DNA of 64,000 nucleotides, from contig SUUE01000001.1 in assembly GCA_015062685.1 (NCBI GenBank), forward strand, positions 271,704-335,703, given 5' to 3'. Shown piece by piece: positions 1-64,000 of the stretch (its first letter is position 1; each line of letters starts with the position of its first letter). A program made the translations under genes and the position numbers. Origin of the DNA: Coriobacteriaceae bacterium (GTDB taxonomy: Bacteria; Actinomycetota; Coriobacteriia; Coriobacteriales; Eggerthellaceae). The notes beneath the pieces are model-generated. The model did no database searches. It was not told the origin of the DNA and saw only the letters and a program-made list of their open reading frames with translations.

Positions 1-211
1 CAGTTTTTTTCGTGTAGCACATCGCATCGGCTTTTTTAGGTGAGGGCTTCGACCGTCCTTCGTTGTAGTAAACGGGAACCTCGGTTGAGATGAACTCCGA
101 TGGATATCCGAGTATTGCGAGAAGCTTCATAACAACTTTTGCGCGCACGTCTTCTTCGCTGTTGAGCTGCTCCATCTCTATTGCTCTTACAAGTTCATCG
201 CATCCCGACAT
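1..211 (-). CDS. HsdR N-terminal-like protein, partial (cut by window edge)
   Basis: An open frame of 70 codons runs off the left edge. It starts at an ATG (209-211) preceded by an AAGGAG ribosome site (219-224) and lies 16 bp downstream of the DUF4143 ATPase stop, so the two genes probably share a transcript. The visible part contains LGYP, then TEVPVYYNEGRSKP and a KKADAM segment. That order (hydrophobic LGY, E, G-R, K-x-AD) resembles the N-terminal PD-(D/E)XK module of type I restriction R subunits (HSDR_N family). Only about a third to a half of such a module is visible, so whether this is a stand-alone small nuclease or the start of a large protein cannot be told here. Confidence 0.6.
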   Translation of the reverse strand, partial: MSGCDELVRAIEMEQLNSEEDVRAKVVMKLLAILGYPSEFISTEVPVYYNEGRSKPSPKKADAMCYTKKT

Positions 212-227
212 GTCGTCGCTCCTTCTT

Positions 228-1439
228 CTACACCGCCCATACGGGCACAGCCTGCACGTTATCGCTCACGAAATATGGGGCCTCCGCCTGGCAGAGCACA
301 TGGCCGAACCCCACCTCGTAATCAGGCATGCCCTCGAGGCAGGAGAAGCTCTTGACAGCATCTGAGCCCACGGTCGCGGCAGTTTTCACCTCTACAGGAT
401 GCAGCGTCCTGCCGCGTTGGACGACCAGGTCGATCTCGCGCTTCTTGGCATCGCGGTAGAACCATATGTCCCGCAGGCTCGCGCCCGCGTTCATATGGCT
501 CTTCAATACCTCACCTACGGCGAACGTCTCGAACATGTGGCCCGCCACGGCCCCCCGCTCGAGCGCGTCCGGCGTAGTCCAGCGGGCGAGATGGCACGCG
601 AGGCCCGTGTCCGCGAAGAAGAGCTTCGGGGTCTTCGCGAGCCGCTTCTCGACGTTCGCCCAGAAAGGATGCAGCAGGTGGATGACGCCGGAGGCCTCGA
701 GCACCGACGCCCACGACTGCACGGTCTTGTAGTCCACGCCCACCGTCCTGGCGATGTCGCTCGCGTTGAACAGCTGCCCCGTGCGCGCCGCGCAGGCGAC
801 CATGAAGCTGTAGAACCGCGACTCGTCCTTCACGTTCACGAGATCGCGCACGTCGCGCTCGAGGTAGGCGCGCACGTAGTCGGTGTAGAAGGGGTCCCAC
901 TCGATGCCCGGGTCCTGGAGCTCTGGCATGCTCCCCCGGTGGATGACCTCCCAGATGCTCTTGGGTGCCGGCGGCACGTCGGCCGCCTTGAGCTCTGCTG
1001 GCACGTAAGCGCGCGGTGCCGCAGCGACGCCGGTAATCTCGCGCAGGGAGAGCCCCGCCATCTGGATGATGCGGACGCGGCCGGCGAGCGACTCGCTCAC
1101 GCCTTTCATCAGGTGGTAGGTCTGCGACCCGGTGAGCACGACGGTGCCCTTCTCGTCGGATTTGTCCACGAGGAACTTCACGGTGGAGAACAGCTGCGGC
1201 GCCTTCTGCACTTCGTCGATGATGATCGGCAGCTCGTGGCTGCGGAAGAACAGCAGCGCGTCCTGGGTTGCCTGCAGGAGCGCCGAGGGGTCTTCCATGG
1301 TCACGTAGTTGTAGCGGCTCCCCAGATGGTGCCTGAGCATCGTGGTCTTGCCGACCTGCCGTGCACCCGTGACGAGCACGACCTTGCCCTGCCCGAGCAT
1401 GCGGTCGACGGTGCGTTCCACCTCGCGTTCGATATACAT
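228..1439 (-). CDS. AAA family ATPase with DUF4143 domain
   Basis: A 403-residue protein of the AAA_14 + DUF4143 type. The N-terminal half has a Walker A loop (VTGARQVGKTT, near residue 30), a Walker B-like strand ending in IIIDEVQ, and a sensor region VVLTGSQTY. The C-terminal half carries the DUF4143 fold with a late nuclease-like strand (REIDLVVQRG then HPVEVK), giving a PD-(D/E)XK-like D...E-x-K pattern. I chose the ATG at 1439 because an AGGAGG site (1445-1450) sits just before it; a longer start at 1466 lacks this. The family is widespread in anaerobes. A toxin/antitoxin-like or mobile-element role is often suggested but is not established. Confidence 0.85.
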   Translation of the reverse strand: MYIEREVERTVDRMLGQGKVVLVTGARQVGKTTMLRHHLGSRYNYVTMEDPSALLQATQDALLFFRSHELPIIIDEVQKAPQLFSTVKFLVDKSDEKGTVVLTGSQTYHLMKGVSESLAGRVRIIQMAGLSLREITGVAAAPRAYVPAELKAADVPPAPKSIWEVIHRGSMPELQDPGIEWDPFYTDYVRAYLERDVRDLVNVKDESRFYSFMVACAARTGQLFNASDIARTVGVDYKTVQSWASVLEASGVIHLLHPFWANVEKRLAKTPKLFFADTGLACHLARWTTPDALERGAVAGHMFETFAVGEVLKSHMNAGASLRDIWFYRDAKKREIDLVVQRGRTLHPVEVKTAATVGSDAVKSFSCLEGMPDYEVGFGHVLCQAEAPYFVSDNVQAVPVWAV

Positions 1440-1675
1440 GAGCGCCTCCTGTCTTTCCGGAAGCATTATTGCTCAATTATCGAATGAGGTCAAATTTAGG
1501 AATAGTTATCCTAATAGTATCTATTTCGATATGGACATGAAGCGATAGCACAAACATCGATGAAGGTCCGAATTACCCTGCATGCCATCGAGCCATTTCT
1601 CAGTGCTTCGGAGCACAATGGCGCCTCCATGCGCATCGAATCCGAATACCAAAACACCAATGGCCTTAGCTTCTT

Positions 1676-2098
1676 GGTGTCTGCAGTTCGTCTTTGCCAC
1701 CATCCCTGGCCGCTAGCCCACACGTGCGCGGACAAGCCCGATAACGTAGCAGGCCGGACGATCACGCGTAGGGTGTGCGCCGCTGCCCGGGCGTGACGCA
1801 TGACGGACGCGCGCCCCGATAACGCTGCCATAGGCCAGATGGCGGCGTAGCGTGGGCTGAGCACGCGGCCGGAGGCAGACCGCGTCAGCGGGCTGCCGTA
1901 GGCGCGTATGCGAAGACCACGCGGAGCCGACAGCTGGCCGTGCGGGAGACTTCCTGGGCGCGCGGCCGGCATGTGGCACGAACGGGCCGAGCGCACACCC
2001 GGAGCGTGGACGGCCGGGCTGCGGACAACCCGAGGTTGGCAGCGCGCGTGCGGGCCAGCGGCCAGGGATAGCGGCAAAACAAAACAATGTCCACACCC
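1676..2098. repeat. Long imperfect inverted repeat (about 400 bp)
   Basis: The two halves are reverse complements in one register centred at 1885.5. Segments 1693-1698 and 2073-2078, 1702-1714 and 2057-2069 (ATCCCTGGCCGCT versus its complement), and 1771-1780 and 1991-2000 (GGGTGTGCGC versus GCGCACACCC) all pair with coordinate sum 3771. A small indel shifts the register closer to the centre. Outside the arms the similarity continues weakly (GGTGT on both sides). A transcript would fold into one very long rod. It could be an inverted duplication, a MITE-like remnant or a structured RNA; nothing visible decides between these. Confidence 0.65.
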
Positions 2099-2118
2099 CG
2101 AGGTATATCGGTTTCGCA

Positions 2119-2159
2119 CGAATACCTACTCTTTGATAACATGTATTCGTATGTATTCG
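2119..2159. promoter_or_regulatory. Three GTATTCG heptamers upstream of the restriction operon
   Basis: CGAATAC (2119-2125, inverted) is followed by two direct copies of ATGTATTCG (2141-2149 and 2151-2159) with a 10-bp period, ending 24 bp before the RHH gene start. Repeated short sites at helical spacing are typical of ribbon-helix-helix operators. Autoregulation by the RHH protein encoded next is an inference. Confidence 0.45.
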
Positions 2160-2182
2160 GTTCGCATTAGGAGGCAACCACC

Positions 2183-2398
2183 ATGGGATACCGTGATTTG
2201 GTTGATAAGGGTGCAGACCGGACTGAGATTCAGTCTTTTCTCGCTCAGGGCGAAATGGCCACGACGACCATACGCATTCCCGCCAACCTCAAGGCAACCA
2301 TCATGGAGGAAGCATCACTTTCGGGGATGAGCTTCTCTGCTTACGTTCGGCAATGCGCCATCCAACGGCTCATGACCGAGGCGGGTGTTTCTAAATGA
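2183..2398 (+). CDS. Ribbon-helix-helix DNA-binding protein
   Basis: A 71-residue protein. Residues 25-66 (TTIRIPANLKATIMEEA, then SFSAYVRQCAIQRL) match the strand-helix-helix pattern of MobC/Arc-like RHH proteins, in which the TTIRI strand contacts DNA. The start is fixed by AGGAGG at 2169-2174. The stop overlaps the hsdR start (ATGA at 2395-2398), so it is translationally coupled to the restriction genes. It is likely the operon's repressor or expression timer, an inference supported by the heptamer repeats upstream. The first 24 residues, before the strand, do not resemble a known domain. Confidence 0.75.
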   Translation: MGYRDLVDKGADRTEIQSFLAQGEMATTTIRIPANLKATIMEEASLSGMSFSAYVRQCAIQRLMTEAGVSK

Positions 2399-5300
2399 GC
2401 GGCAACTTCGACTTCTTCTCAAATGAGTTTCCCGCTTTGGCCACATTCGGCAACCAGGCTGAGAGCTATTGCAAGGACGACTCGAATTCCGCACTAATCA
2501 AGGTAGGCATGATCGGCGAGAGCATCGTCGACATGATCTACGGCTTCACCGGAGTTGAGGAGCCCGCCGACCAGAAGGCGGTAACGAAGATCAACCGCCT
2601 AGCGAGCGAAGGGTATCTTCCGCAGCAGATTGTGAGCGTGCTGCACGAGATGCGCAAGGCGCGTAATCAGGCAGTCCACGAGGGCTACGAATCGGTAGAG
2701 CTTGCAAGCGGTCTGGTGCGAATAGCTTACAGCGTTTGTCTGTGGTTCGCCATGGCCTTCGGCAACGAGCAGTACGAGATGCGACCCTATGCGGAGCCTT
2801 CCGAAACGGAACCCGAGGACAAGTCTGACGCGCCGAAGAAGACGAGCGAAGCCGAGGACGAGAAACTGGCTGAGGAGGCGAAGGCAAAGGCGAAGGCCGC
2901 TCCGAAGGTCTCGAAAGCTGAGCGTGTCAAGCGCGTCCTGGAAGCCGAAAACCAACGGCCCAAGACCGAGAAGGAAACACGCCTTCTCGTGGACGCTGCG
3001 ATGCGCGACGCCGGCTGGGAAGCCGACACCGAGACGATCCGCCATTCCAAGGGCGCACGGCCCAAGAAGGGCCACAGCATGGCAATCGCCGAATGGCCGA
3101 CTGATTCCAGCATCGGTGACAGCGGTTACGTGGACTACGCCTTCTTCGTCGACGAGACGATGGTGGGGACGGTCGAAGCGAAAGCGGAGCGCAAGGACGT
3201 GCTCTCTGTGCTCGACGTCCAATGCAAAGACTACTCGAGCCATATTCGCCAAGTCGATTACTGCTACGTCGCAATCGAGTACGACGGACGCTACCAGGTA
3301 CCTTTCACGTTCGCAACGAACGGGCGGCCCTACCTAAAGCAATACGAGACCAAATCCGGCATCTGGTCGCTCGACCTTCGCGACCCGTCGAACGCACCGA
3401 AACCGCTACGCGGCTGGCCGAGGCCGCAGGCGCTGATGAGGATGCTGCAGGAGGACGTCAAGGCCGCGAACCAGCGCCTCGCAGATGAACCGTACGACCT
3501 CCTGCGAGACAAGGACGGGTTGAACCTACGCGAATACCAGATAAAGGCCGTCGCAGCGGCCGAGAAGGCCGTGATCGCCGGCAAGCCATCCGCCCTCATA
3601 GCCATGGCGACCGGCACGGGCAAGACGCGCACGGCGCTCGCGATGATCTACCGGTTCCTCTCGACCGATCGCTTCCGGCGCATCCTGTTCCTCGTGGACC
3701 GCGACGCGCTCGGCGAACAGGCCGAGGACGCATTCAAGGACGTCAAGATTGAGCAGCTCATGGCGCTCGACAAGATCTACGAGGTTAAGGGCCTCGACTC
3801 TGCCGAGATAAACCCCGAGACGCGTATTTCCATCGCAACCGTGCAGAGCATGGTGAAGCGCATCATGTACGACGACGGCGAGGGCAACAAGCCCGCCGTG
3901 ACCGACTTCGACCTCGTCATCGTGGACGAGGCGCACCGCGGCTACATCCTGGACAAGGAGATGACCGAGGAGGAGTCGCTATACCGCGACCAGCGCGACT
4001 ACCAGAGCAAGTACCGCGCCGTGATCGACTACTTCGACGCGATGAAGATTGCCCTCACGGCTACGCCGGCCCTGCACACGACGCAGATATTCGGCGCACC
4101 CGTGTTCCAGTACACGTACCGCGAGGCCGTCATCGACGGCTACCTGGTCGACCACGACGTGCCGCACACGCTCAAGACGAAGCTCACCGAGGGCGGCATA
4201 CACTACAAGAGCGGCGATACCGTGACCGTATACAACCCGAAGACCGGCGAGCTCATCAACGGTGCCGAACTCGAAGACGAGCTTGACTTCGACGTCGACG
4301 ACTTCAACAAGAGCGTCGTTGACGAGAACGTCGACCGGGCGATACTCGAGGAAATCGCTGCCTACATCGACCCCGAGGCGCCAGAGGAGCAGGGCAAGAC
4401 GCTCATATACGCGGTGGATGACGCACATGCCGACATGATCGTGCGCATCCTCAAGGACATATACTCCGAGACGGGAGTGGACAACGATGCCATCATGAAG
4501 ATTACCGCAGCGGCGGGAGGCGGCAACCCCAAGCGAACCCGCGAGCTCGTGCGCAGGTTCAAGAACGAGCCGTACCCGTCAATCGCCGTGACCGTCGACC
4601 TTTTGACCACCGGCATCGACGTGCCCGAGCTGACAACTCTCGTGTTCATGCGCCGCGTGAAGTCGCGCATCCTGTTCGAGCAGATGCTCGGCCGCGCCAC
4701 GCGCCTGTGCCCCTCCATCCACAAAACGCACTTCGAGATATTCGATCCCGTGGGCGTGTACGAGGCGCTGGAGCCCGTGAGCACCATGAAGCCGATATCG
4801 GCAAACCCGACCACGACCATTGCGCAGCTCATCGACGGACTGGACTACTACGAGGACGACGATGACGTGCAGGTGCAGATAGACAAGCTCGTCGCCAAGC
4901 TGCAGCGCAAGATACGCGCCTTGAGCGACAAGCAGCTCAAGGCCGCCGAAGAGCACGCCGGGTTCTCCTTCCAGGAGTTTACTCGCGACCTGCACGGAGA
5001 CGACCCGCAGGCAGCGAAACAGCGCGCCAAGCAGCAACGGGAAATCCTTGCCGCGCTCGACGAGGTGCACGCAAACAAGGGCCATGCGGTCGTGATATCA
5101 GACCAGCCAGACGAGCTCGTGAGCCACACGCGCGACTACGGCGGCGGAGCGAGGCCGGAGGACTATCTCGAGGCGTTCAGCGAATACATTGCGACCCACG
5201 TCAACGAGGTGGCCGCACTCAACCTCTGCGTCACCAAGCCTGCCGACCTGACGCGCGAGACGCTGCGCGAGCTCGAGCTGACGCTCGACCGCGCCGGATT

Positions 5301-5670
5301 CAACGCGACACGCCTGAACAGGGCCATATCCGAGATGACCAATGCCGAGATGGCGGCGGACATCATAAGCCTCGTACGGCGCTACGCAATCGGCTCCATC
5401 CTGCTTAGCCACGAGGAACGCATACACCGGGCAGTGGAACGTCTCAAATCCGCCCATAGCTTCAGCAAGCAGGAGCTGAACTGGCTCGACCGCATCGAGA
5501 CCTACCTGATCAACGACTCCGTCCTGAACACGTCCGTATTCGACGCCGACGAGCGCTTCAAGAGCAAGGGCGGATTCAAAAAGCTCGACAAGGTATTCCA
5601 CGGGGAGCTTGTCGACATCGTCCACGAACTGAACACCTACCTGTATGACGACAAGGGGCGTGCTGCATGA
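2395..5670 (+). CDS. hsdR: Type I restriction endonuclease R subunit, with DUF4145-like N-terminus
   Basis: A 1091-residue restriction and translocation subunit that cuts DNA after ATP-driven translocation once the M2S complex meets unmodified target sites. Residues about 15-110 form a helical DUF4145-like module (LHEMRKARNQAVHEGY). A charged linker rich in Lys/Ala/Glu follows (about 125-180). Next comes the nuclease domain with GYVDYAFF near 243 and VEAKAE near 261 (D...E-x-K), then helicase motifs ATGTGKTRT near 404, IVDEAHRGY near 513, TATPA, TTGIDVPEL and a GRATR motif, and a C-terminal EcoEI-type region. The length is normal for the EcoEI/EcoKI group. It overlaps both neighbours by four bases. 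Confidence 0.93.
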   Translation: MSGNFDFFSNEFPALATFGNQAESYCKDDSNSALIKVGMIGESIVDMIYGFTGVEEPADQKAVTKINRLASEGYLPQQIVSVLHEMRKARNQAVHEGYESVELASGLVRIAYSVCLWFAMAFGNEQYEMRPYAEPSETEPEDKSDAPKKTSEAEDEKLAEEAKAKAKAAPKVSKAERVKRVLEAENQRPKTEKETRLLVDAAMRDAGWEADTETIRHSKGARPKKGHSMAIAEWPTDSSIGDSGYVDYAFFVDETMVGTVEAKAERKDVLSVLDVQCKDYSSHIRQVDYCYVAIEYDGRYQVPFTFATNGRPYLKQYETKSGIWSLDLRDPSNAPKPLRGWPRPQALMRMLQEDVKAANQRLADEPYDLLRDKDGLNLREYQIKAVAAAEKAVIAGKPSALIAMATGTGKTRTALAMIYRFLSTDRFRRILFLVDRDALGEQAEDAFKDVKIEQLMALDKIYEVKGLDSAEINPETRISIATVQSMVKRIMYDDGEGNKPAVTDFDLVIVDEAHRGYILDKEMTEEESLYRDQRDYQSKYRAVIDYFDAMKIALTATPALHTTQIFGAPVFQYTYREAVIDGYLVDHDVPHTLKTKLTEGGIHYKSGDTVTVYNPKTGELINGAELEDELDFDVDDFNKSVVDENVDRAILEEIAAYIDPEAPEEQGKTLIYAVDDAHADMIVRILKDIYSETGVDNDAIMKITAAAGGGNPKRTRELVRRFKNEPYPSIAVTVDLLTTGIDVPELTTLVFMRRVKSRILFEQMLGRATRLCPSIHKTHFEIFDPVGVYEALEPVSTMKPISANPTTTIAQLIDGLDYYEDDDDVQVQIDKLVAKLQRKIRALSDKQLKAAEEHAGFSFQEFTRDLHGDDPQAAKQRAKQQREILAALDEVHANKGHAVVISDQPDELVSHTRDYGGGARPEDYLEAFSEYIATHVNEVAALNLCVTKPADLTRETLRELELTLDRAGFNATRLNRAISEMTNAEMAADIISLVRRYAIGSILLSHEERIHRAVERLKSAHSFSKQELNWLDRIETYLINDSVLNTSVFDADERFKSKGGFKKLDKVFHGELVDIVHELNTYLYDDKGRAA

Positions 5671-7169
5671 CAACACAGGAAATCGTCGCAAAGCTCTGGA
5701 ACCTCTGCAACGTCCTTCGGGATGACGGCATAACCTACCAAGACTACGTGACCGAGCTCACCTACATTCTATTCCTCAAGATGCTCCAGGAAACAGACCG
5801 CGAGAAGGTCATAGCCCAGGGCGTAAAGCTGGCCGAGGGAGACGACCTAACGCCTGAGCAGGAGAACGCGAACAAAGAGAAGAAGGTGGTTCTCGACTAT
5901 AGCTGGGACACGCTGGCTCATAAGGACGGTCTCGACCTCTTCAACTACTACAAGACGCTTCTGAGGGTGTTCGGCGACTACTGCACCGGGCGCGTGCGTG
6001 AGATCTATTCGGGCGCAAGCACCAACATCGACGAGCCCGCCAACCTCAAGAAGATCATAACGAGCATCGACGGGCTCGACTGGTACTCCGCCCGCGAGGA
6101 GGGCCTCGGCGACCTGTACGAAGGACTGCTCGAGAAGAACGCGAACGAGAAGAAATCCGGTGCCGGCCAGTACTTTACGCCGCGCGTGCTCATCGACGTT
6201 ATGGTGAGGCTCGTTGCCCCGCAGCCGGGAGAGCTGTGCAACGACCCGGCGGCAGGCACTTTCGGCTTCATGATTGCCGCCGACGCCTACGTGAAGTCGC
6301 AAACTGACGACTACTTCGATCTGAAAAGCGACGAAGCCGATTTCCAGCGCAAAGAGGCGTTCACAGGACGCGAGCTCGTGCACGACACGCACCGGCTTGC
6401 CCTCATGAACGCTATGCTACACGGCATCGAGGGCAAGATCGAGCTGGGCGACACGCTCTCACCCGCTGGAGCGTGCAGCCAGGTATACGATGTGGTGCTG
6501 ACGAACCCGCCTTTCGGAACGAAGAAGGGCGGCGAGCGAGCGACGCGAGACGACCTCACCTACGTGACGAGCAACAAGCAACTTAATTTCCTGCAGCATA
6601 TATACCGCAGCCTCAAGAAGGGCGGGCGTGCTGCCGTGGTACTGCCCGACAACGTCCTCTTCGAAGACGGCGTCGGCGATCAGATTCGCTGCGACTTGAT
6701 GGACAAGTGCCGACTGCACACCGTTCTCCGCCTGCCGACCGGCATCTTCTACGCCCAAGGAGTGAAAACCAATGTGCTTTTCTTTGAGCGCGGTAAGACA
6801 GACAAAGGCAACACGACCGAGGTTTGGTACTACGACCTGCGCACGAACATGCGCAGTTTCGGAAAGACTCATCCGCTTTCTCGTGAGGATTTCGTCGACT
6901 TCGAAGCGGCATATACTGCCGAAAATCGACGCGCCGTGCAGGACGAACGTTGGCACGTGTTTACGCGTGACGAGATACGCAAACACGACAGCGCAGGGAA
7001 CGAGACGAACAGCCTGGATATCGGCCTCATCCGCGATGACTCGATCGTTGACTACGATGACTTGCCTGACCCCATCGAGAGCGCCGAGGATGCCGTCGGC
7101 AAGCTAGAGGATGCAATCTCCCTGCTGAACGGAGTCGTTGCCGAACTCAAGTCTTACGAGGTGGAGTAA
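5667..7169 (+). CDS. hsdM: Type I DNA methyltransferase (M subunit)
   Basis: A 500-residue N6-adenine methyltransferase that modifies the sequence chosen by HsdS and is part of the restriction complex. The N-terminal HsdM helical domain (residues 1-140) is followed by GQYFTPR, the AdoMet-binding motif I DPAAGTFGF (near 193) and catalytic motif IV NPPFG (near 280). Motif I has Ala where Cys is common (DPACGTG), which is tolerated in the family. The start overlaps the hsdR stop (ATGA). The C-terminal helices are expected to contact HsdS. Confidence 0.94.
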   Translation: MTTQEIVAKLWNLCNVLRDDGITYQDYVTELTYILFLKMLQETDREKVIAQGVKLAEGDDLTPEQENANKEKKVVLDYSWDTLAHKDGLDLFNYYKTLLRVFGDYCTGRVREIYSGASTNIDEPANLKKIITSIDGLDWYSAREEGLGDLYEGLLEKNANEKKSGAGQYFTPRVLIDVMVRLVAPQPGELCNDPAAGTFGFMIAADAYVKSQTDDYFDLKSDEADFQRKEAFTGRELVHDTHRLALMNAMLHGIEGKIELGDTLSPAGACSQVYDVVLTNPPFGTKKGGERATRDDLTYVTSNKQLNFLQHIYRSLKKGGRAAVVLPDNVLFEDGVGDQIRCDLMDKCRLHTVLRLPTGIFYAQGVKTNVLFFERGKTDKGNTTEVWYYDLRTNMRSFGKTHPLSREDFVDFEAAYTAENRRAVQDERWHVFTRDEIRKHDSAGNETNSLDIGLIRDDSIVDYDDLPDPIESAEDAVGKLEDAISLLNGVVAELKSYEVE

Positions 7170-8629
7170 TGGCCGCCAGGAAGAAGCGTACTCTCACGCC
7201 TGAAGAACAGCTGGAAGCTGCCCTCGTGCCGGAAGAGGAGTGGCCTTACGAGCTGCCAGACAACTGGTGCTGGGTTAGGCTGGGTACATGCATTAGTAAA
7301 TCAACCGAAAAGTCAAATACTAATGACCCGACTGTACTTTACGTTGGATTGGAGAATTTTGAGAGCGGAGCTGGCATAGCTGGCTATGCCGATGCAAGTG
7401 GCACGAAGAGCGTCAAGAGTGTTTTTCGTCCCGGACAAATCCTTTATGGGCGGTTGCGTCCATATTTGAATAAGCACGATGTTGCTAAGGTCGAAGGCGT
7501 ATGCTCAACAGACATCCTTGTTTATGAACCAACTGAATGTGCCGAGGCTCAATACGTGAATCTCTTTCTCGACACGAAGGAATTCATCGAGCACGCAGTG
7601 AGTCATTCAAAAGGTATTAATCTGCCCCGTGTTTCACCGACTGAGATAGAGGCGGCCTTTTTCCCATTGCCACCTTTACACGAGCAGCGGAGAATCACAT
7701 CGCGAATCGAATGGCTCTTCGCCAAGCTCGATGATGCAGAGGCTGAGCTACGCGAGGTTATTAGTGACTCAGAAGGGCGACAATCTTCGGTTTTGCATAG
7801 CGCCTTTTGCGGCGACCTTACGACACAATGGCGTCGTAAGCACGAAGGTCATGATGCGTCACCGATTGCTGATATTGCGGCATTTGCAAAGGACTGGAAG
7901 ACAAAGGACCAACGGCTTCTTGTGGAACAGCAGGCTAAATGTGTCGATCGGGACTTGGACGGACATATTTGGACTGAGTGCACCGTAGGTGCTATTGGAC
8001 GAGTAACAAATGGCAGTACTCCTTCGAGAAAAGTCCCTGCTTACTGGGGAGGCGATATCCCTTGGGTTAGTTCTGGCGAAGTTCGAAACAATATCATTAC
8101 CGAAACGCATGAGTGCATCACCGACGAAGGATATAACAGGACCTCAGTCAATCTACTACCAGCTGGAACCGTGCTTATAGCCATGATCGGCGAAGGAAAA
8201 ACGCGTGGTCAAAGTGCAATTCTGCATATACCCGCAACTATCAATCAAAACGTTGCTGCAGTTGTTATTGATCATGGATTTGTTGAGCCTCGGTTCCTCT
8301 GGTATTGGTTTAAGTACAGCTATAGGCGTAATCGCGAAGCCGGATCTGGGACTGGACCGCAGGCTCTGAACTGCCAACGTGTACGCGAGCTACCTTTTAT
8401 ACTCCCGGGAAAAGACGAGCAGGCAGAGATTGTAAGACGCCTTGATATTTTGCTCGAGCGTGAACAGCAGACGCAGTCTCTGGCACTTGACGCGCTGGAA
8501 GCGATTGGCAAAATGCGGCAAGCCGTACTTTCAAAAGCACTGCATGGCGAGCTCGGAACCAACGATCCAGCACAGCCGAGTTCGAAAGAGTTGCTTGCCA
8601 GCATAGTGAGCGGAAATGCTGGCAAATGA
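7169..8629 (+). CDS. hsdS: Type I restriction specificity subunit
   Basis: A 486-residue target recognition subunit. Two half-site modules are visible: TRD1 (about residues 30-170) followed by a conserved helix (LPPLHEQRRITSRIEWLF), then TRD2 (about 265-410) followed by a second helix (KDEQAEIVRRLDILLE). The TRDs are clearly AT-richer (roughly 7290-7660 and 7990-8330) than the flanking helices and the neighbouring genes, as expected where recognition domains are exchanged by recombination. The start codon overlaps the hsdM stop by one base (TAATG). The recognised sequence cannot be predicted here. Confidence 0.93.
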   Translation: MAARKKRTLTPEEQLEAALVPEEEWPYELPDNWCWVRLGTCISKSTEKSNTNDPTVLYVGLENFESGAGIAGYADASGTKSVKSVFRPGQILYGRLRPYLNKHDVAKVEGVCSTDILVYEPTECAEAQYVNLFLDTKEFIEHAVSHSKGINLPRVSPTEIEAAFFPLPPLHEQRRITSRIEWLFAKLDDAEAELREVISDSEGRQSSVLHSAFCGDLTTQWRRKHEGHDASPIADIAAFAKDWKTKDQRLLVEQQAKCVDRDLDGHIWTECTVGAIGRVTNGSTPSRKVPAYWGGDIPWVSSGEVRNNIITETHECITDEGYNRTSVNLLPAGTVLIAMIGEGKTRGQSAILHIPATINQNVAAVVIDHGFVEPRFLWYWFKYSYRRNREAGSGTGPQALNCQRVRELPFILPGKDEQAEIVRRLDILLEREQQTQSLALDALEAIGKMRQAVLSKALHGELGTNDPAQPSSKELLASIVSGNAGK

Positions 8630-8648
8630 TCGGCACGAGGTGGATGAT

Positions 8649-10856
8649 ATGGATGAGACGAAAACAAACTGCACATGGATCGCCTTTTACCAAGAGCTAG
8701 CCGGCGCGCTTCTTCCCTACAAAGACAACCGCGGAAGATTGATTGAGAAACTTCTGGCCCTGTACGATGACATCGGCATGAAGTTTCCAAAGCTTGACAG
8801 CACCACGGTGCCTGCTGACATCGACCCATACACCGTCTACGGGCTCTTCAACAAGGGCATCTCAGAGACAAACCGGAAGAAGATCATCATCGCCATCGCC
8901 GATGCGTTTGGCATCGAAGCTGATGTGCCGAGTGATTTCGACGGAATCCCCGTGCTCAACAACCTCAATGCTACCTTCTACGCATTCGTAGGCGATGACC
9001 GGCGCGGCGAGTACGACATCGATAACCTTTGGCGGGTTTTCGAGGCTGAGCTTGCTCTAGCAGCCAACGATACTTCAGAAAACCGGAGGGAGTTTGTCGA
9101 GGCGTTCAACGCCGCGGTCGTTCAGTTCGGCCTTGGTTGGAAGCTCACCATGGGGCTTTACTGGGTGCGTCCGCTCTCCTACATCAATCTTGACTCGCGC
9201 AATCGGTGGTTCATGGGGGACGTGTCTAAAACAGGGCCCAGCATCGCCGGGATCGTACCGAAGGAAAAGGATTCCCCGATCCACGACGGCGAGCAGTACC
9301 TCGCCATATGCGACGCCATAAGAGCGGAACTCGGTAGCGATGCCTGCCCCTACTCCGACTTCCCCTCGCTATCCAACGCCGCCTTTGTCGAGTCTGAGCG
9401 CGTCAACAAGGAGAAGAAGGCGGCGGAGAAGGCCGCAGAGCAGGAGGCCGAGGAGAACTCGCTGGGTGACGCAGGCGTCGAGACCACACACTACTGGCTC
9501 TATGCCCCAGGTGAGGGCGCCGCGAGATGGGACGAGTTCTATGACCGTGGGGTGATGGCGCTCGCATGGAGCAAGATCGGCGACCTCAGCGCTTACGAGA
9601 CCAAGGAGGACCTGCGACAGGCGCTACTCGTGCAGTACAGCGATAAGACCTCGCAGAAGAACTCCGCGCATGCGCTTTGGCAGCTCGTTCATGACGTGAA
9701 GCCCGGCGACGTTATCTTCGCGAAGCGAGGTATGAGCGAGATCATCGGACGCGGCGTCGTTGTCGGCGACTATGAGTACGTGCAGGACGGCAGCGACTAC
9801 TATCCCAACCTGCGCCGCGTGAGGTGGACCCACAAGGGCAGCTGGCCCAGGGACAAGAAGTTCGCCCAGAAGACGCTGACAGAAGTGACGGACTACACCG
9901 ATTTCGTAGCCGAGGTGTCCTCGTACTTTGAGGACGTGGTCGACGACGACGCCATCGATGAGATCGGCGGGGACGAGCCCACTCCTGACTACCCCGAGTA
10001 CGACAAGGATCAGTTCCTCAGCGAGGCATACATGAGCGAGGAACAGTACGACACGCTCGTCGGCGTGCTCCGCTCGAAGAAGAACATCATCCTGCAGGGC
10101 GCCCCCGGCGTAGGAAAGACCTTCGTGGCCAAGCGCCTGGCCTACTCGATGATGGGCGTGAAAGATCCCGAGCGCGTGATGATGGTGCAGTTCCACCAGA
10201 GCTACAGCTACGAGGACTTCATCGAGGGCTACCGGCCGTCGGCTGACGGCTTCGAGCTCGAAAAGGGAGCGTTCTACACCTTCTGCAAGAAGGCCGCCGA
10301 AGACGACGAGAACGCGTACTTCTTCATCATCGACGAGATCAACCGCGGCAACCTCTCCAAGATCTTCGGCGAGCTGTTCATGCTCATCGAGAACGACAAG
10401 CGCGGCTCCAAGAACAAGCTGCAGCTGCTCTACTCCCGCGAGCTCTTCTATGTCCCGAGCAACGTATACCTCATCGGCATGATGAACACTGCCGACCGGT
10501 CGCTGGCGATGCTCGATTACGCTCTGAGGCGCCGGTTCGCGTTCTTTGACCTGAAGCCTGGCTTTAGCTCTGACGGGTTCGTCACGTACCGCGACGGGTT
10601 GGGAAGCGCAAAGCTCAACAACCTGCTCGCCTGCGTGGTGCGCCTGAACGAGGACATCGCCAAGGACGAGACGCTGGGTGAGGGATTCTGCATCGGGCAC
10701 AGCTACTTCTGCGGCATGAAGGCGGAGGACGTGACCGACGCAAAGCTCTCCGCCATCGTGGAGTACGAGCTCATACCCATGCTGCGCGAGTACTGGTTCG
10801 ACGAGCCGGGCAAGGTGCGGGAATGGGCCGATGCGCTGCGCAGGTCCATAAAGTGA
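8649..10856 (+). CDS. mcrB: McrB-like AAA+ restriction motor with EVE/PUA-like sensor
   Basis: A 735-residue GTPase/ATPase subunit of a type IV (modification-dependent) restriction system. The N-terminal part (about 1-270) resembles the helical/α-β region seen in long McrB homologues. Residues about 279-437 (HYWLYAPGEG, WDEFYDRGV, KPGDVIFAKRGMSEIIGRG) look like an EVE/PUA-type modified-base reader. The motor has Walker A GAPGVGKT (near 483), Walker B FFIIDEINRG (near 557) and the McrB signature MNTADRSLAMLDYALRRRF. I chose the ATG at 8649 because of the GAGGTGG site just upstream; a longer start at 8616 overlaps hsdS. The sensor assignment is inferred from pattern. Confidence 0.88.
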   Translation: MDETKTNCTWIAFYQELAGALLPYKDNRGRLIEKLLALYDDIGMKFPKLDSTTVPADIDPYTVYGLFNKGISETNRKKIIIAIADAFGIEADVPSDFDGIPVLNNLNATFYAFVGDDRRGEYDIDNLWRVFEAELALAANDTSENRREFVEAFNAAVVQFGLGWKLTMGLYWVRPLSYINLDSRNRWFMGDVSKTGPSIAGIVPKEKDSPIHDGEQYLAICDAIRAELGSDACPYSDFPSLSNAAFVESERVNKEKKAAEKAAEQEAEENSLGDAGVETTHYWLYAPGEGAARWDEFYDRGVMALAWSKIGDLSAYETKEDLRQALLVQYSDKTSQKNSAHALWQLVHDVKPGDVIFAKRGMSEIIGRGVVVGDYEYVQDGSDYYPNLRRVRWTHKGSWPRDKKFAQKTLTEVTDYTDFVAEVSSYFEDVVDDDAIDEIGGDEPTPDYPEYDKDQFLSEAYMSEEQYDTLVGVLRSKKNIILQGAPGVGKTFVAKRLAYSMMGVKDPERVMMVQFHQSYSYEDFIEGYRPSADGFELEKGAFYTFCKKAAEDDENAYFFIIDEINRGNLSKIFGELFMLIENDKRGSKNKLQLLYSRELFYVPSNVYLIGMMNTADRSLAMLDYALRRRFAFFDLKPGFSSDGFVTYRDGLGSAKLNNLLACVVRLNEDIAKDETLGEGFCIGHSYFCGMKAEDVTDAKLSAIVEYELIPMLREYWFDEPGKVREWADALRRSIK

Positions 10857-11908
10857 TCCGCATACAGAACATCTACTACATGCTCGCCTACGCCTTCCAG
10901 GTGCTACGCGAGCAAGGCTACCGCGACGTGGCGACCGAGGAGTTCGCCAACACAGCCGAGCTCTATGCAGCAATACTGGCGCGCGGCGTAACCTCGCAGC
11001 TCAAACGCGGCCTCGGGCGCGAGTATGTCGACCGGACCGACACGCTCTCGACCCTGCGCGGCAAGATCGAAGTGAGCGAGTCCGTGAAGACGCGCTCAGT
11101 GCTGCGCCGACAGATGGTCTGCAGCTACGACGAGTTCAGCGTGGACACTCGCATGAATCGGGCCATCAAGGCGACGATGGGGCTGCTGTTGCGCTCCGAC
11201 ATCGATAAGGCGCGTAAGAAGGAGCTCAAGCGGCTGCTTGCATACTTCGGGGAAGTGGGCGACGTCGACCTCGCTACCGTGGACTGGAACATGAGGTTCG
11301 ATCGGAACAACCAGACCTATCGCATGCTGATGAACGTTTGCTGGCTTGTTGCGAAAGGGCTTCTACAAACCCAGGCGGACGGGTCGTCGCGCCTCATGGA
11401 CTTTCTCGACGAGCAGCGCATGAGCAGGCTCTACGAGAAATTCATTCTGGAATACTACCGGCGCGAACATCCCGAGCTGAACGCCGAGGCGTCCTACATC
11501 GCCTGGGCGCTCGATGACGGGTTCGATGACATGCTGCCTGCGATGCACAGCGACGTTACGTTATCGCAGGGCTGCAACGTTCTCATCATCGATGCGAAAT
11601 ACTATTCGCACACGACACAGCAGCAATTCGACAAGCGCAGCGTGCACTCGGGCAACCTGTACCAGATATTCACTTACGTCAAGAACAAGGAGGCAGAGCT
11701 CGCCCGGGCAGGCATGCCGCATGAGGTGTCTGGCATGCTGCTCTATGCCAGGACTGACGAGGATGCGCAACCGGACGGCGTATACCAGATGAGCGGCAAC
11801 CAGATAAGCGTAAGGACCCTGGGACTCAACATGCCCTTTGAGGAAATTCGAAAACAACTAGATAGAATAGTTACCGAGCACTTCAACCGGAAGGCGATTG
11901 CCGTATGA
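10853..11908 (+). CDS. mcrC: McrC-like nuclease subunit
   Basis: A 351-residue partner of McrB that supplies the nuclease. The family opening 'IQNIYYMLAYAF' is present at once if translation starts at GTG 10853, which overlaps the mcrB stop (GTGA), so I prefer this start to the ATG at 10823. The nuclease core lies near residues 228-250, with MHSDVTL and then IIDAKYY (D...D-x-K). A long helical middle section (RMNRAIKATMGLLL) is typical. The 3' end overlaps the next gene (ATGA at 11905). The GTG start may keep the McrC:McrB ratio low. Confidence 0.9.
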   Translation: MIRIQNIYYMLAYAFQVLREQGYRDVATEEFANTAELYAAILARGVTSQLKRGLGREYVDRTDTLSTLRGKIEVSESVKTRSVLRRQMVCSYDEFSVDTRMNRAIKATMGLLLRSDIDKARKKELKRLLAYFGEVGDVDLATVDWNMRFDRNNQTYRMLMNVCWLVAKGLLQTQADGSSRLMDFLDEQRMSRLYEKFILEYYRREHPELNAEASYIAWALDDGFDDMLPAMHSDVTLSQGCNVLIIDAKYYSHTTQQQFDKRSVHSGNLYQIFTYVKNKEAELARAGMPHEVSGMLLYARTDEDAQPDGVYQMSGNQISVRTLGLNMPFEEIRKQLDRIVTEHFNRKAIAV

Positions 11909-11950
11909 CAGATGCGGGCAAGAAACCAATAACAAAGGCGAATAGCGAGT

Positions 11951-11979
11951 TTTCTCCGCAACGCGGAGATAATTCAACT
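11951..11979 (+). repeat. 29-bp direct repeat, copy 1, around CTCCGC-N3-GCGGAG
   Basis: This segment matches 12276-12304 at 25 of 29 positions, and each copy is centred on the palindrome CTCCGC-N3-GCGGAG. The spacing is 325 bp, inside the broken DUF1016 gene. The copies lie in different reading frames, so protein-level conservation does not explain them. Confidence 0.6.
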
Positions 11980-12275
11980 AGCCCCAGTAGTGATGTTTCT
12001 GCAGCAACTGATATATTGTTTGAAGCTGTCTCCAAGCTTATTCAAGATAGCTATGCTCGCGTATCGTCGAAGGTTAACGCCGAAATGACGGAGCTTTACT
12101 GGCAGGTGGGTAGCACAATCAACGAGGTTTTGCTAGGTGGGGAGCGTGCGGAGTACGGCGCTGAGATTATTTAGGAACTCTCCTCGCATCTAACGCAGAC
12201 GTACGGACGCGGATGGAGCGCCCAACAGCTTCGTCATTGCAGGCATCTGGCCCACACGTTCGCGCACGACGAAAA

Positions 12276-12304
12276 TTTCTCCGCATTGCGGAGAGAATTG
12301 AACT
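12276..12304 (+). repeat. 29-bp direct repeat, copy 2
   Basis: Partner of the segment at 11951-11979. Here it encodes FSALRRELN within the family-conserved part of the nuclease, so this copy is likely the ancestral one. Confidence 0.6.
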
Positions 12305-13203
12305 GGGCATGCATCAAGACGATCATGTATATCGACGAGCCGCTCAAGCGCGACTTCTACATCGAGATGTGCAAGATGAACAACTGGGACTCGCGCACGT
12401 TGAGCGGCCGCATCAAGTCGATGCTCTACGAGCGCACGGCAATCGCAAAGAAACCAGACGAGGTGATCGCGAACGACCTGGAACAGCTGAGAGAGGAAGG
12501 CGAACTGTCGCAGGACCTCGTCTTCCGCGACCCCTACTTCCTCGATTATCTTGGCCTTCACGGAGATTATTCCGAGCGCGACCTCGAATCGGCAATAGTA
12601 GCCGAGTTGCAGCACTTCATCACCGAGCTTGGCAACGACTTCGCCTTCCTCGATCGGCAGAAGCGCATAACCATTGACGGGCGTGACTACTACATCGACC
12701 TGCTCTTCTTCCATCGCAGGCTTCGGCGACTCGTCGCCATTGAGCTGAAGCTCGGGGATTTCGAAGCCTCGTTCAAGGGCCAAATGGAGCTTTACCTTCG
12801 TTGGCTCGAAAGGTACGAGATGGTCGAGGGCGAGAACCAGCCCATCGGCCTCATCCTGTGTTCGGGCAAGAACGACGAGCACGTCGAGCTGCTTGGACTG
12901 GACGAGGGCAACATCCGCATGGCGGAATACATCACGCAGCTGCCGCCGATGGAGGTGTTGGAAGAGAAGTTGCGCCTGGCGATTAGCAAGGCACGAAGGA
13001 GGCTGGAAGAGTAGGTGAAAACAGCATAAAGCTGGCGCAGAAATGGAGCCGACAAGAGGCTGAGGTGAGTTGCTCCATTATCAACAGCGTAAACCATGTG
13101 AGAATGAGCTTAAGCAAAGGGGGGAACCGTTAAATCACTCGTTTTCAGTACTCCGGAATAATGCCAGCATACCTAGGGATTTGAACGATTACGCAAAGAG
13201 CAG

Positions 13204-14949
13204 CTATTGATTTGCTTTCTTCACTGACTCGATGGCATCGAGTGTCCATCGTTTCCTTACAGGGCCAAGCTTACTGTTCAATTCGATGGCAGAGATATTC
13301 CTCGACAATTCTTCTAACCATGAAACGACCTCCTCCTTCTTCTCGGAATCGCTCCATCGAAACAAGTCTAGCGATTTGATAAACTCGAATATGCTCATCT
13401 GCGATTCGGCGTTACCTCGCTCAAAGCATTTGGCAATATCACCTGGAAACGCGTCTAGAAACGATGAGGGGTTCTCATTCTGTGCTTCTCTCAGCTGCTG
13501 AGCCATCACTACACCACAGCGCGAATCTTCTAAGTCCAGTTGATTCGCGCGATTGCTTCGAACAGCCTTCTCGTGCTGGTTAACGCAATAGGCATCCGCC
13601 TGCCTCAATGCCTCGCAATCATGCCATAACTGGCCGTTCCATTCTTTGTATCTGCCATGGAAGCGCACAAAGGCGCAATCAACATCGAGATCTATCATCT
13701 TCTTAGCACAAGATAGCGACTCATCCGGCGGCACCGCCTCCTCGAAGCCAAGCTTGAAAAGGTAATCGTTCACCTCAAGGGCTGAAACCAGGTCGTACGG
13801 ATCGAAGCTACACTTTCGAATGGAGCAGGAGAGGCGTTCAATCTTTGGTACGACTGTCTCGTCATCCTCCGTCGTGCACCCTTTCAGGCGTTCCAAGGCG
13901 GTCTTCATTTCGAGGACGTCTTCCGATTCAGGATACCGCCTCCTCATGTATTCATCTATCGAGGCATCCACGTCATCTTGCTTGATGATGCGACTTGGAT
14001 CGAAGAAATCCCCAATTACTCTCGCATCGCGGTATCGCTCATATCTCATCTTATCGAGCACCCATTGCATCCGCTCATCATCGCTCACATCTCCAGCATT
14101 GTGAACTCGGGACGGGTCCTCAGGCGCCTTGCCCATCGCCGTTTCAAACGCGAAGGCAAGCAGCTCCCTTAACGCATGCCGAACATTCTCGCTCGCATAA
14201 GGCCCCTCGTTGACCACCGATGACGCGAAAGCCATCCTCACGAGAGGCTCGGACTTGATCATCGCGCGAACGTTTACGCACCCCGAATCGCATGCGGCCA
14301 TATCCAACAACTCGAGAGCGCCGTTAAACGGACACGATTCGGCCATGTCGCCGAACACGCTCCGCACAACGTCGCGCATATCAGGCTCAAAACTCACAAT
14401 TCTCCAGACGAGCTTTTCGCGAATCTCGGCGTCAATCGCCTCAGCGGAGTTCGCAATGAAAACTACCTTGCAACCTTGGTTCTCCACGAGATTGTTGATT
14501 GCCCCGAATAGCTCTGCTTGATCGAGCTCCTGATTCCGCCGCTCGACGTCGTCGAGAACGAGAACCGTCCCATCTCCGCACATGAAGCTCGCTGCGAACT
14601 TAGCGCTGGCCTGGTACGAGACCCCTGTCCTCTTGAGCAGATGGGATAGGAACCCCTTTAGCCCATCGAAAACTGCTTCGCCCCTCATTGTCTTGCTGTT
14701 TCCCTTATTGCCAGGAAATCTCGCCACCGCCGCGAGTATCCTCTCGAAGAGTTCCTCTACCGAAGACAAGCCGAACATCGACACGCGCACCAAGCTCAAC
14801 CCCTGCGCTTCGAGGACTCCCCTTAGCCGAGTCTCGACGTACCGCGTCTTACCTGAGCCCCATTCGCCCACGATAGCGACCGCATAACGCCTCTCCTTCT
14901 CATTCGCGTAATCCAAAATGAAACTCGTAATCTGTTCAGTCGTAGGCAT
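13204..14949 (-). CDS. KAP-family P-loop NTPase
   Basis: A 581-residue protein with the KAP NTPase pattern: Walker A IVGEWGSGKTRYVE (residues 25-38), Walker B VLVLDDVERR (about 131-140) and a sensor strand KVVFIANSAEAID. The C-terminal 350 residues are helical and unassigned, and no membrane segment is obvious. KAP NTPases occur in several antiphage systems and usually need a partner effector; none is encoded on this strand nearby. The gene is convergent with the restriction operon (189 bp between stops). It has a lower GC content than the operon, consistent with separate acquisition. The start ATG at 14949 is the first Met of the conserved region. Confidence 0.8.
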   Translation of the reverse strand: MPTTEQITSFILDYANEKERRYAVAIVGEWGSGKTRYVETRLRGVLEAQGLSLVRVSMFGLSSVEELFERILAAVARFPGNKGNSKTMRGEAVFDGLKGFLSHLLKRTGVSYQASAKFAASFMCGDGTVLVLDDVERRNQELDQAELFGAINNLVENQGCKVVFIANSAEAIDAEIREKLVWRIVSFEPDMRDVVRSVFGDMAESCPFNGALELLDMAACDSGCVNVRAMIKSEPLVRMAFASSVVNEGPYASENVRHALRELLAFAFETAMGKAPEDPSRVHNAGDVSDDERMQWVLDKMRYERYRDARVIGDFFDPSRIIKQDDVDASIDEYMRRRYPESEDVLEMKTALERLKGCTTEDDETVVPKIERLSCSIRKCSFDPYDLVSALEVNDYLFKLGFEEAVPPDESLSCAKKMIDLDVDCAFVRFHGRYKEWNGQLWHDCEALRQADAYCVNQHEKAVRSNRANQLDLEDSRCGVVMAQQLREAQNENPSSFLDAFPGDIAKCFERGNAESQMSIFEFIKSLDLFRWSDSEKKEEVVSWLEELSRNISAIELNSKLGPVRKRWTLDAIESVKKANQ

Positions 14950-15122
14950 ATTTGCTCCACTCGCTTCCGCAGAATCATTATTCGCACTTTCGTCAAATAG
15001 ATGAAGTGCCCTCTTATCGCATCCGTACTTTCTCAGGTACCCAACCCTCTACAGCGCTGCCCGTAAGCATAGTCGTTAAAGGAAGGGTGCAATCCGTCTG
15101 CAGCTCTTCGTAGAAAACGCGT

Positions 15123-15144
15123 CAATTTGAGGAACCTCAAATTG
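15123..15144. promoter_or_regulatory. Perfect palindrome CAATTTGAGG-AA-CCTCAAATTG
   Basis: Two 10-bp arms with a 2-bp centre, 174 bp upstream of the KAP NTPase start on its strand. It is the shape of a dimeric repressor operator, and its regulator is not identifiable here. It also overlaps the end of the protein-like remnant at 15122-15253. Confidence 0.45.
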
Positions 15145-15456
15145 GCTTCGACAGAATGGCTACAACGAAAAGATCTTTCCTGTTCCTTGAGCTGTCAATA
15201 GCCCGCCTTAGTGCTTCCTTTTCCAGTGTGTTAATTGGCGTGAAGAGTTCTCGTCAATACACTTGCTAATCAGTTTTGTTTGTCAGCGGTCATGGTATTT
15301 CTTTTGGTCGCTTTAGAAGCAAACCATAGCACAGCCATCTAGCCGGCGTAGGTTGCTACATCATGATTGGAGAACAGTCGTAATCGAAGGCGTGGGTTTT
15401 CGTTTTCATGTCAACGCTCGCTTTCGAACTTGATAACAGAACATACAGCGCGATGA

Positions 15457-15539
15457 CGAAAAGGTTTTCATTCGTGACCACCTTTTCGGCTAAGCCAATC
15501 GGAGCGGAATTCGTGACTACCTTTTCAAATCAGCCAATC
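15457..15539. repeat. Direct and inverted repeats beside the tRNA fragment
   Basis: ATTCGTGACYACCTTTTC...AGCCAATC occurs twice with a 39-bp period (15470-15500 and 15509-15539). The first copy also forms a perfect inverted repeat, CGAAAAGGT (15457-15465) with ACCTTTTCG (15480-15488). Repeats of this size close to an att site resemble recombinase arm-type or excisionase sites, which is an inference. Confidence 0.5.
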
Positions 15540-15666
15540 CTCAGCCAATGCTAAGCCAACACGCGAGATTCCCAGTTTTCGTCAGTCATCGTCAGTTTTC
15601 GATTTCCCCAGTTCAAGCCAGCGTTACCTATCGTCAGTCATTCCCTGTTATCGCCGCCCTGCCCAA

Positions 15667-15711
15667 CTGTCACGTCGGAGGTCGCGAGTTCAAGTCTCGT
15701 ACATCCCGCCA
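15667..15711 (+). other. tRNA 3' half (anticodon loop to CCA), attachment-site remnant
   Basis: The segment reads as an anticodon loop CTGTCAC, 3' anticodon strand GTCGG, variable loop AGGTC, T stem-loop GCGAG-TTCAAGT-CTCGT, 3' acceptor strand ACATCCC, G and CCA. The bases to its left cannot form the 5' half: there is no GGGATGT acceptor strand and no partner for GTCGG. It is therefore not a gene but a fragment starting at or within the anticodon loop, a common crossover point for tyrosine recombinases. The loop would read GTC (Asp), which is tentative. Confidence 0.65.
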
Positions 15712-15720
15712 CGAAACACC

Positions 15721-15752
15721 AGCTCAGCCCACTAAACGGGCTGAGCTTTTTT
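15721..15752 (+). terminator. Intrinsic terminator behind the tRNA fragment
   Basis: A 10-bp perfect stem, AGCTCAGCCC (15721-15730) with GGGCTGAGCT (15738-15747), has a 7-nt loop and is followed by TTTTTT. It is most likely the original terminator of the tRNA gene whose 3' half lies 10 bp upstream. Confidence 0.8.
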
Positions 15753-15917
15753 CTTGCCGGGAGGTGTTTTTCGCAAATAGTGGATGCCGCCTAGCTGGCT
15801 CGGCGCGCCGAGTTCGAGGAGCAGCACCAGCACGGCAATCGCCAGGACGGTTGCTCAGTGGTTTTTGTATTGCCTGCACTTCCCGTTGGCCGTAGTGGAA
15901 ATGCAGCAGGGCCCGCC

Positions 15918-17270
15918 CTACGTTCCTATGCAGAATGCGGCATAGAGGGGAAGGTGTTTCACCATGCACCCCGCCTCGCCGCCTTCAGTGGCGGAGAAGT
16001 CATTTGTCGAGAGCAGGTATGCGACGGGCGAACGCCCTTCCTTGACGAGCCGCGCGAGGCTCTTCGCCTTCACGTTGCGGCCCGACTTCACCTCTACCGG
16101 CACTATGCGCGCTTGCCGGTCCTGGAAGACGAAGTCGACTTCGCCGTTCCCGACCTTCGCGCTGGGCATCCAGTAGAACGTGGCGATTCCGTTGGCGCGC
16201 AGGGCCTGCATGACGCTGTTCTCCGCGAGCGCTCCGCGGAAATCGTCCGAGAGCAGCGACTTCAGTTTCGGATCGAGGAACAGCTCGGCTTCTATCCCGA
16301 ACTTGTGGAACATCAGCCCCGTGTCGCATATGTATTCCTTGAAGTAGCTGCCCCCGTCGCTGTTGAACGGGGCAAGGGGGGCGCTCGTGTCGCACGTGAG
16401 GTCGTTGCGCAGCACGATTCCCGCCGCCTCGAGCCATTCGAGCGGCTCGAGCAGCTGCGAGCGCCTGCCGCCACGCATGACCTCCGAGTACTTGAACTTC
16501 TTGGTCGACGCGCGGAGGAGCTGCTTGGGGAGGCTTTCCCAGATGCGCTTGGCGGCCGCTGCGCTAATGCCGTTGTCGGGATCCGTCATGTCGGCCGTGT
16601 ACGTGATGTCGATTTCCCCGTGGACCTCGCGCACTTCGCCGAACGAGCCCGAATCTCGGTATGCGCGCACCGCCTTGGGCATACCGCCGACTGCGAGGAA
16701 ACGTTGGTGGTAGTCGCTTGCGCGGTCGTGTAGCAGGTAGGGCTCGCATGTCTCGGCGTGTTTTCGGATGTCCGCCGCCATGGATTGCTCGCCGAGCGCC
16801 CAGAGAAACTCCTCGAAGGTCAGGGGGTACATGCGCACGTGCTTTACATCCGAAGGGAAGGGCAGCTTGCGCTGCTTCACCGTGACGCCGAGCAAACTAC
16901 CCGTCGCGGCGACGCGCCAGGGCGAGCCCGCGAAGAAGCGCAGGCTGTTCAACGCCTTTTCGCAAAGCTGCACCTCGTCGAGCAAGATAAGGGAGCTCTC
17001 GGGGCTGAGGGGCTTCCGCTTGTACTCCGAGATACGCGCCACGATACCGTCGATGTCGTCGGTCGGGACGTCGAAGATCGCCGAGGCGCGTTCGAGGTCG
17101 GTCTGGAAGTCGAGTTTTACGAAGCCGTCGCCGTAGAGCCGTTTGCCGCATTGCTCGACCAGGAACGTTTTGCCCACGCGGCGCGCTCCTTGGATGAGCA
17201 GCGGGCGGGGATCGTTTCCTGTCGCCCACTTCTCGAAGTCCGTTTCGAGCACTCGTCGCATCGCTTGCAT
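15918..17270 (-). CDS. AAA family ATPase with DUF4143 domain (second)
   Basis: A 450-residue protein of the same AAA_14 + DUF4143 family as the gene at 228-1439 but only distantly similar. It has Walker A IQGARRVGKTFL (near residue 28), Walker B SLILLDEVQL (near 92), sensor VAATGSLLGV, the DUF4143 helical region (LAVGGMPKAVRAYRDS), and a C-terminal nuclease-like GEVDFVFQDR...VPVEVKSGRN. The start at 17270 has a GGAG site 3-6 bases upstream. It is transcribed away from the Sel1 lipoprotein. Its promoter region contains two perfect palindromes, so it is probably tightly repressed or self-regulated. Confidence 0.87.
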   Translation of the reverse strand: MQAMRRVLETDFEKWATGNDPRPLLIQGARRVGKTFLVEQCGKRLYGDGFVKLDFQTDLERASAIFDVPTDDIDGIVARISEYKRKPLSPESSLILLDEVQLCEKALNSLRFFAGSPWRVAATGSLLGVTVKQRKLPFPSDVKHVRMYPLTFEEFLWALGEQSMAADIRKHAETCEPYLLHDRASDYHQRFLAVGGMPKAVRAYRDSGSFGEVREVHGEIDITYTADMTDPDNGISAAAAKRIWESLPKQLLRASTKKFKYSEVMRGGRRSQLLEPLEWLEAAGIVLRNDLTCDTSAPLAPFNSDGGSYFKEYICDTGLMFHKFGIEAELFLDPKLKSLLSDDFRGALAENSVMQALRANGIATFYWMPSAKVGNGEVDFVFQDRQARIVPVEVKSGRNVKAKSLARLVKEGRSPVAYLLSTNDFSATEGGEAGCMVKHLPLYAAFCIGT

Positions 17271-17283
17271 AGAGCTCCAATCA

Positions 17284-17330
17284 ATTACATGTAATAGAAC
17301 TACACGAAATTATATTATTTCGTGTAGTTC
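17284..17330. promoter_or_regulatory. Two perfect palindromes in the ATPase promoter
   Basis: ATTACATGTAAT (17284-17295) is immediately followed by GAACTACACGAAAT (17297-17310), a 6-bp AT centre and the exact complement (17317-17330). They lie 14-60 bp upstream of the DUF4143 ATPase start. Their size and perfection suggest operators or, for the larger one, a transcript hairpin. Confidence 0.6.
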
Positions 17331-17378
17331 AATACAATAAGTTGCAGGACAAGGGGAGCGCCCTCTTCCATAAAAATG

Positions 17379-17425
17379 AGACAGCGGAGCCTGACCCCCC
17401 CGCTGTCTGATGTTTTTGGTAGGTT
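17379..17425. terminator. Bidirectional terminator-like hairpin
   Basis: AGACAGCGG (17379-17387) pairs with CCGCTGTCT (17400-17408). A-rich sequence lies on the left and T-runs on the right (TGTTTTTGG, then TTTTTTA), so it could stop transcription in either direction between the divergent ATPase and lipoprotein genes. Confidence 0.45.
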
Positions 17426-17514
17426 TTTTATAGGCTCGTATGCTCCGTAGCCTGCTTCCGTGGTAACAATGGCTGCGCCCGTGGATAACGAGCTTGATGT
17501 GAAAGGTGGAGGCC

Positions 17515-18675
17515 ATGAAGAAATCCCCGGTAGTCGCATTGGCATGCTGCGCGCTGACGCTGGCGTTGGGGCTCGCCGGATGCGGCGGGAGCGGAAGTGC
17601 CTCGTCGGCGGCATCGGGCAGCGCAGCCAGCGCCAGCGCAAGCGCAAGTTCTGTTTCGCCAGAAGGCGCGGCGACGTCCGAGGGCAAGATGGCGCTCAAC
17701 GAGGGCATCGATTACTGGTTCGGCATCAACGGCAAGGCCTTCGACATGGCCAAAGCGCGCGACGCATTCAAGAGGGCAACCGAGTTCGGCAGCGCTGAAG
17801 CCTATTACTGGCTTGGTGACGTGCGCCGATACGACCAAGACGCCGGTCGCTGGCCCGAGGTGCTCGCCTTCTACCAGAAAGCAGTCGACAAAGGTTCGTC
17901 CTACGGATACTACGGCCTCGGCACGCTCTACGAGACGGGCTACGGGGTCGATAAGGACGTCCAGAAGGCAATCGAGCTTTACCAGAAGGCGGCCGACGGG
18001 GGATGCCTGATGGGCAATGTGGGGTTGGGCAACCTCTACAGCGGCATCTGCGGCATCGACAACGGTGTCGCAGTTGACGCTGCGAAAGCGCAAGCCAACT
18101 ACACCGCCGCGCTCGAAAGCGAGGATTTCGCGACCCGTAACGCCGCTCGCGTGGGCTTGGGCGACCTGAATCGTTATGCCATCGGCGCTGAAGCTGACCA
18201 GGCCAAGGCGCTCGAGTGGTACCAGAAGGCGGCAGACGAGGGCTATTACCTGGCTTGCCGACGTGTGGGCGATACGTACCGCCCTGACGCCGGCATTGCA
18301 GAAAGCGATCCCGACAAGATGGTTGAATGGTACGGGAAAGAGGCGGCAGGCGGCTTTTCCTATTCGCTCGGCGCGGTGTACATGAACGGCATTGGCGTCG
18401 AGGCCGATCCCGCGAAGGCGCGCGAGATCTTCCAGAACGCCCTCGACGAGGGCGATCGCAGCGCGGCGATGTGCATGTGCGGGCTTGTGCTCATGAACGC
18501 CAACGGAATTGGACAGGATAAAGACAAAGAGGCCGCCATTGATTGGTGCTACAAGGCAATCGACGCATGCGGGCCCTTCGACGACAGCGACAACCCTGAA
18601 GAAAGGCTGCACAAGCCGTTGCCGTACGCGAGGTATGTCCTCGAGCACTACGGCCAGCCGCTCGAGCGCTCGTAG
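17515..18675 (+). CDS. Sel1-repeat lipoprotein
   Basis: A 386-residue exported lipoprotein. The lipoprotein signal peptide (MKKSPVVALACCALTLALG) ends in the lipobox LAGC, followed by a Ser/Ala-rich spacer. About seven Sel1/TPR-like units follow, for example 'YYGLGTLYETGYGVDKD', 'ALEWYQKAADEGYYLACRRV' and 'GAVYMNGIGVEADPAKARE'. Sel1 proteins act as protein-binding scaffolds, here on the outer face of the membrane; the partner is unknown. I chose the ATG at 17515 because AAAGGTG lies at optimal spacing; the GTG at 17506 is too close to it. No operon partner is apparent. Confidence 0.82.
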   Translation: MKKSPVVALACCALTLALGLAGCGGSGSASSAASGSAASASASASSVSPEGAATSEGKMALNEGIDYWFGINGKAFDMAKARDAFKRATEFGSAEAYYWLGDVRRYDQDAGRWPEVLAFYQKAVDKGSSYGYYGLGTLYETGYGVDKDVQKAIELYQKAADGGCLMGNVGLGNLYSGICGIDNGVAVDAAKAQANYTAALESEDFATRNAARVGLGDLNRYAIGAEADQAKALEWYQKAADEGYYLACRRVGDTYRPDAGIAESDPDKMVEWYGKEAAGGFSYSLGAVYMNGIGVEADPAKAREIFQNALDEGDRSAAMCMCGLVLMNANGIGQDKDKEAAIDWCYKAIDACGPFDDSDNPEERLHKPLPYARYVLEHYGQPLERS

Positions 18676-18689
18676 CGCGAAGGCTTTTC

Positions 18690-18913
18690 TTATTCTCCAA
18701 GCAAAAAATCTCGCTTCTTGAACACGAACGTCTTGTAGCGGAAGGCATCGGCTTCAGTACTTGAGCGTTCCGTTTGTGCCGAAAAGCCCGTCGTGCTCCT
18801 CCTGGCTAATCACCTTGGTGCTGATGCCCTTCGCGCCCGCGCAATCTATAGCACCTTGAAGACTCCAGGTATCGGTCCAGAACTTGCCCGTCTCGTCATT
18901 GACGACGGCATAG
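18690..18913 (-). pseudogene. C-terminal gene remnant with frameshift
   Basis: On the minus strand a frame without any start reads IGRKPYAVVNDETGKFW, TDTWSLQGAIDCAGAKG and ISTKVISQEEHDGLFGTNG, then LKY and a stop (18754-18756). The frame one base over continues as EADAFRYKTFVFKKRDFLLGE and ends at TAA 18690-18692. Together they read as the C-terminus of one protein, broken by a frameshift near 18756 and truncated at its 5' side at about 18913. I do not recognise the family. Confidence 0.55.
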
Positions 18914-19165
18914 GGCTTTCTGCCAATCTATGCGGAAGTGCAGATCGGCGAGGAGCCGATTTACGATTACCAGACAGTAATTGTATTCAACGATGGATAC
19001 ACTTGCTACACTCAGGCAGAAGCTTCTGCTCACGCTCAAGCAGCAGGCCGCGGCGCCAATCTCAATTATCTTACTGAGCACCAGCAAATCCAGGTCGGAT
19101 CCCAACCCATCTACGAGACCCAGGTAGTCGGATACCGTTGCTCCGGCTGCGGCGCGCAGAAGTAG
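18914..19165 (+). pseudogene. C-terminal remnant of a zinc-ribbon-tailed protein
   Basis: An open frame (stop at 18911-18913) reads IYAEVQIGEEPIYDYQTVIV, a CYTQAEASAHAQAAG segment, then QVGSQPIYETQVVGYRCSGC and GAQK. PIYDYQTV and PIYETQVV look like two units of a repeat, and the CxxC ends the protein, as in some actinobacterial surface proteins. A GTG at 18938 could start translation but has no ribosome site. It abuts the oppositely oriented remnant at 18690-18913, so the junction near 18914 is probably a rearrangement point. Confidence 0.45.
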
Positions 19166-19258
19166 GCTTCAACGTCCTCTCGGCACTTTACCGGCATGAT
19201 GCTTCATATGGCGGGACACGCTACCCATTCCCGCCAGCATGGAATCCGACGTGGTGAT

Positions 19259-19410
19259 AATGGCGAGGTTTTCACTGCCCGCAAGACAGATAAAACCCCG
19301 TGACCTGGGGTAACGCATTCGCAACCACGCGGAAGGGCCCGCAAATCAATGAAAACCTCGCGATTTCTGCCACACCCAGCACCGAAGCGGCAAAAATCGC
19401 GGGGGTTTCA
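19259..19410. repeat. Two-hairpin intergenic repeat, B type, degenerate copy (B1)
   Basis: This contains a half-stem ATGGCGAGGTTTTCAC, the core GATAAAACCCCGTGACC (near 19290) and a full second hairpin, TGAAAACCTCGCGATTTCTG (19350 onward) with its near-complement ending GGGGGTTTCA (19389-19410). The first hairpin has lost its left arm. It is the same family as 44370-44521 and 52838-53041. It lies in the gene-free stretch 19166-19471. Confidence 0.6.
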
Positions 19411-19471
19411 CGCGTCCTCATCGGATTTCGCAGATTGCCGGGCGAACATGGCACCAAGCGCATCGCAAGGC

Positions 19472-19789
19472 CTACGGGTTGCGTCTACGGATGAACACGC
19501 CCGCTGCGGAAGCGACGACGACGGGTGCGCACACGGCAACGAGCAGGCCGTCTTCGGGCGATTCGTAATCCGGTGCGAGCAGGTAGGATTCCTTCAGGAT
19601 GTAATCCTGTTGGAAGCGATAGTCCTCGCTGAGGGTCCAGTCGTCGTCGGCGGAGTAGCTCGTGCCGTCAGCTGCCACAACCTTGCCCGTTCCGTGGTAT
19701 TCGTAGGGCTCTCCTCCGCTCTCCCGCACCGCCGATCGCCAGCAGCACGAAAAGCGCGAGAGCAACGACCCCTTGACGGCCCTCTTCAT
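19472..19789 (-). pseudogene. Small membrane-anchored protein with compensating frameshifts in its signal peptide
   Basis: The C-terminal 80 residues look coding: EPYEYHGTGKVVAADGTSYS, an acidic middle, and a final membrane segment (GLLVAVCAPVVVASAAGVF) ending RRRNP. The N-terminus in this frame, MKRAVKGSLLSRFSCCWRSA, is not a signal peptide, but after MKRAVKG the frame one base over reads VVALALFVLLAIGGAGE, a perfect one. A -1 shift at the GGGG run (19769-19772) and a compensating shift near 19715-19728 would explain this. The ancestral protein was probably an extracytoplasmic domain between two membrane segments. Function unknown. Confidence 0.5.
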
Positions 19790-19844
19790 ACGAGACCTCA
19801 TTCCCTAGAAGAGCGGATCGGAATCTGGAATATGCACCTGTCGG

Positions 19845-20576
19845 CTAAGCGCCCTCTCCCCCTTGCTCCACTTCGGCGATGTCTTTTTGCGAAGTCTCTT
19901 TCAGGGAATACGTGTCGAAAGCGAGCGTAGCCGGCAGCTGAATCTCTATGCGGTCAATCCTGTGCATCACGGCATGGCCGCGAATCAGGGACAAATCGAA
20001 AACATGCCCTCCCCGTGCTCGGTCTCCCGACAGAAAATGCACGTGCCAGCCGGGAGCGTTGATGCCGTCCATGAAATCCGGGTGGTAGACGCACACGAGC
20101 GTGCCATCCAGCTTCTCGAACGTGAATTCCCTCTGCGTCGTTGCGAGCATGTCCTTCAGGGTGATGTGGTCCGCCCGATACGCCGATTCCGAGCGCGCGG
20201 ACACGCTATCGAACGCACCTGTCACCGTCACGACGTGCATGCTGTTCAAGGCGTACGCCTCGTCGATCTTGCAGGTGAGCTCGTGCTTGAGGGCGTCGAT
20301 GCCGCGCGCCTCCCCTAGCTCGAACGCGGTGCCGCCCTCCACCGAGGCAACGGAGGCGAACGGCACGCCGGTGCCCGGGGCGGGCCTCGCGACGCTCCCG
20401 TCCTGCCGGGCGCGGTAGCACACGCCATCGAGCAGGATCATCTCGCCATCCACGCCCTCGAAGGTTCCCAGCCCGACGTCGCCCATGCTCTCCAGTTCTT
20501 CCACGGTGATCACGCTGCGCGTGTATCCCGCGACGAGAGCCTGCAACGTTGACACCTGAAACATCTTGTTGACCAT
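19845..20576 (-). CDS. budA: Alpha-acetolactate decarboxylase
   Basis: A 243-residue cytosolic zinc enzyme that converts (S)-2-acetolactate to (R)-acetoin, diverting pyruvate carbon from acid formation. The family landmarks are present: MFQVSTLQALVAGYT near the start, LGTFEGVDGEMILLDG, and the metal-binding stretch WHVHFLSGDRARGGHV (H-x-H...H). The length is that of the family. No acetolactate synthase lies nearby, so acetolactate must come from amino-acid biosynthesis or a gene elsewhere. The start at 20576 has only a weak ribosome site; Met5 is an alternative. Confidence 0.92.
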   Translation of the reverse strand: MVNKMFQVSTLQALVAGYTRSVITVEELESMGDVGLGTFEGVDGEMILLDGVCYRARQDGSVARPAPGTGVPFASVASVEGGTAFELGEARGIDALKHELTCKIDEAYALNSMHVVTVTGAFDSVSARSESAYRADHITLKDMLATTQREFTFEKLDGTLVCVYHPDFMDGINAPGWHVHFLSGDRARGGHVFDLSLIRGHAVMHRIDRIEIQLPATLAFDTYSLKETSQKDIAEVEQGGEGA

Positions 20577-20938
20577 GTTTCGTCCGTTTCAGAAACGTTC
20601 CGGATAGTTCAGCGCATTCGCCCGCCCAGCCTATACAGGCGGGGATTCGCCGACTCAAATTCTACGCGAATGCGGCGGAGCGCGCCCTCGGCAAGACACA
20701 CGGTAAGCGAACCGTTTAACCGCCGAGAACCTGGGGCCCAGCGAAACCCGAGCATCGCAACTCGCCGCGAAAGGCCTATCGCCATGCCGTTTATGGAGAT
20801 ACTTTCACAACTTCGATAATATCCCTTGACTTAGACCATAGTCTAAGTCGCAAGCTGTTCCCAGAGACAACGAGCTTGCACGCAAACACGCTGCAGGTCA
20901 TCGCCGTTCACTTCTGGGAAAAGGAGGTGAAGAACGCA
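20577..20938. other. Divergent promoter region between budA and the MerR gene
   Basis: 362 bp without a gene. Near budA there is a short dyad (CGTTTCAGAAACG at 20581-20596). The MerR-side promoter with its dyad lies at 20826-20847. The middle is GC-rich with no further structure that I can support. Confidence 0.45.
20826..20847 (+). promoter_or_regulatory. MerR-type operator overlapping a -35 element
   Basis: TTGACT (20826-20831) overlaps a perfect dyad, CTTAGAC (20830-20836)-CATA-GTCTAAG (20841-20847). A dyad between or overlapping the promoter elements is the hallmark of MerR-family sites. It lies 92 bp upstream of the MerR gene and probably controls it and the flavodoxin/cupin genes behind it. 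No good -10 hexamer is visible at the usual distance. Confidence 0.6.
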
Positions 20939-21397
20939 ATGGACAGACTCTACACCATAGGCGAGGCGGCCGAGGAGCTTGGCATGCCCGCGACCACCAT
21001 CCGTTTCTACGACAAGAACGGGCTCATACCCAACGTGTCGCGGACCGGCGGCGGCGTGCGCCTGTTCGACGAAGACGATTTGGAATGGATGCGATTCGTC
21101 GAGCGCCTGAAAGCTTCCGGCATGCCCATCAAGGAGATACGCAAGTACATACAGCTCTACCTTGAAGGGGACTCCACCATCGAGGAGCGCCGCAAGATCG
21201 TCTACGAGCGCAAGGCCGCTATCGAAGCGCAGCTTGAAGACCTCAAGCTCGCATGCGACTTCATATCCTACAAATGCTGGTTCTACGACGTGGCCAGCGA
21301 ATCGGGCACGTGCGACACACCGCGCAACATGCCCCTCGACGAGCTGCCCGACGACATCCGCCGCATCAAGGCGAAGTGCAGGATCAACCGATACTAG
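20939..21397 (+). CDS. MerR family transcriptional regulator
   Basis: A 152-residue regulator. The winged helix-turn-helix occupies residues 1-70 (YTIGEAAEELGMPATTIRFY, DKNGLIPNVSRTGGGVRLF). A long dimerisation helix follows, and the C-terminus is Cys-rich (CDFISYKCWFYDVASESGTC), suggesting a thiol, electrophile or metal signal. The translation start is the ATG at 20939 behind AAGGAGGT (20921-20928). The gene leads a cluster of flavodoxin and cupin genes and stands behind its likely operator. MerR regulators of this AdhR/NmlR-like group commonly control redox-detoxification genes, which fits the neighbours. Confidence 0.87.
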   Translation: MDRLYTIGEAAEELGMPATTIRFYDKNGLIPNVSRTGGGVRLFDEDDLEWMRFVERLKASGMPIKEIRKYIQLYLEGDSTIEERRKIVYERKAAIEAQLEDLKLACDFISYKCWFYDVASESGTCDTPRNMPLDELPDDIRRIKAKCRINRY

Positions 21398-21406
21398 GAG
21401 GCGCCA

Positions 21407-21592
21407 ATGCGAAACGACATGATGACCAGAAGGGGCTTCGTGACAACGTCGGGGAGCAGCGGCATCAACGCCGCCTCCGACGAGCTCAAGGGCTTGGCGC
21501 CCGGTGCCGAATGGATTGGAGCCAGGCGGTTCGCGGCGAGCGCGGCCGAAGCGGAGGTTGCCGAATGGGCCGATTCGCTCGGCATACGCTAA
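21407..21592 (+). pseudogene. Flavodoxin C-terminal remnant
   Basis: A 61-codon frame with a strong AGGAGG (21396-21401) and ATG. After nine residues (MRNDMMTRR) it reads GFVTTSGSSGINAASDELKG, LAPGAEWIGARRF and EVAEWADSLGIR, which matches only the last third of flavodoxins (compare FATSGGSGLGQAPQRM in the intact neighbour). The FMN-binding N-terminus is missing, so an internal deletion has joined the ribosome site to the tail. It is expressed in principle but cannot bind FMN like a flavodoxin. Confidence 0.65.
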
Positions 21593-21627
21593 CGAGTTGT
21601 TGAGAAACCTATAGAAAAGAGGACACC

Positions 21628-22110
21628 ATGGCAAAGACTCTGGTCGCATACTTCAGCGCAAGCGGGGTTACCGCAAAGGTAGCGGAGGATCTGGCTGCAG
21701 CTCTCGGCGCGGATTCGTTCGAGATCGCACCCGAGCAGCCCTACACGAATGCGGACCTGAACTGGCGAGACAAAACGAGCCGCACGACCATCGAGATGAA
21801 CGACGAGGCATGCCGTCCCGAAATTGCGGGAGAGGTTGCCGACATGGCCGCTTACGACACCGTGTTCGTCGGCTTTCCCGTGTGGTGGTACGTGGAGCCG
21901 CGCATCATCGACACGTTCCTGGAAGCTTACGACTTCTCCGGCAAGACGATCGTGCCTTTCGCCACGAGCGGCGGCAGCGGCTTGGGCCAAGCCCCGCAGC
22001 GCATGCAGACGATCGCTCCAGGCGCAAAGGTGCTCCAAGGCGGGCTCCTGAACGGCCGCCCCTCGCAAGCAGAGCTCGCGCAATGGGCCGAGCGCGCCCT
22101 GGAGGCGTAG
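21628..22110 (+). CDS. Flavodoxin
   Basis: A 160-residue FMN-binding electron carrier. The phosphate-binding loop YFSASGVTAKVAE lies at residues 8-20. VGFPVWWYVEPRIIDTFLE and PFATSGGSGLGQA form the other FMN-contacting loops. It resembles the long-chain Flavodoxin_4-type proteins that accompany aldo/keto reductases in anaerobes. The start ATG at 21628 has AGAGGA upstream. It follows the flavodoxin remnant and precedes an aldo/keto reductase stub, so it probably served a small redox pathway that has been partly deleted. Confidence 0.87.
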   Translation: MAKTLVAYFSASGVTAKVAEDLAAALGADSFEIAPEQPYTNADLNWRDKTSRTTIEMNDEACRPEIAGEVADMAAYDTVFVGFPVWWYVEPRIIDTFLEAYDFSGKTIVPFATSGGSGLGQAPQRMQTIAPGAKVLQGGLLNGRPSQAELAQWAERALEA

Positions 22111-22114
22111 CATC

Positions 22115-22194
22115 ATGGATTACACGGAGCTGGGCAAGAGCGACTTGAAGGTCTCGCGAACGCGAAATACCTGAAAGCCGAGAAAACATCGTGA
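22115..22194 (+). pseudogene. Aldo/keto reductase remnant
   Basis: ATG 22115 opens MDYTELGKSDLKVSRTRNT and stops at 22172. The first 15 residues match the start of aldo/keto reductases (M-x-Y-x-x-LGKS-x-LKVSR). The next frame over then gives AKYLKAEKTS and a stop at 22192-22194, which looks like a C-terminus. The whole TIM barrel between them is gone, so a deletion of roughly 900 bp is inferred. Confidence 0.6.
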
Positions 22195-22211
22195 AGAAAG
22201 AAGGCAAGCAA

Positions 22212-22973
22212 ATGAGCGAGAAAATCGTGCAGACTGCGGGCAGGGACCAGCTGGGAGGGTTTGCGCCCGCCTTCGCCCACCTCAATGACGACGTGCTGTT
22301 CGGGGAGGTTTGGAACGAGGAAGCCATAGACGTCAAGACCAAGTGCATCGTCACCGTGGTCGCGCTCATGGCCTCCGGCATCACGGACTCGTCACTCATG
22401 TACCACCTGCAGAATGCGAGGGCGCACGGCGTCACCAAGGAGGAAGCCGCCGCGATCATCACGCATGCGACGATGTACGTGGGGTGGCCCAAGGGCTGGG
22501 CGGTGTTTCGCCTCGCCATGGACGTGTGGGGCGAGGACAAGCCGGCGCTCACGGAAAAGGACCGCTTCCAGAACGAGATCATCTTCCCGATCGGCGCGCC
22601 CAACGACGCCTTCGCGCAGTACTTCGTCGGCCAGAGCTATCTTGCACCCGTGTCGTCGGAGCAGGTGCCGATCTACAACGTCACCTTCGAACCCGGATGC
22701 CGCAACAACTGGCACATCCACCACGCTTCCGAAGGAGGCGGGCAGACGCTCGTCTGCGTGGGCGGCCGCGGGTACTACCAGGAATGGGGCAAAGACGCCG
22801 TCGAGATGCTGCCGGGCACGGTGGTGAACATTCCCGCCGGGGTCAAGCACTGGCACGGAGCCGCTGCAGACTCCTGGTTCGCGCACCTCGCCGTGGAGGT
22901 GCCGGGGGCGGATGCGAGCAACGAGTGGCTCGAGCCGGTTTCAGACGACGAGTACCTCAAGGCGCAGGCGTAA
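22212..22973 (+). CDS. Carboxymuconolactone decarboxylase (AhpD-like)-cupin fusion protein
   Basis: A 253-residue two-domain protein. Residues 1-115 have the CMD/AhpD fold (VKTKCIVTVVALMASGITDS, KEEAAAIITHATMYVGWPKG) without the CxxC of peroxidase-type AhpD. Residues 140-245 are a cupin with metal ligands in HIHHASEGGGQTLVCVGG and PAGVKHWHGA (HxH...E...H). Such fusions accompany flavodoxin and aldo/keto reductase genes in many anaerobes, and their substrate is unknown. I prefer the ATG at 22212 to the GTG at 22191, as AAGAAGG lies just upstream. It is the last gene of the MerR-led cluster. Confidence 0.85.
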   Translation: MSEKIVQTAGRDQLGGFAPAFAHLNDDVLFGEVWNEEAIDVKTKCIVTVVALMASGITDSSLMYHLQNARAHGVTKEEAAAIITHATMYVGWPKGWAVFRLAMDVWGEDKPALTEKDRFQNEIIFPIGAPNDAFAQYFVGQSYLAPVSSEQVPIYNVTFEPGCRNNWHIHHASEGGGQTLVCVGGRGYYQEWGKDAVEMLPGTVVNIPAGVKHWHGAAADSWFAHLAVEVPGADASNEWLEPVSDDEYLKAQA

Positions 22974-23043
22974 CGCTACATGAGCGCCCGGGGCAACGGC
23001 CGGGCATCGATGACGCAGCCGCCCGCTCTTCACGACTGGGCGG

Positions 23044-23469
23044 CTATTCGTCGCCGTGAAGGACGTCATAGGTCATGAGCGCCGCGCCCACGATGTAGTC
23101 GTCGCACGGGCGCTTCGGCAGGTTGCCGGTGAGCCCCTTCAGGTCACTGCAGATGCTCGACGCGTATTCCTCGCGAAAACGCCTGACCAGCGGCTTTATC
23201 AGCTCGTACGTGCGCGCCTTGGTCGTGGGGTTGTGCGGCCCTTCGCTGATCGTGCACCCTGCGATGGCGCATGCGCCCGCCAGCGCCCCGCACGTTTCCG
23301 TGTGAGTGGCCAACCCGCCACCGAGCCCCTCGGCCAGCTTGAACGCTGTAGCCTCGTCAATGCCGACGCTATCGGCGAACGTGCACACGATTGCCTGCGC
23401 GCAATTGAAGCCCTTCCCATGAAACTCGAGCGCCTTCTTGGCGCATTCTTCCCTGCTCATAGATGTCAT
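23044..23469 (-). CDS. C_GCAxxG_C_C family protein
   Basis: A 141-residue small redox-type protein. The family signature is visible: GFNCAQAIVCTFADSVG, GLGGGLATHTETCGALAGAC, a CTIS Cys, and SSICSDLKG...PCDDYIVGAA, giving the spaced Cys residues that name the family. These proteins may bind a metal cofactor; some are fused to oxidoreductase domains, but no biochemical role is settled. The start ATG at 23469 follows AAGGAG. It is convergent with the CMD-cupin gene, and AGCCGCCC...GGGCGGCT (23017-23045) forms a hairpin at the shared 3' end. Confidence 0.82.
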   Translation of the reverse strand: MTSMSREECAKKALEFHGKGFNCAQAIVCTFADSVGIDEATAFKLAEGLGGGLATHTETCGALAGACAIAGCTISEGPHNPTTKARTYELIKPLVRRFREEYASSICSDLKGLTGNLPKRPCDDYIVGAALMTYDVLHGDE

Positions 23470-23684
23470 GTGGTTCCGGCTCCTTAAACTGCTGAAATGA
23501 TTAACCCATGATAACGCACCGGAACGAGCGCACCCACCACGTCGACAGCAAACGCCCCCTTACCCAGGCGTGACGCTCTGTAAACATCTCCCCCAAAGCC
23601 AATGGACCAGCCGAGATGCTGAATTAAACTTAATGAGTTATGGCGTGTTTACGTCGCAGCCCCAGCATGATGCGAGGTGCACCA

Positions 23685-26600
23685 ATGACGCGGACCGAGA
23701 AACGCTTGAAGCAGCTGGCGTGTGCGATCTTCGCGCTCTGCCTGGCATTCGGCATGCTCCCGATAGTCACGCCCAAAGCGGCGGCAGACGAACCCGAATT
23801 GCAGGCGGGCGGCACAGACGCCCTCGCCGCAGCCAGCGAGGCGCCCGTTACCGGCATCGTGCCCGGCAGCACGCTCGACGGCGTCAAGGTACGCTTCAGG
23901 CCCGCGGGGTCACACAAACCGGTTTCCGTGGAAGACGACGGCGACGGCAGCCAGAAGGATCTCCTTTTGTACTACCTCGGGGAGTCGACCCACTTCCGCC
24001 TGGAAAGAGCCGATGACGATAGCTACAAGATCCGCTTCTACAGCGACTTCGCCGATCAGGACGTTAAACGCAAGGGCGCTCAAGTGCTCGACGTCGAACG
24101 CAACGACAACGACAACAGCACCTACTACCGGGAGGGCCAAAACATCCACATGGTGAGCGGCGACGGCGACGCGCTGAACAAGCGCTGGCGGCTCATTCGG
24201 CAAGAAGACGGCACGTATTACATCCAGAACAAGCTTTCGGGCCTGTACTGGTCGCTCGAAGACCTGGACAGCCCCAGAGAAAACAACAACGAAATCGTTC
24301 AGCGCAAAACGCCCATGAAGTGGGAAATCGAGCTCGTGAGCACGAGCGGCCACAGCGTGAGCTCCATGAAGGAAATCAAGGGATACGACTCGCTGAACTT
24401 TGATTTCGGCGGGCAGATGGTGACCTCGCTCAACTGGATGAGCTTCCTTCCCGACGGCATGTACGTTTCCGACCTGAGCATTCCGGGCGTGCATGACGCC
24501 GCCACCGCGAGCGTGGACACAAGCGACAAGGAAAGCCGGCGCACGCAGCAGTACTACATCGACGAGCTGCTGAATTCGGGCGTGCGCCACCTAGACACGC
24601 GCCTTGGCTGGGAGCACGACACGCTCACGCTCGTGCACAGCACCGATGCGGATACGCTCAACCATCAAGGCAACGACCTCACGCTCGACGAGGTGCTGGG
24701 CTGGATCGAGGAATTCCTGGCCGAAAACAGCAGCGAAACCGTGATCATCCAGGTGAACGCCGACGAGAAGGCAGACAAGGTCATTCCCGCCGCCATAGCG
24801 AAGTTCCGGGCGATGGCGCAACAGGACGATAGCATCATCTGGGTGGGCGACCATGTGCCCACGCTGGGCGAAGCGCGCGGCCATATCATTATCATCAGCC
24901 GGTTCGAGGAAAAGTACAACCCCTCCGACTTCTACATCGAGGGCAAAGGCTATTGGGGGCTCGACGTTGGCGGTTGGCGCCAGTCCGATACGTACCCCTT
25001 CGGCAACGACAAGGGCTCCATCCACAGCACGGCACAACCATCCGGCACCAAAAACAAGTGGAACAACTGCGAGGTATGGGTCCAGGATTCGTATTCCCAC
25101 ACCCCCGACGGCACCTTGTTTAAGAACAGCAAGAAGCCCTATATCGTGGGCGGCCTCGACGGAATCGTATACCGTTATTTCGGCTTCAGCTCGAGTGACG
25201 GGGTTTACCCCGAAGGCACCTATGGCGCTGCATACCGGCGCAATCAGGCCCTGGAGAACGGCAAGCAGGCCTGGGTCTTCAATTACACGAACTGCTCGGC
25301 CAACGGGCTCGGCTACCATTACCGAGGAAACGCCAAAGTGCTCCACCAATGGATATACGACAACGATTGGATCGTCCGCGACGACATGTACACGGGCGTG
25401 CTGGCCAACGATTACGCGGACGAGCTGCTCTCGAGCAAGGTCTACCGCACGAACTTCGCGGGCGGCTCCGGTGGTTGGTCGGAAACAGAATACAAATGGG
25501 AGCTCGGCGATAGCGGGACCAGCGTCACATGCACAGCCACGAGATCATGGCGCGGCGGCATAGGCTACACCGAGACGGAAACGACGACGGCAACCCTGCA
25601 TGCGCACGAGGCCACTTGCCTCACCGCCGCTTCGGCCGATTACGAGGCGCGCTTCCATAACGAGGCGTTCGACGTTCAGGTCAACAGCATCAAGGGCGCT
25701 GCCCCGCTCGGACACGATTGGGGCGACCCCGTCGTGACCGAGGTAACCACCTGCGATGCGTCGGGCACGATCTCAACGTACACATGCGGCCGATGCGGGC
25801 TCGAGAAGACCGTGTATGAGGGCGGGACAGGAAGTCACGCTTGGGACGATGCGACCTACGCGTGGTCGGAAGACAAGTCTCAGGTGACGGCCACCCACAA
25901 GTGCACGCGCGAAGGCTGCCAGGCAATGGAAACCGAAACGGCTGCGACAACCGCCGAAACCGTGCCGGCAACGTGCGACGCGCCGGGCCAAACCACCTAT
26001 TCGGCGGAGTTCGAGAACCAGCACTTCCACGTCGATCCGATTAGCATGCCCCTGCCCCAGCTATCTCACAGGTGGGGTGCGTGGACCACGATCGAAGAGC
26101 GCACGTGCACCGAAAACGGCAAGAGGGAACGCACCTGCGCGCTATGCGACGATTCCGAGGAGGAAGCGCTCGTGGCTCAGGGGCATTCCCCATCCGAGAT
26201 CTTCATCGAGAACGAAGAAGCAGCCACCTGCACCGCCGCCGGCTTGCATGACGAGGCCGTCTACTGCCTGGCCTGCGACACCGAGCTGTCGCGCGAAACG
26301 GTGCAAGAGGAAGCCCTCGGGCATGACTGGGGCCCTTGGGTCGAAACAAGCCCCGCAACCACCACCCAGGAGGGCCAGGAGCAGCGCGCGTGCAATCGCT
26401 GCAACGAGGTAGAAACCCGGGTCATCCCCATAGTCGACCCCGAAAAGCCGACATACCGGGATGTCGAGGGCAATGGAGCTTCCTGGCAGAAGGGCAGCTC
26501 GGAACCGCTTTCGCTGACGTTCAAGCGGTCGTTCAGCGACGGGCTGACGTTCGGGCTTTTCATGGGGATCGAGGTCGACGGCACGGCAGTGCCCGAAGCG

Positions 26601-27050
26601 GGCGCGTCTGGAGCTGCGAACTACGCGGTCGAGGCGGGGAGCCTCGTGTTGAAGCTGCAACCGGCGTTCCTCGAGACGCTCGCCGCAGGAGAGCACGAGC
26701 TCAAGGTACTCTTCGAGGACGGCAGCGCCACAGCCACGTTCGTCGTGAAAGCGGCATCATCAAAGCCGGAAGAGGGCACGACCCCCTCCGACGAAGGCCC
26801 TGCAGCCGAGAATCCTTCTAGCGACAAGCCCGCGGCCGAAGAGGCCTCCGGGCAAGGAACCTCGAGCGGAGGCTCAGGCGCAGAGAGCGCCGCTTCCAAG
26901 GGGACGAGCGGAACCTCGCCAGCGAAGGGCTCGGGCGCGAAGGCGAGCACGGTGAGCACGGGCGACGCGCTGCCCGTCGTCACGCTTGTTGCCGCAGCGG
27001 CGCTGGGCGCCGCAATGGTCGTGCTGGCATTGCGCAAGCGCAAGTCGTAA
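23685..27050 (+). CDS. Secreted surface protein with PI-PLC X domain and Cys-rich repeats
   Basis: A 1121-residue exported protein. A signal peptide (residues 1-33, ending AAADE) is followed by a ricin-like trefoil region (about 55-220, RWRLIRQEDGTYYIQNKLSG). The phosphatidylinositol-specific phospholipase C X domain is next: SIPGVHDAATA and LVHS carry the two catalytic His, and RHLDTR the Asp/Arg pair. About four repeats with GHDWG and paired CxxC follow (640-920), then an all-beta module, a Ser/Gly/Ala/Glu-rich stalk and a C-terminal anchor (ALPVVTLVAAAALGAAMVV, then RKRKS). No LPxTG is seen. It probably acts on host or diet inositol lipids or GPI anchors at the cell surface (inference). 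ATG 23685 has GAGGTG upstream. Confidence 0.87.
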   Translation: MTRTEKRLKQLACAIFALCLAFGMLPIVTPKAAADEPELQAGGTDALAAASEAPVTGIVPGSTLDGVKVRFRPAGSHKPVSVEDDGDGSQKDLLLYYLGESTHFRLERADDDSYKIRFYSDFADQDVKRKGAQVLDVERNDNDNSTYYREGQNIHMVSGDGDALNKRWRLIRQEDGTYYIQNKLSGLYWSLEDLDSPRENNNEIVQRKTPMKWEIELVSTSGHSVSSMKEIKGYDSLNFDFGGQMVTSLNWMSFLPDGMYVSDLSIPGVHDAATASVDTSDKESRRTQQYYIDELLNSGVRHLDTRLGWEHDTLTLVHSTDADTLNHQGNDLTLDEVLGWIEEFLAENSSETVIIQVNADEKADKVIPAAIAKFRAMAQQDDSIIWVGDHVPTLGEARGHIIIISRFEEKYNPSDFYIEGKGYWGLDVGGWRQSDTYPFGNDKGSIHSTAQPSGTKNKWNNCEVWVQDSYSHTPDGTLFKNSKKPYIVGGLDGIVYRYFGFSSSDGVYPEGTYGAAYRRNQALENGKQAWVFNYTNCSANGLGYHYRGNAKVLHQWIYDNDWIVRDDMYTGVLANDYADELLSSKVYRTNFAGGSGGWSETEYKWELGDSGTSVTCTATRSWRGGIGYTETETTTATLHAHEATCLTAASADYEARFHNEAFDVQVNSIKGAAPLGHDWGDPVVTEVTTCDASGTISTYTCGRCGLEKTVYEGGTGSHAWDDATYAWSEDKSQVTATHKCTREGCQAMETETAATTAETVPATCDAPGQTTYSAEFENQHFHVDPISMPLPQLSHRWGAWTTIEERTCTENGKRERTCALCDDSEEEALVAQGHSPSEIFIENEEAATCTAAGLHDEAVYCLACDTELSRETVQEEALGHDWGPWVETSPATTTQEGQEQRACNRCNEVETRVIPIVDPEKPTYRDVEGNGASWQKGSSEPLSLTFKRSFSDGLTFGLFMGIEVDGTAVPEAGASGAANYAVEAGSLVLKLQPAFLETLAAGEHELKVLFEDGSATATFVVKAASSKPEEGTTPSDEGPAAENPSSDKPAAEEASGQGTSSGGSGAESAASKGTSGTSPAKGSGAKASTVSTGDALPVVTLVAAAALGAAMVVLALRKRKS

Positions 27051-27111
27051 GCGCCATTTGCTAAACTGGAACCACGCGCGTATCGCGAAAACCTGGAGAA
27101 ATGGGGAACGC

Positions 27112-28788
27112 ATGAAACAGGGCCCGATCAAGCTGATGGTAACGCGACGCAACTTCATCAAGGGGGTCGGCCTCCTGAGCGCCTCGGCCGCGCTTGCGGC
27201 GTGCTCGGGCAACGGGCAGAGCGGCAAGTCCACGCCCTCCGCAGCGGCCTCCCCGCTCCTGGCCATCATCCACACCAACGACACCCACGGCCATGACACC
27301 GAGGTCAAGACAGAGGGCGACGTCGCCGGCAACTTCTCCATGGCGGCGGTGGCCCAGCTCAAGGCCGACTGGAAGGCCAAGGGCTACGACGTGCTGCTAC
27401 TTGACGTCGGCGATGCGACTCAGGGCATGCCGCTCGTTGACCAGTCCAAGGGCGAGGCGGGTATCGCGTTCATGAACTCGTGCGGCTACGACCTCATGGC
27501 CGTGGGCAACCACGAGTTCGACCACGGCGACGAGCAGATCACTCGCTTCGAGCAAGAGGCGAACTTCCCTATCATCTCGGCAAACGTGCTGGTGAAGGAA
27601 ACGGGCGAGCCGCGCTTCACCGCATCGAAGACCTTCGATCTCTCGGACGGCACGAAGGTGGGCATCTTCGGCCTCACGACGCCTTCCACGCTGACAACCA
27701 GCATGCCCGTAATGGTCGAGAAGTTCACGTTCCTCGGCGGCGAGGACCTGTTCAATTGCGCCCGCCAGCAGGTGAAGGACCTGCGCAACAAAGGCTGCGA
27801 CCTGATCATTTGCCTGGGGCACCTGGGCAACCAGGAGGCAGACGCGCCCAGCACGAGTCGCGAGCTGCTGAGGAACGTCGAAGGCATCGACCTGTTCCTC
27901 GACGGCCACGATCACAAGCTGGTGAGCGAGGAGGTGAACGGCACGCCGCTCATCGAGACCGGCAGCTACATGGCCAACATCGGCCTCGTCGTCATCGACT
28001 CGGGCGCGCCGGTGGACAAATCGGTGGCCTACGGCACCTACGACGGCATCGACCAGCCCACGCAGGCGATCATCGACCAAGTGAACGACCAGGTGAAAGG
28101 CGAGCTGAACGTCGTGCTCGGCCACACCAAGTTCACGATGGACGGCGAGCGAGCGAGTATCCGCACACGCGAGACGAACCTCGGCGACTTCTTGTGCGAC
28201 GCGATAATGTGGGGCACGGAGCAGTCATCGGGCACGAAACCGGATGCGGCGCTGTGCAACAGCGGCGGCATCCGCGCCTCCGTCCAAGAGGGCGACATCT
28301 CGCTCGCGAGCATCAAGGCGGTGTTCCCCTTCGCGAACCAGATGCTCATCCTAAAGCTTACGGGCGACCAGCTGCTCAAGGCACTGGAGGCAAGCTGCCA
28401 GAACATCGGACTGGATTCGTTCATCGGAGCGTTCCCGCAGGTGGCGGGCATGAAGTTCACGATTGATTCCACCGTGCCCTACGAGAAGGGCGACACGTAC
28501 CCGGGCTCGACATTCGCAGCACCCGCCGCGCCCGGCGCGCGCGTGACGATCGAGCAGGTGGGCGGCCGGCCGTGGTCCGCCACCGACACGTACCTGTTGG
28601 CGACGCTCGATTTCCTCTGCCAGGGCGGCGACACGTACTACGAGTTCAAGCAGGCAGCCGACTTGGAGAGCCCGATCATATGCGACTTCGACTACGAGAT
28701 CTTCGCGGGTTTCCTGACCGGCCCCTGCAACCACGAAGTGCCCGACGTCTACGAGAGCCCCCAGGACCGCATCGCCATTCTGCAATGA
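27112..28788 (+). CDS. Tat-exported lipoprotein 5'-nucleotidase/metallophosphoesterase
   Basis: A 558-residue enzyme of the UshA/YfkN group that dephosphorylates nucleotides outside the membrane. A twin-arginine motif (TRRNFIKG) precedes a hydrophobic stretch and a lipobox-like LAAC. Metallophosphatase motifs follow: IIHTNDTHGHD, DVGDATQG, GNHEFDHG, and GHDHK for the dinuclear metal site. The C-terminal 5'-nucleotidase domain has NSGGIRA and the DTYLLATLDFL region. It starts 61 bp after the PI-PLC surface protein and probably shares its transcript, so phosphate or nucleoside scavenging at the envelope is a plausible joint theme. A terminator follows. Confidence 0.9.
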   Translation: MKQGPIKLMVTRRNFIKGVGLLSASAALAACSGNGQSGKSTPSAAASPLLAIIHTNDTHGHDTEVKTEGDVAGNFSMAAVAQLKADWKAKGYDVLLLDVGDATQGMPLVDQSKGEAGIAFMNSCGYDLMAVGNHEFDHGDEQITRFEQEANFPIISANVLVKETGEPRFTASKTFDLSDGTKVGIFGLTTPSTLTTSMPVMVEKFTFLGGEDLFNCARQQVKDLRNKGCDLIICLGHLGNQEADAPSTSRELLRNVEGIDLFLDGHDHKLVSEEVNGTPLIETGSYMANIGLVVIDSGAPVDKSVAYGTYDGIDQPTQAIIDQVNDQVKGELNVVLGHTKFTMDGERASIRTRETNLGDFLCDAIMWGTEQSSGTKPDAALCNSGGIRASVQEGDISLASIKAVFPFANQMLILKLTGDQLLKALEASCQNIGLDSFIGAFPQVAGMKFTIDSTVPYEKGDTYPGSTFAAPAAPGARVTIEQVGGRPWSATDTYLLATLDFLCQGGDTYYEFKQAADLESPIICDFDYEIFAGFLTGPCNHEVPDVYESPQDRIAILQ

Positions 28789-28827
28789 TCGGCGAAACGG
28801 AACGGGCGGCTGCGCGTATATAAAAAA

Positions 28828-28866
28828 GAGGCAGGAGGATCAGGCGACTCCTGCCTCCTTGGTTTT
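28828..28866 (+). terminator. Intrinsic terminator after the nucleotidase gene
   Basis: A perfect 10-bp stem, GAGGCAGGAG (28828-28837) with CTCCTGCCTC (28848-28857), is followed by CTTGGTTTTT. It also has A6 on its left side, so it may work in both directions. Confidence 0.75.
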
Positions 28867-29065
28867 TGGCCGGGCGCAGAATAGCTCACTGAACCGCCCT
28901 GCAAGTCATTACAGCAAGGTGACAGCGAATCATCGACTCTCTTAACCGTGCTATTCTCAGAACGTTTGCGGCCCCGGCCGCTTGCCACTTCATTTAGCCA
29001 ACAGAGGTGCCGCCCCGCTTCCGCGGGGCGCCCATTTTAGGAAAAGCACGAGAAGGAAGACCGAC

Positions 29066-30508
29066 ATGGGCTTACTTGGAAAATCGCTCGAAGCGCTTCT
29101 GCCAAGCGAGGCGCATTCCAAAGAAGAAAGCGCCAAGCGCGGAAAAGAGCTGCGCGCGAGCGTTCCGCGCGAAGCGCACGCCGAATGGGCGCCGCGCACC
29201 GACCGTCCCGACCCGGTCGAGCTGCTCCAGAGCCAGGGCGAGACGCGCGTGCAGGCGCTCCTGCCGCTGCGTTACGAGCGCATGAGCGCGTCGGCGTTCA
29301 CGTTCTACCGCGGCAGCGCGCTCATCATGGCATCCGACCTGTCGGAAACGCCCACCACGGGCATCCGCGTGCAGGCCTGCGGCGACGCGCACATCTCGAA
29401 CTTCGGCTTGTTCTCGAGCCCCGAGCGCCGCACCGTGTTCGACATCAACGACTTCGACGAAACGCTGCCCGGCCCCTGGGAATGGGACGTGAAGCGCCTG
29501 GCCACCAGCGTGGAGATCTGCGGGCGCGACAACGGCTTCTCCGGCAAGCAACGCAAGGCGGCGGTGCTCGCATGCGCTCAGGGCTACCGCGAGGCCATGG
29601 CCAAATTCGCCGATATGGGGCACCTGGACATGTGGTACTCGCACGCCGACGTGGAAACGATGCGGAAGAAAGTGGCCACCGACCTCGATAGCGAGAGCAT
29701 GAAGAAGGCGGACAAGGTCATTGCCAAGGCTAAGAGCAAAGACAGTTCCCGCGCCATCAGCAAGCTCACCGAAATCGCGGACGGCCAGCTTCGCATCGCG
29801 AGCAACCCGCCCCTCGTCGTTCCCATGCGCGATCTGGTGTCGCAGAAGGCGCACGAGCGCTTCGCCGAGCGCCTCGACAGCAAGGCGGTCGAGCGCCTGA
29901 TGCGCGCAGTGCTCACCGAGTACCGCTCCACCCTCGACCCGCACAAGCAGGCGCTCATGAACGAGTACACCGTAGTCGACGTCGCCCACAAGGTCGTTGG
30001 CGTGGGCAGCGTGGGAATGCGGGCATGGATCATCGTCATGCAAGGGGCCGACGAGAACGACCCGCTGGTGCTGCAGGTGAAAGAAGCGCAGGAATCGGTG
30101 CTCGAGCGCTTCGTGGGCAAGAGCAAGTGCAGGCAGCACGGCCAGCGCGTCGTGGAGGGCCAGCGCGCCATGCAAGCGGCCAGCGACATGCTGCTCGGCT
30201 GGTGCCGGCTGCCCGGGGAGGATGGCAAGCTCAAGGACTACTACGTGCGCCAGCTGTGGGACGGCAAGGGATCGATCGACCTCGCCACGCTCGGCCCCAA
30301 GCAGCTCAAGGAGCTCGCGAACGTATGCGGCCAGACGCTCGCGCACGCCCATGCGCGCACGGGCGACCGTTTCGCCATTGCCGCATACATGGGCAGCTCC
30401 AGCAAATTCGACAAGGCCATAGCGAAATTCGCTGACGCTTATGCGTACCAGAACGAAGCCGACTACGAGCGCTTCATGAAGTTCTACCGACAGTCGTTTG
30501 CGGAATGA
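29066..30508 (+). CDS. DUF2252 family protein
   Basis: A 480-residue protein of the DUF2252 family, which has a kinase/phosphotransferase-like fold. Family landmarks: [59 protein letters not shown] and [19 protein letters not shown]. The GDAHxxNFG and DFD motifs resemble the catalytic and metal-binding loops of aminoglycoside-phosphotransferase-like kinases. The substrate is unknown. ATG 29066 follows AAGGAAG; a hairpin CGCCCCGC-TTCC-GCGGGGCG (29011-29030) lies in its leader. It abuts msrAB, so the two may form an operon. Confidence 0.85.
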
Positions 30509-30516
30509 GGCCCACC

Positions 30517-31491
30517 ATGAAGGAAATCTATCTTGCCGGCGGTTGCTTCTGGGGCGTGGAGGAATACTTCTCCCTCGTGCCCGGGGTGGTCGACGCCGTG
30601 AACGGCTACGCGAACGGCAACGCTGCGCGCCCGACCTACGAGCAGGTGTGCACAGGCGAGACCGGCCACGCCGAGACGGTGCGCGTGACCTACGACCCAG
30701 GCACCGTGAGCTTGAAGACGCTGGTGGAGCAGCTCTTCGCGATCATCGACCCGCTGAGCGTCAACCGCCAGGGCAACGACGTGGGCAGCCAGTACCGCAC
30801 CGGCGTCTACTACGCCGACCCGGCGGACGAACCCGCGATCCGCGCGTCGTTCAAGGCCGAGCAGGCCAAGCACGACCGGCCCATCGCCACCGAGCTCCTG
30901 CCGCTCGAATGCTTCTACGAAGCCGAGGAATATCACCAGGACTACCTGCGCAAGAACCCGGGCGGCTACTGCCACGTGAATTTCGCCAGCCTGTCGGACG
31001 TGCGCACCGAGCAAGAACTGGCCGCAGCGGCGAGCGCGGGCGCGGGCGCAACGCCCGCCGAGCTGTGGCCCAAGCCCGACGATGCCGAGCTGCTCCGCAA
31101 CTTGACCGCGCAGCAGTACGCCATCACGCAGCACGCGGGCACCGAGCGCGCGTTCTCGGGCGAGTACGACAAGCATTTCGAACGCGGGGTCTACGTAGAC
31201 GTCGTGACCGGCCAGCCGCTGTTCTCGTCGGAAGACAAGTACGACTCGGGGTGCGGCTGGCCCGCCTTCACGCGGCCGATCAGCAACGACGCGGTGGTCA
31301 TGAGCGACGACCGCAGCTTCGGCATGCACCGCATCGAGGTGCGCAGCTCGGGCGGCAACAGCCACCTGGGTCACATGTTCCACGACGGCCTCGCCGAAAC
31401 CGGTGGCCGCCGCTACTGCATCAACAGCGCCGCCCTGCGATTCGTTCCCTACGAAAACCTTGACGCCGAAGGCCTAGGAGACTGGAAATAG
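30517..31491 (+). CDS. msrAB: Fused methionine sulfoxide reductase MsrA-MsrB
   Basis: A 324-residue bifunctional repair enzyme that reduces S- and R-methionine sulfoxides. The MsrA half (1-160) has the catalytic GGCFWG at residues 8-13 and [14 protein letters not shown]. The MsrB half (about 190-315) has [15 protein letters not shown] and the catalytic region [12 protein letters not shown]. No signal peptide is seen, so it is cytosolic. The MsrB zinc Cys pairs (CxxC) are absent, as in the zinc-free subgroup. The ATG at 30517 has TGAGG upstream; ATG 30505, which overlaps the DUF2252 stop, is an alternative. Confidence 0.93.
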
Positions 31492-32015
31492 CCCCCTGCG
31501 CCCGCCTTCGATACATTTGCGCGAGGACGAGCCAACTCATCCCCACCCCGCGACAACGCGGCCAGCCCGCCAGCCGAAGGCCTCCTTGGGCGAAAGCACG
31601 CGGTAGAGGTGGCTCGGGCGCTCGTAGCGCACCGGCACAGGCCACGAGCGCGACATGAATCTTGTCCGGCACCATACCGCCCACCTCCCCTTCCTCTGTT
31701 GGGGATGGTTATATCGACCCGCGCGAGGAGCGGCAGGACGTTCCTGCCACTCGTCACTCGCTCTAACCCGTAAAAAACTTTCAGCCGAGCGCCTCCCCCG
31801 TCGAGTTTTTTACGGGTTAGAGCGATTTCTCACGCATTTCAGCATGGCGCAGCGATAAAACCCCAAGTCACGAGAAGCAGCAGCGCAGGCAATTCGCCCT
31901 AACCCGTAAAAAACTCGACGCCGCGGTGGCAGTATTGCAACTTTTTTACGGATTAGAGCGATAATGAGTTCCAGAAACGTCCTGCCGACTCATTTCGCAA
32001 CCGATTGGAATACCA
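31492..32015. other. 524-bp intergenic region with A-type repeat
   Basis: No gene. The left half has no structure that I can support. The right half is the A1 repeat (31759-31960), which ends 55 bp before the TetR start, so the TetR promoter must lie within or beside its second hairpin. Confidence 0.5.
31759..31960. repeat. Two-hairpin intergenic repeat, A type (A1)
   Basis: Hairpin 1 has perfect 21-bp arms, 31759-31779 and 31804-31824 (CTAACCCGTAAAAAAC and its complement). Hairpin 2 runs from 31895 to 31960 with the same stem sequence. Between them is a 70-nt spacer containing CGCATTTCAGCATG and GATAAAACCCCAAGTCACGA. Other copies lie at 35704-35909 and 40568-40770. Confidence 0.85.
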
Positions 32016-32657
32016 ATGGCGCGCCAAAGTGCTGCAGAATGGCGGAAGCTCATAGTCGAAGCCTACATCGACCTGCTCTACGAGAAGCACTTCTCGAAGA
32101 TCAAGGTCTCGGACATATGCGCGCAAAGCAAGGTGCCACGCTCCACCTTTTACACCATTTTCTCCAGCGCAGACGACTGCCTGGAAGGCATCGAGAAAAC
32201 GCTCCTCAAGATCCTGAGCCTCCAGAGCCAGCCAACCACCAGCCCTGAGAACTCCATCGGGCTATCCATCGAAGCAATTTCGCGATGGTTCGACACAGCG
32301 TTCGAGCACGAGCGCGCGCTCGCAGCAATCATGGGCGTCAACGGCGACCCGTACTTCGCACGGCGGCTGCACAACCAACTCGAAAGCGAAATGGTGGCCT
32401 TCTCCAACGAGGACCTGGTGCCTCAGGACGACTTGCTTCCCTATGCAATCGAGAACCTCGTGGGGTCGTATATCACGCTGCTCACGTTCACCCTCAACCT
32501 CCCGAGCGGGGTAAAGCGGGCCTCGTCAAGAGAGCTCGCATCAATCGCGAGCCTTGCGCGAGTGGGCTATCACGCCATGGTCGACGGCGCATCCTATGTC
32601 CCCGACGAAAAGCTCATGGGCGAGTTCCCCTTGTTCAAGAAGGTAAAGCAGCTATAA
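32016..32657 (+). CDS. TetR family transcriptional regulator
   Basis: A 213-residue regulator. The N-terminal helix-turn-helix (residues 10-55, YEKHFSKIKVSDICAQSKVP, RSTFYTIFSSADD) is of the TetR type. The C-terminal ligand region (FDTAFEHERALAAIMG) resembles TetR_C_33-like domains in anaerobes. The ribosome site is weak. Downstream lie two identical-geometry palindromes and then a membrane protein and a CocE-type hydrolase, which are its likely targets. Confidence 0.87.
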   Translation: MARQSAAEWRKLIVEAYIDLLYEKHFSKIKVSDICAQSKVPRSTFYTIFSSADDCLEGIEKTLLKILSLQSQPTTSPENSIGLSIEAISRWFDTAFEHERALAAIMGVNGDPYFARRLHNQLESEMVAFSNEDLVPQDDLLPYAIENLVGSYITLLTFTLNLPSGVKRASSRELASIASLARVGYHAMVDGASYVPDEKLMGEFPLFKKVKQL

Positions 32658-32692
32658 CCCGTAGCAGCAGCCCCAACCCGCAACACCGCCGC

Positions 32693-32758
32693 TTGGACAC
32701 AACGCCCCCGACTGTCCACTCGAGCGCCGCATTGGATAACCTCGCCCGCAATGTCCAA
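32693..32758. promoter_or_regulatory. Tandem TTGGAYA-N13-TGTCCA operators
   Basis: TTGGACA (32693-32699) with TGTCCA (32713-32718), and TTGGATA (32732-32738) with TGTCCAA (32752-32758), have exactly the same internal spacing and are 39 bp apart. They lie 68-133 bp upstream of the membrane protein gene. TetR dimers bind such dyads, so control by the adjacent TetR protein is likely but inferred. Confidence 0.6.
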
Positions 32759-32825
32759 AACCAAGCGAAAGCCGCCACCTAGAATCCGCTTGTCCGCAAT
32801 CGGCATCGAGAAAGAAGGTAGCGAA

Positions 32826-33356
32826 ATGTTAAAGGGTCCTGCGGGTTTCGGCTTGATCATGAACGTAACGATGAACCTCATCCTGGGTCTTGTGCTCAGT
32901 GTGATCGTCCTCGCGACGATCCAGGGGCTTCCGGGCAACGAGGGACTGCCCATCTTCACCCCGGTGTCGTACTTCGTGGCGGTGCTGCAAGCGACGATCG
33001 TCGGCGTGTTCGTGGGCGATATCTTCCCGGCGCTCCAATGGGGCCAGAAGCTCGCCGGCGCGTTCCACATCAAGAACAAGCTGGGCGCCCACTTCATCAC
33101 GAGCCTCGTCCTAGCGTTCGTGATGGCGACGTGCATCACGTTCCTGTGCATGTTCCTCAACAACTTCCAAACCGGAGGCATGCCGCTGGTGATCGGCGCC
33201 TGGCTCGCGATCTACCCGCCGGCCCTCGCCTGCGCCTACCCGCTGGTGCTCGTCGCGTTGCCGTTGGTCATGAAGATGGCCACGCGCATCAGCGGCTTCG
33301 ACCCCACGGCCATGCACGCGCCCGAGGCGCCGAGCAACCTGGCTCCCCAGGCATAA
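32826..33356 (+). CDS. Four-segment membrane protein, DUF2798-like
   Basis: A 176-residue integral membrane protein with four hydrophobic segments at about 8-30, 46-68, 88-112 and 122-150 (for example NLILGLVLSVIVLATIQG and ALACAYPLVLVALPLVMKMA). The duplicated pattern (two segments, polar loop, two segments) resembles small DUF2798-type proteins, but I cannot be sure of the family. ATG 32826 follows GAAGGTAG. It sits between the TetR operators and the CocE-type hydrolase gene, 93 bp upstream of it, and probably forms a regulated unit with it. A transport or export role for a hydrolase product is only a guess. Confidence 0.65.
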   Translation: MLKGPAGFGLIMNVTMNLILGLVLSVIVLATIQGLPGNEGLPIFTPVSYFVAVLQATIVGVFVGDIFPALQWGQKLAGAFHIKNKLGAHFITSLVLAFVMATCITFLCMFLNNFQTGGMPLVIGAWLAIYPPALACAYPLVLVALPLVMKMATRISGFDPTAMHAPEAPSNLAPQA

Positions 33357-33449
33357 ACGGCAAGCCCAACCTCAACAAAACAGCAACAACCCGCGGCCGC
33401 GCCAATGCGGCCGCGCAAACTGGAACCAGCAAGCGAAAAGGAGCAACCA

Positions 33450-35663
33450 ATGGCAAGCAAAACGGGAATCTTCGAGATCACGCCCATCGTGGGCGCGGAC
33501 TACACGACGCCCACGCACCAAGGGCGCACGGGAAGCAAAGGCGAATTCCTCTACGAAGAGGGCGAAACGGTCACCTTCGCAATAGGCAGCTTCGTCCTGG
33601 GCACCGCCATGGCGCAGGAAAAAGTCACGCCGGCCAACCTGTCGAACGAGTGCGCGGGCAAGCTCAACCGAATCGCCTGCGACCGCGTGACCAACACGTC
33701 CCGCCTGCTCCTGAGCCTGCGGAAGGGGAACGAAACGAGCTCGGACGCGCCCATCGTGATCGATGACGCCGCGCGCCAGGCGTGCGAGGGCCTCAACCTG
33801 AAGAACCTCGTGCAAGACCAGGCGCTCTTCGCCGACGATCCGCATATCGCCCAGCTCAGCAGTGCGCTGGGGGTGAAGATCGTCTCCCCAGCATTCGCCC
33901 GCAACTGCCTGCGCCGCGCCATGGAGGGAATCACGATGCACAGCGACGTGAAGATCCCCCTGCGCGACGGCGGCTACGTGCTCGCAGACATCTTCATGCC
34001 CGAAGAAGAAGGCCAATACCCGGTGATTATGAGTTTCGCAGGCTACGGCAAGGCATTCTGGTTCGGCGTGATCCGCACCGAGGAGGACTTCGAGAAGCAC
34101 CAGACCTTCGAGGACGACTACTTCTCCGGCAAGCCGCACCACTACGACTTCATCAACATGCACATCATGCTCGAGGGCAAGGACCCCATCCCGGAAGGCT
34201 TGCCAGGCGTGCCGCCATTCGGCTCCAAAGACAACGCGAACCTCGTGCACACGAGCGAATACTTCGAGCGCGCCAACACGCGTGACTGGGTACCGCGCGG
34301 CTACGTCGTCATGAACGTCGAGAGCCGCGGCCTGGGCAAGGTGCCCGGGAAGGCGCATCAGTTCGGCCGCCCCGAAGCCAACGACTACTACGACACCATC
34401 GAGTGGGCGGGCACGCAGCCGTGGAGCAACGGCAAGGTGGGCATCTACGGCGCCTCGTACTACGCGATGAACGCGTTCAACGTGGCCTCGCTCCAGCCGC
34501 CTCACCTCGCCGCCATGGTGGTGCCCGCAGGCGACATCGACCACTACCGCGACAACATGCACTTCGGCGGCCTGGCCTGCAGCTTCACGTTCTCGGTGAA
34601 GGCGAGCAACGGCGAATGGGAGGGCATCGACCACAAGCAGGTGCAGGACACCTACGAGTGGGACGACCCGGCCATCTTCGGGCACGACACCGATACGCCC
34701 ATGGCCTCCGACGCCGCGCTCGTGAGCGTGCCCTTCTACACCGCCATCCCGCTCGAGACGCCGTTCATCCACACGCGCGGCACCAGCGAGGTGTTCATCA
34801 ACAGCTCAACGCCCATTGGCGAGAAGCGGCTGGACGTCATGTCGGAAACGGGCATCCACTACTGGATGTACGACCCGTATTACTTGGGCAAGCACCAGCG
34901 CTTCTTCGACTACTGGCTGAAGGGCGAAGGCGACGGGCTGGCCGAGGAGACCCCCGTGAACCTGATGATCCGCACGGGCAACGGCGGCTACTACGTGCAA
35001 CGCGAGAGCGAATGGCCCATCGCCCGCACCACCTACAAGAAGCTCCACCTCGGCGCCGTGCCCGCCATGCCCGGAGACCCCGCCTCGCCGATGGTACTCG
35101 CCGACGAGCCAATCAAGGGCTCCGTCACGTACAACGCCGACTTGCCCGACGACTACCCACCGTACAAGCCGATGGGCGCCACGTTCTGCACAGCCCCGCT
35201 CGAGGAGGACATGGTGATCGCCGGCTACTGCAAGGTTAAGCTCTTCGCCTCATCGACAACCGACGACATGAAGGTGTTCGTGCACATACTCGCGCTCGAC
35301 GAGAACAACGCGCCCGTGCCCTTTGGCGTCGACACGCATTTCGACAAGGGCGGCGTGATCAGCGGCGGTGCGCTCAAGCTTTCGCACAGGAAAGAAGACC
35401 CCGAGAAAACCACCGAGTACAGGCCATACCACACCCATCAGGAGAAGGACTGCCAGAAACTCGCCCCGGGCGAGATTGTCGAGGCAACCGTCGAGATGCC
35501 GCCGACCACTGCACGATTGAAGAAGGGCTGGAAGCTGCTCCTTACGGTGACGCCCGTCGGAGCGGAGATGTACGAGCCGCACGGCGATTACGTCGCTGGA
35601 TCCGAAAACACCATTTACACCGGCCCGGAGCACGATTCGTACCTGCAACTCGCCTTAATCTAG
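33450..35663 (+). CDS. CocE/NonD family hydrolase with extra N-terminal beta module
   Basis: A 737-residue alpha/beta hydrolase of the X-Pro dipeptidyl-peptidase/cocaine esterase family (peptidase S15-like). Residues about 165-480 are the catalytic domain with the nucleophile in GIYGASYYAMNAF (GxSYxA, where the family usually has GxSYxG). The C-terminal jelly-roll begins near 540 (DMVIAGYCKVKLFASST). Residues 1-140 form an additional module (PIVGADYTTPTHQGRTGSKG, EGETVTFAIGSFVLGTAMA) that elsewhere is found on exported bacterial proteins, yet no signal peptide is visible here. An ester or acyl-peptide substrate is expected. ATG 33450 follows AAAGGAG. Confidence 0.85.
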   Translation: MASKTGIFEITPIVGADYTTPTHQGRTGSKGEFLYEEGETVTFAIGSFVLGTAMAQEKVTPANLSNECAGKLNRIACDRVTNTSRLLLSLRKGNETSSDAPIVIDDAARQACEGLNLKNLVQDQALFADDPHIAQLSSALGVKIVSPAFARNCLRRAMEGITMHSDVKIPLRDGGYVLADIFMPEEEGQYPVIMSFAGYGKAFWFGVIRTEEDFEKHQTFEDDYFSGKPHHYDFINMHIMLEGKDPIPEGLPGVPPFGSKDNANLVHTSEYFERANTRDWVPRGYVVMNVESRGLGKVPGKAHQFGRPEANDYYDTIEWAGTQPWSNGKVGIYGASYYAMNAFNVASLQPPHLAAMVVPAGDIDHYRDNMHFGGLACSFTFSVKASNGEWEGIDHKQVQDTYEWDDPAIFGHDTDTPMASDAALVSVPFYTAIPLETPFIHTRGTSEVFINSSTPIGEKRLDVMSETGIHYWMYDPYYLGKHQRFFDYWLKGEGDGLAEETPVNLMIRTGNGGYYVQRESEWPIARTTYKKLHLGAVPAMPGDPASPMVLADEPIKGSVTYNADLPDDYPPYKPMGATFCTAPLEEDMVIAGYCKVKLFASSTTDDMKVFVHILALDENNAPVPFGVDTHFDKGGVISGGALKLSHRKEDPEKTTEYRPYHTHQEKDCQKLAPGEIVEATVEMPPTTARLKKGWKLLLTVTPVGAEMYEPHGDYVAGSENTIYTGPEHDSYLQLALI

Positions 35664-35703
35664 CAGGACTGGACCGAGTGGCAGGGCTCTCCTGCCACTC
35701 GGT

Positions 35704-35909
35704 CGCCCTAACCCGTAAAAAACCTGCTGCCGAGGTCCTTCCCCGTCGAGTTTTTTACGGTTTAGGGCGATTTTTCCCGCATTTCGGCATGACGAAAAGG
35801 CAAAACCCCAGGTCGCGAGAAGCGGTAGCGCGGCCAACTCGCCCTAAACCGTAAAAAAGGTGACGCCGTGGGAGCGGTTTTGCAACGTTTTTACGGTTTA
35901 GGGCGAGTT
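35704..35909. repeat. Two-hairpin intergenic repeat, A type (A2)
   Basis: Hairpin 1: CGCCCTAACCCGTAAAAAAC (35704-35723) with a near-complement (35750-35769). Hairpin 2: perfect 22-bp arms (35836-35857 and 35888-35909). The spacer has CCGCATTTCGGCATG and GGCAAAACCCCAGGTCGCGA. Several arm substitutions (CCC to CCG/AAC) are matched on the opposite arm, indicating selection on pairing or gene conversion. It fills most of the gene-free stretch 35664-35989. Confidence 0.85.
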
Positions 35910-35989
35910 ACCTTATGATGCTCGTGATGGGCGGCGAAGCGTTCCCGAAGCCCATTTCCAAGGGCTCGCGAAAGAGACGGGAGCAGAGC

Positions 35990-36403
35990 ATGCAGAGAAA
36001 GCTACTTCTGGCAGCTGCGATTGTTGCGGCTATCGGTGCGGCGGCACTTATCGGTTGCGCGGCCTCCGCGAAATCGGCCGCATCGTCGGCGGCCTATCGT
36101 CAAGTATCGCAACAAGAAGCCCAGTCGATGATGCAGTCCGAAAGCGGCTACGTCATCGTGGACGTGCGACGCGCGGACGAATTCGCCTCGGGGCACATCC
36201 CGGGCGCGATCAACATCCCCAACGAGTCGATCGGCGAGACACGGCCCGTCGAGCTACCCAACCTCGACCAGCTCATCATGGTGTATTGCCGTAGCGGCAG
36301 GCGCAGCGAACAGGCAGCCGGCAAGCTCGCTGCCCTGGGCTACGCGAACGTCGTGGAATTCGGCGGCATCAACACCTGGCCCGGCGAGGTCGTAACCGAC
36401 TGA
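35990..36403 (+). CDS. Rhodanese-domain lipoprotein
   Basis: A 137-residue exported sulfurtransferase-like protein. The lipoprotein signal MQRKLLLAAAIVAAIGAAA ends in LIGC. The rhodanese domain (residues 40-135) has IVDVRRADEFASGHIPGAIN and the active-site loop CRSGRRSEQ, with its catalytic Cys. It may move sulfane sulfur or act in redox quality control outside the membrane. I chose ATG 35990 (GGGAG upstream) because it opens directly into the signal peptide; an upstream start at 35915 would add a non-signal segment. Confidence 0.87.
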   Translation: MQRKLLLAAAIVAAIGAAALIGCAASAKSAASSAAYRQVSQQEAQSMMQSESGYVIVDVRRADEFASGHIPGAINIPNESIGETRPVELPNLDQLIMVYCRSGRRSEQAAGKLAALGYANVVEFGGINTWPGEVVTD

Positions 36404-36457
36404 CGAACGCGAGGTGGACGACAGGGCTCTTCCGTCGCCCATCGAGCGCGCTGCGCG

Positions 36458-37516
36458 CTATTTGTTCTCGATCGAGCCGATGTTCTTGATCTGAATGGAA
36501 ATGGTGCCGTCGGCCTCGCTGGTGAAGGTCATGTACTCGGGGTTGCGGCTGTACTCCGCGGGGAACGTCAGCTCGATGCCGGTGTCGGTGCGGATCTTGT
36601 GGCTCTTCGCCACGCGGCGCACGGCCTCGCGCTCGAGCGGCACGCGCTCGGGCAGGTCGATCGCCTGAGCCGCCTCCTCGAAGCGCTCGCGCATGGCCGG
36701 ATTGCTCTCGAAAGCCGCGGCAGCCACCTCGGCCAGGTCCAAGCCGTCCAGCTCGTCGTCCACGACGCTCTCCACAGCGCACGCCTTCGCGCGCGACACC
36801 GCCACGCTGGCGTTCTGCCCGTACTCCTCGGCCACAGCCTCCACCAGCTCGGTCACGGCGGCGAACGTCTCCTTGGTCGACGCCTCCATGGAGCACTCCA
36901 GCAACCCGTCGGGGATGAGCCAGCGCTCCTCCCCCGCAACGACGCGCTCCTTGTCCACGAACGACACCGACTGCGTGCGAAGGTTCACCACCGCGTAGGA
37001 AGGCACCTTCTGCGACGGGTTCGGCAAAATGGCGCGGTTGCGCATGATGCCGTTGCATTCCCCTACCTCGCCGTAGCTGGTGTCGTGGATGTAGGCCTGC
37101 TTGCTCTCCAGCAGGAAGATCGCGAAATAGCGCGGAATCGGCCCGTCGAACTCGGCCTCCACCTCGTCAGCGGTGGCTGAGGAAGACGACGCGCTCTCCT
37201 CGAAGTCCACCACGAGCACGTCAGTGGAAATGGGCTTTTCCATGTGCCCGAGCTCGCGGGCGAAGAACTGCGCGATTTCGGCCGAAAGCTCGACAAAGCC
37301 GAGCCCGCCCGCGAAGTAATCGCGCAGCGCGGCCGCGAAGTGGCTGTCCGCCGCGAACTCGCCGTGCTTGTTGTCCAGGTTGCCGAGGGCGCGGCGCGCC
37401 TGACTCGTGATGTACTTCTTGGCCGTCTTGTCCGCGAGGTCCATCTCCTCGCGCGCGTAGATATGCTCGCACGCCACGAAATCGAGCACGTGCAAAATGG
37501 CATGATTGATCTTCAT
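36458..37516 (-). CDS. Nucleoid-associated protein, NdpA/YejK family
   Basis: A 352-residue member of the 37-kDa nucleoid-associated (NA37) family. Typical features: MKINHAILHVLD at the N-terminus, the middle YFAIFLLESKQAYIHDT, ILPNPSQKVPSYAVVNLRT, and a C-terminal beta-rich segment with ELTFPAEYSRNPEYMTFTS. In proteobacteria such proteins associate with the nucleoid; recent comparative work has also placed NA37 proteins in defence loci, but nothing next to this gene points that way. Start ATG 37516 has AGGCGG upstream. It is monocistronic and converges on the rhodanese gene. Confidence 0.85.
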   Translation of the reverse strand: MKINHAILHVLDFVACEHIYAREEMDLADKTAKKYITSQARRALGNLDNKHGEFAADSHFAAALRDYFAGGLGFVELSAEIAQFFARELGHMEKPISTDVLVVDFEESASSSSATADEVEAEFDGPIPRYFAIFLLESKQAYIHDTSYGEVGECNGIMRNRAILPNPSQKVPSYAVVNLRTQSVSFVDKERVVAGEERWLIPDGLLECSMEASTKETFAAVTELVEAVAEEYGQNASVAVSRAKACAVESVVDDELDGLDLAEVAAAAFESNPAMRERFEEAAQAIDLPERVPLEREAVRRVAKSHKIRTDTGIELTFPAEYSRNPEYMTFTSEADGTISIQIKNIGSIENK

Positions 37517-37617
37517 GAACCGCCTGCCTGATAAGTCGTTTAACGAAAACGGCCTACCAGCTTACCAGAAAGTGCCCGTCCGCGATGCGCTGCCACGGAG
37601 AACCCACGCGCGACGTG

Positions 37618-37824
37618 CTAGCCGCAGTTCTCGCAATAGAACCCGAGGCGCCGACCGTTGTCGTAGGGGTCGCCCTCCGGATGGGCGAGCGCCTCCGCGA
37701 GCGCCCTCATCTCGGGCGTGATCTCCTTGCCGTTCCTCGGCCTGGCGATGGGCCTGTGCACGCCATTCTGCGTGTCGACGTTCAATGCCGCGCGCTCCTC
37801 GGCGCCGGTTCCCTCAACTATCAT
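37618..37824 (-). CDS. Small protein with C-terminal CxxC (zinc-knuckle-like)
   Basis: A 68-residue frame starts at an ATG (37822-37824) preceded by AGGAAGGA and follows the PPC-domain gene by 35 bp in the same direction. It reads MIVEGTGAEERAALNVDTQN, a middle with GKEITPEMRALAEALAHPEG, and ends GRRLGFYCENCG. The terminal YCENCG could bind metal with a partner. The ribosome site, operon position and protein-like composition support a real gene, although it lies inside a longer meaningless frame. I do not recognise the family. Confidence 0.55.
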   Translation of the reverse strand: MIVEGTGAEERAALNVDTQNGVHRPIARPRNGKEITPEMRALAEALAHPEGDPYDNGRRLGFYCENCG

Positions 37825-37859
37825 GTCGTCCTTCCTCACCCGCGCGCCCGCTGCCCGCG

Positions 37860-38300
37860 CTAGACCTCGAAACTCCAGAAATACGTGCCGGTCTCGCGGT
37901 TGAGCTCCGCGTCGATCACGCCGTCCTCCACGGGGCGCAATTCGATCTCCGCGGTATACAGCACGGTGGAAGACTTCAGGTGACCCGCTGCGATGCGTTG
38001 CCCGTCGGCACCCTGGTACGCGAAGAGAGCATGCACGTGATGCGACAGCTCGCCGTCGTCTCTCAGGATGACGTTGCCCGTCAGCGACACGAGCTCGAGC
38101 AAGCCCACGACGCGCTCGGTCTCGAACTCGCCCTGCTCGGGGCGGAACACCTGGATCTCGGCGCTGCTGCACCCGCCGATGCCGGAGAACGTCGCGGACC
38201 GGATGCCCTCGCGGCGGCACACGTCCAGGATCGTCGCGACCACCTCGTCGCCCTTGTCCATCCTAATGTAGTAGTTACTGCCAAGCTTGCGGTAATCCAT
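37860..38300 (-). CDS. PPC/DUF296 domain DNA-binding-like protein
   Basis: A 146-residue PPC (plant and prokaryote conserved) domain protein. Landmarks: RMDKGDEVVATILDVCRREG, SGIGGCSSAEIQVF, LLELVSLTGNVILRDDGELS, HHVHALFAYQG, GHLKSSTVLYTAEIELR. The HxH...GH set forms the metal site seen in the trimeric bacterial structures. In plants the domain joins AT-hook proteins; in bacteria its role is undefined and there is no AT-hook here. Start ATG 38300 follows AGGGGGT. It is co-directional with the small CxxC protein. Confidence 0.87.
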   Translation of the reverse strand: MDYRKLGSNYYIRMDKGDEVVATILDVCRREGIRSATFSGIGGCSSAEIQVFRPEQGEFETERVVGLLELVSLTGNVILRDDGELSHHVHALFAYQGADGQRIAAGHLKSSTVLYTAEIELRPVEDGVIDAELNRETGTYFWSFEV

Positions 38301-38426
38301 ATTGACCCCCTAAGCTTCTAAGCCATCGAGCCATGGGCTAACTATAACCCAATTTCGCCAAGCCCTCGGTGCAACCCGGACCCGCCGCTCCAACCCCGCC
38401 GCGTAGGCGAGAGACCCTCGGGAGCC

Positions 38427-40322
38427 CTATATCGAAATAGACCGATATCGGTGCGCCGCCCGCGCCCTTTCGCTCAAGTACTTCCGCAGCCCCGGGTCGG
38501 TCGCGTACACGTAGCAGCCCCTCATTCCGCGGGTCATGAGCGTGCGGTAGGTGTTCTTGATAATCTCGTCCGCCAGCCGGCGTGCCTCCTCGGGGTCTTC
38601 CTCCTCCATCTTCTTAAGGCCCCGGATCGACTGGTCGGTCGATGCGCGCTTCGTGTAGTCCGTTACAAGCCCGCCGCCCTCGTAACGCAGGTCATCGCCG
38701 ATGATGACGCCGACGTACTCGAACTCGAGCCCCTGCGTGGTGTGGATGCATCCAGCCTCGTTGATTGAGGTGGGGCTGATGGCGAACGCCTCCCCTCCCT
38801 CAAGGTTCCAGCTGATCTCGAAATCGCCGATCTTTATCTCGTGCGCATTGGTGTCCGCGCGCCCGGCCTTCGGCCACTTCCAGCAGTAGCCTGCCAGCAT
38901 GCGCGAATTGCCGCCCTCGTCGTTGCGTGCAACCACCATGTCGCGCATTTCCTGAGGCGAGTCGAGCACCACGAACTCGTAGCCCACGTCCTCCAGGTCG
39001 TAGTTGGCGGTCTCGCGGATGCCCAGCACGTCGTCCAGCCAGGCCAGGTAGCCGTCCGAGCCGTTACACCGGAACTGCGACGCCAGCTCCTCCTCGAACA
39101 CCTTCGCGCCGTTCACTGCGGCCCAGTGCTTGATCTCGCTGACGCTGCCGATGTCCCTCACGGTCACGCGCTGGCTCTCGTCGATGAAGAACACGCTCAG
39201 CCGCGCGGCGCGGATGATCTCGTGGATCTGGTTGACGCCCTGGTTGCCGTACAGCCCCGACTTCTCGTTCAACCGGTGCGCCTCGTCGGCCAGAACGACG
39301 CCGACCGCGCTTTCGGGCGCATCGACATAGGCGCCCGACCCCTTGAACATGTTGTCGATGCTGCTCTTGGTGCGGTGCCCCTTCAGCTTGCGCTTGTACA
39401 CCTCGCGCGGCGCGCTGTTCTTGGAGCAGTATTGCGCGAACACGCCCTCCTGGGTCAAACGTGCCAGCAGGTTGATGGCAATCACGGTCTTGCCCGTGCC
39501 CGGGCCGCCCTGCGCGATGAGAACGCGCTTCTTGCCGTCCTTCTCGCATTGGCGCGACAGCTCCATGATGCGCTCGAAGACGACCTTCTGGTCATCGATC
39601 AGGTTGAACTCGGGGTTGTTCTCCAACATGCCGACGATGGCATCCTGCAGGCTCTTCGAGGGCTTGATGCGCCCGTTGTCGATCTCGTAGATGATCTCGC
39701 CGTCGTCGCCGGTCTCGACCACGCGTTTGATGTACTCGCGCAGCTTCATGACGTCGCCCTTGGCGAACGCGGGGGCGTCTTCCAGGTAGTCGGCGTATAT
39801 CGGGTCGTCCAGCGGATCGTCGGTCGTTCGCATGTAGTTGTGCAGGTAGGCGCACGGCCAGAGCCCGACACCCTCTATCTGCGCGTACTCGTTATAGTCG
39901 CGGATCATCTCCGCGTAGCTCCATGCCTGGTAGGACGGGTGCACGACGCGGCGGTTGGCGCCGCCCGTGAACGTTTCAACCAGACCGTCGAGCCCTTCCA
40001 CCTTGTTCAGCTTTTCCCATTGCTTCAGCTCGATAATCACGACGTTCGCACCGCGGCTGGCATCGTAGCCCGAGATCAGGAAGTCCACGCGCTTGGCCGT
40101 GTTGGGCAGGTTGTACTCGATGGCCACACCCGAATCGCGCGGGATGCCGTCGTCGTTCAGCACCTTGTACATGTACTCGAGCGAGTTAACCCACGACCGG
40201 AATTCCGCCTCGCCCGTCTTGCGGTGCATCTTCTCCAGGATGTTGTCGCGGATGCTGTACGCGATGGTGTCGTTCTCGACTTCCGTCATGAAGTCGGTTT
40301 TGCTTCCGCTGTAGATGATCAT
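38427..40322 (-). CDS. DUF2075 P-loop ATPase with N-terminal PD-(D/E)XK-like domain
   Basis: A 631-residue protein. Residues about 40-130 resemble a restriction-type nuclease (AKRVDFLISGYD, then NVVIIELKQWEK, giving D...E-x-K). The DUF2075 helicase-like core follows, with Walker A IAQGGPGTGKTVIAINLL (near 270), Walker B VVLADEAHRLNE (near 345), FFIDESQRVT, SQFRCNGSDGYLAWLDD and the C-terminal EFEYVGVIIGDDLRY...RTLMTRGMRGCYVY (superfamily I motif VI-like). I chose ATG 40322 because GGAG precedes it. Such proteins occur alone and in defence loci; a DNA-degrading role is plausible but unproved. Confidence 0.85.
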   Translation of the reverse strand: MIIYSGSKTDFMTEVENDTIAYSIRDNILEKMHRKTGEAEFRSWVNSLEYMYKVLNDDGIPRDSGVAIEYNLPNTAKRVDFLISGYDASRGANVVIIELKQWEKLNKVEGLDGLVETFTGGANRRVVHPSYQAWSYAEMIRDYNEYAQIEGVGLWPCAYLHNYMRTTDDPLDDPIYADYLEDAPAFAKGDVMKLREYIKRVVETGDDGEIIYEIDNGRIKPSKSLQDAIVGMLENNPEFNLIDDQKVVFERIMELSRQCEKDGKKRVLIAQGGPGTGKTVIAINLLARLTQEGVFAQYCSKNSAPREVYKRKLKGHRTKSSIDNMFKGSGAYVDAPESAVGVVLADEAHRLNEKSGLYGNQGVNQIHEIIRAARLSVFFIDESQRVTVRDIGSVSEIKHWAAVNGAKVFEEELASQFRCNGSDGYLAWLDDVLGIRETANYDLEDVGYEFVVLDSPQEMRDMVVARNDEGGNSRMLAGYCWKWPKAGRADTNAHEIKIGDFEISWNLEGGEAFAISPTSINEAGCIHTTQGLEFEYVGVIIGDDLRYEGGGLVTDYTKRASTDQSIRGLKKMEEEDPEEARRLADEIIKNTYRTLMTRGMRGCYVYATDPGLRKYLSERARAAHRYRSISI

Positions 40323-40387
40323 GGGCGCTCCGTCTGCTTTCCCGCATTTGCAAGCATTGTGATGAGTTCGATCAGCGATTGTCAAGC

Positions 40388-40564
40388 ATGCAGCGTCGCG
40401 TTCCCATAACCGGGGACGGCCACGTCGCCCAGGCCATCCAGCACGAAATCGACCACTGCAACGGCATGTTGATCCAGAAGGAGCGCTCCTACAGGACGGA
40501 AGCGAACCTGAGCACCTTACAGGGACGCGCTCCGCGCGTCCGTCAACAACGTTCCCCTTCCTGA
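40388..40564 (+). pseudogene. Peptide deformylase C-terminal remnant
   Basis: The frame from ATG 40388 reads MQRRVPITGDGHVAQAIQHE and then IDHCNGMLIQ. HVAQAIQHEIDHCNGMLI is the third conserved deformylase motif, with the metal-binding HExxH. Motifs I and II (GxGLAAPQ, EGCLS) are absent upstream, where the DUF2075 gene starts on the other strand, so only the tail of a def gene is left. Downstream the frame runs into a GC-rich palindromic stretch (GGGACGCGCTCCGCGCGTCC). Confidence 0.65.
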
Positions 40565-40567
40565 ATT

Positions 40568-40770
40568 CGCCCTAACCCGTAAAAAACTCGCCAACCCGAC
40601 CCCACGGCGTCGAGTTTTTTACGACTTAGAGCGATTTCCCGAGCATTTTCGCCCTCCCCGCTTGCAAAACCCCAGATCGCAAATCGCACGCCTTTTGCAA
40701 GTCACTCTAACCCGTAAAAAACTCGTTCGCAGCCGTGCTCGCTGGCGAGTTTTTTACGGGTTAGAGCGAC
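40568..40770. repeat. Two-hairpin intergenic repeat, A type (A3)
   Basis: Hairpin 1 is 40568-40590 with 40611-40633 (CTAACCCGTAAAAAACTCG arms). Hairpin 2 is 40701-40725 with 40746-40770, one mismatch in 25. The spacer contains GAGCATTTTCGCC and GCAAAACCCCAGATCGCAAA. It occupies the gene-free stretch between the deformylase remnant and the next gene. Confidence 0.85.
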
Positions 40771-40875
40771 TTGCCGCAGGAGCAGGCGGCACCTGTTCAG
40801 CTCGCACCCCAAAGCCCGCCCCTCCCATGCCTAACGTATACTGTCCCTACGCAGGACAACAAGAAAGGTGGCGCC

Positions 40876-41358
40876 ATGCAGAGCATTACGTTGAACGTGG
40901 AGGACGAGGAACGGCTGTACAACTCGTTTGACCCGCAGCGCGACCTCCTGTGCGACGAAGTGAAAACCTACCTCATGAGCAAAGTGCAAATCGAGGGCCG
41001 CAAGGACGGCGTGAGCCTCGAGGTGCGTTCGGCGGCTCCCATCGACCAGAAACGGTTCGCCGCCGCCATCCACAGGTGGGCCGAGGACGAGGAGGCCTCC
41101 ATCAAGGCCGCGCGCCGCAAGAACACGGTCCAGCAGCTGTGGATGTTCGGGGTGGGCGTGCTATTCATCGCGCTGAGCCTGATGTTGCAGCCGATGCTGA
41201 ACGTGGTGTGGTTCACGGTGCTTTCCACCATCGGCGCGTTCTCCATGTGGGAAGCCGCCGGCATCTGGATCGTCGAGAATCCCAAACTCAGGATGCGCAA
41301 GCATGCCGCCGCGCGCTTCAAGAACCAGCTCTCCCTCAGCTTCAGCGCCGGCGAGTAA
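40876..41358 (+). CDS. Membrane protein of unknown function, two transmembrane segments
   Basis: A 160-residue protein. A soluble N-terminal half (about 1-80, MQSITLNVEDEERLYNSFDP, VRSAAPIDQKRFAAAIHRWA) is followed by two close membrane helices (LWMFGVGVLFIALSLMLQPM and VWFTVLSTIGAFSMWEAAGI) and a basic tail. The N-terminal half has alternating strand and helix propensity, but I do not recognise it. ATG 40876 follows AAAGGTGG. It has no evident operon partner and comes after the A3 repeat. Confidence 0.7.
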   Translation: MQSITLNVEDEERLYNSFDPQRDLLCDEVKTYLMSKVQIEGRKDGVSLEVRSAAPIDQKRFAAAIHRWAEDEEASIKAARRKNTVQQLWMFGVGVLFIALSLMLQPMLNVVWFTVLSTIGAFSMWEAAGIWIVENPKLRMRKHAAARFKNQLSLSFSAGE

Positions 41359-41560
41359 GCCGCCAGTCGTTCGGCAGGCGCGTTGCGCGCCCCTCCCACG
41401 TGCACGCACCCCGCTTTTGTAGGCAAACTGAAAGCTCGACGCCCAGGCCAGCAAGCATACAATAGGCGACAAGATCGCGTTCGGGCTAGGAGGCGGGCAC
41501 AGAGGCGCGCCCCACCCGCAGCTGAGAACCATGCAAGGCCCATGAGAGAGGACCGCCATC

Positions 41561-42202
41561 ATGAAGAAGATCGTCGCAGTCAATGCAAGCCCTCGAGCGA
41601 AGTGGAACACGGCGCAGCTCGTGCGCGAGGCCGCAGCTGGCGCGCAGGACGCGGGCGCCGAAGTGGAAGTCGTCGACCTGTACAAACTTGACGCCTTCAC
41701 CGGCTGCCGCTCGTGCTTCATCTGCAAGCAGGAAAAATTCGAGGGAACGTGCGTCGTCAAGGACGGGCTCGCTGACCTGCTTGCCAAGATGCGCGACGCC
41801 GACGGCCTCATCCTGGGCTCGCCCATCTACTTCGGCGACCTCACGGCAGGCTTCCGCGCGCTCTACGAGCGCCTCTGCTTCCAGTACCTCACCTACCGTC
41901 CCGAGGATATCACCTGCAACCAGCACCGCATCCCGGTGCTGCTCATCGTGACGAGCAACGTCTCCGCAGACGCTTACGATGCCGTGAACTACGGCCCCAT
42001 GATCGACTTGCACGTGAATACGCTTAACACGCAGATCGGCCCGACCACGCTCTACAAGGTGGGCGCAACGATGCAGGTGGCCGACTACAGCCGCTACAAC
42101 TGGACCATGTTCGATGCGGACGAGCGCGTCAAGCGACACGAGGAGATCTTCCCAGGCGAGCTCGCACGCGCCCGTGAGCTGGGCGCCCAGCTGCTGGCAT
42201 AA
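41561..42202 (+). CDS. NADPH-dependent FMN reductase-like flavoprotein
   Basis: A 213-residue flavodoxin-fold oxidoreductase. The FMN phosphate loop NASPRAKWNTAQLVREA is at residues 8-24 and the isoalloxazine loop GSPIYFGDLTAGFRALYER at about 87-105. A Cys pair, CRSCFICKQ, near residue 50 resembles the cluster-binding motif of iron-sulfur flavoproteins but has only three Cys in reach, so an intact 4Fe-4S site is doubtful. It probably passes electrons from NAD(P)H to an unknown acceptor. Start ATG 41561 is a short distance after a purine-rich stretch. Confidence 0.85.
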   Translation: MKKIVAVNASPRAKWNTAQLVREAAAGAQDAGAEVEVVDLYKLDAFTGCRSCFICKQEKFEGTCVVKDGLADLLAKMRDADGLILGSPIYFGDLTAGFRALYERLCFQYLTYRPEDITCNQHRIPVLLIVTSNVSADAYDAVNYGPMIDLHVNTLNTQIGPTTLYKVGATMQVADYSRYNWTMFDADERVKRHEEIFPGELARARELGAQLLA

Positions 42203-42263
42203 ACGGGCGCTCGGGGAGCGCCCCTACAGGCAACCGGTAACGGTGGACGCGCAGGCCGCGCCC

Positions 42264-42704
42264 CTACAGGTGCTTCCGCATGCGCACGCAGTCGAAGGGG
42301 CCGCTCCTGAATACGGAGCCGTCGACGGGCTTGTAGCCGAGCTTCTCGTAGAAGCCCACGGCCACGTCGCGCGCATCGATCACCACTTCCTGGAAACCGC
42401 ACTCGCCGATCCATTTCTCGGCCTCGCAGATGACCCTGCTGCCAAGGTGCTTCCCGCGGTACTCGGGCAGCACGACCACGCGCCCCACCTTCGCACGTTC
42501 CTCGTCCGCAGGGTAGAAGCGGCACGTAGCGATGGGATACCCGTCGTCCAGCAGCACGATGTAGCGCGTGCCCTCGCCGTCGTGCTCGTCGAACTCCTCG
42601 CGCAGGGAGATGTGGTGCTCGCGGTTCATCCCCTGGATCCGCACCGAGTACGCCCCCGTGCGCTGCCATTCTTCCTCCGCCCTGAGAACTTCCAGGTTCT
42701 CCAT
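42264..42704 (-). CDS. GNAT family acetyltransferase
   Basis: A 146-residue N-acetyltransferase. The acetyl-CoA loop is in VGRVVVLPEYRGKHLGSRVI (R/Q-x-x-G-x-G/A variant RGKHLG), and DARDVAVGFYEKLGYKP is the usual C-terminal motif. The family resembles ElaA-type or YitI-like single-domain GNATs. Its acceptor is unknown. I chose ATG 42704 (AAGGGGG upstream). It diverges from the LysR gene, so LysR control of this gene is possible. Confidence 0.87.
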   Translation of the reverse strand: MENLEVLRAEEEWQRTGAYSVRIQGMNREHHISLREEFDEHDGEGTRYIVLLDDGYPIATCRFYPADEERAKVGRVVVLPEYRGKHLGSRVICEAEKWIGECGFQEVVIDARDVAVGFYEKLGYKPVDGSVFRSGPFDCVRMRKHL

Positions 42705-42825
42705 CGAACTTGCCCCCTTGCTGCGAGTGATTGTTGACTCTTTCGTGGGCATTTTAGCAAAGCTTCAGGCGAAGTGAGATAATGCGAATCTATTCCTAGT
42801 GAACCAGTATGGAATTGAGGGGCGC

Positions 42826-43785
42826 ATGCAAACTCAGCAACTCAGGTATCTCATCGCGGCGGCCGACCACGGGTCCTTCCGTGCGGCGTCGCAGAGCATG
42901 TACGTGTCGCAATCGAGCATCTCGGTCGCGGTCAAGGACCTCGAGCAGGAGCTCGGCGTCACGCTGTTCGAAAGAACGTCCCGCGGCATCGGGCTCACCC
43001 CCGAAGGCGTGGAGATAGTCGAGCGCGCACGCTCGGTGGTCGAGCAGATCGAGGCCATGGAAAGCCTCTACTCGCGCGTCGCGAAAGATGCGGAGGGCCC
43101 GCGTTTCGCGGTATCGTCGCAGCACTACTCGCTCGTCGTCGACGCGTTCGGCGACTTCGTGGAAGCCCTCACAGGTCAGGCCGGAGAGCTCGCGCTGCGC
43201 GAGTCGTACACCAACGAGATCATCCGCGACGTGCAGGAAGGCCGCAGCGACCTGGGCATCATCTATCTGAGCAACTATAACGACCGCGCCATCAACCGCT
43301 CGCTCTCCGACGCGGGGCTGACGTTCGAGTCGCTCTACGTGGCCCGGCCGCACGCCATCGTGCGCTCCGGTCACCCGCTCGCGGGCCGAGAAGCGCTCGA
43401 AATCGAGGAGCTCGCAGCCTTCCCCCGCATCCAGCAGGAACAGGGCATCGAGAGCTCGTCGTATTTCGCGGAGGAACCGCTCGCATCGGCCCCGAGCCTG
43501 GGGCGCCTGCTCGTGAGCGACAACGGCACGCTGTCGACGATGCTCGAGCGCACCGACGCCTATGCCCTCGGCACCGGCGCCTTCCCCGACGAGGGCAAGC
43601 GCTTCATCTCCGTGCCCATCCTCACCGACGAGACCATGGACGTCGGCTGCATCCGCAAAGCCTCCGCCGTCGAGAACCCGCTCGCGTCGGAGTTCCTGCG
43701 GGCGCTCGCCAAGCGCATCGCCACCTTCGACGGCCCAATCGAGGCCTCGCCCCTGGTGGGCAAGCTCATCCGGGAAGGGGAATAG
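42826..43785 (+). CDS. LysR family transcriptional regulator
   Basis: A 319-residue LysR-type regulator. The N-terminal winged helix (residues 1-60, LRYLIAAADHGSFRAASQSM, SSISVAVKDLEQELG, FERTSRGIGLTPEG) is canonical. The effector domain begins near 90 (RFAVSSQHYSLVVDAFGDF) and has the periplasmic-binding-protein-like fold. The ATG at 42826 follows GAGGGG; the GTG at 42799 is less likely. The nearest candidates for regulation are the divergent GNAT gene and the GNAT gene 76 bp downstream. Confidence 0.9.
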   Translation: MQTQQLRYLIAAADHGSFRAASQSMYVSQSSISVAVKDLEQELGVTLFERTSRGIGLTPEGVEIVERARSVVEQIEAMESLYSRVAKDAEGPRFAVSSQHYSLVVDAFGDFVEALTGQAGELALRESYTNEIIRDVQEGRSDLGIIYLSNYNDRAINRSLSDAGLTFESLYVARPHAIVRSGHPLAGREALEIEELAAFPRIQQEQGIESSSYFAEEPLASAPSLGRLLVSDNGTLSTMLERTDAYALGTGAFPDEGKRFISVPILTDETMDVGCIRKASAVENPLASEFLRALAKRIATFDGPIEASPLVGKLIREGE

Positions 43786-43861
43786 GACAAGGCGCCGCCT
43801 TGCGCTCCTCCCGTCCCGTTCACGTATACTGGTCGCAAGCCGAGCGACCTCAGGAGTCACG

Positions 43862-44353
43862 ATGAACATCAGGCACGCCACAGCGAGCGACCTGCCCCGC
43901 ATGATGGAAATCTACGCACGCGCCCGCGAATTCATGGCGCGCAACGGCAACGAACGCCAATGGTGCGCCACCAACTGGCCTCCCGCCTGGCTGGTCGAGC
44001 GCGACATCGAAAACGGTCAAAGCTATGTCTGCGAACACGATGGGCGCATCGTCGGCGTGTTCTTCTTCGATCATGGGAAGGCCATCGAACCCACCTACGA
44101 CGCAATCGAAAACGGCGCATGGATCGGGGACGACGACTACGGCGTCGTCCACCGCATAGCAAGCGACGGCTCCGTTCGCGGCGTCGGCGCGTTCTGCATC
44201 AACTGGGCTTTCGAGCAGTGCGGGCATCTGAGAATCGACACGCACCCCGACAACGCGGTCATGCAAAACCTGCTTGCGAAGCTCGGCTTCACGCGTTGCG
44301 GCATCATCCACGTCCAGGAAGACGACGACCCCCGCTTCGCCTACGAGAAATAA
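43862..44353 (+). CDS. GNAT family acetyltransferase (second)
   Basis: A 163-residue N-acetyltransferase: MNIRHATASDLPRMMEIYAR at the N-terminus, EHDGRIVGVFFFDHGKAI in the middle, and RIDTHPDNAVMQNLLAKLGF, the common 'HxxNxxMQ..L.K.GF' ending, near residue 135. The acetyl-CoA loop is degenerate (ASDGSVRGVGAFCINW), as in several members of this subgroup. ATG 43862 follows CAGGAG. It follows the LysR gene and precedes the B2 repeat, which may serve as its terminator. Confidence 0.85.
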   Translation: MNIRHATASDLPRMMEIYARAREFMARNGNERQWCATNWPPAWLVERDIENGQSYVCEHDGRIVGVFFFDHGKAIEPTYDAIENGAWIGDDDYGVVHRIASDGSVRGVGAFCINWAFEQCGHLRIDTHPDNAVMQNLLAKLGFTRCGIIHVQEDDDPRFAYEK

Positions 44354-44369
44354 CGCGCGGCGAGCGGCG

Positions 44370-44521
44370 AATCGTGAAAACCTCGCAATTTCTTCCACTT
44401 TTGCACGGTGCACGGCAAGAATCGGGAGGTTTGCACGAATTTTAGGGCCGTTTTTCAAGGGCTATTTCTAAAGCCCCAGTTCGCAGGCTTGCGGGAGGTT
44501 TGCGAATCGTGCAAACCTCCC
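44370..44521. repeat. Two-hairpin intergenic repeat, B type (B2)
   Basis: Hairpin 1: ATCGTGAAAACCTCGCAATT (44371 onward) pairs with 44416-44440 (GAATCGGGAGGTTTGCACGA). Hairpin 2 is compact: GGGAGGTTTGC (44493-44503) and its exact complement (44511-44521). The core AAAGCCCCAGTTCGCAGG lies between (44470-44487). It is in the 308-bp gap between the convergent GNAT and NrfD-like genes, where it could terminate both transcripts. Confidence 0.75.
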
Positions 44522-44661
44522 AATTCTTGCCAGGGGATGGGAAACAGGGCGGTCGAGCGGAGCGCGCCCCTACAAGGGTGCGCCCGCAAGGCATGAGCAC
44601 CCAGAAAAACAAGGCAAGACCCCCGAAGGAGCCTTGCCCGTTCGCGCTATGCGAGCGTGCG

Positions 44662-45567
44662 CTAGAGCACGGATATCACGGTTGCCTGGGCTGCCACGAC
44701 CACGAGGATGCGCAGCACCGCCGCACCGACGATGATACCCGCGAAGCCCACGAGCTGCACCGCGCCGCCCGCAGCAGCCTGCGAACCCTGACGTTTGATC
44801 GCGTACACCTCGGCGAACAGAGGCACGGCAATCCCCACGGCCACGATGCCCAGCCAGAACGGCAGCGCGTACACGCCGGAAAGCAGGCTCGCAACCGTCG
44901 CCCCACCGGCGGGAGCAACCTGTGCCACAGCGAACAGGTGGGCGAACAGCGCCAGCGCCTCGAGCGCCCCCACGGCCACGAACGCCTTGCCGTAGCTCGC
45001 GATCAGCTGGTCGACGCCCTCGGCGGCTTCACCGGCGGCAAGGCGCGCAACCAGCAGCACCAGCGCCGAACCGGACAGGAACGCCGACGCCACGAACAGC
45101 ACCACGAGCGCTCCGCTGTTCCACAGCGGCACGGGCTGCGACGCGCTCAGCAGCACGCCCGTGTACACCGCCAGCAAAGCCGCGAACACAAGCCCCACGG
45201 CAACCAGGGCACCGTGGCCGCGCTTGCCGGCGAACGCACGCACAGTTGCGAGCGCCTCGAACACCAGCGTCAGCACGATGATTGCAACACCCCAGGTCAT
45301 GGGCGACGTCCAGTTGGTGAGCAACCCGAAGAACGCCACCGGGTTGGAAAGCCCGCCGCGCGCGTCCGCCACCAGGAACAGCGTGCCCACCACGAGCGCC
45401 ACCACCGCGACAACCGCGCCGATGCGCCTCACGAGCAGGCCCGCCGCCTCGCCAACGCCCGCGCCGTCGTCGCCCGCCGCCCGCAGCTCCACCAACGAGG
45501 CCACCGCGAACGCCCCGGCGCTAACACCCGCCAGGAACAGGTACAGAGCAATAGGTATTCCCCACAT
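44662..45567 (-). CDS. NrfD/PsrC-like membrane anchor subunit
   Basis: A 301-residue integral membrane protein with about eight to nine helices (IALYLFLAGVSAGAFAVASL, RIGAVVAVVALVVGTLFLVA, LVAVGLVFAALLAVYTGVLL and others). The Y-x-F-x-x-G-x-x-A-G-A opening and the size match the NrfD/PsrC quinol-binding family. It links the quinol pool to the iron-sulfur subunit encoded directly upstream. I chose ATG 45567 (GAGGTGA upstream). The start lies 7 bp after the iron-sulfur gene stop. It is the last gene of the operon. Confidence 0.87.
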   Translation of the reverse strand: MWGIPIALYLFLAGVSAGAFAVASLVELRAAGDDGAGVGEAAGLLVRRIGAVVAVVALVVGTLFLVADARGGLSNPVAFFGLLTNWTSPMTWGVAIIVLTLVFEALATVRAFAGKRGHGALVAVGLVFAALLAVYTGVLLSASQPVPLWNSGALVVLFVASAFLSGSALVLLVARLAAGEAAEGVDQLIASYGKAFVAVGALEALALFAHLFAVAQVAPAGGATVASLLSGVYALPFWLGIVAVGIAVPLFAEVYAIKRQGSQAAAGGAVQLVGFAGIIVGAAVLRILVVVAAQATVISVL

Positions 45568-45574
45568 AGTCAAA

Positions 45575-46111
45575 TCACCTCACATAGTAAACGTGCGAGT
45601 CGGTGAGGCCGTCGCCCAGGGGCTTCGCCCCACGCAGCGCGATCTCGCGGTTCAGCTCGCTCTCGGGGTCGTCCAGGTCTCCGAACACGCGCGCGCCCAC
45701 CGGGCAAATGCCGGAGCACAGCGGCTGTTCGCCGCGCGCCAGGCGCTCATGGCACAGCGAGCACTTGGACACCACGCCGGTTTCCTCGCGCTTGATGCGC
45801 GCATCGTACGGGCAGACCGTCGTGCAGTAACCGCACCCGATGCACTTGGAATCGTCCACCTGCACCGTGCCGTCATCGGCCACGTACGTTGCGCCCGTGG
45901 GGCATACGCGGGCACAGGGCGCATCGGCGCAGTGCGCGCACTGGCGCGGGGCCGTGCGGATCTTGACGTTGGGGTAAACCCCTTCCTCCTTGTGTTCGAA
46001 CTTGATGTACGTCTCCGTGGGCAGCAGCGAATGGTTCAGCTGGCACGTCGCGCGGCACGCGTAGCAGTTCACGCAGCGGCTCGAGTCGATGAGCATTCCA
46101 TAGCGGGTCAT
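45575..46111 (-). CDS. Four-cluster ferredoxin-type electron transfer subunit
   Basis: A 178-residue DmsB/PsrB/PhsB-type protein with four Cys groups: CVNCYACRATC, CAHCADAPCARVC, CIGCGYCTTVC with CPYDAR, and CSLCHERLARGEQPLCSGIC. These bind four [4Fe-4S] clusters that carry electrons between the membrane quinol site and the molybdenum subunit. The protein lacks its own signal peptide and would be carried out with the Tat-bearing catalytic subunit. The start codon overlaps the catalytic subunit stop (ATGA), ensuring equal synthesis. Confidence 0.94.
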   Translation of the reverse strand: MTRYGMLIDSSRCVNCYACRATCQLNHSLLPTETYIKFEHKEEGVYPNVKIRTAPRQCAHCADAPCARVCPTGATYVADDGTVQVDDSKCIGCGYCTTVCPYDARIKREETGVVSKCSLCHERLARGEQPLCSGICPVGARVFGDLDDPESELNREIALRGAKPLGDGLTDSHVYYVR

Positions 46112-48321
46112 GCGACCACCTTCCTAACAGTAATCGCGTTCTCCTGCGAAAGCTGCGATCCCGAGATCGGGTCGAGCTCCGTGCCGGCATGGTCCAGATA
46201 CGCCACGCCGTATCCGGCGGTCGAGCCCAGCTGCTCCTGACGGTTGCCGTAATGCGATCCGGTGAAGAGCGCATCGGGGTGGATGGCCTGCGTCACATGC
46301 GCAACGGCGGGCGTCACCGCGTTGTCGGACACCAGCTCGATCTTGTCGCCCTCCTCGATGCCGAGCGCCGCAGCGCGCGACGCGTTGATCCACACGCGGT
46401 CCAGGTTGAAGTCCGTCGTGATCTGCTTCAGGTACGGCGAAACGGCCGTGTAGGTGTGCGCCTCGTTGGGCTGGTTGCCCGCAATCAAGCGGAACTGGTC
46501 GGCCGTTGGCTCCACGAAGGGCGCCTGCCACCCGGCCACGCGGCCGAGCCCCGCCTTCGCGAACGTATCGTCCGCGAACAGGATCTTGTTGCCGTTCTTC
46601 TTGGACACCACGAGCTCGTTCGAAGCAGCCGCGCCCGCAGGCGGGTTGATCTTCACGAAACCGCCCGCATCGAGCTCCTCGGGCGTCACGCCCACCGTCG
46701 AGAGCTCGGCGGACTTGCGGTCCTCGTGGGTGAAGGCGAAGTACTTGCCCACCCCGTAGGCGTCTGCGAGCCCGCGGAAGATGTCCTCGGCGGACTTGGT
46801 GTCCGGGTTCACCTGGTCGATCACCTGGTTGATCTCGTACACATACTGCCCCGACAGCTTGACGCCGCGGTTGTGCTCGAGATAGGTGACGTCGGGCAAG
46901 ACGTAATGCGACGCGCCCGCCGTCTCGGACCAGCGCACGTCGATCGTGACCAGCAGGTCCAGCTTGCTCAGGCGCTCGAGGGTCTTCGCCGGGTTGCCGT
47001 GCGCCAGCACGGGGTTGGTTCCCACGTAGAACAGCGCCTTCAGCTCGCCGGACTCCGCACCGAACAGCAGGCTGCTCGTCAGGTACGACGAGGGGTTCGG
47101 GATGTTGGGGAAGCGATCGGCGCCCCAGATCGTGCCCTCGGGCTTGGGCGTCTCGAACTTCGCGGGATCGAGCTTGCCGAGCGCCGTCGCGGCGCCGGCG
47201 ATGGTGATGCCGCCCTTGCCGTAAGCTCCGAGCAACGCGTCCACCAGCGCGATCGCGCGCGTCGTCTGCACGTTGTTGCCATAGCAGACGCCCAGGCCGC
47301 CGCGGAAGCCGTGCTCCACCACGCCGTGCTTGGCCGCCGCGAGGCTCCGGGCGATACGCTGCGTCGTGCTTGCGGGCACGCCGGAAACGCCCTCGGCCCA
47401 TTCGGGCGTGAACTTCGCCAACTCGGGCACCCACTCGTCCAAGCCTTCGGTGTACTTCTCCACGAACTCGTGATCGTAAAGATCCTCGCTCACCAGCACG
47501 TTGGCAATGCCCAGCAGGAACGCCAGGTCGGTGGCCGGCTTGATGGGCACCCACTCGTCGAGCGCCGGCACCGAATTGTTGAGGCGCGGGTCGACCGACA
47601 CATAGTACGCGCCATTCTCGCGGCGCTGACGCGTGATCGTGTCGAGCTGCACGGGGTAGATGCCGTTGGCCGGCGAGCGCCCGATGAGCACGACGTAGTC
47701 CGCATTCGCAAGGTCAGTGGAGGGAACTGCGCCCACCGCCATGTTCCAGCCGGTGTCGTGCGAAACCTTGCACGCGCCGGTCACGGAGTAGGTGTTGGGC
47801 GAACCGAGCGCGTTGATGAAACGGCTCGCATAGAAGCCCTGCACGTTGCCGTTGCCGCCGCAGAGCGCCACCGACTTCGCGCCGTGCTTGTCCACCACTT
47901 CGTGGAGCTTCTCGGCTATCTCGCTGAAAGCCTCGTCCCAGCTGATCGCCTTGAACGAGCCGTCCTCCTGGCGCTTGGACGGGTGAAGCACCCGCCCCTC
48001 GGTGGCGTAGGCCACCTGGGTCCACAGCTGGCCCTTGTTGCAGAGCCTCCCTCCGCTCGTGCGGTCCTCAGGAATCGCGTCAACGCTGGCCAGTCGCCCG
48101 TTTTTCACGGTTGCGCGCAGCGGGCAGCCGTTCGAGCAGCATGCGCAGCTCGCGACGATCTGCTCGGCGTCTTCCGCGAACGCCTTCTCGCGCCACGCGC
48201 CCAGCGCCAGCGGAGACGACGCGATGCCGCCCGCCACGGCGCCGGCAGCGGCGGTGCCGGCTGCGGCCTTCAGGAACCCCCTTCGCGAAATCCCGGTTCC
48301 GGTAGTTACTTCTTCTGCCAT
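46108..48321 (-). CDS. Molybdopterin-dependent oxidoreductase catalytic subunit (PsrA/PhsA-like)
   Basis: A 737-residue DMSO-reductase-superfamily enzyme. A Tat signal (ISRRGFLKAAAG, residues 10-21) precedes the [4Fe-4S] motif CACCSNGCPLRA...GGRLCNKGQ (about 58-95). The cofactor domain includes GACKVSHDTGW (about 183-193), whose Cys is the candidate molybdenum ligand, then VLIGRSPANG and the C-terminal dinucleotide-binding domain with NQPNEAHTYT and HYGNRQEQ. The length and three-subunit layout fit polysulfide, thiosulfate or tetrathionate reductases, but Eggerthellaceae carry many paralogues with unusual substrates, so the acceptor stays open. The TorD-like gene lies upstream. Confidence 0.9.
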   Translation of the reverse strand: MAEEVTTGTGISRRGFLKAAAGTAAAGAVAGGIASSPLALGAWREKAFAEDAEQIVASCACCSNGCPLRATVKNGRLASVDAIPEDRTSGGRLCNKGQLWTQVAYATEGRVLHPSKRQEDGSFKAISWDEAFSEIAEKLHEVVDKHGAKSVALCGGNGNVQGFYASRFINALGSPNTYSVTGACKVSHDTGWNMAVGAVPSTDLANADYVVLIGRSPANGIYPVQLDTITRQRRENGAYYVSVDPRLNNSVPALDEWVPIKPATDLAFLLGIANVLVSEDLYDHEFVEKYTEGLDEWVPELAKFTPEWAEGVSGVPASTTQRIARSLAAAKHGVVEHGFRGGLGVCYGNNVQTTRAIALVDALLGAYGKGGITIAGAATALGKLDPAKFETPKPEGTIWGADRFPNIPNPSSYLTSSLLFGAESGELKALFYVGTNPVLAHGNPAKTLERLSKLDLLVTIDVRWSETAGASHYVLPDVTYLEHNRGVKLSGQYVYEINQVIDQVNPDTKSAEDIFRGLADAYGVGKYFAFTHEDRKSAELSTVGVTPEELDAGGFVKINPPAGAAASNELVVSKKNGNKILFADDTFAKAGLGRVAGWQAPFVEPTADQFRLIAGNQPNEAHTYTAVSPYLKQITTDFNLDRVWINASRAAALGIEEGDKIELVSDNAVTPAVAHVTQAIHPDALFTGSHYGNRQEQLGSTAGYGVAYLDHAGTELDPISGSQLSQENAITVRKVVA

Positions 48322-48379
48322 CTTCTCGTCCCTCTCTCTTTCTCTCGTTTCCTTTTCTTTTCTTCCTTGTGTAAGCGCA

Positions 48380-48973
48380 TTAGGTGCCCTGTGGGCTGCG
48401 GCGCGCTGCGGCCGCCACGAGGGGTTTGGCGGCCTGGATGGTCTCCTGCAGCAGCGCCCGGTAGAAAGCGGCCCGCGGATCGTCGCCCCAGGCTTCGTCA
48501 GCCTGGCGCTCGTACTCCCCGAGCCAGCCCAGGTGATCGGCGGCGAAAGGGGCGAGCTGCTCCGGGAAGCGCTCGGCGATTTCCCCCGCCGCGTTCAATA
48601 TCACCGCCAGGTGGTCCGAATCCAGCTGGAGATCGCCGGGTAGCGCGATGCGAAGAGAGGCCAGAACGTGGTCCATGTGCAGCGCGGCATCCCCGCGGCG
48701 CAGCCCGCGCGAGCGTGCGAACGCCACCTTGACCTCGGGGTCGAGCGTCCACGGCTCGTAGAGCGACTGCACGGGGGCCTTCGCGCCCGCGCCGATGCCC
48801 GCGTCAGATATGAGCGCCCCGTATGCTTGCGCCACTTCGCTGCGGAGGGGGATCTGACCGCCCAGGTTGCGCGCCAGCGCCAGGCGCACTTCCGATTCCA
48901 AGCGCCAATACGGGCACTCGGGCGGAAGCCATCCCAAGCTCAGGGAATACAGGTAGTGCGCATCCGTCTGCAT
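48380..48973 (-). CDS. TorD/DmsD-like molybdoenzyme chaperone
   Basis: A 197-residue all-helical protein in the position and size of TorD-family chaperones, which bind the Tat signal of the catalytic subunit and guide cofactor insertion. Features: YLYSLSLGWLPPECPYWRLE near the start, MDHVLASLRIALPGDLQLD, and the helix FPEQLAPFAADHLGWLGEYE with APFAADHLGWL like the conserved (H/D)xGxxL region. ATG 48973 follows AGGAGGTGG. It is the first gene of the operon and is followed by the catalytic subunit after 58 bp. Confidence 0.8.
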   Translation of the reverse strand: MQTDAHYLYSLSLGWLPPECPYWRLESEVRLALARNLGGQIPLRSEVAQAYGALISDAGIGAGAKAPVQSLYEPWTLDPEVKVAFARSRGLRRGDAALHMDHVLASLRIALPGDLQLDSDHLAVILNAAGEIAERFPEQLAPFAADHLGWLGEYERQADEAWGDDPRAAFYRALLQETIQAAKPLVAAAARRSPQGT

Positions 48974-49186
48974 GGCCACCTCCTCTCTCTGCACACGTCT
49001 CGTCGGCCGCTCGCCGGCGGCTCTCGGTTTGCTGTCATCGGGTTTTCCATATCCTATAGGTTTTCTAGGATTTGAGAAGAACAGGCTCCCCATCATGGGC
49101 TATCGGGAAAACGCAACACGAACGAGCGGCGGGGCGCTCCTGAAACCACCCTCCCCGTCGTCGACGAAACCAGCCTGAAATATTGC

Positions 49187-49216
49187 TTGACAGCATGCGC
49201 TTCAGTGCACTAAAGT
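49187..49216 (+). promoter_or_regulatory. Sigma-A-type promoter for the T-box leader
   Basis: TTGACA (49187-49192), an 18-bp spacer and TAAAGT (49211-49216) lie about 45 bp before Stem I of the T-box. A GCACT-AA-AGTGC dyad overlaps the -10. Confidence 0.55.
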
Positions 49217-49261
49217 GCTCCGCAACCGAATAGCTCGAAACCGTTGAGGCGAAAGTCAAGC

Positions 49262-49524
49262 CACTCGGGCACTCACAGAGAGCGGTCGTTGCTGAGAGTA
49301 CCGTAGGACGCCAGGTGGTAAATGGTTCGCCGAGGGAAAGGGGAAAGGCGGAAGGCGCAAGCCCGAAACCGAGTATCTGGACCGTGAGCCCGCGTTAGAG
49401 GCAGAGCATGTGATGGCATGTTCACGAGTGGGTCCCGCAAGGGATCAAGCAAAGGTGGCACCGCAGGTTCGAAAGGCCTGTCCTTTGAAACCCCGCAAGG
49501 GGTTGCGAAGGACAGGCCTTTTTG
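49262..49524 (+). ncRNA. T-box riboswitch, probably tryptophan-specific, with terminator
   Basis: Stem I is closed by CGGGCACTCAC (49266-49276) with GTGAGCCCG (49384-49392). On the 3' side just above it is TATCTGGACC, placing TGG (Trp) in the specifier position (49378-49380), with AGTA on the 5' side. The T-box sequence AAAGGTGGCACCGCA (49451-49465) follows. The terminator has perfect 12-bp arms, AGGCCTGTCCTT (49474-49485) and its complement (49508-49519), with a T-run. Uncharged tRNA would favour antitermination and transport gene expression. The Trp assignment is supported by the TrpP-like gene downstream. Confidence 0.88.
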
Positions 49525-49604
49525 ATTTGCGCGAAGACGACTTCGAGCGAATTCGAAAAGGCCGCGGCTGCAAAGGGCAGCCGCACAACGGAAAGGAAAG
49601 AGAA

Positions 49605-50192
49605 ATGTCAGACATCAACACCGCAGCTGCGAAGCGCACCGTCGCCACGGGCCAGGCCGCCAAGAAGGGCCTCACCACGCAAGACCTCATCCTCATCGCC
49701 GTGCTGCTCGCCGCCGGCGCCGTGCTGAAGCTCACCGCCGCCTCGCTGTTCGCGTCGTTCGGCATGAAGCCCAACTTCATCATCGCCATGTACTGCCTGG
49801 CCATCATCCTCACGAAGCCCAAAGTGGGCCAGGCCGTCATCATCGGCCTCATCGCCGGCCTCATCTGCCAGCTGCCCATGCTCAACGCCACGCCCGGCCT
49901 GAACATCGTGTCCGAGGTGCTCGGCGCTCTCGTGTGCGGCCTGCTCGTGAAGGTGCCCATGAAGATCGGCGGCAAGGTGGATATCAACCCGTTCGTGAAC
50001 ACCTTCTTCTCCACGTTCGTGTCCGGCGCGTCCTTCGCCCTCATGGCCATCTACATCAACGTCATCTCGCAGGGCACCGACCCCACGCCGGCGCTCATCG
50101 CCTACGCCACGATCGTACTCGGCACCGCCACGATCAACGCCATCCTCAACACCATCCTCGTCCCGCCCCTGCGCAAGGTCCTCAAGAAGTAA
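49605..50192 (+). CDS. TrpP-like ECF transporter S component
   Basis: A 195-residue membrane protein with five to six helices after a polar N-terminus of about 22 residues. The segment 'LTAASLFASFGMKPNFIIAM' followed by PKVGQAVIIGLIAGLICQLP resembles the TrpP tryptophan transporter family (G-x-KPD/N motif). It lacks its own ATPase and is followed by two ATPases and a T subunit, so here it acts as the substrate-binding S component of an ECF importer. Regulation by a T-box with a Trp codon agrees with tryptophan as substrate. ATG 49605 follows GGAAAGAG. Confidence 0.82.
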   Translation: MSDINTAAAKRTVATGQAAKKGLTTQDLILIAVLLAAGAVLKLTAASLFASFGMKPNFIIAMYCLAIILTKPKVGQAVIIGLIAGLICQLPMLNATPGLNIVSEVLGALVCGLLVKVPMKIGGKVDINPFVNTFFSTFVSGASFALMAIYINVISQGTDPTPALIAYATIVLGTATINAILNTILVPPLRKVLKK

Positions 50193-50217
50193 CAACCCGT
50201 CGCAGAAAGACAGCACC

Positions 50218-51090
50218 ATGATCCACATCAACGATTTCACATTCACTTACCGCGAGAGCACCGACCCGGTGGTGCGGGACATCAACCTGCACATTCCCGC
50301 AGGCGCGTTCGTGGGAATAACCGGTGCGGCAGGAAGCGGCAAGTCCACGCTCACCTACGCCATGAACGGCATTATCCCCCACTGCTATCCGGGCGACTTC
50401 TACGGCTCGGTCACGGTGGGCGGCCTGGACACGTGCGAGACGGCGCTCACCGACATCTCCGCCGTGGTGGGTAGCGTCTGCCAGGACATCGATTCGCAGT
50501 TCGTGGCCTCCATCGTGGACGACGAGATGCTCTACGGCCTGGAGAACTTCGGCGTGCCGCACGACGAAATCGAGGCGCGCGTGGCCGAGGCGCTGGACGA
50601 TATGGGCATCGGCAGCCTGCGCGACCGCCCCATCGATTCGCTCTCGGGCGGGCAGAAGCAGAAGGTTGCCATTGCCTCCATCCTCGCGCTGCACCCGAAG
50701 GTGCTCGTGCTCGACGAGCCCACCGCCGAGCTGGACCCCGCGAGCTCCGTGGGCGTGTTCGAGCTGCTGGCCCGCTACGCTCGCACGCACGGCACCACCG
50801 TGGTGGTGGTCGAGCAGAAGATTGCGCTGCTCTCGCACTACGCCGACATGCTCGTGATCGTGGACGGGGGCCGCATCCGCTTCGCGGACACGCCCGCCAA
50901 CGTGCTCGCGCACTCCGACGAGCTTCTCGCCATAGGCGTCAATTGCCCGCGCTCCACTACGCTCATGAACCGCCTTGCAGCCGACGGCATCTACGACGGC
51001 GCCGTGTGCCGCAACGTCGAGGAGGCCTGCACCGCCCTCGACGCGCTCGTGCCGCAAGGCGCGCTGGCCGAAAGCAGGGTGGTCGCATGA
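50218..51090 (+). CDS. ecfA1: ECF transporter ATPase, canonical
   Basis: A 290-residue ABC ATPase: Walker A GAAGSGKST (near residue 38), Q-loop VCQDIDSQF, signature LSGGQKQKVAIA (near 142), Walker B VLVLDEPTAELD (near 162) and switch His replaced by Gln or Lys in VVVVEQKIALL (V-E-Q where most ABC ATPases have TH). The E-Q pair here is shared by several EcfA proteins. It forms a heterodimer with the next gene product. It lies 25 bp after the S component and overlaps the next gene (ATGA). Confidence 0.9.
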   Translation: MIHINDFTFTYRESTDPVVRDINLHIPAGAFVGITGAAGSGKSTLTYAMNGIIPHCYPGDFYGSVTVGGLDTCETALTDISAVVGSVCQDIDSQFVASIVDDEMLYGLENFGVPHDEIEARVAEALDDMGIGSLRDRPIDSLSGGQKQKVAIASILALHPKVLVLDEPTAELDPASSVGVFELLARYARTHGTTVVVVEQKIALLSHYADMLVIVDGGRIRFADTPANVLAHSDELLAIGVNCPRSTTLMNRLAADGIYDGAVCRNVEEACTALDALVPQGALAESRVVA

Positions 51091-51998
51091 CGATCGAGTT
51101 CCGCAACGTGCACGCGTCCTACGACGCGAACATCCCCATATTGAAAGGCGTCAGCTTCACCGTGGAAGACGGAGAGTTCGTCGCGTTCGTGGGCACGAAC
51201 GGCGCCGGCAAATCAACGACGATGCGGCTGGTGAACGGCCTGCTCAAACCCGAAGAGGGCGAGGTGCTGATCGACGGCGTGCCCACCACCGAGCTCAAGA
51301 CAAGCGAGCTGGCTCGCCGCGTGGGTTTCCTGTTCCAAAACCCCGACAACCAGATATGCTGCAACACCGTGCGCGATGAGTTGCTGTTCAGCTTCAAGGC
51401 CATCGGCGCCCTGGACGCCGATGCCGAGCGTCGCGTGGACGAGGTCATCGCGGAGTTCAACTTCAACCCCGACGACGACCCCTTCCTGCTGAACCGCGGC
51501 ACGCGCCAGCTGCTCGCGCTCGCCTCCACCATCGTGGTTGAGCCTCCGGTGATCGTGCTCGACGAGCCCACGACCGGCCTCGACTTCCGCGAATGCGTGA
51601 AGGTGATGAACATCATCCGCCGCCTGCACCAAAGCGGCACCACCGTCATCATGGTGTGCCACGACATGGAGGTCGTTGCCGACTTCGCCAACCGTGTCAT
51701 CGTCATGAGCGACGGCTGCGTAGTTGACCAAGGGCCCACGTTCGAAGCGCTGCGAAACCGGCGCACGCTCCAGGCGGCAAGTCTGGTGCCGCCTCAGATC
51801 GTGGACATCTCGCTCGGGCTGAGCATGATGCGGCCCGACCTCGACGGCACGCTCATCGCAAATGCCAACACGCTCAACGAGATGGAAGCGGCCATCGCCG
51901 CCGCAGTCGGCAACCCCGGCGCCGCTTCCTCCACCCCCACCTACGCCCCCACCGCCCCCGGCGCCGAAGACGCGCTGGAAGAAGGAGGTGCCCGATGA
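51087..51998 (+). CDS. ecfA2: ECF transporter ATPase with degenerate signature
   Basis: A 303-residue ABC ATPase: Walker A GTNGAGKST (near 38), Q-loop LFQNPDNQICC, Walker B VIVLDEPTTGLD (near 163) and switch His in MVCHDMEV. The signature is LNRGTRQLLALAS instead of LSGGQ, so the ATP site built from this signature and the partner's Walker A is probably slow or inactive while the other remains canonical. A Pro/Ala-rich tail of about 40 residues is atypical. The start overlaps the partner's stop and the stop overlaps the ecfT start. Confidence 0.9.
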   Translation: MTIEFRNVHASYDANIPILKGVSFTVEDGEFVAFVGTNGAGKSTTMRLVNGLLKPEEGEVLIDGVPTTELKTSELARRVGFLFQNPDNQICCNTVRDELLFSFKAIGALDADAERRVDEVIAEFNFNPDDDPFLLNRGTRQLLALASTIVVEPPVIVLDEPTTGLDFRECVKVMNIIRRLHQSGTTVIMVCHDMEVVADFANRVIVMSDGCVVDQGPTFEALRNRRTLQAASLVPPQIVDISLGLSMMRPDLDGTLIANANTLNEMEAAIAAAVGNPGAASSTPTYAPTAPGAEDALEEGGAR

Positions 51999-52765
51999 AA
52001 GACTTCCTCGAGTACGTGCCCGGCAATTCGCTCATCCACCGGCTGAACCCCGTGGTCAAGCTCATCGGTTCCATCCTGTTCGCAGTGGCCTGCTTCTGCA
52101 CGTCCAACCTCGTCTTCGTGTGCTGCATGCTGGTCCTCGCGCTGGCCATGGCGGCGTCGTGCGGCATGTTGCGCCAAACCACCGGCCTCATGAAGGCGGT
52201 ATTCGTGTTCTCGCTGCTGTTGGCCGTTATCCAGGTGCTCTTCACGCCTTCGGGCGACCTACTGCTAGAGCTGCCGTGGGGCTATATCGGCACGGGCAGC
52301 CTGCTCGCCGCTCTCACCACCGTCATCCGCCTGGAAGCCGCAGCGATCCCGTTGTTCCTCACATTCTACGTGACCAAGGTGTCCGACATGACGAACGCCG
52401 CCGTGAAAGTGCTCCACGTGCCCTACAAGTACGCGTTCACGTTCAGCTCCACGGTGCATTTCATCCCGGTGTTCCTGAACGACATGAGCAGCATCATGGA
52501 AGCGCAGACCGCGCGCGGCGTCGAGTTCGACCAGGGTGGCATCTTCAAGAAGATCGGGCTGATGATGCCCCTTTGCGTGCCGTTGCTCGTGAGCTCCGTG
52601 CGCAAGACGAACAGCGCCGCCATCGCCGCCGAGGTGCGCGGCTTCAACCTGCGCACGCGCGCATCGGGCTACAAGGACTACCCCATCGCCGGCATCGACG
52701 CTGCCGCCCTCGCGCTGACGCTCGCACTGCTGGCAGCTTCCATCTGCCTTACCGTGCTGTTGTAG
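51995..52765 (+). CDS. ecfT: ECF transporter transmembrane subunit
   Basis: A 256-residue EcfT protein with five to six helices. The start is typical: YVPGNSLIHRLNPVVKLIG. The two short coupling motifs that touch the ATPases are present as AQTARGVEFD (near 170) and AAEVRGFNLR (near 212), each with the essential A-R-G/R-G. It completes a dedicated TrpP-EcfA-EcfA'-EcfT importer. The start overlaps ecfA2 (ATGA). The B3 repeat follows 72 bp downstream and may terminate the operon. Confidence 0.92.
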   Translation: MKDFLEYVPGNSLIHRLNPVVKLIGSILFAVACFCTSNLVFVCCMLVLALAMAASCGMLRQTTGLMKAVFVFSLLLAVIQVLFTPSGDLLLELPWGYIGTGSLLAALTTVIRLEAAAIPLFLTFYVTKVSDMTNAAVKVLHVPYKYAFTFSSTVHFIPVFLNDMSSIMEAQTARGVEFDQGGIFKKIGLMMPLCVPLLVSSVRKTNSAAIAAEVRGFNLRTRASGYKDYPIAGIDAAALALTLALLAASICLTVLL

Positions 52766-52837
52766 CGCATGGCAAGTCGATGAAGAAAGGGCCCCGTTTC
52801 CAATCGCATTCGCCGAACATGCAAAGCGCGTAGCCAA

Positions 52838-53041
52838 CCCGTGCAAACCTCGCGATTTCTTCCGCTTCGGCGCAATCCGTGGAAGTAATTGCGAGGTTTG
52901 CACGGGTTTGCAGGCCATTTTTGCCTCTGGGAGGGGCAAAACCCCAGTTCACGAATTTTCACGCCCTCTTCGACCCGTGCAAACCCCGCGATTCTTGCAA
53001 CCCACTCGCAAATTCGTGGAAGTAATCGCAGGGTTTGCACG
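52838..53041. repeat. Two-hairpin intergenic repeat, B type (B3), best-preserved copy
   Basis: Hairpin 1: 52838-52863 (CCCGTGCAAACCTCGCGATT...) with 52881-52906, two mismatches in 26. Hairpin 2: 52976-52996 with 53021-53041 (CGTGCAAACCCCGCGATTCT arms). The core GGCAAAACCCCAGTTCACGA (52935-52954) is the same as in the A-type copies. Total 204 bp, in the 414-bp gap (52766-53179) between ecfT and the acyltransferase. Confidence 0.85.
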
Positions 53042-53179
53042 CGAGGCGGCAGGTCTAACCCTGTGAGCAAAACTCCGCATTTCGTAACAGCTCTTATAAG
53101 ATTCCAAATAGTCATGGGTCATCGTGCTCAAAACAAGTAGTATGCCCTAGGGAAGAACACGAAGAACTAGAGAGCAAAC

Positions 53180-55624
53180 GTGACAGAATCCGAGATCAAC
53201 TTCGAAGTGCCCTTGCCGTACAACGAGGGCGTGCAAACAATTGAGGGCGAGCCGGTCCCGGCGCAGCCCGCTGAAGAACCCACTCCCACGTCACCGCAGC
53301 AACCGGCTGCGAAGCATGCCGCAAAGCCGACCCACAGGCCCTCGGTCAAGCGCAAGTCGAAAGCAGCCCACGGCGCACCCGCGCCCGCGGCAGCACCCGC
53401 ACCCAAGCCCGTTGGCGCAAAGCGCGGCAAAAAGCGCTATATCCCGGCAATCGACGGCCTACGCGCCTTCGCGGTGTTCGCGGTGATCCTCTACCACATG
53501 GGCATGCCGTTCGCGCGCGGCGGGCTGCTGGGCGTGACGGTGTTCTTCGTCATTTCGGGTTACCTCATCACGGGCCTGCTCACAGCGGAATGGGACGCCT
53601 CGGGCACGATCAACCTGCCGCAGTTCTGGTTCCGCCGCATCAGGCGCCTGTTCCCCGCCATCGTGCTCGTCATCGTCGTGACGGCGGCCGTGCTCTCGTT
53701 CGCGTCGCCCCTGCTGCTCACCAAGATGCGGCCCGACATCATTCCCGGTCTATTCTGGTTCGAGAACTGGTGGTACATCTTCCGCGACCTCAGCTACTTC
53801 GAGGCGGCCGGCGCGCCCAGCCCGCTCACGCACTTCTGGTCGCTCGCCATCGAGGAGCAGTTCTACCTCGTATGGCCCGTGCTGCTGCTCGGCGCCTACA
53901 AGGCGGGCGCCAAGAAGAAGCTCGTCCGACGCGCCTGCCTTGTGCTCGCAGTCATCAGCGCCATAGCCATGGCCGTGCTGTTCGACCCCGCCGGCGACCC
54001 ATCGCGCGTTTACTACGGCACGGACACGCGCGCATTCTCGCTGCTCATCGGCGCCTGGCTTTCGTTCGCCTGGCCCGGCGCCCAGCTGACCGAGGAGGGC
54101 ACGCGCCACGTGCCGCGCAAGTCCGTGGCCATCCTCGACGGCGTGGGCATCGCGGCGTTCCTGGCCATCATAGCCATGTGCGTGTTCATCAGCGGCTACT
54201 CCATGTTCATGTACTACGGCGGCCTGCTGATCTGCAGCATTCTATCGGCCGTGGTCATCGCCGTGCTCGCCCACCCGCGCAGCATGCTCGCACGCTTTGC
54301 GGCACTCAAGCCGTTCGTGTGGATCGGCCAGCGCAGCTACGGCATGTACCTGTGGCATTTCCCCATCATCGTGCTGCTGCAGCCGCGAAACGCCACGGCG
54401 CTGCCGTGGTGGATCTACCTGGTGGAGATCGCGCTCACCATCGGCATCGCGCACCTGTCCTACCAGTACGTCGAGACGCCCATCCGCCGCGACGGCTTCA
54501 TCGCGTTCTTTAGGAAACTGCGCGACCGCGTGCCGGCCCTCGTCGCATCCGGGCTCGTGACCGTCGTAGCGGTAGGCGGCATCCTCGTGGTCCCACCCGT
54601 GGCCGAAGGCGGCATCGCCGTGGACGAGCCGCGCGTCATGAGCGCCACCCTGAAGAAGCCGATCGTCGACGGCGTCTACGACGTCGTGTTCGTGGGCGAC
54701 TCGGTGTCGCTCGGCGCCAACGAGCAGCTGAACGAAGCGTTTCCGCACGGCCTCATAGACACCGAGGGCAACCGCCAGATCGAAGCCGCCCTGCCCGTGC
54801 TCCAAGACTACATCGACCAGGGCATCGTGGGCGATACGGTGGTGGTCAGCCTGAGCACCAACGGCTTCGCCAAGCCCGAGGAGCTCGAGCAGATCATGAG
54901 CATGTGCGGCCCCGACCGCACCGTCTGGTTCGTGAACATCCGCGTGCCCGACGAGCGTTGCGAACCCAACAACGCCGCCATTCAAGCCTGCGTGGACGCA
55001 CACGACAACGCGCACCTGATCGACTGGTACGCCACGACTGCCGGACACGACGAGTACCTCATCGACGACGGCATCCACCTGACGGTGGACGGCCGCAAAG
55101 CCTTCGCCGACCTGGTCGTGAGCACCATGGGCTACGTGGCGCCGAACGACGAGAACACGAAGTACGACGTGCTGTTCATCGGCGACGTCGTGGCGCTCGA
55201 TGCCATCGACGAGCTGTCCAAGAAGCTCCCGAACGGCGCACTCGACTGCAGCGACGCCCGCGACTTCAAAGCAGTGCGCGCAGCCTTCGACAAATACGCC
55301 GAGAAGAACGTAATAGGCGACACGCTCGTGCTCAGCTTGGGCAACGAGGGCCTGCTCGACCGCAACGACGTGGAGCAGCTCATAACCGACGCGGGCGCCG
55401 ACAAGACCATATGGATCGTGAACGCGCGTTGCCCGAACATGTGGTGCGAGCAGAACAACGAGCTGCTGAGCGACATAGCCTCGAAGCATGACAACGTGCA
55501 CATCATCGATTGGTTCGAAGCATCGAAGGGCCACGACGAATATCTCGCCGAAAACGGGATGGGGCTGACCGAGGACGGCGTAAAGGCCTATACTGATACT
55601 ATTACGCACGTAATGGGTCTGTAG
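53180..55624 (+). CDS. OafA-type acyltransferase with two SGNH-like domains
   Basis: An 814-residue membrane O-acyltransferase. A Pro/Ala/Lys-rich cytosolic tail of about 85 residues precedes the acyltransferase 3 domain (about 90-455, IDGLRAFAVFAVILYHMG, FFVISGYLITGLL, FWFRRIRRLFPAIV) with ten or so helices. An extracytoplasmic SGNH domain follows (about 490-655: VVFVGDSVSLGANEQL with the Ser, DDGIHLTVDG with the Asp/His). A second copy (about 660-810) has lost the Ser (LFIGDVVALDAIDEL) and the His (ENGMGLTEDG). It probably O-acetylates a cell-wall or surface polymer. The start codon is GTG 53180; the ribosome site is weak. Confidence 0.88.
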   Translation: MTESEINFEVPLPYNEGVQTIEGEPVPAQPAEEPTPTSPQQPAAKHAAKPTHRPSVKRKSKAAHGAPAPAAAPAPKPVGAKRGKKRYIPAIDGLRAFAVFAVILYHMGMPFARGGLLGVTVFFVISGYLITGLLTAEWDASGTINLPQFWFRRIRRLFPAIVLVIVVTAAVLSFASPLLLTKMRPDIIPGLFWFENWWYIFRDLSYFEAAGAPSPLTHFWSLAIEEQFYLVWPVLLLGAYKAGAKKKLVRRACLVLAVISAIAMAVLFDPAGDPSRVYYGTDTRAFSLLIGAWLSFAWPGAQLTEEGTRHVPRKSVAILDGVGIAAFLAIIAMCVFISGYSMFMYYGGLLICSILSAVVIAVLAHPRSMLARFAALKPFVWIGQRSYGMYLWHFPIIVLLQPRNATALPWWIYLVEIALTIGIAHLSYQYVETPIRRDGFIAFFRKLRDRVPALVASGLVTVVAVGGILVVPPVAEGGIAVDEPRVMSATLKKPIVDGVYDVVFVGDSVSLGANEQLNEAFPHGLIDTEGNRQIEAALPVLQDYIDQGIVGDTVVVSLSTNGFAKPEELEQIMSMCGPDRTVWFVNIRVPDERCEPNNAAIQACVDAHDNAHLIDWYATTAGHDEYLIDDGIHLTVDGRKAFADLVVSTMGYVAPNDENTKYDVLFIGDVVALDAIDELSKKLPNGALDCSDARDFKAVRAAFDKYAEKNVIGDTLVLSLGNEGLLDRNDVEQLITDAGADKTIWIVNARCPNMWCEQNNELLSDIASKHDNVHIIDWFEASKGHDEYLAENGMGLTEDGVKAYTDTITHVMGL

Positions 55625-55638
55625 CAAGGAGCGCCGTC

Positions 55639-56169
55639 GTGGCAATCATAACGAGTTTTGGGGGACCGACCAGCCTCGAGAGCCTTACGGACCACCTCGA
55701 GAACAACAAGATGGCCCCCATCGAGCGCATTCAGTTCGCAGACGGTGAATTCGGCGAATGGACGGTGAGCGAGAACTGCGCCGTGGGCGACGTCGTGTTC
55801 TTCCTCTGCGATGGCGCGCCGATCGAGGCGCTCGGCAACGCCTTCGACGAACTGGGGAGCATAGACGACCCCGCTATCATGACCTTCATCAAGAGGGAGT
55901 TTATCCTGCACAAGTGCTACGCCGGCACCATCATGGCGGTTGGGAAAGTGGCAAGCGACCCCTTCAAGGTGGATCCCGACCGGGAATTCGAGGGCGCGCC
56001 CGGCCGCTGGCATGCGAACATCTCGAGCTTCCGCCAGCTCAAGAACCCGATAAGCGTGAACGACCTGGGCGACATCTTCACGTTGAACCAAACCGGTTGC
56101 GTCACGGAGCTCGACGACAAACAAAGCGTCAAGCTCCTCGCAACGGTGATGTTCGGGAACCTGCGCTAG
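55639..56169 (+). CDS. Uncharacterised protein, possible PUA/EVE-like fold
   Basis: A 176-residue cytosolic protein starting at GTG 55639 behind AAGGAG, 14 bp after the acyltransferase stop. FGEWTVSENCAVGDVVFFLC and KCYAGTIMAVGKVASDPF give the 'W-x-V...GD-x-V-F-F...I-x-A-x-G-x-V' rhythm of PUA/EVE/ASCH-type barrels, which bind modified bases or RNA, but key residues cannot be checked here. It may be translated from the acyltransferase transcript. No other clue to its function. Confidence 0.65.
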   Translation: MAIITSFGGPTSLESLTDHLENNKMAPIERIQFADGEFGEWTVSENCAVGDVVFFLCDGAPIEALGNAFDELGSIDDPAIMTFIKREFILHKCYAGTIMAVGKVASDPFKVDPDREFEGAPGRWHANISSFRQLKNPISVNDLGDIFTLNQTGCVTELDDKQSVKLLATVMFGNLR

Positions 56170-56195
56170 GCGGAACTAACGCGCAGGGCGCACCC

Positions 56196-56945
56196 TTACA
56201 GAACGCCTTCGGGCATAAACGTATCCCGCGAAACGCTCACGTCCGCCCAAATGTCGGACGCGCGCACCGCACGGCCCTCCGATGCGCGGCGCCGCCACGT
56301 CCGCAGCCACTCCGCCATCAGGTCGCCGCAAAGGTCGAACGTCGCGTTCATCCACCCCTCGCCCAGCAGCTGGTAGGTGCCGCGCAACTCGGCGCCCGCC
56401 CTGTCAACGATGGCGTCTGCCACATCCACCGACCGCACGACGTCCTCGGCTTTTATCTCGTATTGACGGAAGCTGCACGCCGCGTCCAGCAGCTCGGGCG
56501 TAACCTGCACGCGGCTCTCCATGCGCAGCGACCTCCCGAATGCGTCGAAGTCCGCCTGCTTGCGCACGCGCAGCTCCTCGCCCTTCGGCACATCGTGCGT
56601 CTGGCAGAACAGCCTCACGCGGCCGTTGTACACCCGGTCTGCGAGCAAGTGGGCCCACGCCCCTAGCGCGAGCGAGACGCTCGCAGGGTCGTCCGCCCTT
56701 CGCCGCACGACGTAATCGTCCCAGAAGTGGTCCGAATTGGGCAGCGGCGTCATGTTCGGCCGCGCGAAATGCGTCACGCAGTAATCGATGCGATACGACG
56801 CATCCGGCACCATGAACCCGACGTAGATGTCGGGGACGTAGTTGCCGAACAGAAATGCGTTGACGTCGGCGATGCCGAAATCAAGCGGAGCGCCCTCCGA
56901 GAGCAAGCGCTCGACATGGGCGGTATGAATGTTCCAACTTGGCAT
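56196..56945 (-). CDS. Zinc-dependent phospholipase C-like protein
   Basis: A 249-residue helical protein. The opening MPSWNIHTAHVERLLSEG, the segment AFLFGNYVPDIYVGFMVPD, an early H-F pair (THFARPNMTP, NSDHFWDDYV) and GAWAHLLADRVYNGRVRL fit the Zn_dep_PLPC family (PF00882), whose His/Asp residues bind three metals. No signal peptide is present, so the protein is intracellular and a role on phospholipids is not certain. It lies 18 bp from the iron alcohol dehydrogenase gene in the same direction and is the last gene of that minus-strand unit. Confidence 0.7.
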   Translation of the reverse strand: MPSWNIHTAHVERLLSEGAPLDFGIADVNAFLFGNYVPDIYVGFMVPDASYRIDYCVTHFARPNMTPLPNSDHFWDDYVVRRRADDPASVSLALGAWAHLLADRVYNGRVRLFCQTHDVPKGEELRVRKQADFDAFGRSLRMESRVQVTPELLDAACSFRQYEIKAEDVVRSVDVADAIVDRAGAELRGTYQLLGEGWMNATFDLCGDLMAEWLRTWRRRASEGRAVRASDIWADVSVSRDTFMPEGVL

Positions 56946-56963
56946 AATACGTAACCCGCTGAG

Positions 56964-58325
56964 CTAACGGCGCTTCCTCACCGCGTACACGACCACGGCG
57001 GCCGATGCTGCCGCGACGGCGCCGGCGGCAGCCACCTTGACCTTGCGCTTCCCGGCGGACCGCTTGGCTGCCACGGTGGCGGCGATGCCGGGCGAAGAAG
57101 GCGCGATAGCGGGGCGTTCCTCCGCCTCGGAGCCGTCCAGCACGCGCCGCAGGACGCGTTCGAAGTCAGCTTGATCCCAAATGGCGGGAACCGGGTAAGC
57201 GGGGTTGCCCTCCGCCGCCGCGCCGGCCGCCAGTTCGGGAATATCCTCCTCGCGCAGCTCAGGTATCGTCGAAGGCACGCCCATCGACGCCGCCAGCTCG
57301 CGGATGGCCTCGATGAACGCAACGGCCACATCGCGGTCGGTTGCGCCGCCCAGGCCAATGGCCTCGCCTAGGCGCGCCAGGCGCGGCTCCGCCGCAACCC
57401 CATAGCCCTCGAGCACGACGGGCAGCAGCACGGCGTTCGCCAGCCCATGCTGCACGTGGTAGCGGCCGCCGATGCCATGGGCCAGCGCATGAACGTAGCC
57501 CACCATGTTGTTCGTGAAGGCGATGCCCGCGTAGTACGACGCCACGAGCATGTTCTCGCGCACGGGCGCATTGGATCCGTCATCGTAGGACGCCTTGAGG
57601 TTCTTGAAGATGAGCTCCACCGCACGGCGGGCGTATTCTCGCGCCTCGCGCGACCCGTACCTGTTGATATAGGCCTCCACGGCATGCGTGAGGGCATCCA
57701 TGCCGGTGTACGCCGTCATGGCGGGCGGCAGCCCCAGCAGAAGGTTGGGGTCGAGCACCGCTACGTCAGGAATCAGCGCCACATCGGCCACCGAGCACTT
57801 GCGCTGCCTCGCGGGGTCGGTGAGCACGGCCGCGGCCGTCACCTCCGAACCCGTGCCCGCCGTCGTAGGAACGGCAACGAGATACGGCAGCGAGCATCGC
57901 ACCTTCAACGTGCCCACGAGGTCGAGGGCGCGCTTGCCCGGCTTCACCGCCAGGGCTCCGGCGATCTTGGCGCAGTCCATGACCGATCCTCCGCCTATGG
58001 CCACGATGCCCTCGCACCCGCGGCTACGGTAGAACGCGGCAGCCTTCTCGACGCACTCGACATCGGGGTCGGGCTTCACCTCGCTGAACACGGCGGATGT
58101 CACGCCGTGGGCGAGCAGGTCGTTAGCGAACGACGCCACGAGCCCACGCTTGACGAAGCCCTCGGTGGTCACGATCATCACGCAACGGATGTCCTGCTCG
58201 CGCAGGACATCGATCACGTCGTACAAGCACCCGGGACCCACGAGCAGCTCGGGCAGCATGTTCAACTGGACCTTCTGAACCTGGGAGGCGGCCAGCTGGC
58301 GCGCCCGGGCTATGGATTCGATCAT
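56964..58325 (-). CDS. Iron-containing alcohol dehydrogenase with C-terminal membrane anchor
   Basis: A 453-residue type III alcohol dehydrogenase that interconverts alcohols and carbonyls with NAD(P). The NAD-binding GGGSVMDCAK (near residue 104), TAGTGSEVT, and metal ligands in GMDALTHAVEAY, HALAHGIGG and YHVQHGLANA are intact. After the usual end near residue 395 a 30-residue linker leads to KRKVKVAAAGAVAAASAAVV and YAVRKRR, a single hydrophobic helix flanked by basic residues, so the enzyme is probably tail-anchored in the membrane. The start codon overlaps the diguanylate cyclase stop (ATGA). Confidence 0.9.
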   Translation of the reverse strand: MIESIARARQLAASQVQKVQLNMLPELLVGPGCLYDVIDVLREQDIRCVMIVTTEGFVKRGLVASFANDLLAHGVTSAVFSEVKPDPDVECVEKAAAFYRSRGCEGIVAIGGGSVMDCAKIAGALAVKPGKRALDLVGTLKVRCSLPYLVAVPTTAGTGSEVTAAAVLTDPARQRKCSVADVALIPDVAVLDPNLLLGLPPAMTAYTGMDALTHAVEAYINRYGSREAREYARRAVELIFKNLKASYDDGSNAPVRENMLVASYYAGIAFTNNMVGYVHALAHGIGGRYHVQHGLANAVLLPVVLEGYGVAAEPRLARLGEAIGLGGATDRDVAVAFIEAIRELAASMGVPSTIPELREEDIPELAAGAAAEGNPAYPVPAIWDQADFERVLRRVLDGSEAEERPAIAPSSPGIAATVAAKRSAGKRKVKVAAAGAVAAASAAVVVYAVRKRR

Positions 58326-59590
58326 CGGTCTTCCTCTCCATCGGCGCGGTGATGGTGCTCCGCCTTCTGGGCGTACATGACGCGATCTGCGAACGCAATA
58401 TCGTCGAGCACCTTGTCCTCGGGGCCTTCAATGACGGAGGTGCCGAAGGAGATGCTGATCGGGCACTCGTCCAACGCGAGCAGCTCCTCCTGGCGCTCCA
58501 TCTCCGCAACCACCTCTTTGGTTTGCTCGAGCGTCATGCCCGGCAGGAAGGCGATGAACTCATCGCCGCCCGTGCGGAACGCGCGCCCGTTCTCGGGCAG
58601 GGCGGACGTCACGGCCTGCGCGGACAGGCGGATGTACTCATCGCCCACGAGATGTCCGAACGTATCGTTCACGCTCTTGAGGTCATCGCAATCCGCCGAG
58701 ATGATGCCAATGGGGAAATCCTCCCTCTCGGGCAGCCCCTGCACGTATTCGCCGAAGGCGCGGTGATTGCCTAGCCCCGTGAGCGCGTCGGTATGCGCCA
58801 GCTGCTCGAGCTCGCGCCTGAACAGCTCGCGCTCCGTCACGTCGTTGATGAGCGCGATGATGCCGCCCACGTTGCCCTCGCGGTCGAACACGGGCCGCTT
58901 GATGAGCTCCATGAACTCCCGCACGCCGTCCGTGTTGATCTCGATGACGTAGGACGTCCCCTCGCCCGACTCGAGTATCTTCTGGTCGGTCTCCATGGCC
59001 CTGATGGCGTTTTCCTTGTCCTTGCGGATCTCCACATCGGTCTTGCCGCGGATCGTCCAGTTCGGGTCGTCGGGCTTATCGAGATGGTGCCAGTAATGCG
59101 TGCAGAACACGTAGCGGCCCTCGGCATCCTTCAGGAAGATGTTCGACGGCAGCTCGCAGAGCATCGATTCCAGTTCGTAGAACGATTCCATGCGCTTGAG
59201 GTTGATCGCATTCTCCACGCGCCTCTTGAGCAGGCGCGAATAATGCGGCCTCATCAGGAAGTCCACCGCGCCCTCTTCCAAGCAGCGCATGTCGCTGTCC
59301 ACGAGCGGACGCTTCGTGGCGATGAGCACGGGAATGGTCGTATAGTTCAGGTTGTCTGCAACGCTACGGAGCAGGTAGCAATCGTTCTCCTGGGCAATGT
59401 CCACGTCGACGATGGCCGCCGACAGGTCGTAGTAGCGCTCGGCCAAAACGCCGAGGAACTCCTCAACGCTGTACGCCACGACCACGTCGAAGTTCCAGCC
59501 GAGGATGCCGTAGAACTCGTGCTCCCTATCGTTCGGGTCGAGCATCGTCAGGATAGTCCGCTTTTCGTATCCCGAAGTCTTTACTTCCAC
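58322..59590 (-). CDS. Diguanylate cyclase with receiver-like and PAS domains
   Basis: A 422-residue signalling protein that would make cyclic di-GMP. Residues 10-125 are a receiver-like domain in which the acidic pocket is altered (MLDPNDREHE) and the conserved Lys is Arg (DFLMRPH), although VDVD keeps a phospho-acceptor Asp. A PAS domain follows (about 140-265, LPSNIFLKDAEGRYVFCTHY). The GGDEF domain (about 270-410) has DALTGLGNHRAF, DCDDLKSVNDTFGH and RTGGDEFIAF; no RxxD inhibitory site precedes it. I chose GTG 59590, since GGGAGG lies upstream; a start at 59656 has none. It is translationally coupled to the alcohol dehydrogenase. Confidence 0.9.
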   Translation of the reverse strand: MEVKTSGYEKRTILTMLDPNDREHEFYGILGWNFDVVVAYSVEEFLGVLAERYYDLSAAIVDVDIAQENDCYLLRSVADNLNYTTIPVLIATKRPLVDSDMRCLEEGAVDFLMRPHYSRLLKRRVENAINLKRMESFYELESMLCELPSNIFLKDAEGRYVFCTHYWHHLDKPDDPNWTIRGKTDVEIRKDKENAIRAMETDQKILESGEGTSYVIEINTDGVREFMELIKRPVFDREGNVGGIIALINDVTERELFRRELEQLAHTDALTGLGNHRAFGEYVQGLPEREDFPIGIISADCDDLKSVNDTFGHLVGDEYIRLSAQAVTSALPENGRAFRTGGDEFIAFLPGMTLEQTKEVVAEMERQEELLALDECPISISFGTSVIEGPEDKVLDDIAFADRVMYAQKAEHHHRADGEEDR

Positions 59591-59761
59591 GAAAACGCCT
59601 CCCTTGGCACGCGCAATGGCGAAAGCGGCCTGCTGCGCATCGCAACGAGCACGCACTGCCCGAATTTTATCCCAACCATTCTAGCAAGGCGTTATCATCA
59701 TGGTAAGGTCAGATTAGAGCTATGGAAGCGAACCCGCCCGGCCACGGCCAGAGGAGAGCCC

Positions 59762-60331
59762 ATGGATGCGAAACGAGCGCTGCGACGCGAGATCAAAGCC
59801 CTGCGGGACGGCTTGAGCGCGGACGCCCGGCAGCGCATCGATGCAGCTATCGCCAACAACGTGCGCGAACTCGCGCCCTACGCGCTGGCTCCCGTCGTCT
59901 TCACGTACCTCTCGGCCGGCACCGAGGTGGACACGCGCGGAATCATCCGCAACGCATGGGCGAACGACAAGACCGTGGCCATACCGCGTTGCGTCCCGGG
60001 CAGCCGCCTCATGGAATGGCATGTCATCGAGAGCTTCGAGGGGTTGGAGAAGGGGTCGCTCGGCATCGACGAACCGCCCGCGAACCCCGCCACGCTCATC
60101 AACCCCTCGCAGCAGGGCCCCTTGAGCGTAGCGCTGGTGCCCGCCCTTTCGTACGACCCATACGGGTTCCGCTTGGGCTACGGCGGCGGCTACTACGACA
60201 CGTTCCTGCCGAGCTTCCCCGGCGTTTCCATCGGCCTTTGCCGCAACGCCCAATTGAGCACGGCCCCGCTGCCAACAGACCTCCACGACGCGCCCGTAAG
60301 CTTCGTAGTCACGGAAACAGGGGCCCTGTAG
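59762..60331 (+). CDS. 5-formyltetrahydrofolate cyclo-ligase
   Basis: A 189-residue cytosolic enzyme that converts 5-formyl-THF to 5,10-methenyl-THF with ATP, returning stored folate to one-carbon metabolism. Signature: KRALRREIKALRDGLSADAR at the N-terminus, YLSAGTEVDTRGIIRNAW, and LVPALSYDPYGFRLGYGGGYYDTFL (the ATP/folate site, GxRLGxGGGYYD). The length is that of the family. ATG 59762 follows GAGGAG. It diverges from the diguanylate cyclase gene. Confidence 0.93.
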   Translation: MDAKRALRREIKALRDGLSADARQRIDAAIANNVRELAPYALAPVVFTYLSAGTEVDTRGIIRNAWANDKTVAIPRCVPGSRLMEWHVIESFEGLEKGSLGIDEPPANPATLINPSQQGPLSVALVPALSYDPYGFRLGYGGGYYDTFLPSFPGVSIGLCRNAQLSTAPLPTDLHDAPVSFVVTETGAL

Positions 60332-60397
60332 GGACGCGCTTCGAAAGCGAGACAAAGGTGCCCGACCCCTGCGCCTCGCTCAAATCCAAATGAAGGG

Positions 60398-61027
60398 CTA
60401 ACGCTGGGCGATGCGGGTGATCGAAACGACGTCGTCCTTCAGACCGCATGATTCCAAGAGCACGTCTACGCGTAGAGAGCCCGTGGGCTTGGCCTCGAGC
60501 GTGAGCGTGGCGCTGCGCCCGTCCGGGCTCAAGGCGAACGGCTCCGCCAGGAAGTCGGCCACGGTGAGCACCTTCTCCTTGCGCTTGCGCACGATGGTCA
60601 CGGTCTCGGGCACCTCGATGGAGCCCACCTCGCCGGCGAACCGCACCTCGTAGGTGGAGAACGGGAACGCGACGCTCGCGGCCGGCGCGTTGTTCTCTAT
60701 GTAAGCGCACGACTGCACCATGAGATCGGGGGCGCTCGCAGCTTGCAGCGCCTCGAGCGCCTCGGCGGGAGGCACGTAGCGCTTGAGCTGCAGGTCGAAG
60801 ATCTCGCACGTCGACCCCACCCCCACGGGCAACGCCGACCCGAAGGCGATCTTCATGTGCGGCGAGAAGCCCTGACTGATCGCGAACGGCAAGCCGGCGC
60901 GACGCACCACGCGCTCGAGCGCATGCGCCACCTCCAGGTGAGAGAGCATGGCCAGGCGGTCGTGCTCGACGTAGGTCGAGCGGAGCCTGAACACGCGCGG
61001 GGCGTTGGGATCAGTCATCGAGCTCAC
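60398..61027 (-). CDS. DUF2344 (TIGR03936) radical SAM-associated protein
   Basis: A 209-residue protein: FRLRSTYVEHDRLAMLSHLE, FAISQGFSPHMKIAFGSALP, VGVGSTCEIFDLQL are family hallmarks. It is found almost always next to, or fused to, the radical SAM protein encoded upstream. The two genes overlap by 17 bp here. It is thought to work with that protein in an undefined modification, possibly of rRNA or tRNA. Confidence 0.92.
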   Translation of the reverse strand: MSSMTDPNAPRVFRLRSTYVEHDRLAMLSHLEVAHALERVVRRAGLPFAISQGFSPHMKIAFGSALPVGVGSTCEIFDLQLKRYVPPAEALEALQAASAPDLMVQSCAYIENNAPAASVAFPFSTYEVRFAGEVGSIEVPETVTIVRKRKEKVLTVADFLAEPFALSPDGRSATLTLEAKPTGSLRVDVLLESCGLKDDVVSITRIAQR

Positions 61028-62933
61028 CGCCCCTCTTGGCGGAAAGCACGTTCTTCGCGCCCAGGTTCATGCACACGCCGCACGCCGAGCAGGGCCCGAA
61101 CGTGCAGTCGGGCGTGGTCTCGCCCTCCATGGCGCGGTCGTGTTCGCGGGCGAGCCACCTCACGGACGCGCCGCAGCTTATGTGATCCCACGGCATAACG
61201 TAGTCCACGGGGAAACTTGCCTGTGCAGCCCGCTCCACGTCGAAACCGAGCGATTCGGCCGCCTCGCGCCATGCGTCCTCGCGGAAGCACTCCGACCAGG
61301 CGTCGAAGCGCGAACCGCGCCTCCAGGCGCCCTCCACCACGTCCGCGGCCTCGCGACCCGAACGGCTCATGACCGCCTCGACGAAACTCGTCTTGGGGTC
61401 ATGCCAATTCACGGTGATGGCACGGTACTTCACGGAATGCCTCAACAGGTTCACACGGCGCAGTGCCTCCTCGGGCGAAATCTGGCCGCACCACTGAAAC
61501 GGCGTGTGCGATTTCGGCACGAACAGCGCCACCGATGCGGATATCTGGATGGAGCCCTTCTGCTCCTTGGGCACGATGGTGCGCACGTGGTCGTAGACCC
61601 GCTGCACCAGGCTCGCGATGCCTTTCACGTCCTCGTCCGTCTCGGTGGGCAGGCCGATCATGAAGTAGAGCTTGCACCTGCGCCAACCTGCAGCGAAGGC
61701 CGCGTCCACGGCGCCGAACAGATCCTCCTCGGTCACGTTCTTGTTGATGACGTCGCGCAGCCGCTGCGTGCCGGCCTCGGGAGCGAAGGTCAGGCCACCC
61801 TTCTTCTGGCCGGCAACGAGATCGGCCATGCGCGCGCCGAACGAGTCCAGGCGCTGCGAGGGGATGCTCACGCGCACGCCCGTGCCCGCCAGGTCGCCGT
61901 TCAGGCGCTGCAATATCTCGGCGATCTGCGAATGGTCGGTGGTGGAAAGAGAGGTCAGGCTCACTTCCTCATAGCCGGTCTCGGCCAGACCACGCTTCAC
62001 GGCGACCACAATGTTGTCGGCGGAGCGCTCGCGCACAGGACGGTACATCATGCCCGCCTGGCAGAAGCGGCACCCGCGCGCGCAGCCGCGAAGTATCTCG
62101 ACGTTCAGGCGATCGTGCACTGCCTCCGCAAACGGCACGATGCACGGCTCCCATGCCGAGCTCGTCGCGAATCCGCGATACAGCTGCTTTTCGATGACCT
62201 GCGGCAGGCCGGGCTCGAGCGGCTCGATCCACGAGCCCTCGCGTTGGGCTTCCTCGGCGTTGCGCCAACGGTACAGCGAGGGCACGTACCACCCGGGCAG
62301 GGCTGCCAGCGACTTCAGGATGTCGTGCCTCGGCGCGCCTGCTTGACGCAGCTCGCGCACGCGCTCTAGCCCTTCAGGCAGCGATTCCTCGCCCTCGCCT
62401 ATATTGATGGCGTCGAAGAACGGCGCGTACGGCTCGGGGTTGTAGGCGCACGGCCCTCCGCCCACGACGATGGGGTCGTCCTCGGCGCGATCGGCGGCGC
62501 GAACCGGGATTCCGCCCAGGTCGAGCGCCTCCAGGACGTTCGTGGCGGCCAGCTCATGGGGCAACGTGATGCCCACGGCGTCGAACGACGCCAACGGAGC
62601 ACAGCCCTCGATGGAGAACAGCGGCAAACCCGCCTCGCGCAGCGCGTCACACATCTCGGGCGCTGGCACGAACCCGCGCTCGGCCGCCATGCCAGGGCGC
62701 GCGTTCACCGCGTTCACGAGGATCCTCAGCGCCTGGTTTGCCTGGCCGATCTCATAGGTGTCGGGGTAGACCATGCAGAAGCGGAAGTCGACGTCATCGC
62801 CGTTCCCGTGCACGCTCCCCCACTCGTGGTTTATATAGCGCGACGGACGCTCTGCGCGCGCCACCAAAGGCGCCACTTGGTCCCAGATGCTCCCGTAGGG
62901 AACGCGCTTTACCGCAGATTTGTTCATGGGCAT
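61011..62933 (-). CDS. B12-binding-type radical SAM protein, TIGR03960 family
   Basis: A 640-residue protein. An N-terminal cobalamin-binding-like domain (about 1-230, FRFCMVYPDTYEIGQANQAL) is followed by the radical SAM core with the cluster motif CARGCRFC (near 292-299). A Cys-rich C-terminus (CTFGPCSACGVCMN) may bind a further iron-sulfur centre. The family is conserved in anaerobes with DUF2344 and often ribonuclease G genes; the substrate is unknown. The start at 62933 directly follows the DUF697 stop; ATG 62927 is an equal alternative. Confidence 0.92.
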   Translation of the reverse strand: MPMNKSAVKRVPYGSIWDQVAPLVARAERPSRYINHEWGSVHGNGDDVDFRFCMVYPDTYEIGQANQALRILVNAVNARPGMAAERGFVPAPEMCDALREAGLPLFSIEGCAPLASFDAVGITLPHELAATNVLEALDLGGIPVRAADRAEDDPIVVGGGPCAYNPEPYAPFFDAINIGEGEESLPEGLERVRELRQAGAPRHDILKSLAALPGWYVPSLYRWRNAEEAQREGSWIEPLEPGLPQVIEKQLYRGFATSSAWEPCIVPFAEAVHDRLNVEILRGCARGCRFCQAGMMYRPVRERSADNIVVAVKRGLAETGYEEVSLTSLSTTDHSQIAEILQRLNGDLAGTGVRVSIPSQRLDSFGARMADLVAGQKKGGLTFAPEAGTQRLRDVINKNVTEEDLFGAVDAAFAAGWRRCKLYFMIGLPTETDEDVKGIASLVQRVYDHVRTIVPKEQKGSIQISASVALFVPKSHTPFQWCGQISPEEALRRVNLLRHSVKYRAITVNWHDPKTSFVEAVMSRSGREAADVVEGAWRRGSRFDAWSECFREDAWREAAESLGFDVERAAQASFPVDYVMPWDHISCGASVRWLAREHDRAMEGETTPDCTFGPCSACGVCMNLGAKNVLSAKRGGELDD

Positions 62934-63986
62934 CTAGTTGCTGGCCTTCTCGGCAGGCGCAAGCAAGTTGCCCTCGGGAAAACCGTCGCCAGCCATGAGC
63001 GAGCTGGCGATACGCTCGACGGCGGGCGCATACTTGTTCACCTTCGAGCTCACGACGGGCACGACCCGCTTCGCGTTATCGCGCACGGACGAAACCGCCT
63101 TGCCGCCCCAATCGCCCACGTGGGCAGCGGCAGCTGCGACGCCCGCGACGTCCTGGCCGCCCTCGAAGTATTCGATGATCGCATAGCCCATGGCGGCCGT
63201 TCCGCCGTACGCCACGCTCGGGCGGATGACGAAGCCCAGGAAGGGCACGAGCTCGAGCAGCTGGCGCGACAGCGCGCGGCACACGTAGGCGCCCCCGACC
63301 ACCGGGAGCAGCTCCTTGATGCGACTCTTGTCCATCTCGTAGCCGTACGCAGCCGCGATCTGGAGCACCATCTTCGCCTGGTTGAGCGTCATGATCGGCA
63401 AGTCGGCGCCTGGGATGAGCGGTACGAGGCCGATGCCGGCGTTCTGCAGCGACGTCGCCTGCACGGCATCCTTCGCCAGCGCGCGGCGCATGAACGGGAA
63501 CGCGATCGCCAGGGCCAAGCGCTTGTCACGGCACACGGCCACGACCCACTTGCCCATGCGGTCCTGCAAGGCCTCGCGCGCAGCGTCGTCCAACGCGAAC
63601 GGCTCGACCGCCCCATCGGGGGCTTCCGCACCGCCGGCTCCGAACGGCGCCACGACGTCCCCGTCGGGAATGGCGTAGCCGCCCTCTTCGGCAATTCTCC
63701 CAACCTCCGCGGGCATAGTGGTCGCCACCATGACGGGCACGCCGACCGCGCGAACCGCCGCAGCCGCGGGGCCCACCTGAGGGGAAACGCCTGCAACGAC
63801 GATGGCCATGTCATCCGTGGGGTGGGGAACGAAAGAATCATCCAAGTAGGAAAGGGTCATGCGCACCGTCGGCAACGTCGAGGCGAAGCTGCCGCGAATA
63901 AGCGCCACGAGGTCGGCGGGGGCCCTGTCGTCAACGTAGACGCTCAACGAGAGCTCGGTGGCCCGGGCTGCATCGATGTCGGTCAT
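62934..63986 (-). CDS. DUF697 domain protein (start may lie beyond window)
   Basis: At least 350 residues. Residues 1-130 are an alpha/beta region resembling a decayed GTPase-like domain (DDMAIVVAGVSP, GVPVMVATTMPAEV) with no P-loop. The C-terminal half is DUF697: LNQAKMVLQIAAAYGYEMDK, LPVVGGAYVCRALSRQLLEL and two hydrophobic helices (VPFLGFVIRPSVAYGGTAAM). DUF697 proteins often associate with dynamin-like GTPases or occur at the membrane. The frame stays open to the right edge of the window, so a start beyond the window cannot be excluded. It is transcribed into the radical SAM gene without a gap. Confidence 0.8.
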   Translation of the reverse strand: MTDIDAARATELSLSVYVDDRAPADLVALIRGSFASTLPTVRMTLSYLDDSFVPHPTDDMAIVVAGVSPQVGPAAAAVRAVGVPVMVATTMPAEVGRIAEEGGYAIPDGDVVAPFGAGGAEAPDGAVEPFALDDAAREALQDRMGKWVVAVCRDKRLALAIAFPFMRRALAKDAVQATSLQNAGIGLVPLIPGADLPIMTLNQAKMVLQIAAAYGYEMDKSRIKELLPVVGGAYVCRALSRQLLELVPFLGFVIRPSVAYGGTAAMGYAIIEYFEGGQDVAGVAAAAAHVGDWGGKAVSSVRDNAKRVVPVVSSKVNKYAPAVERIASSLMAGDGFPEGNLLAPAEKASN

Positions 63987-64000
63987 CTCGTCAACAAGCT

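Follow-up and report, generated by a model that had tools for sequence, protein, structure and literature searches.

The 45 nucleotides at positions 15667-15711 (+) of the analysed stretch of DNA (hereafter the window; 64,000 nucleotides, C22:271704-335703) are very probably, judging from sequence comparison, the attR site of a tyrosine-integrase element that holds a cluster of defence genes on its left. In a within-genome comparison they matched nucleotides 32-76 of tRNA-Asp(GTC) at 45 of 45 bases (E 3e-17), and the sole intact tRNA-Asp(GTC) gene of the genome was located at the very end of another contig (C24:11798-11723, - strand). As an earlier interpretation made from the letters alone (the sequence-only reading) had described, the fragment starts in the anticodon loop and carries the 3' part of a tRNA: running from CTGTCAC to CGCCA, it comprises the anticodon loop CTGTCAC, the 3' anticodon strand, a 5-nt variable loop, T arm, acceptor strand, discriminator base and CCA. 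The 5' half, also read as missing, is indeed absent: similarity to tRNA-Asp breaks off leftward at 15667, and neither ARAGORN nor Rfam called a tRNA anywhere in the window. The tRNA half with its terminator had been drawn as 15667-15752; the hairpin is real (15721-15752, 10 pairs and a T run; fold z = -3.3), but the tRNA part covers only 45 bases and the terminator is the next element's own, not necessarily that of the ancestral tRNA gene. We give almost no credence to a chance likeness, or to a pseudogene left by duplication or decay without integration. Half tRNAs can arise by decay too, but here 45 bases are copied without a mismatch, the genome has a single tRNA-Asp, the boundary at nucleotide 32 is repeated in many copies elsewhere, beside element ends, and the arm-repeat pairing and tandem arrays described below also speak against such an origin.

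The features of the junction and its surroundings, in window coordinates unless a contig is named, are:

C22:268984-271914, 5' end at window 1-211: NACHT/HSDR_N protein, left of the DUF4143 ATPase
228-1466, - strand: AAA_14/DUF4143 ATPase, cargo (PADLOC PDC-S01)
2395-8629, + strand: type I restriction-modification genes hsdR, hsdM and hsdS, cargo
8616-10856, + strand: McrB-like AAA GTPase, type IV restriction cargo
10823-11908, + strand: McrC, type IV restriction cargo
11905-13014, + strand: DUF1016/YhcG PDDEXK nuclease in two pieces (11905-12174 and 12286-13014), cargo
13204-14949, - strand: KAP-type P-loop NTPase, cargo (PADLOC PDC-S49)
15470-15666, + strand: right end of the defence element with putative integrase arm-type repeats (GCTAAGCCAA at 15489 and 15550)
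15667-15711, + strand: probable attR core, displaced tRNA-Asp(GTC) 3' half, 45/45 identical to C24:11723-11767 (-)
15712-15783, + strand: left end of the next, decayed element, with CGAAAC linker, terminator and truncated arm repeat (AAATAGTGGATGCC versus AAAAAGTGGCTAAAAAGTGGCTAAGGATG)
15918-17270, - strand: DUF4143 ATPase in the right-flank mobile segment
17506-18675, + strand: Sel1-repeat protein in the right-flank mobile segment

As reconstructed here, the defence element would measure roughly 25 kb and consist of contig C47, an IS21 copy and the window side up to the att site at 15667. Its DUF1016/YhcG nuclease gene is probably broken, being frameshifted into two frames, and no relaxase or oriT was recognised in the sequenced part of the element. 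The last 197 bp before the core (15470-15666) are 97% identical to G001:C247:4437-4634, where they stand beside other cargo, and 84-88% identical to sequence in G010; elsewhere in window 1-15666 nucleotide matches to relatives are scarce beyond a repeat at 1.7-2.1 kb and weak matches of 66-70% inside some genes. By these comparisons the element would combine variable cargo with a constant end. The repeat itself (1692-2083, about 390 bp) is an imperfect inverted repeat of itself (70%), recurs at 93-94% identity in G012:C52 and G005:C9, and is perhaps a small mobile or structured repeat; it is also present in the sister element described below.

The sequence-only reading had placed the intact tRNA, with an integrase beside it, to the left of the window. 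On C22 as assembled, the 287 kb left of the fragment hold no tRNA-Asp and no fitting integrase, the only PF00589 match being at 158 kb; both were found on other contigs, C24 and C47, once C22 had been repaired at an IS21-family copy of 2,582 bp carrying istA and istB (C22:266157-268738). Contigs C47 (4,261 bp) and C12 (146,170 bp) both end exactly after the first 77 bp of this copy, and contig ends on a shared 77 bp are the mark of a repeat collapsed in k-mer assembly. Elements of the IS21 family duplicate a few target bases on insertion. The end of C47 (...GCCCTCCC before the IS) pairs with the sequence following the IS on C22 (CTCCCATC...) as a 5-bp target duplication, whereas neither the left part of C22 (...CAATTTG before the IS) nor C12 (...CGAGAA before the IS) gives a target duplication with the right part. 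In addition, the putative arm repeat GCTAAGCCAA is present in two copies on C47 (89 and 100) and in two in the window (15489 and 15550), the latter being the only ones in the 350-kb C22 (expectation 0.49). Since the 5-bp duplication fits only C47, and given the paired arm repeats and the order of an IS-free sister element, C22 appears to have been misjoined at the multi-copy IS21 element, and the real left neighbour of the window side would be C47. The latter brings the missing enzyme:

C47:90-1445: tyrosine integrase, 451 aa (PF00589, 1.2e-23)

Assigned to the defence element through the target duplication, the arms and the sister element, this integrase lies near one element end.

The sister element was found by using the C47 integrase as the query in one scan of public genomes. 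Contig JAFUCQ010000123.1 (L194), from an Atopobiaceae metagenome-assembled genome of roe deer jejunum, encodes an integrase 96% identical in amino acids to that of C47 and, in the stretch compared (att to McrB), shows the order exact tRNA-Asp core, left end, two arm repeats, integrase, IS-free junction, type I restriction-modification genes and McrB. Its left end is 97% identical to the tail of C24, and its integrase region and the rest of C47 are 85-89% identical. The C47 sequence there runs straight into the sequence of the right part of C22, with no IS and with the 5-bp target present once; hsdR and hsdM are 84-87% identical to those of the window in nucleotides, and the 5' part of McrB (window 8512-9421) 80%. 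L194 has no match, on the other hand, to the 20 kb that precede the IS on C22. This order, together with the missing match to the left part of C22, suggests that C47, the IS and window 1-15666 form one element and that the tail of C24 is its left end.

An alternative is that C22 is correct as assembled and that a chromosomal rearrangement (an inversion or deletion between att copies) parted the fragment from tRNA-Asp, in which case the defence genes would not lie in a tRNA-Asp element. Consistent with it are the long leftward stretch lacking tRNA-Asp, with its one distant PF00589 match, and the gene order around tRNA-Asp, which varies between species of the genus. We nevertheless consider it quite unlikely: the only leftward path crosses the multi-copy IS21 element common to C47 and C12, the left part of C22 offers no target duplication where C47 offers 5 bp, and the IS-free sister element links C47 sequence to that of the right part of C22. 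A giant island or inversion on C22 was likewise considered and dropped after the IS21 analysis. We also observed that the gene block C22:332104-341764 (window 60401-64000) stands just upstream of tRNA-Asp in many family members and not in this genome. It was rejected as a sign of inversion; G000 and its near relative G014 have another neighbourhood upstream of the tRNA (the end of C8, 84%), and the upstream differences are a species-level change of gene order.

On C24 the intact tRNA-Asp is followed by an 11.6-kb mobilizable element with a LuxR-like gene, a relaxase (PF03432), an AAA_25 protein and an integrase, then by the 3' half once more and another 137 bp of sequence. The element is 98-99.5% identical in G008, far above the roughly 77-88% of chromosomal genes between species of the genus, and has therefore moved recently. 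Read across contigs, with a gap in between, the intact tRNA thus stands at the opposite end from the fragment and in the same orientation: tRNA-Asp on C24, then this integrative and mobilizable element (IME), a core, and the left end of the defence element. An intact tRNA to the left, as anticipated, is accordingly recovered after undoing the IS21 misjoin, but the 11.6-kb element intervenes and there is no direct contact. Inverted repeats of 22 bp (TATAGGCAARAACGTGTTGCCG) match between the last 70-odd bases of C24 and the opening bases of C47, with a 10-bp direct repeat (GGAATCGCGG) on their flanks (L004:1-90, L179:1-90). A further transposon, whose interior neither contig covers, probably sits in the left end of the defence element, between C24 and C47; such an insertion would explain the contig break.

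Taken together, the contig ends, the sister element and the repeat pairing lead us to an order in which we place high confidence, although no single contig holds both tRNA-Asp and 15667: the upstream flank on C8 (which stops short of the tRNA), tRNA-Asp, the C24 IME, att, the defence element, att at 15667, and the decayed element. The C47 integrase would have recombined an element-borne copy of the tRNA-Asp 3' half with the chromosomal tRNA-Asp, the crossover most likely falling within or close to the anticodon loop, the starting point of the copies; the tRNA on the left would thereby have stayed intact, and a 3' half would have been moved to the far, right-hand side of the cargo. The C24 element, with its relaxase and own integrase, may have entered last, between the tRNA and the defence element, and the decayed third element to the right would make this a tandem accretion at one tRNA gene. 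The IS21 copy would later have inserted inside the defence element, whereupon the assembler joined the right part of the element to unrelated chromosome; the stretch between C24 and C47 is a reconstruction. The footprint of a tyrosine-recombinase element in a tRNA gene, as first proposed, is supported by the existence of both an identical intact 3' half and a cognate integrase, and the position of the element to the left, over the defence genes, by the arm pairing, the IS21 junction and the sister-element order.

To the right, positions 15667-15783 are 96-97% identical to element left ends in G005:C18 and G008:C50, and the segment that follows shares 97-98% identity with three other species (G008, G014 and G005), in each case as far as 18742, against about 82-88% for core genes; no tRNA core was found at this common right boundary. 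With so conserved a right flank, the 15667 fragment is a junction of two elements, and the stacked island reaches to at least about 18.7 kb. The fragment had been taken for the right end of a genomic island; it ends the defence element, but not the whole stacked island. One might ask whether it is the footprint of the decayed right element (15712-18742), or an older att copy, and unrelated to the defence genes. The right flank does open with a typical element left end, in G008 the same flank follows another, degenerate att copy, and each att copy in an array belongs to two neighbours. The 197 bp directly to the left, however, carry the arm repeats of the C47 end and recur, 97% identical, beside a core in G001 with other cargo, which argues that the fragment is also the right end of the left element and makes an origin from the right element alone very unlikely. 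In G008:C59 and G014:C153 the right flank is kept with other DNA to its left. The sequence-only reading had counted such a flank in relatives lacking the defence genes against itself; we read it as modular accretion and not as a refutation. A clean empty attB was not found among relatives.

Within the genus, extra 3'-half copies of tRNA-Asp were detected in 9 of 15 genomes, most of them starting exactly at nucleotide 32 and often several in direct tandem, and direct-orientation att copies lie between adjacent elements in G010:C28 (four copies), G004:C157, G008 and G000. Nearly all extra copies have CGAAAC, a terminator hairpin and short direct repeats on the right side and other direct repeats on the left. 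Repeats at one end of an element have partners at the other (TTGAACGGAAT in C24, GGTGCACAC in G004:C157), with similar families elsewhere (AGTGGCTAA, GAGCAGAATTT, GGGGACA), and these paired end repeats look like arm-type binding sites of different integrases. An integrase adjoins the intact tRNA-Asp and points at it in G010:C92, G005:C18 and G001:C425. In G014:C229 (L074:700-810) a second, partial 5' half stands in tandem before the intact tRNA-Asp (GGGTGTTAGCTCAGTTGGTTAGAGCGCCGG twice), which may be an artefact of assembly or the trace of an abortive recombination. No exact match to the tRNA-Asp core was found in IMG/VR, so that no phage use of the site is indicated there.

The tRNA-Asp gene serves this genus as a hotspot of accretion, and defence cassettes that lack an integrase stand between the att copies. 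Such units were found in G010:C28, G008:C59, G016:C23 and G018:C78. In G010:C28 (L071:162-12654), four cores bound three of them:

5.4 kb: TOTE protein and PDC-S27 ATPase
6.0 kb: AbiEi-AbiEii and TOTE
0.84 kb: CdiA_C nuclease, recurring in G008

In an integron, each unit consists of one or a few genes, recombination sites recur between the units, and a tyrosine integrase lies at one end. The tRNA-Asp arrays share the small gene units between repeated sites and the terminal tyrosine integrase, but recombination sites in them consist of tRNA 3' halves plus arm-type repeats and not of attC hairpins, their units bring their own terminators, and no integron integrase was identified at them. The ends of the G010:C28 cassettes resemble those of integrase-bearing elements, which makes trans-mobilisation possible; that the locus acts in an integron-like way for anti-phage genes, small integrase-less cassettes with own terminators and arm repeats being moved in trans by the integrases of co-resident elements, nevertheless seems to us rather doubtful. 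More economical is the view that the cassettes are decayed former IMEs (CIMEs, PMC5704250). The defence element is not one of these, since a CIME has lost its integrase and transfer genes and this element has the integrase of C47.

The tDNA islands mapped by Islander (PMC4383910) combine a tyrosine integrase, a tRNA target, an intact tRNA at one end and a displaced 3' fragment at the other. All of these are present here; what differs is the stacking of several elements and the division of the pair among contigs, which insertion sequences have caused. Where IMEs and CIMEs accrete in tandem, as in Streptococcus elements of the ICESt1 type, neighbours may keep att sites but lose the integrase, and distantly related integrases have a target in common (PMC5704250); here the host is a genus of gut Coriobacteriia, insertion is into tRNA-Asp, and most of the integrase-less units that were looked at hold defence genes. 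The ssrA islands of Dehalococcoides (PMC3146451) are reported to resemble this locus in repeated site-specific insertion at a single RNA gene, but they lie at tmRNA and carry other cargo. The mechanism is already known; what is new is the member, the host group, the defence load and the spread across families.

An insertion sequence can lead an assembler to detach an island from its tRNA, and automatic island finders would be fooled by such a break. For the organisms themselves, gut Coriobacteriia of two families contain near relatives of the defence element. An extensive set of defence genes (type I restriction-modification, McrBC, NACHT and KAP NTPase) is tied to a specific integrase and att site, which makes its transfer testable, and tRNA-Asp is named as a hotspot where defence genes accumulate in a poorly studied group.
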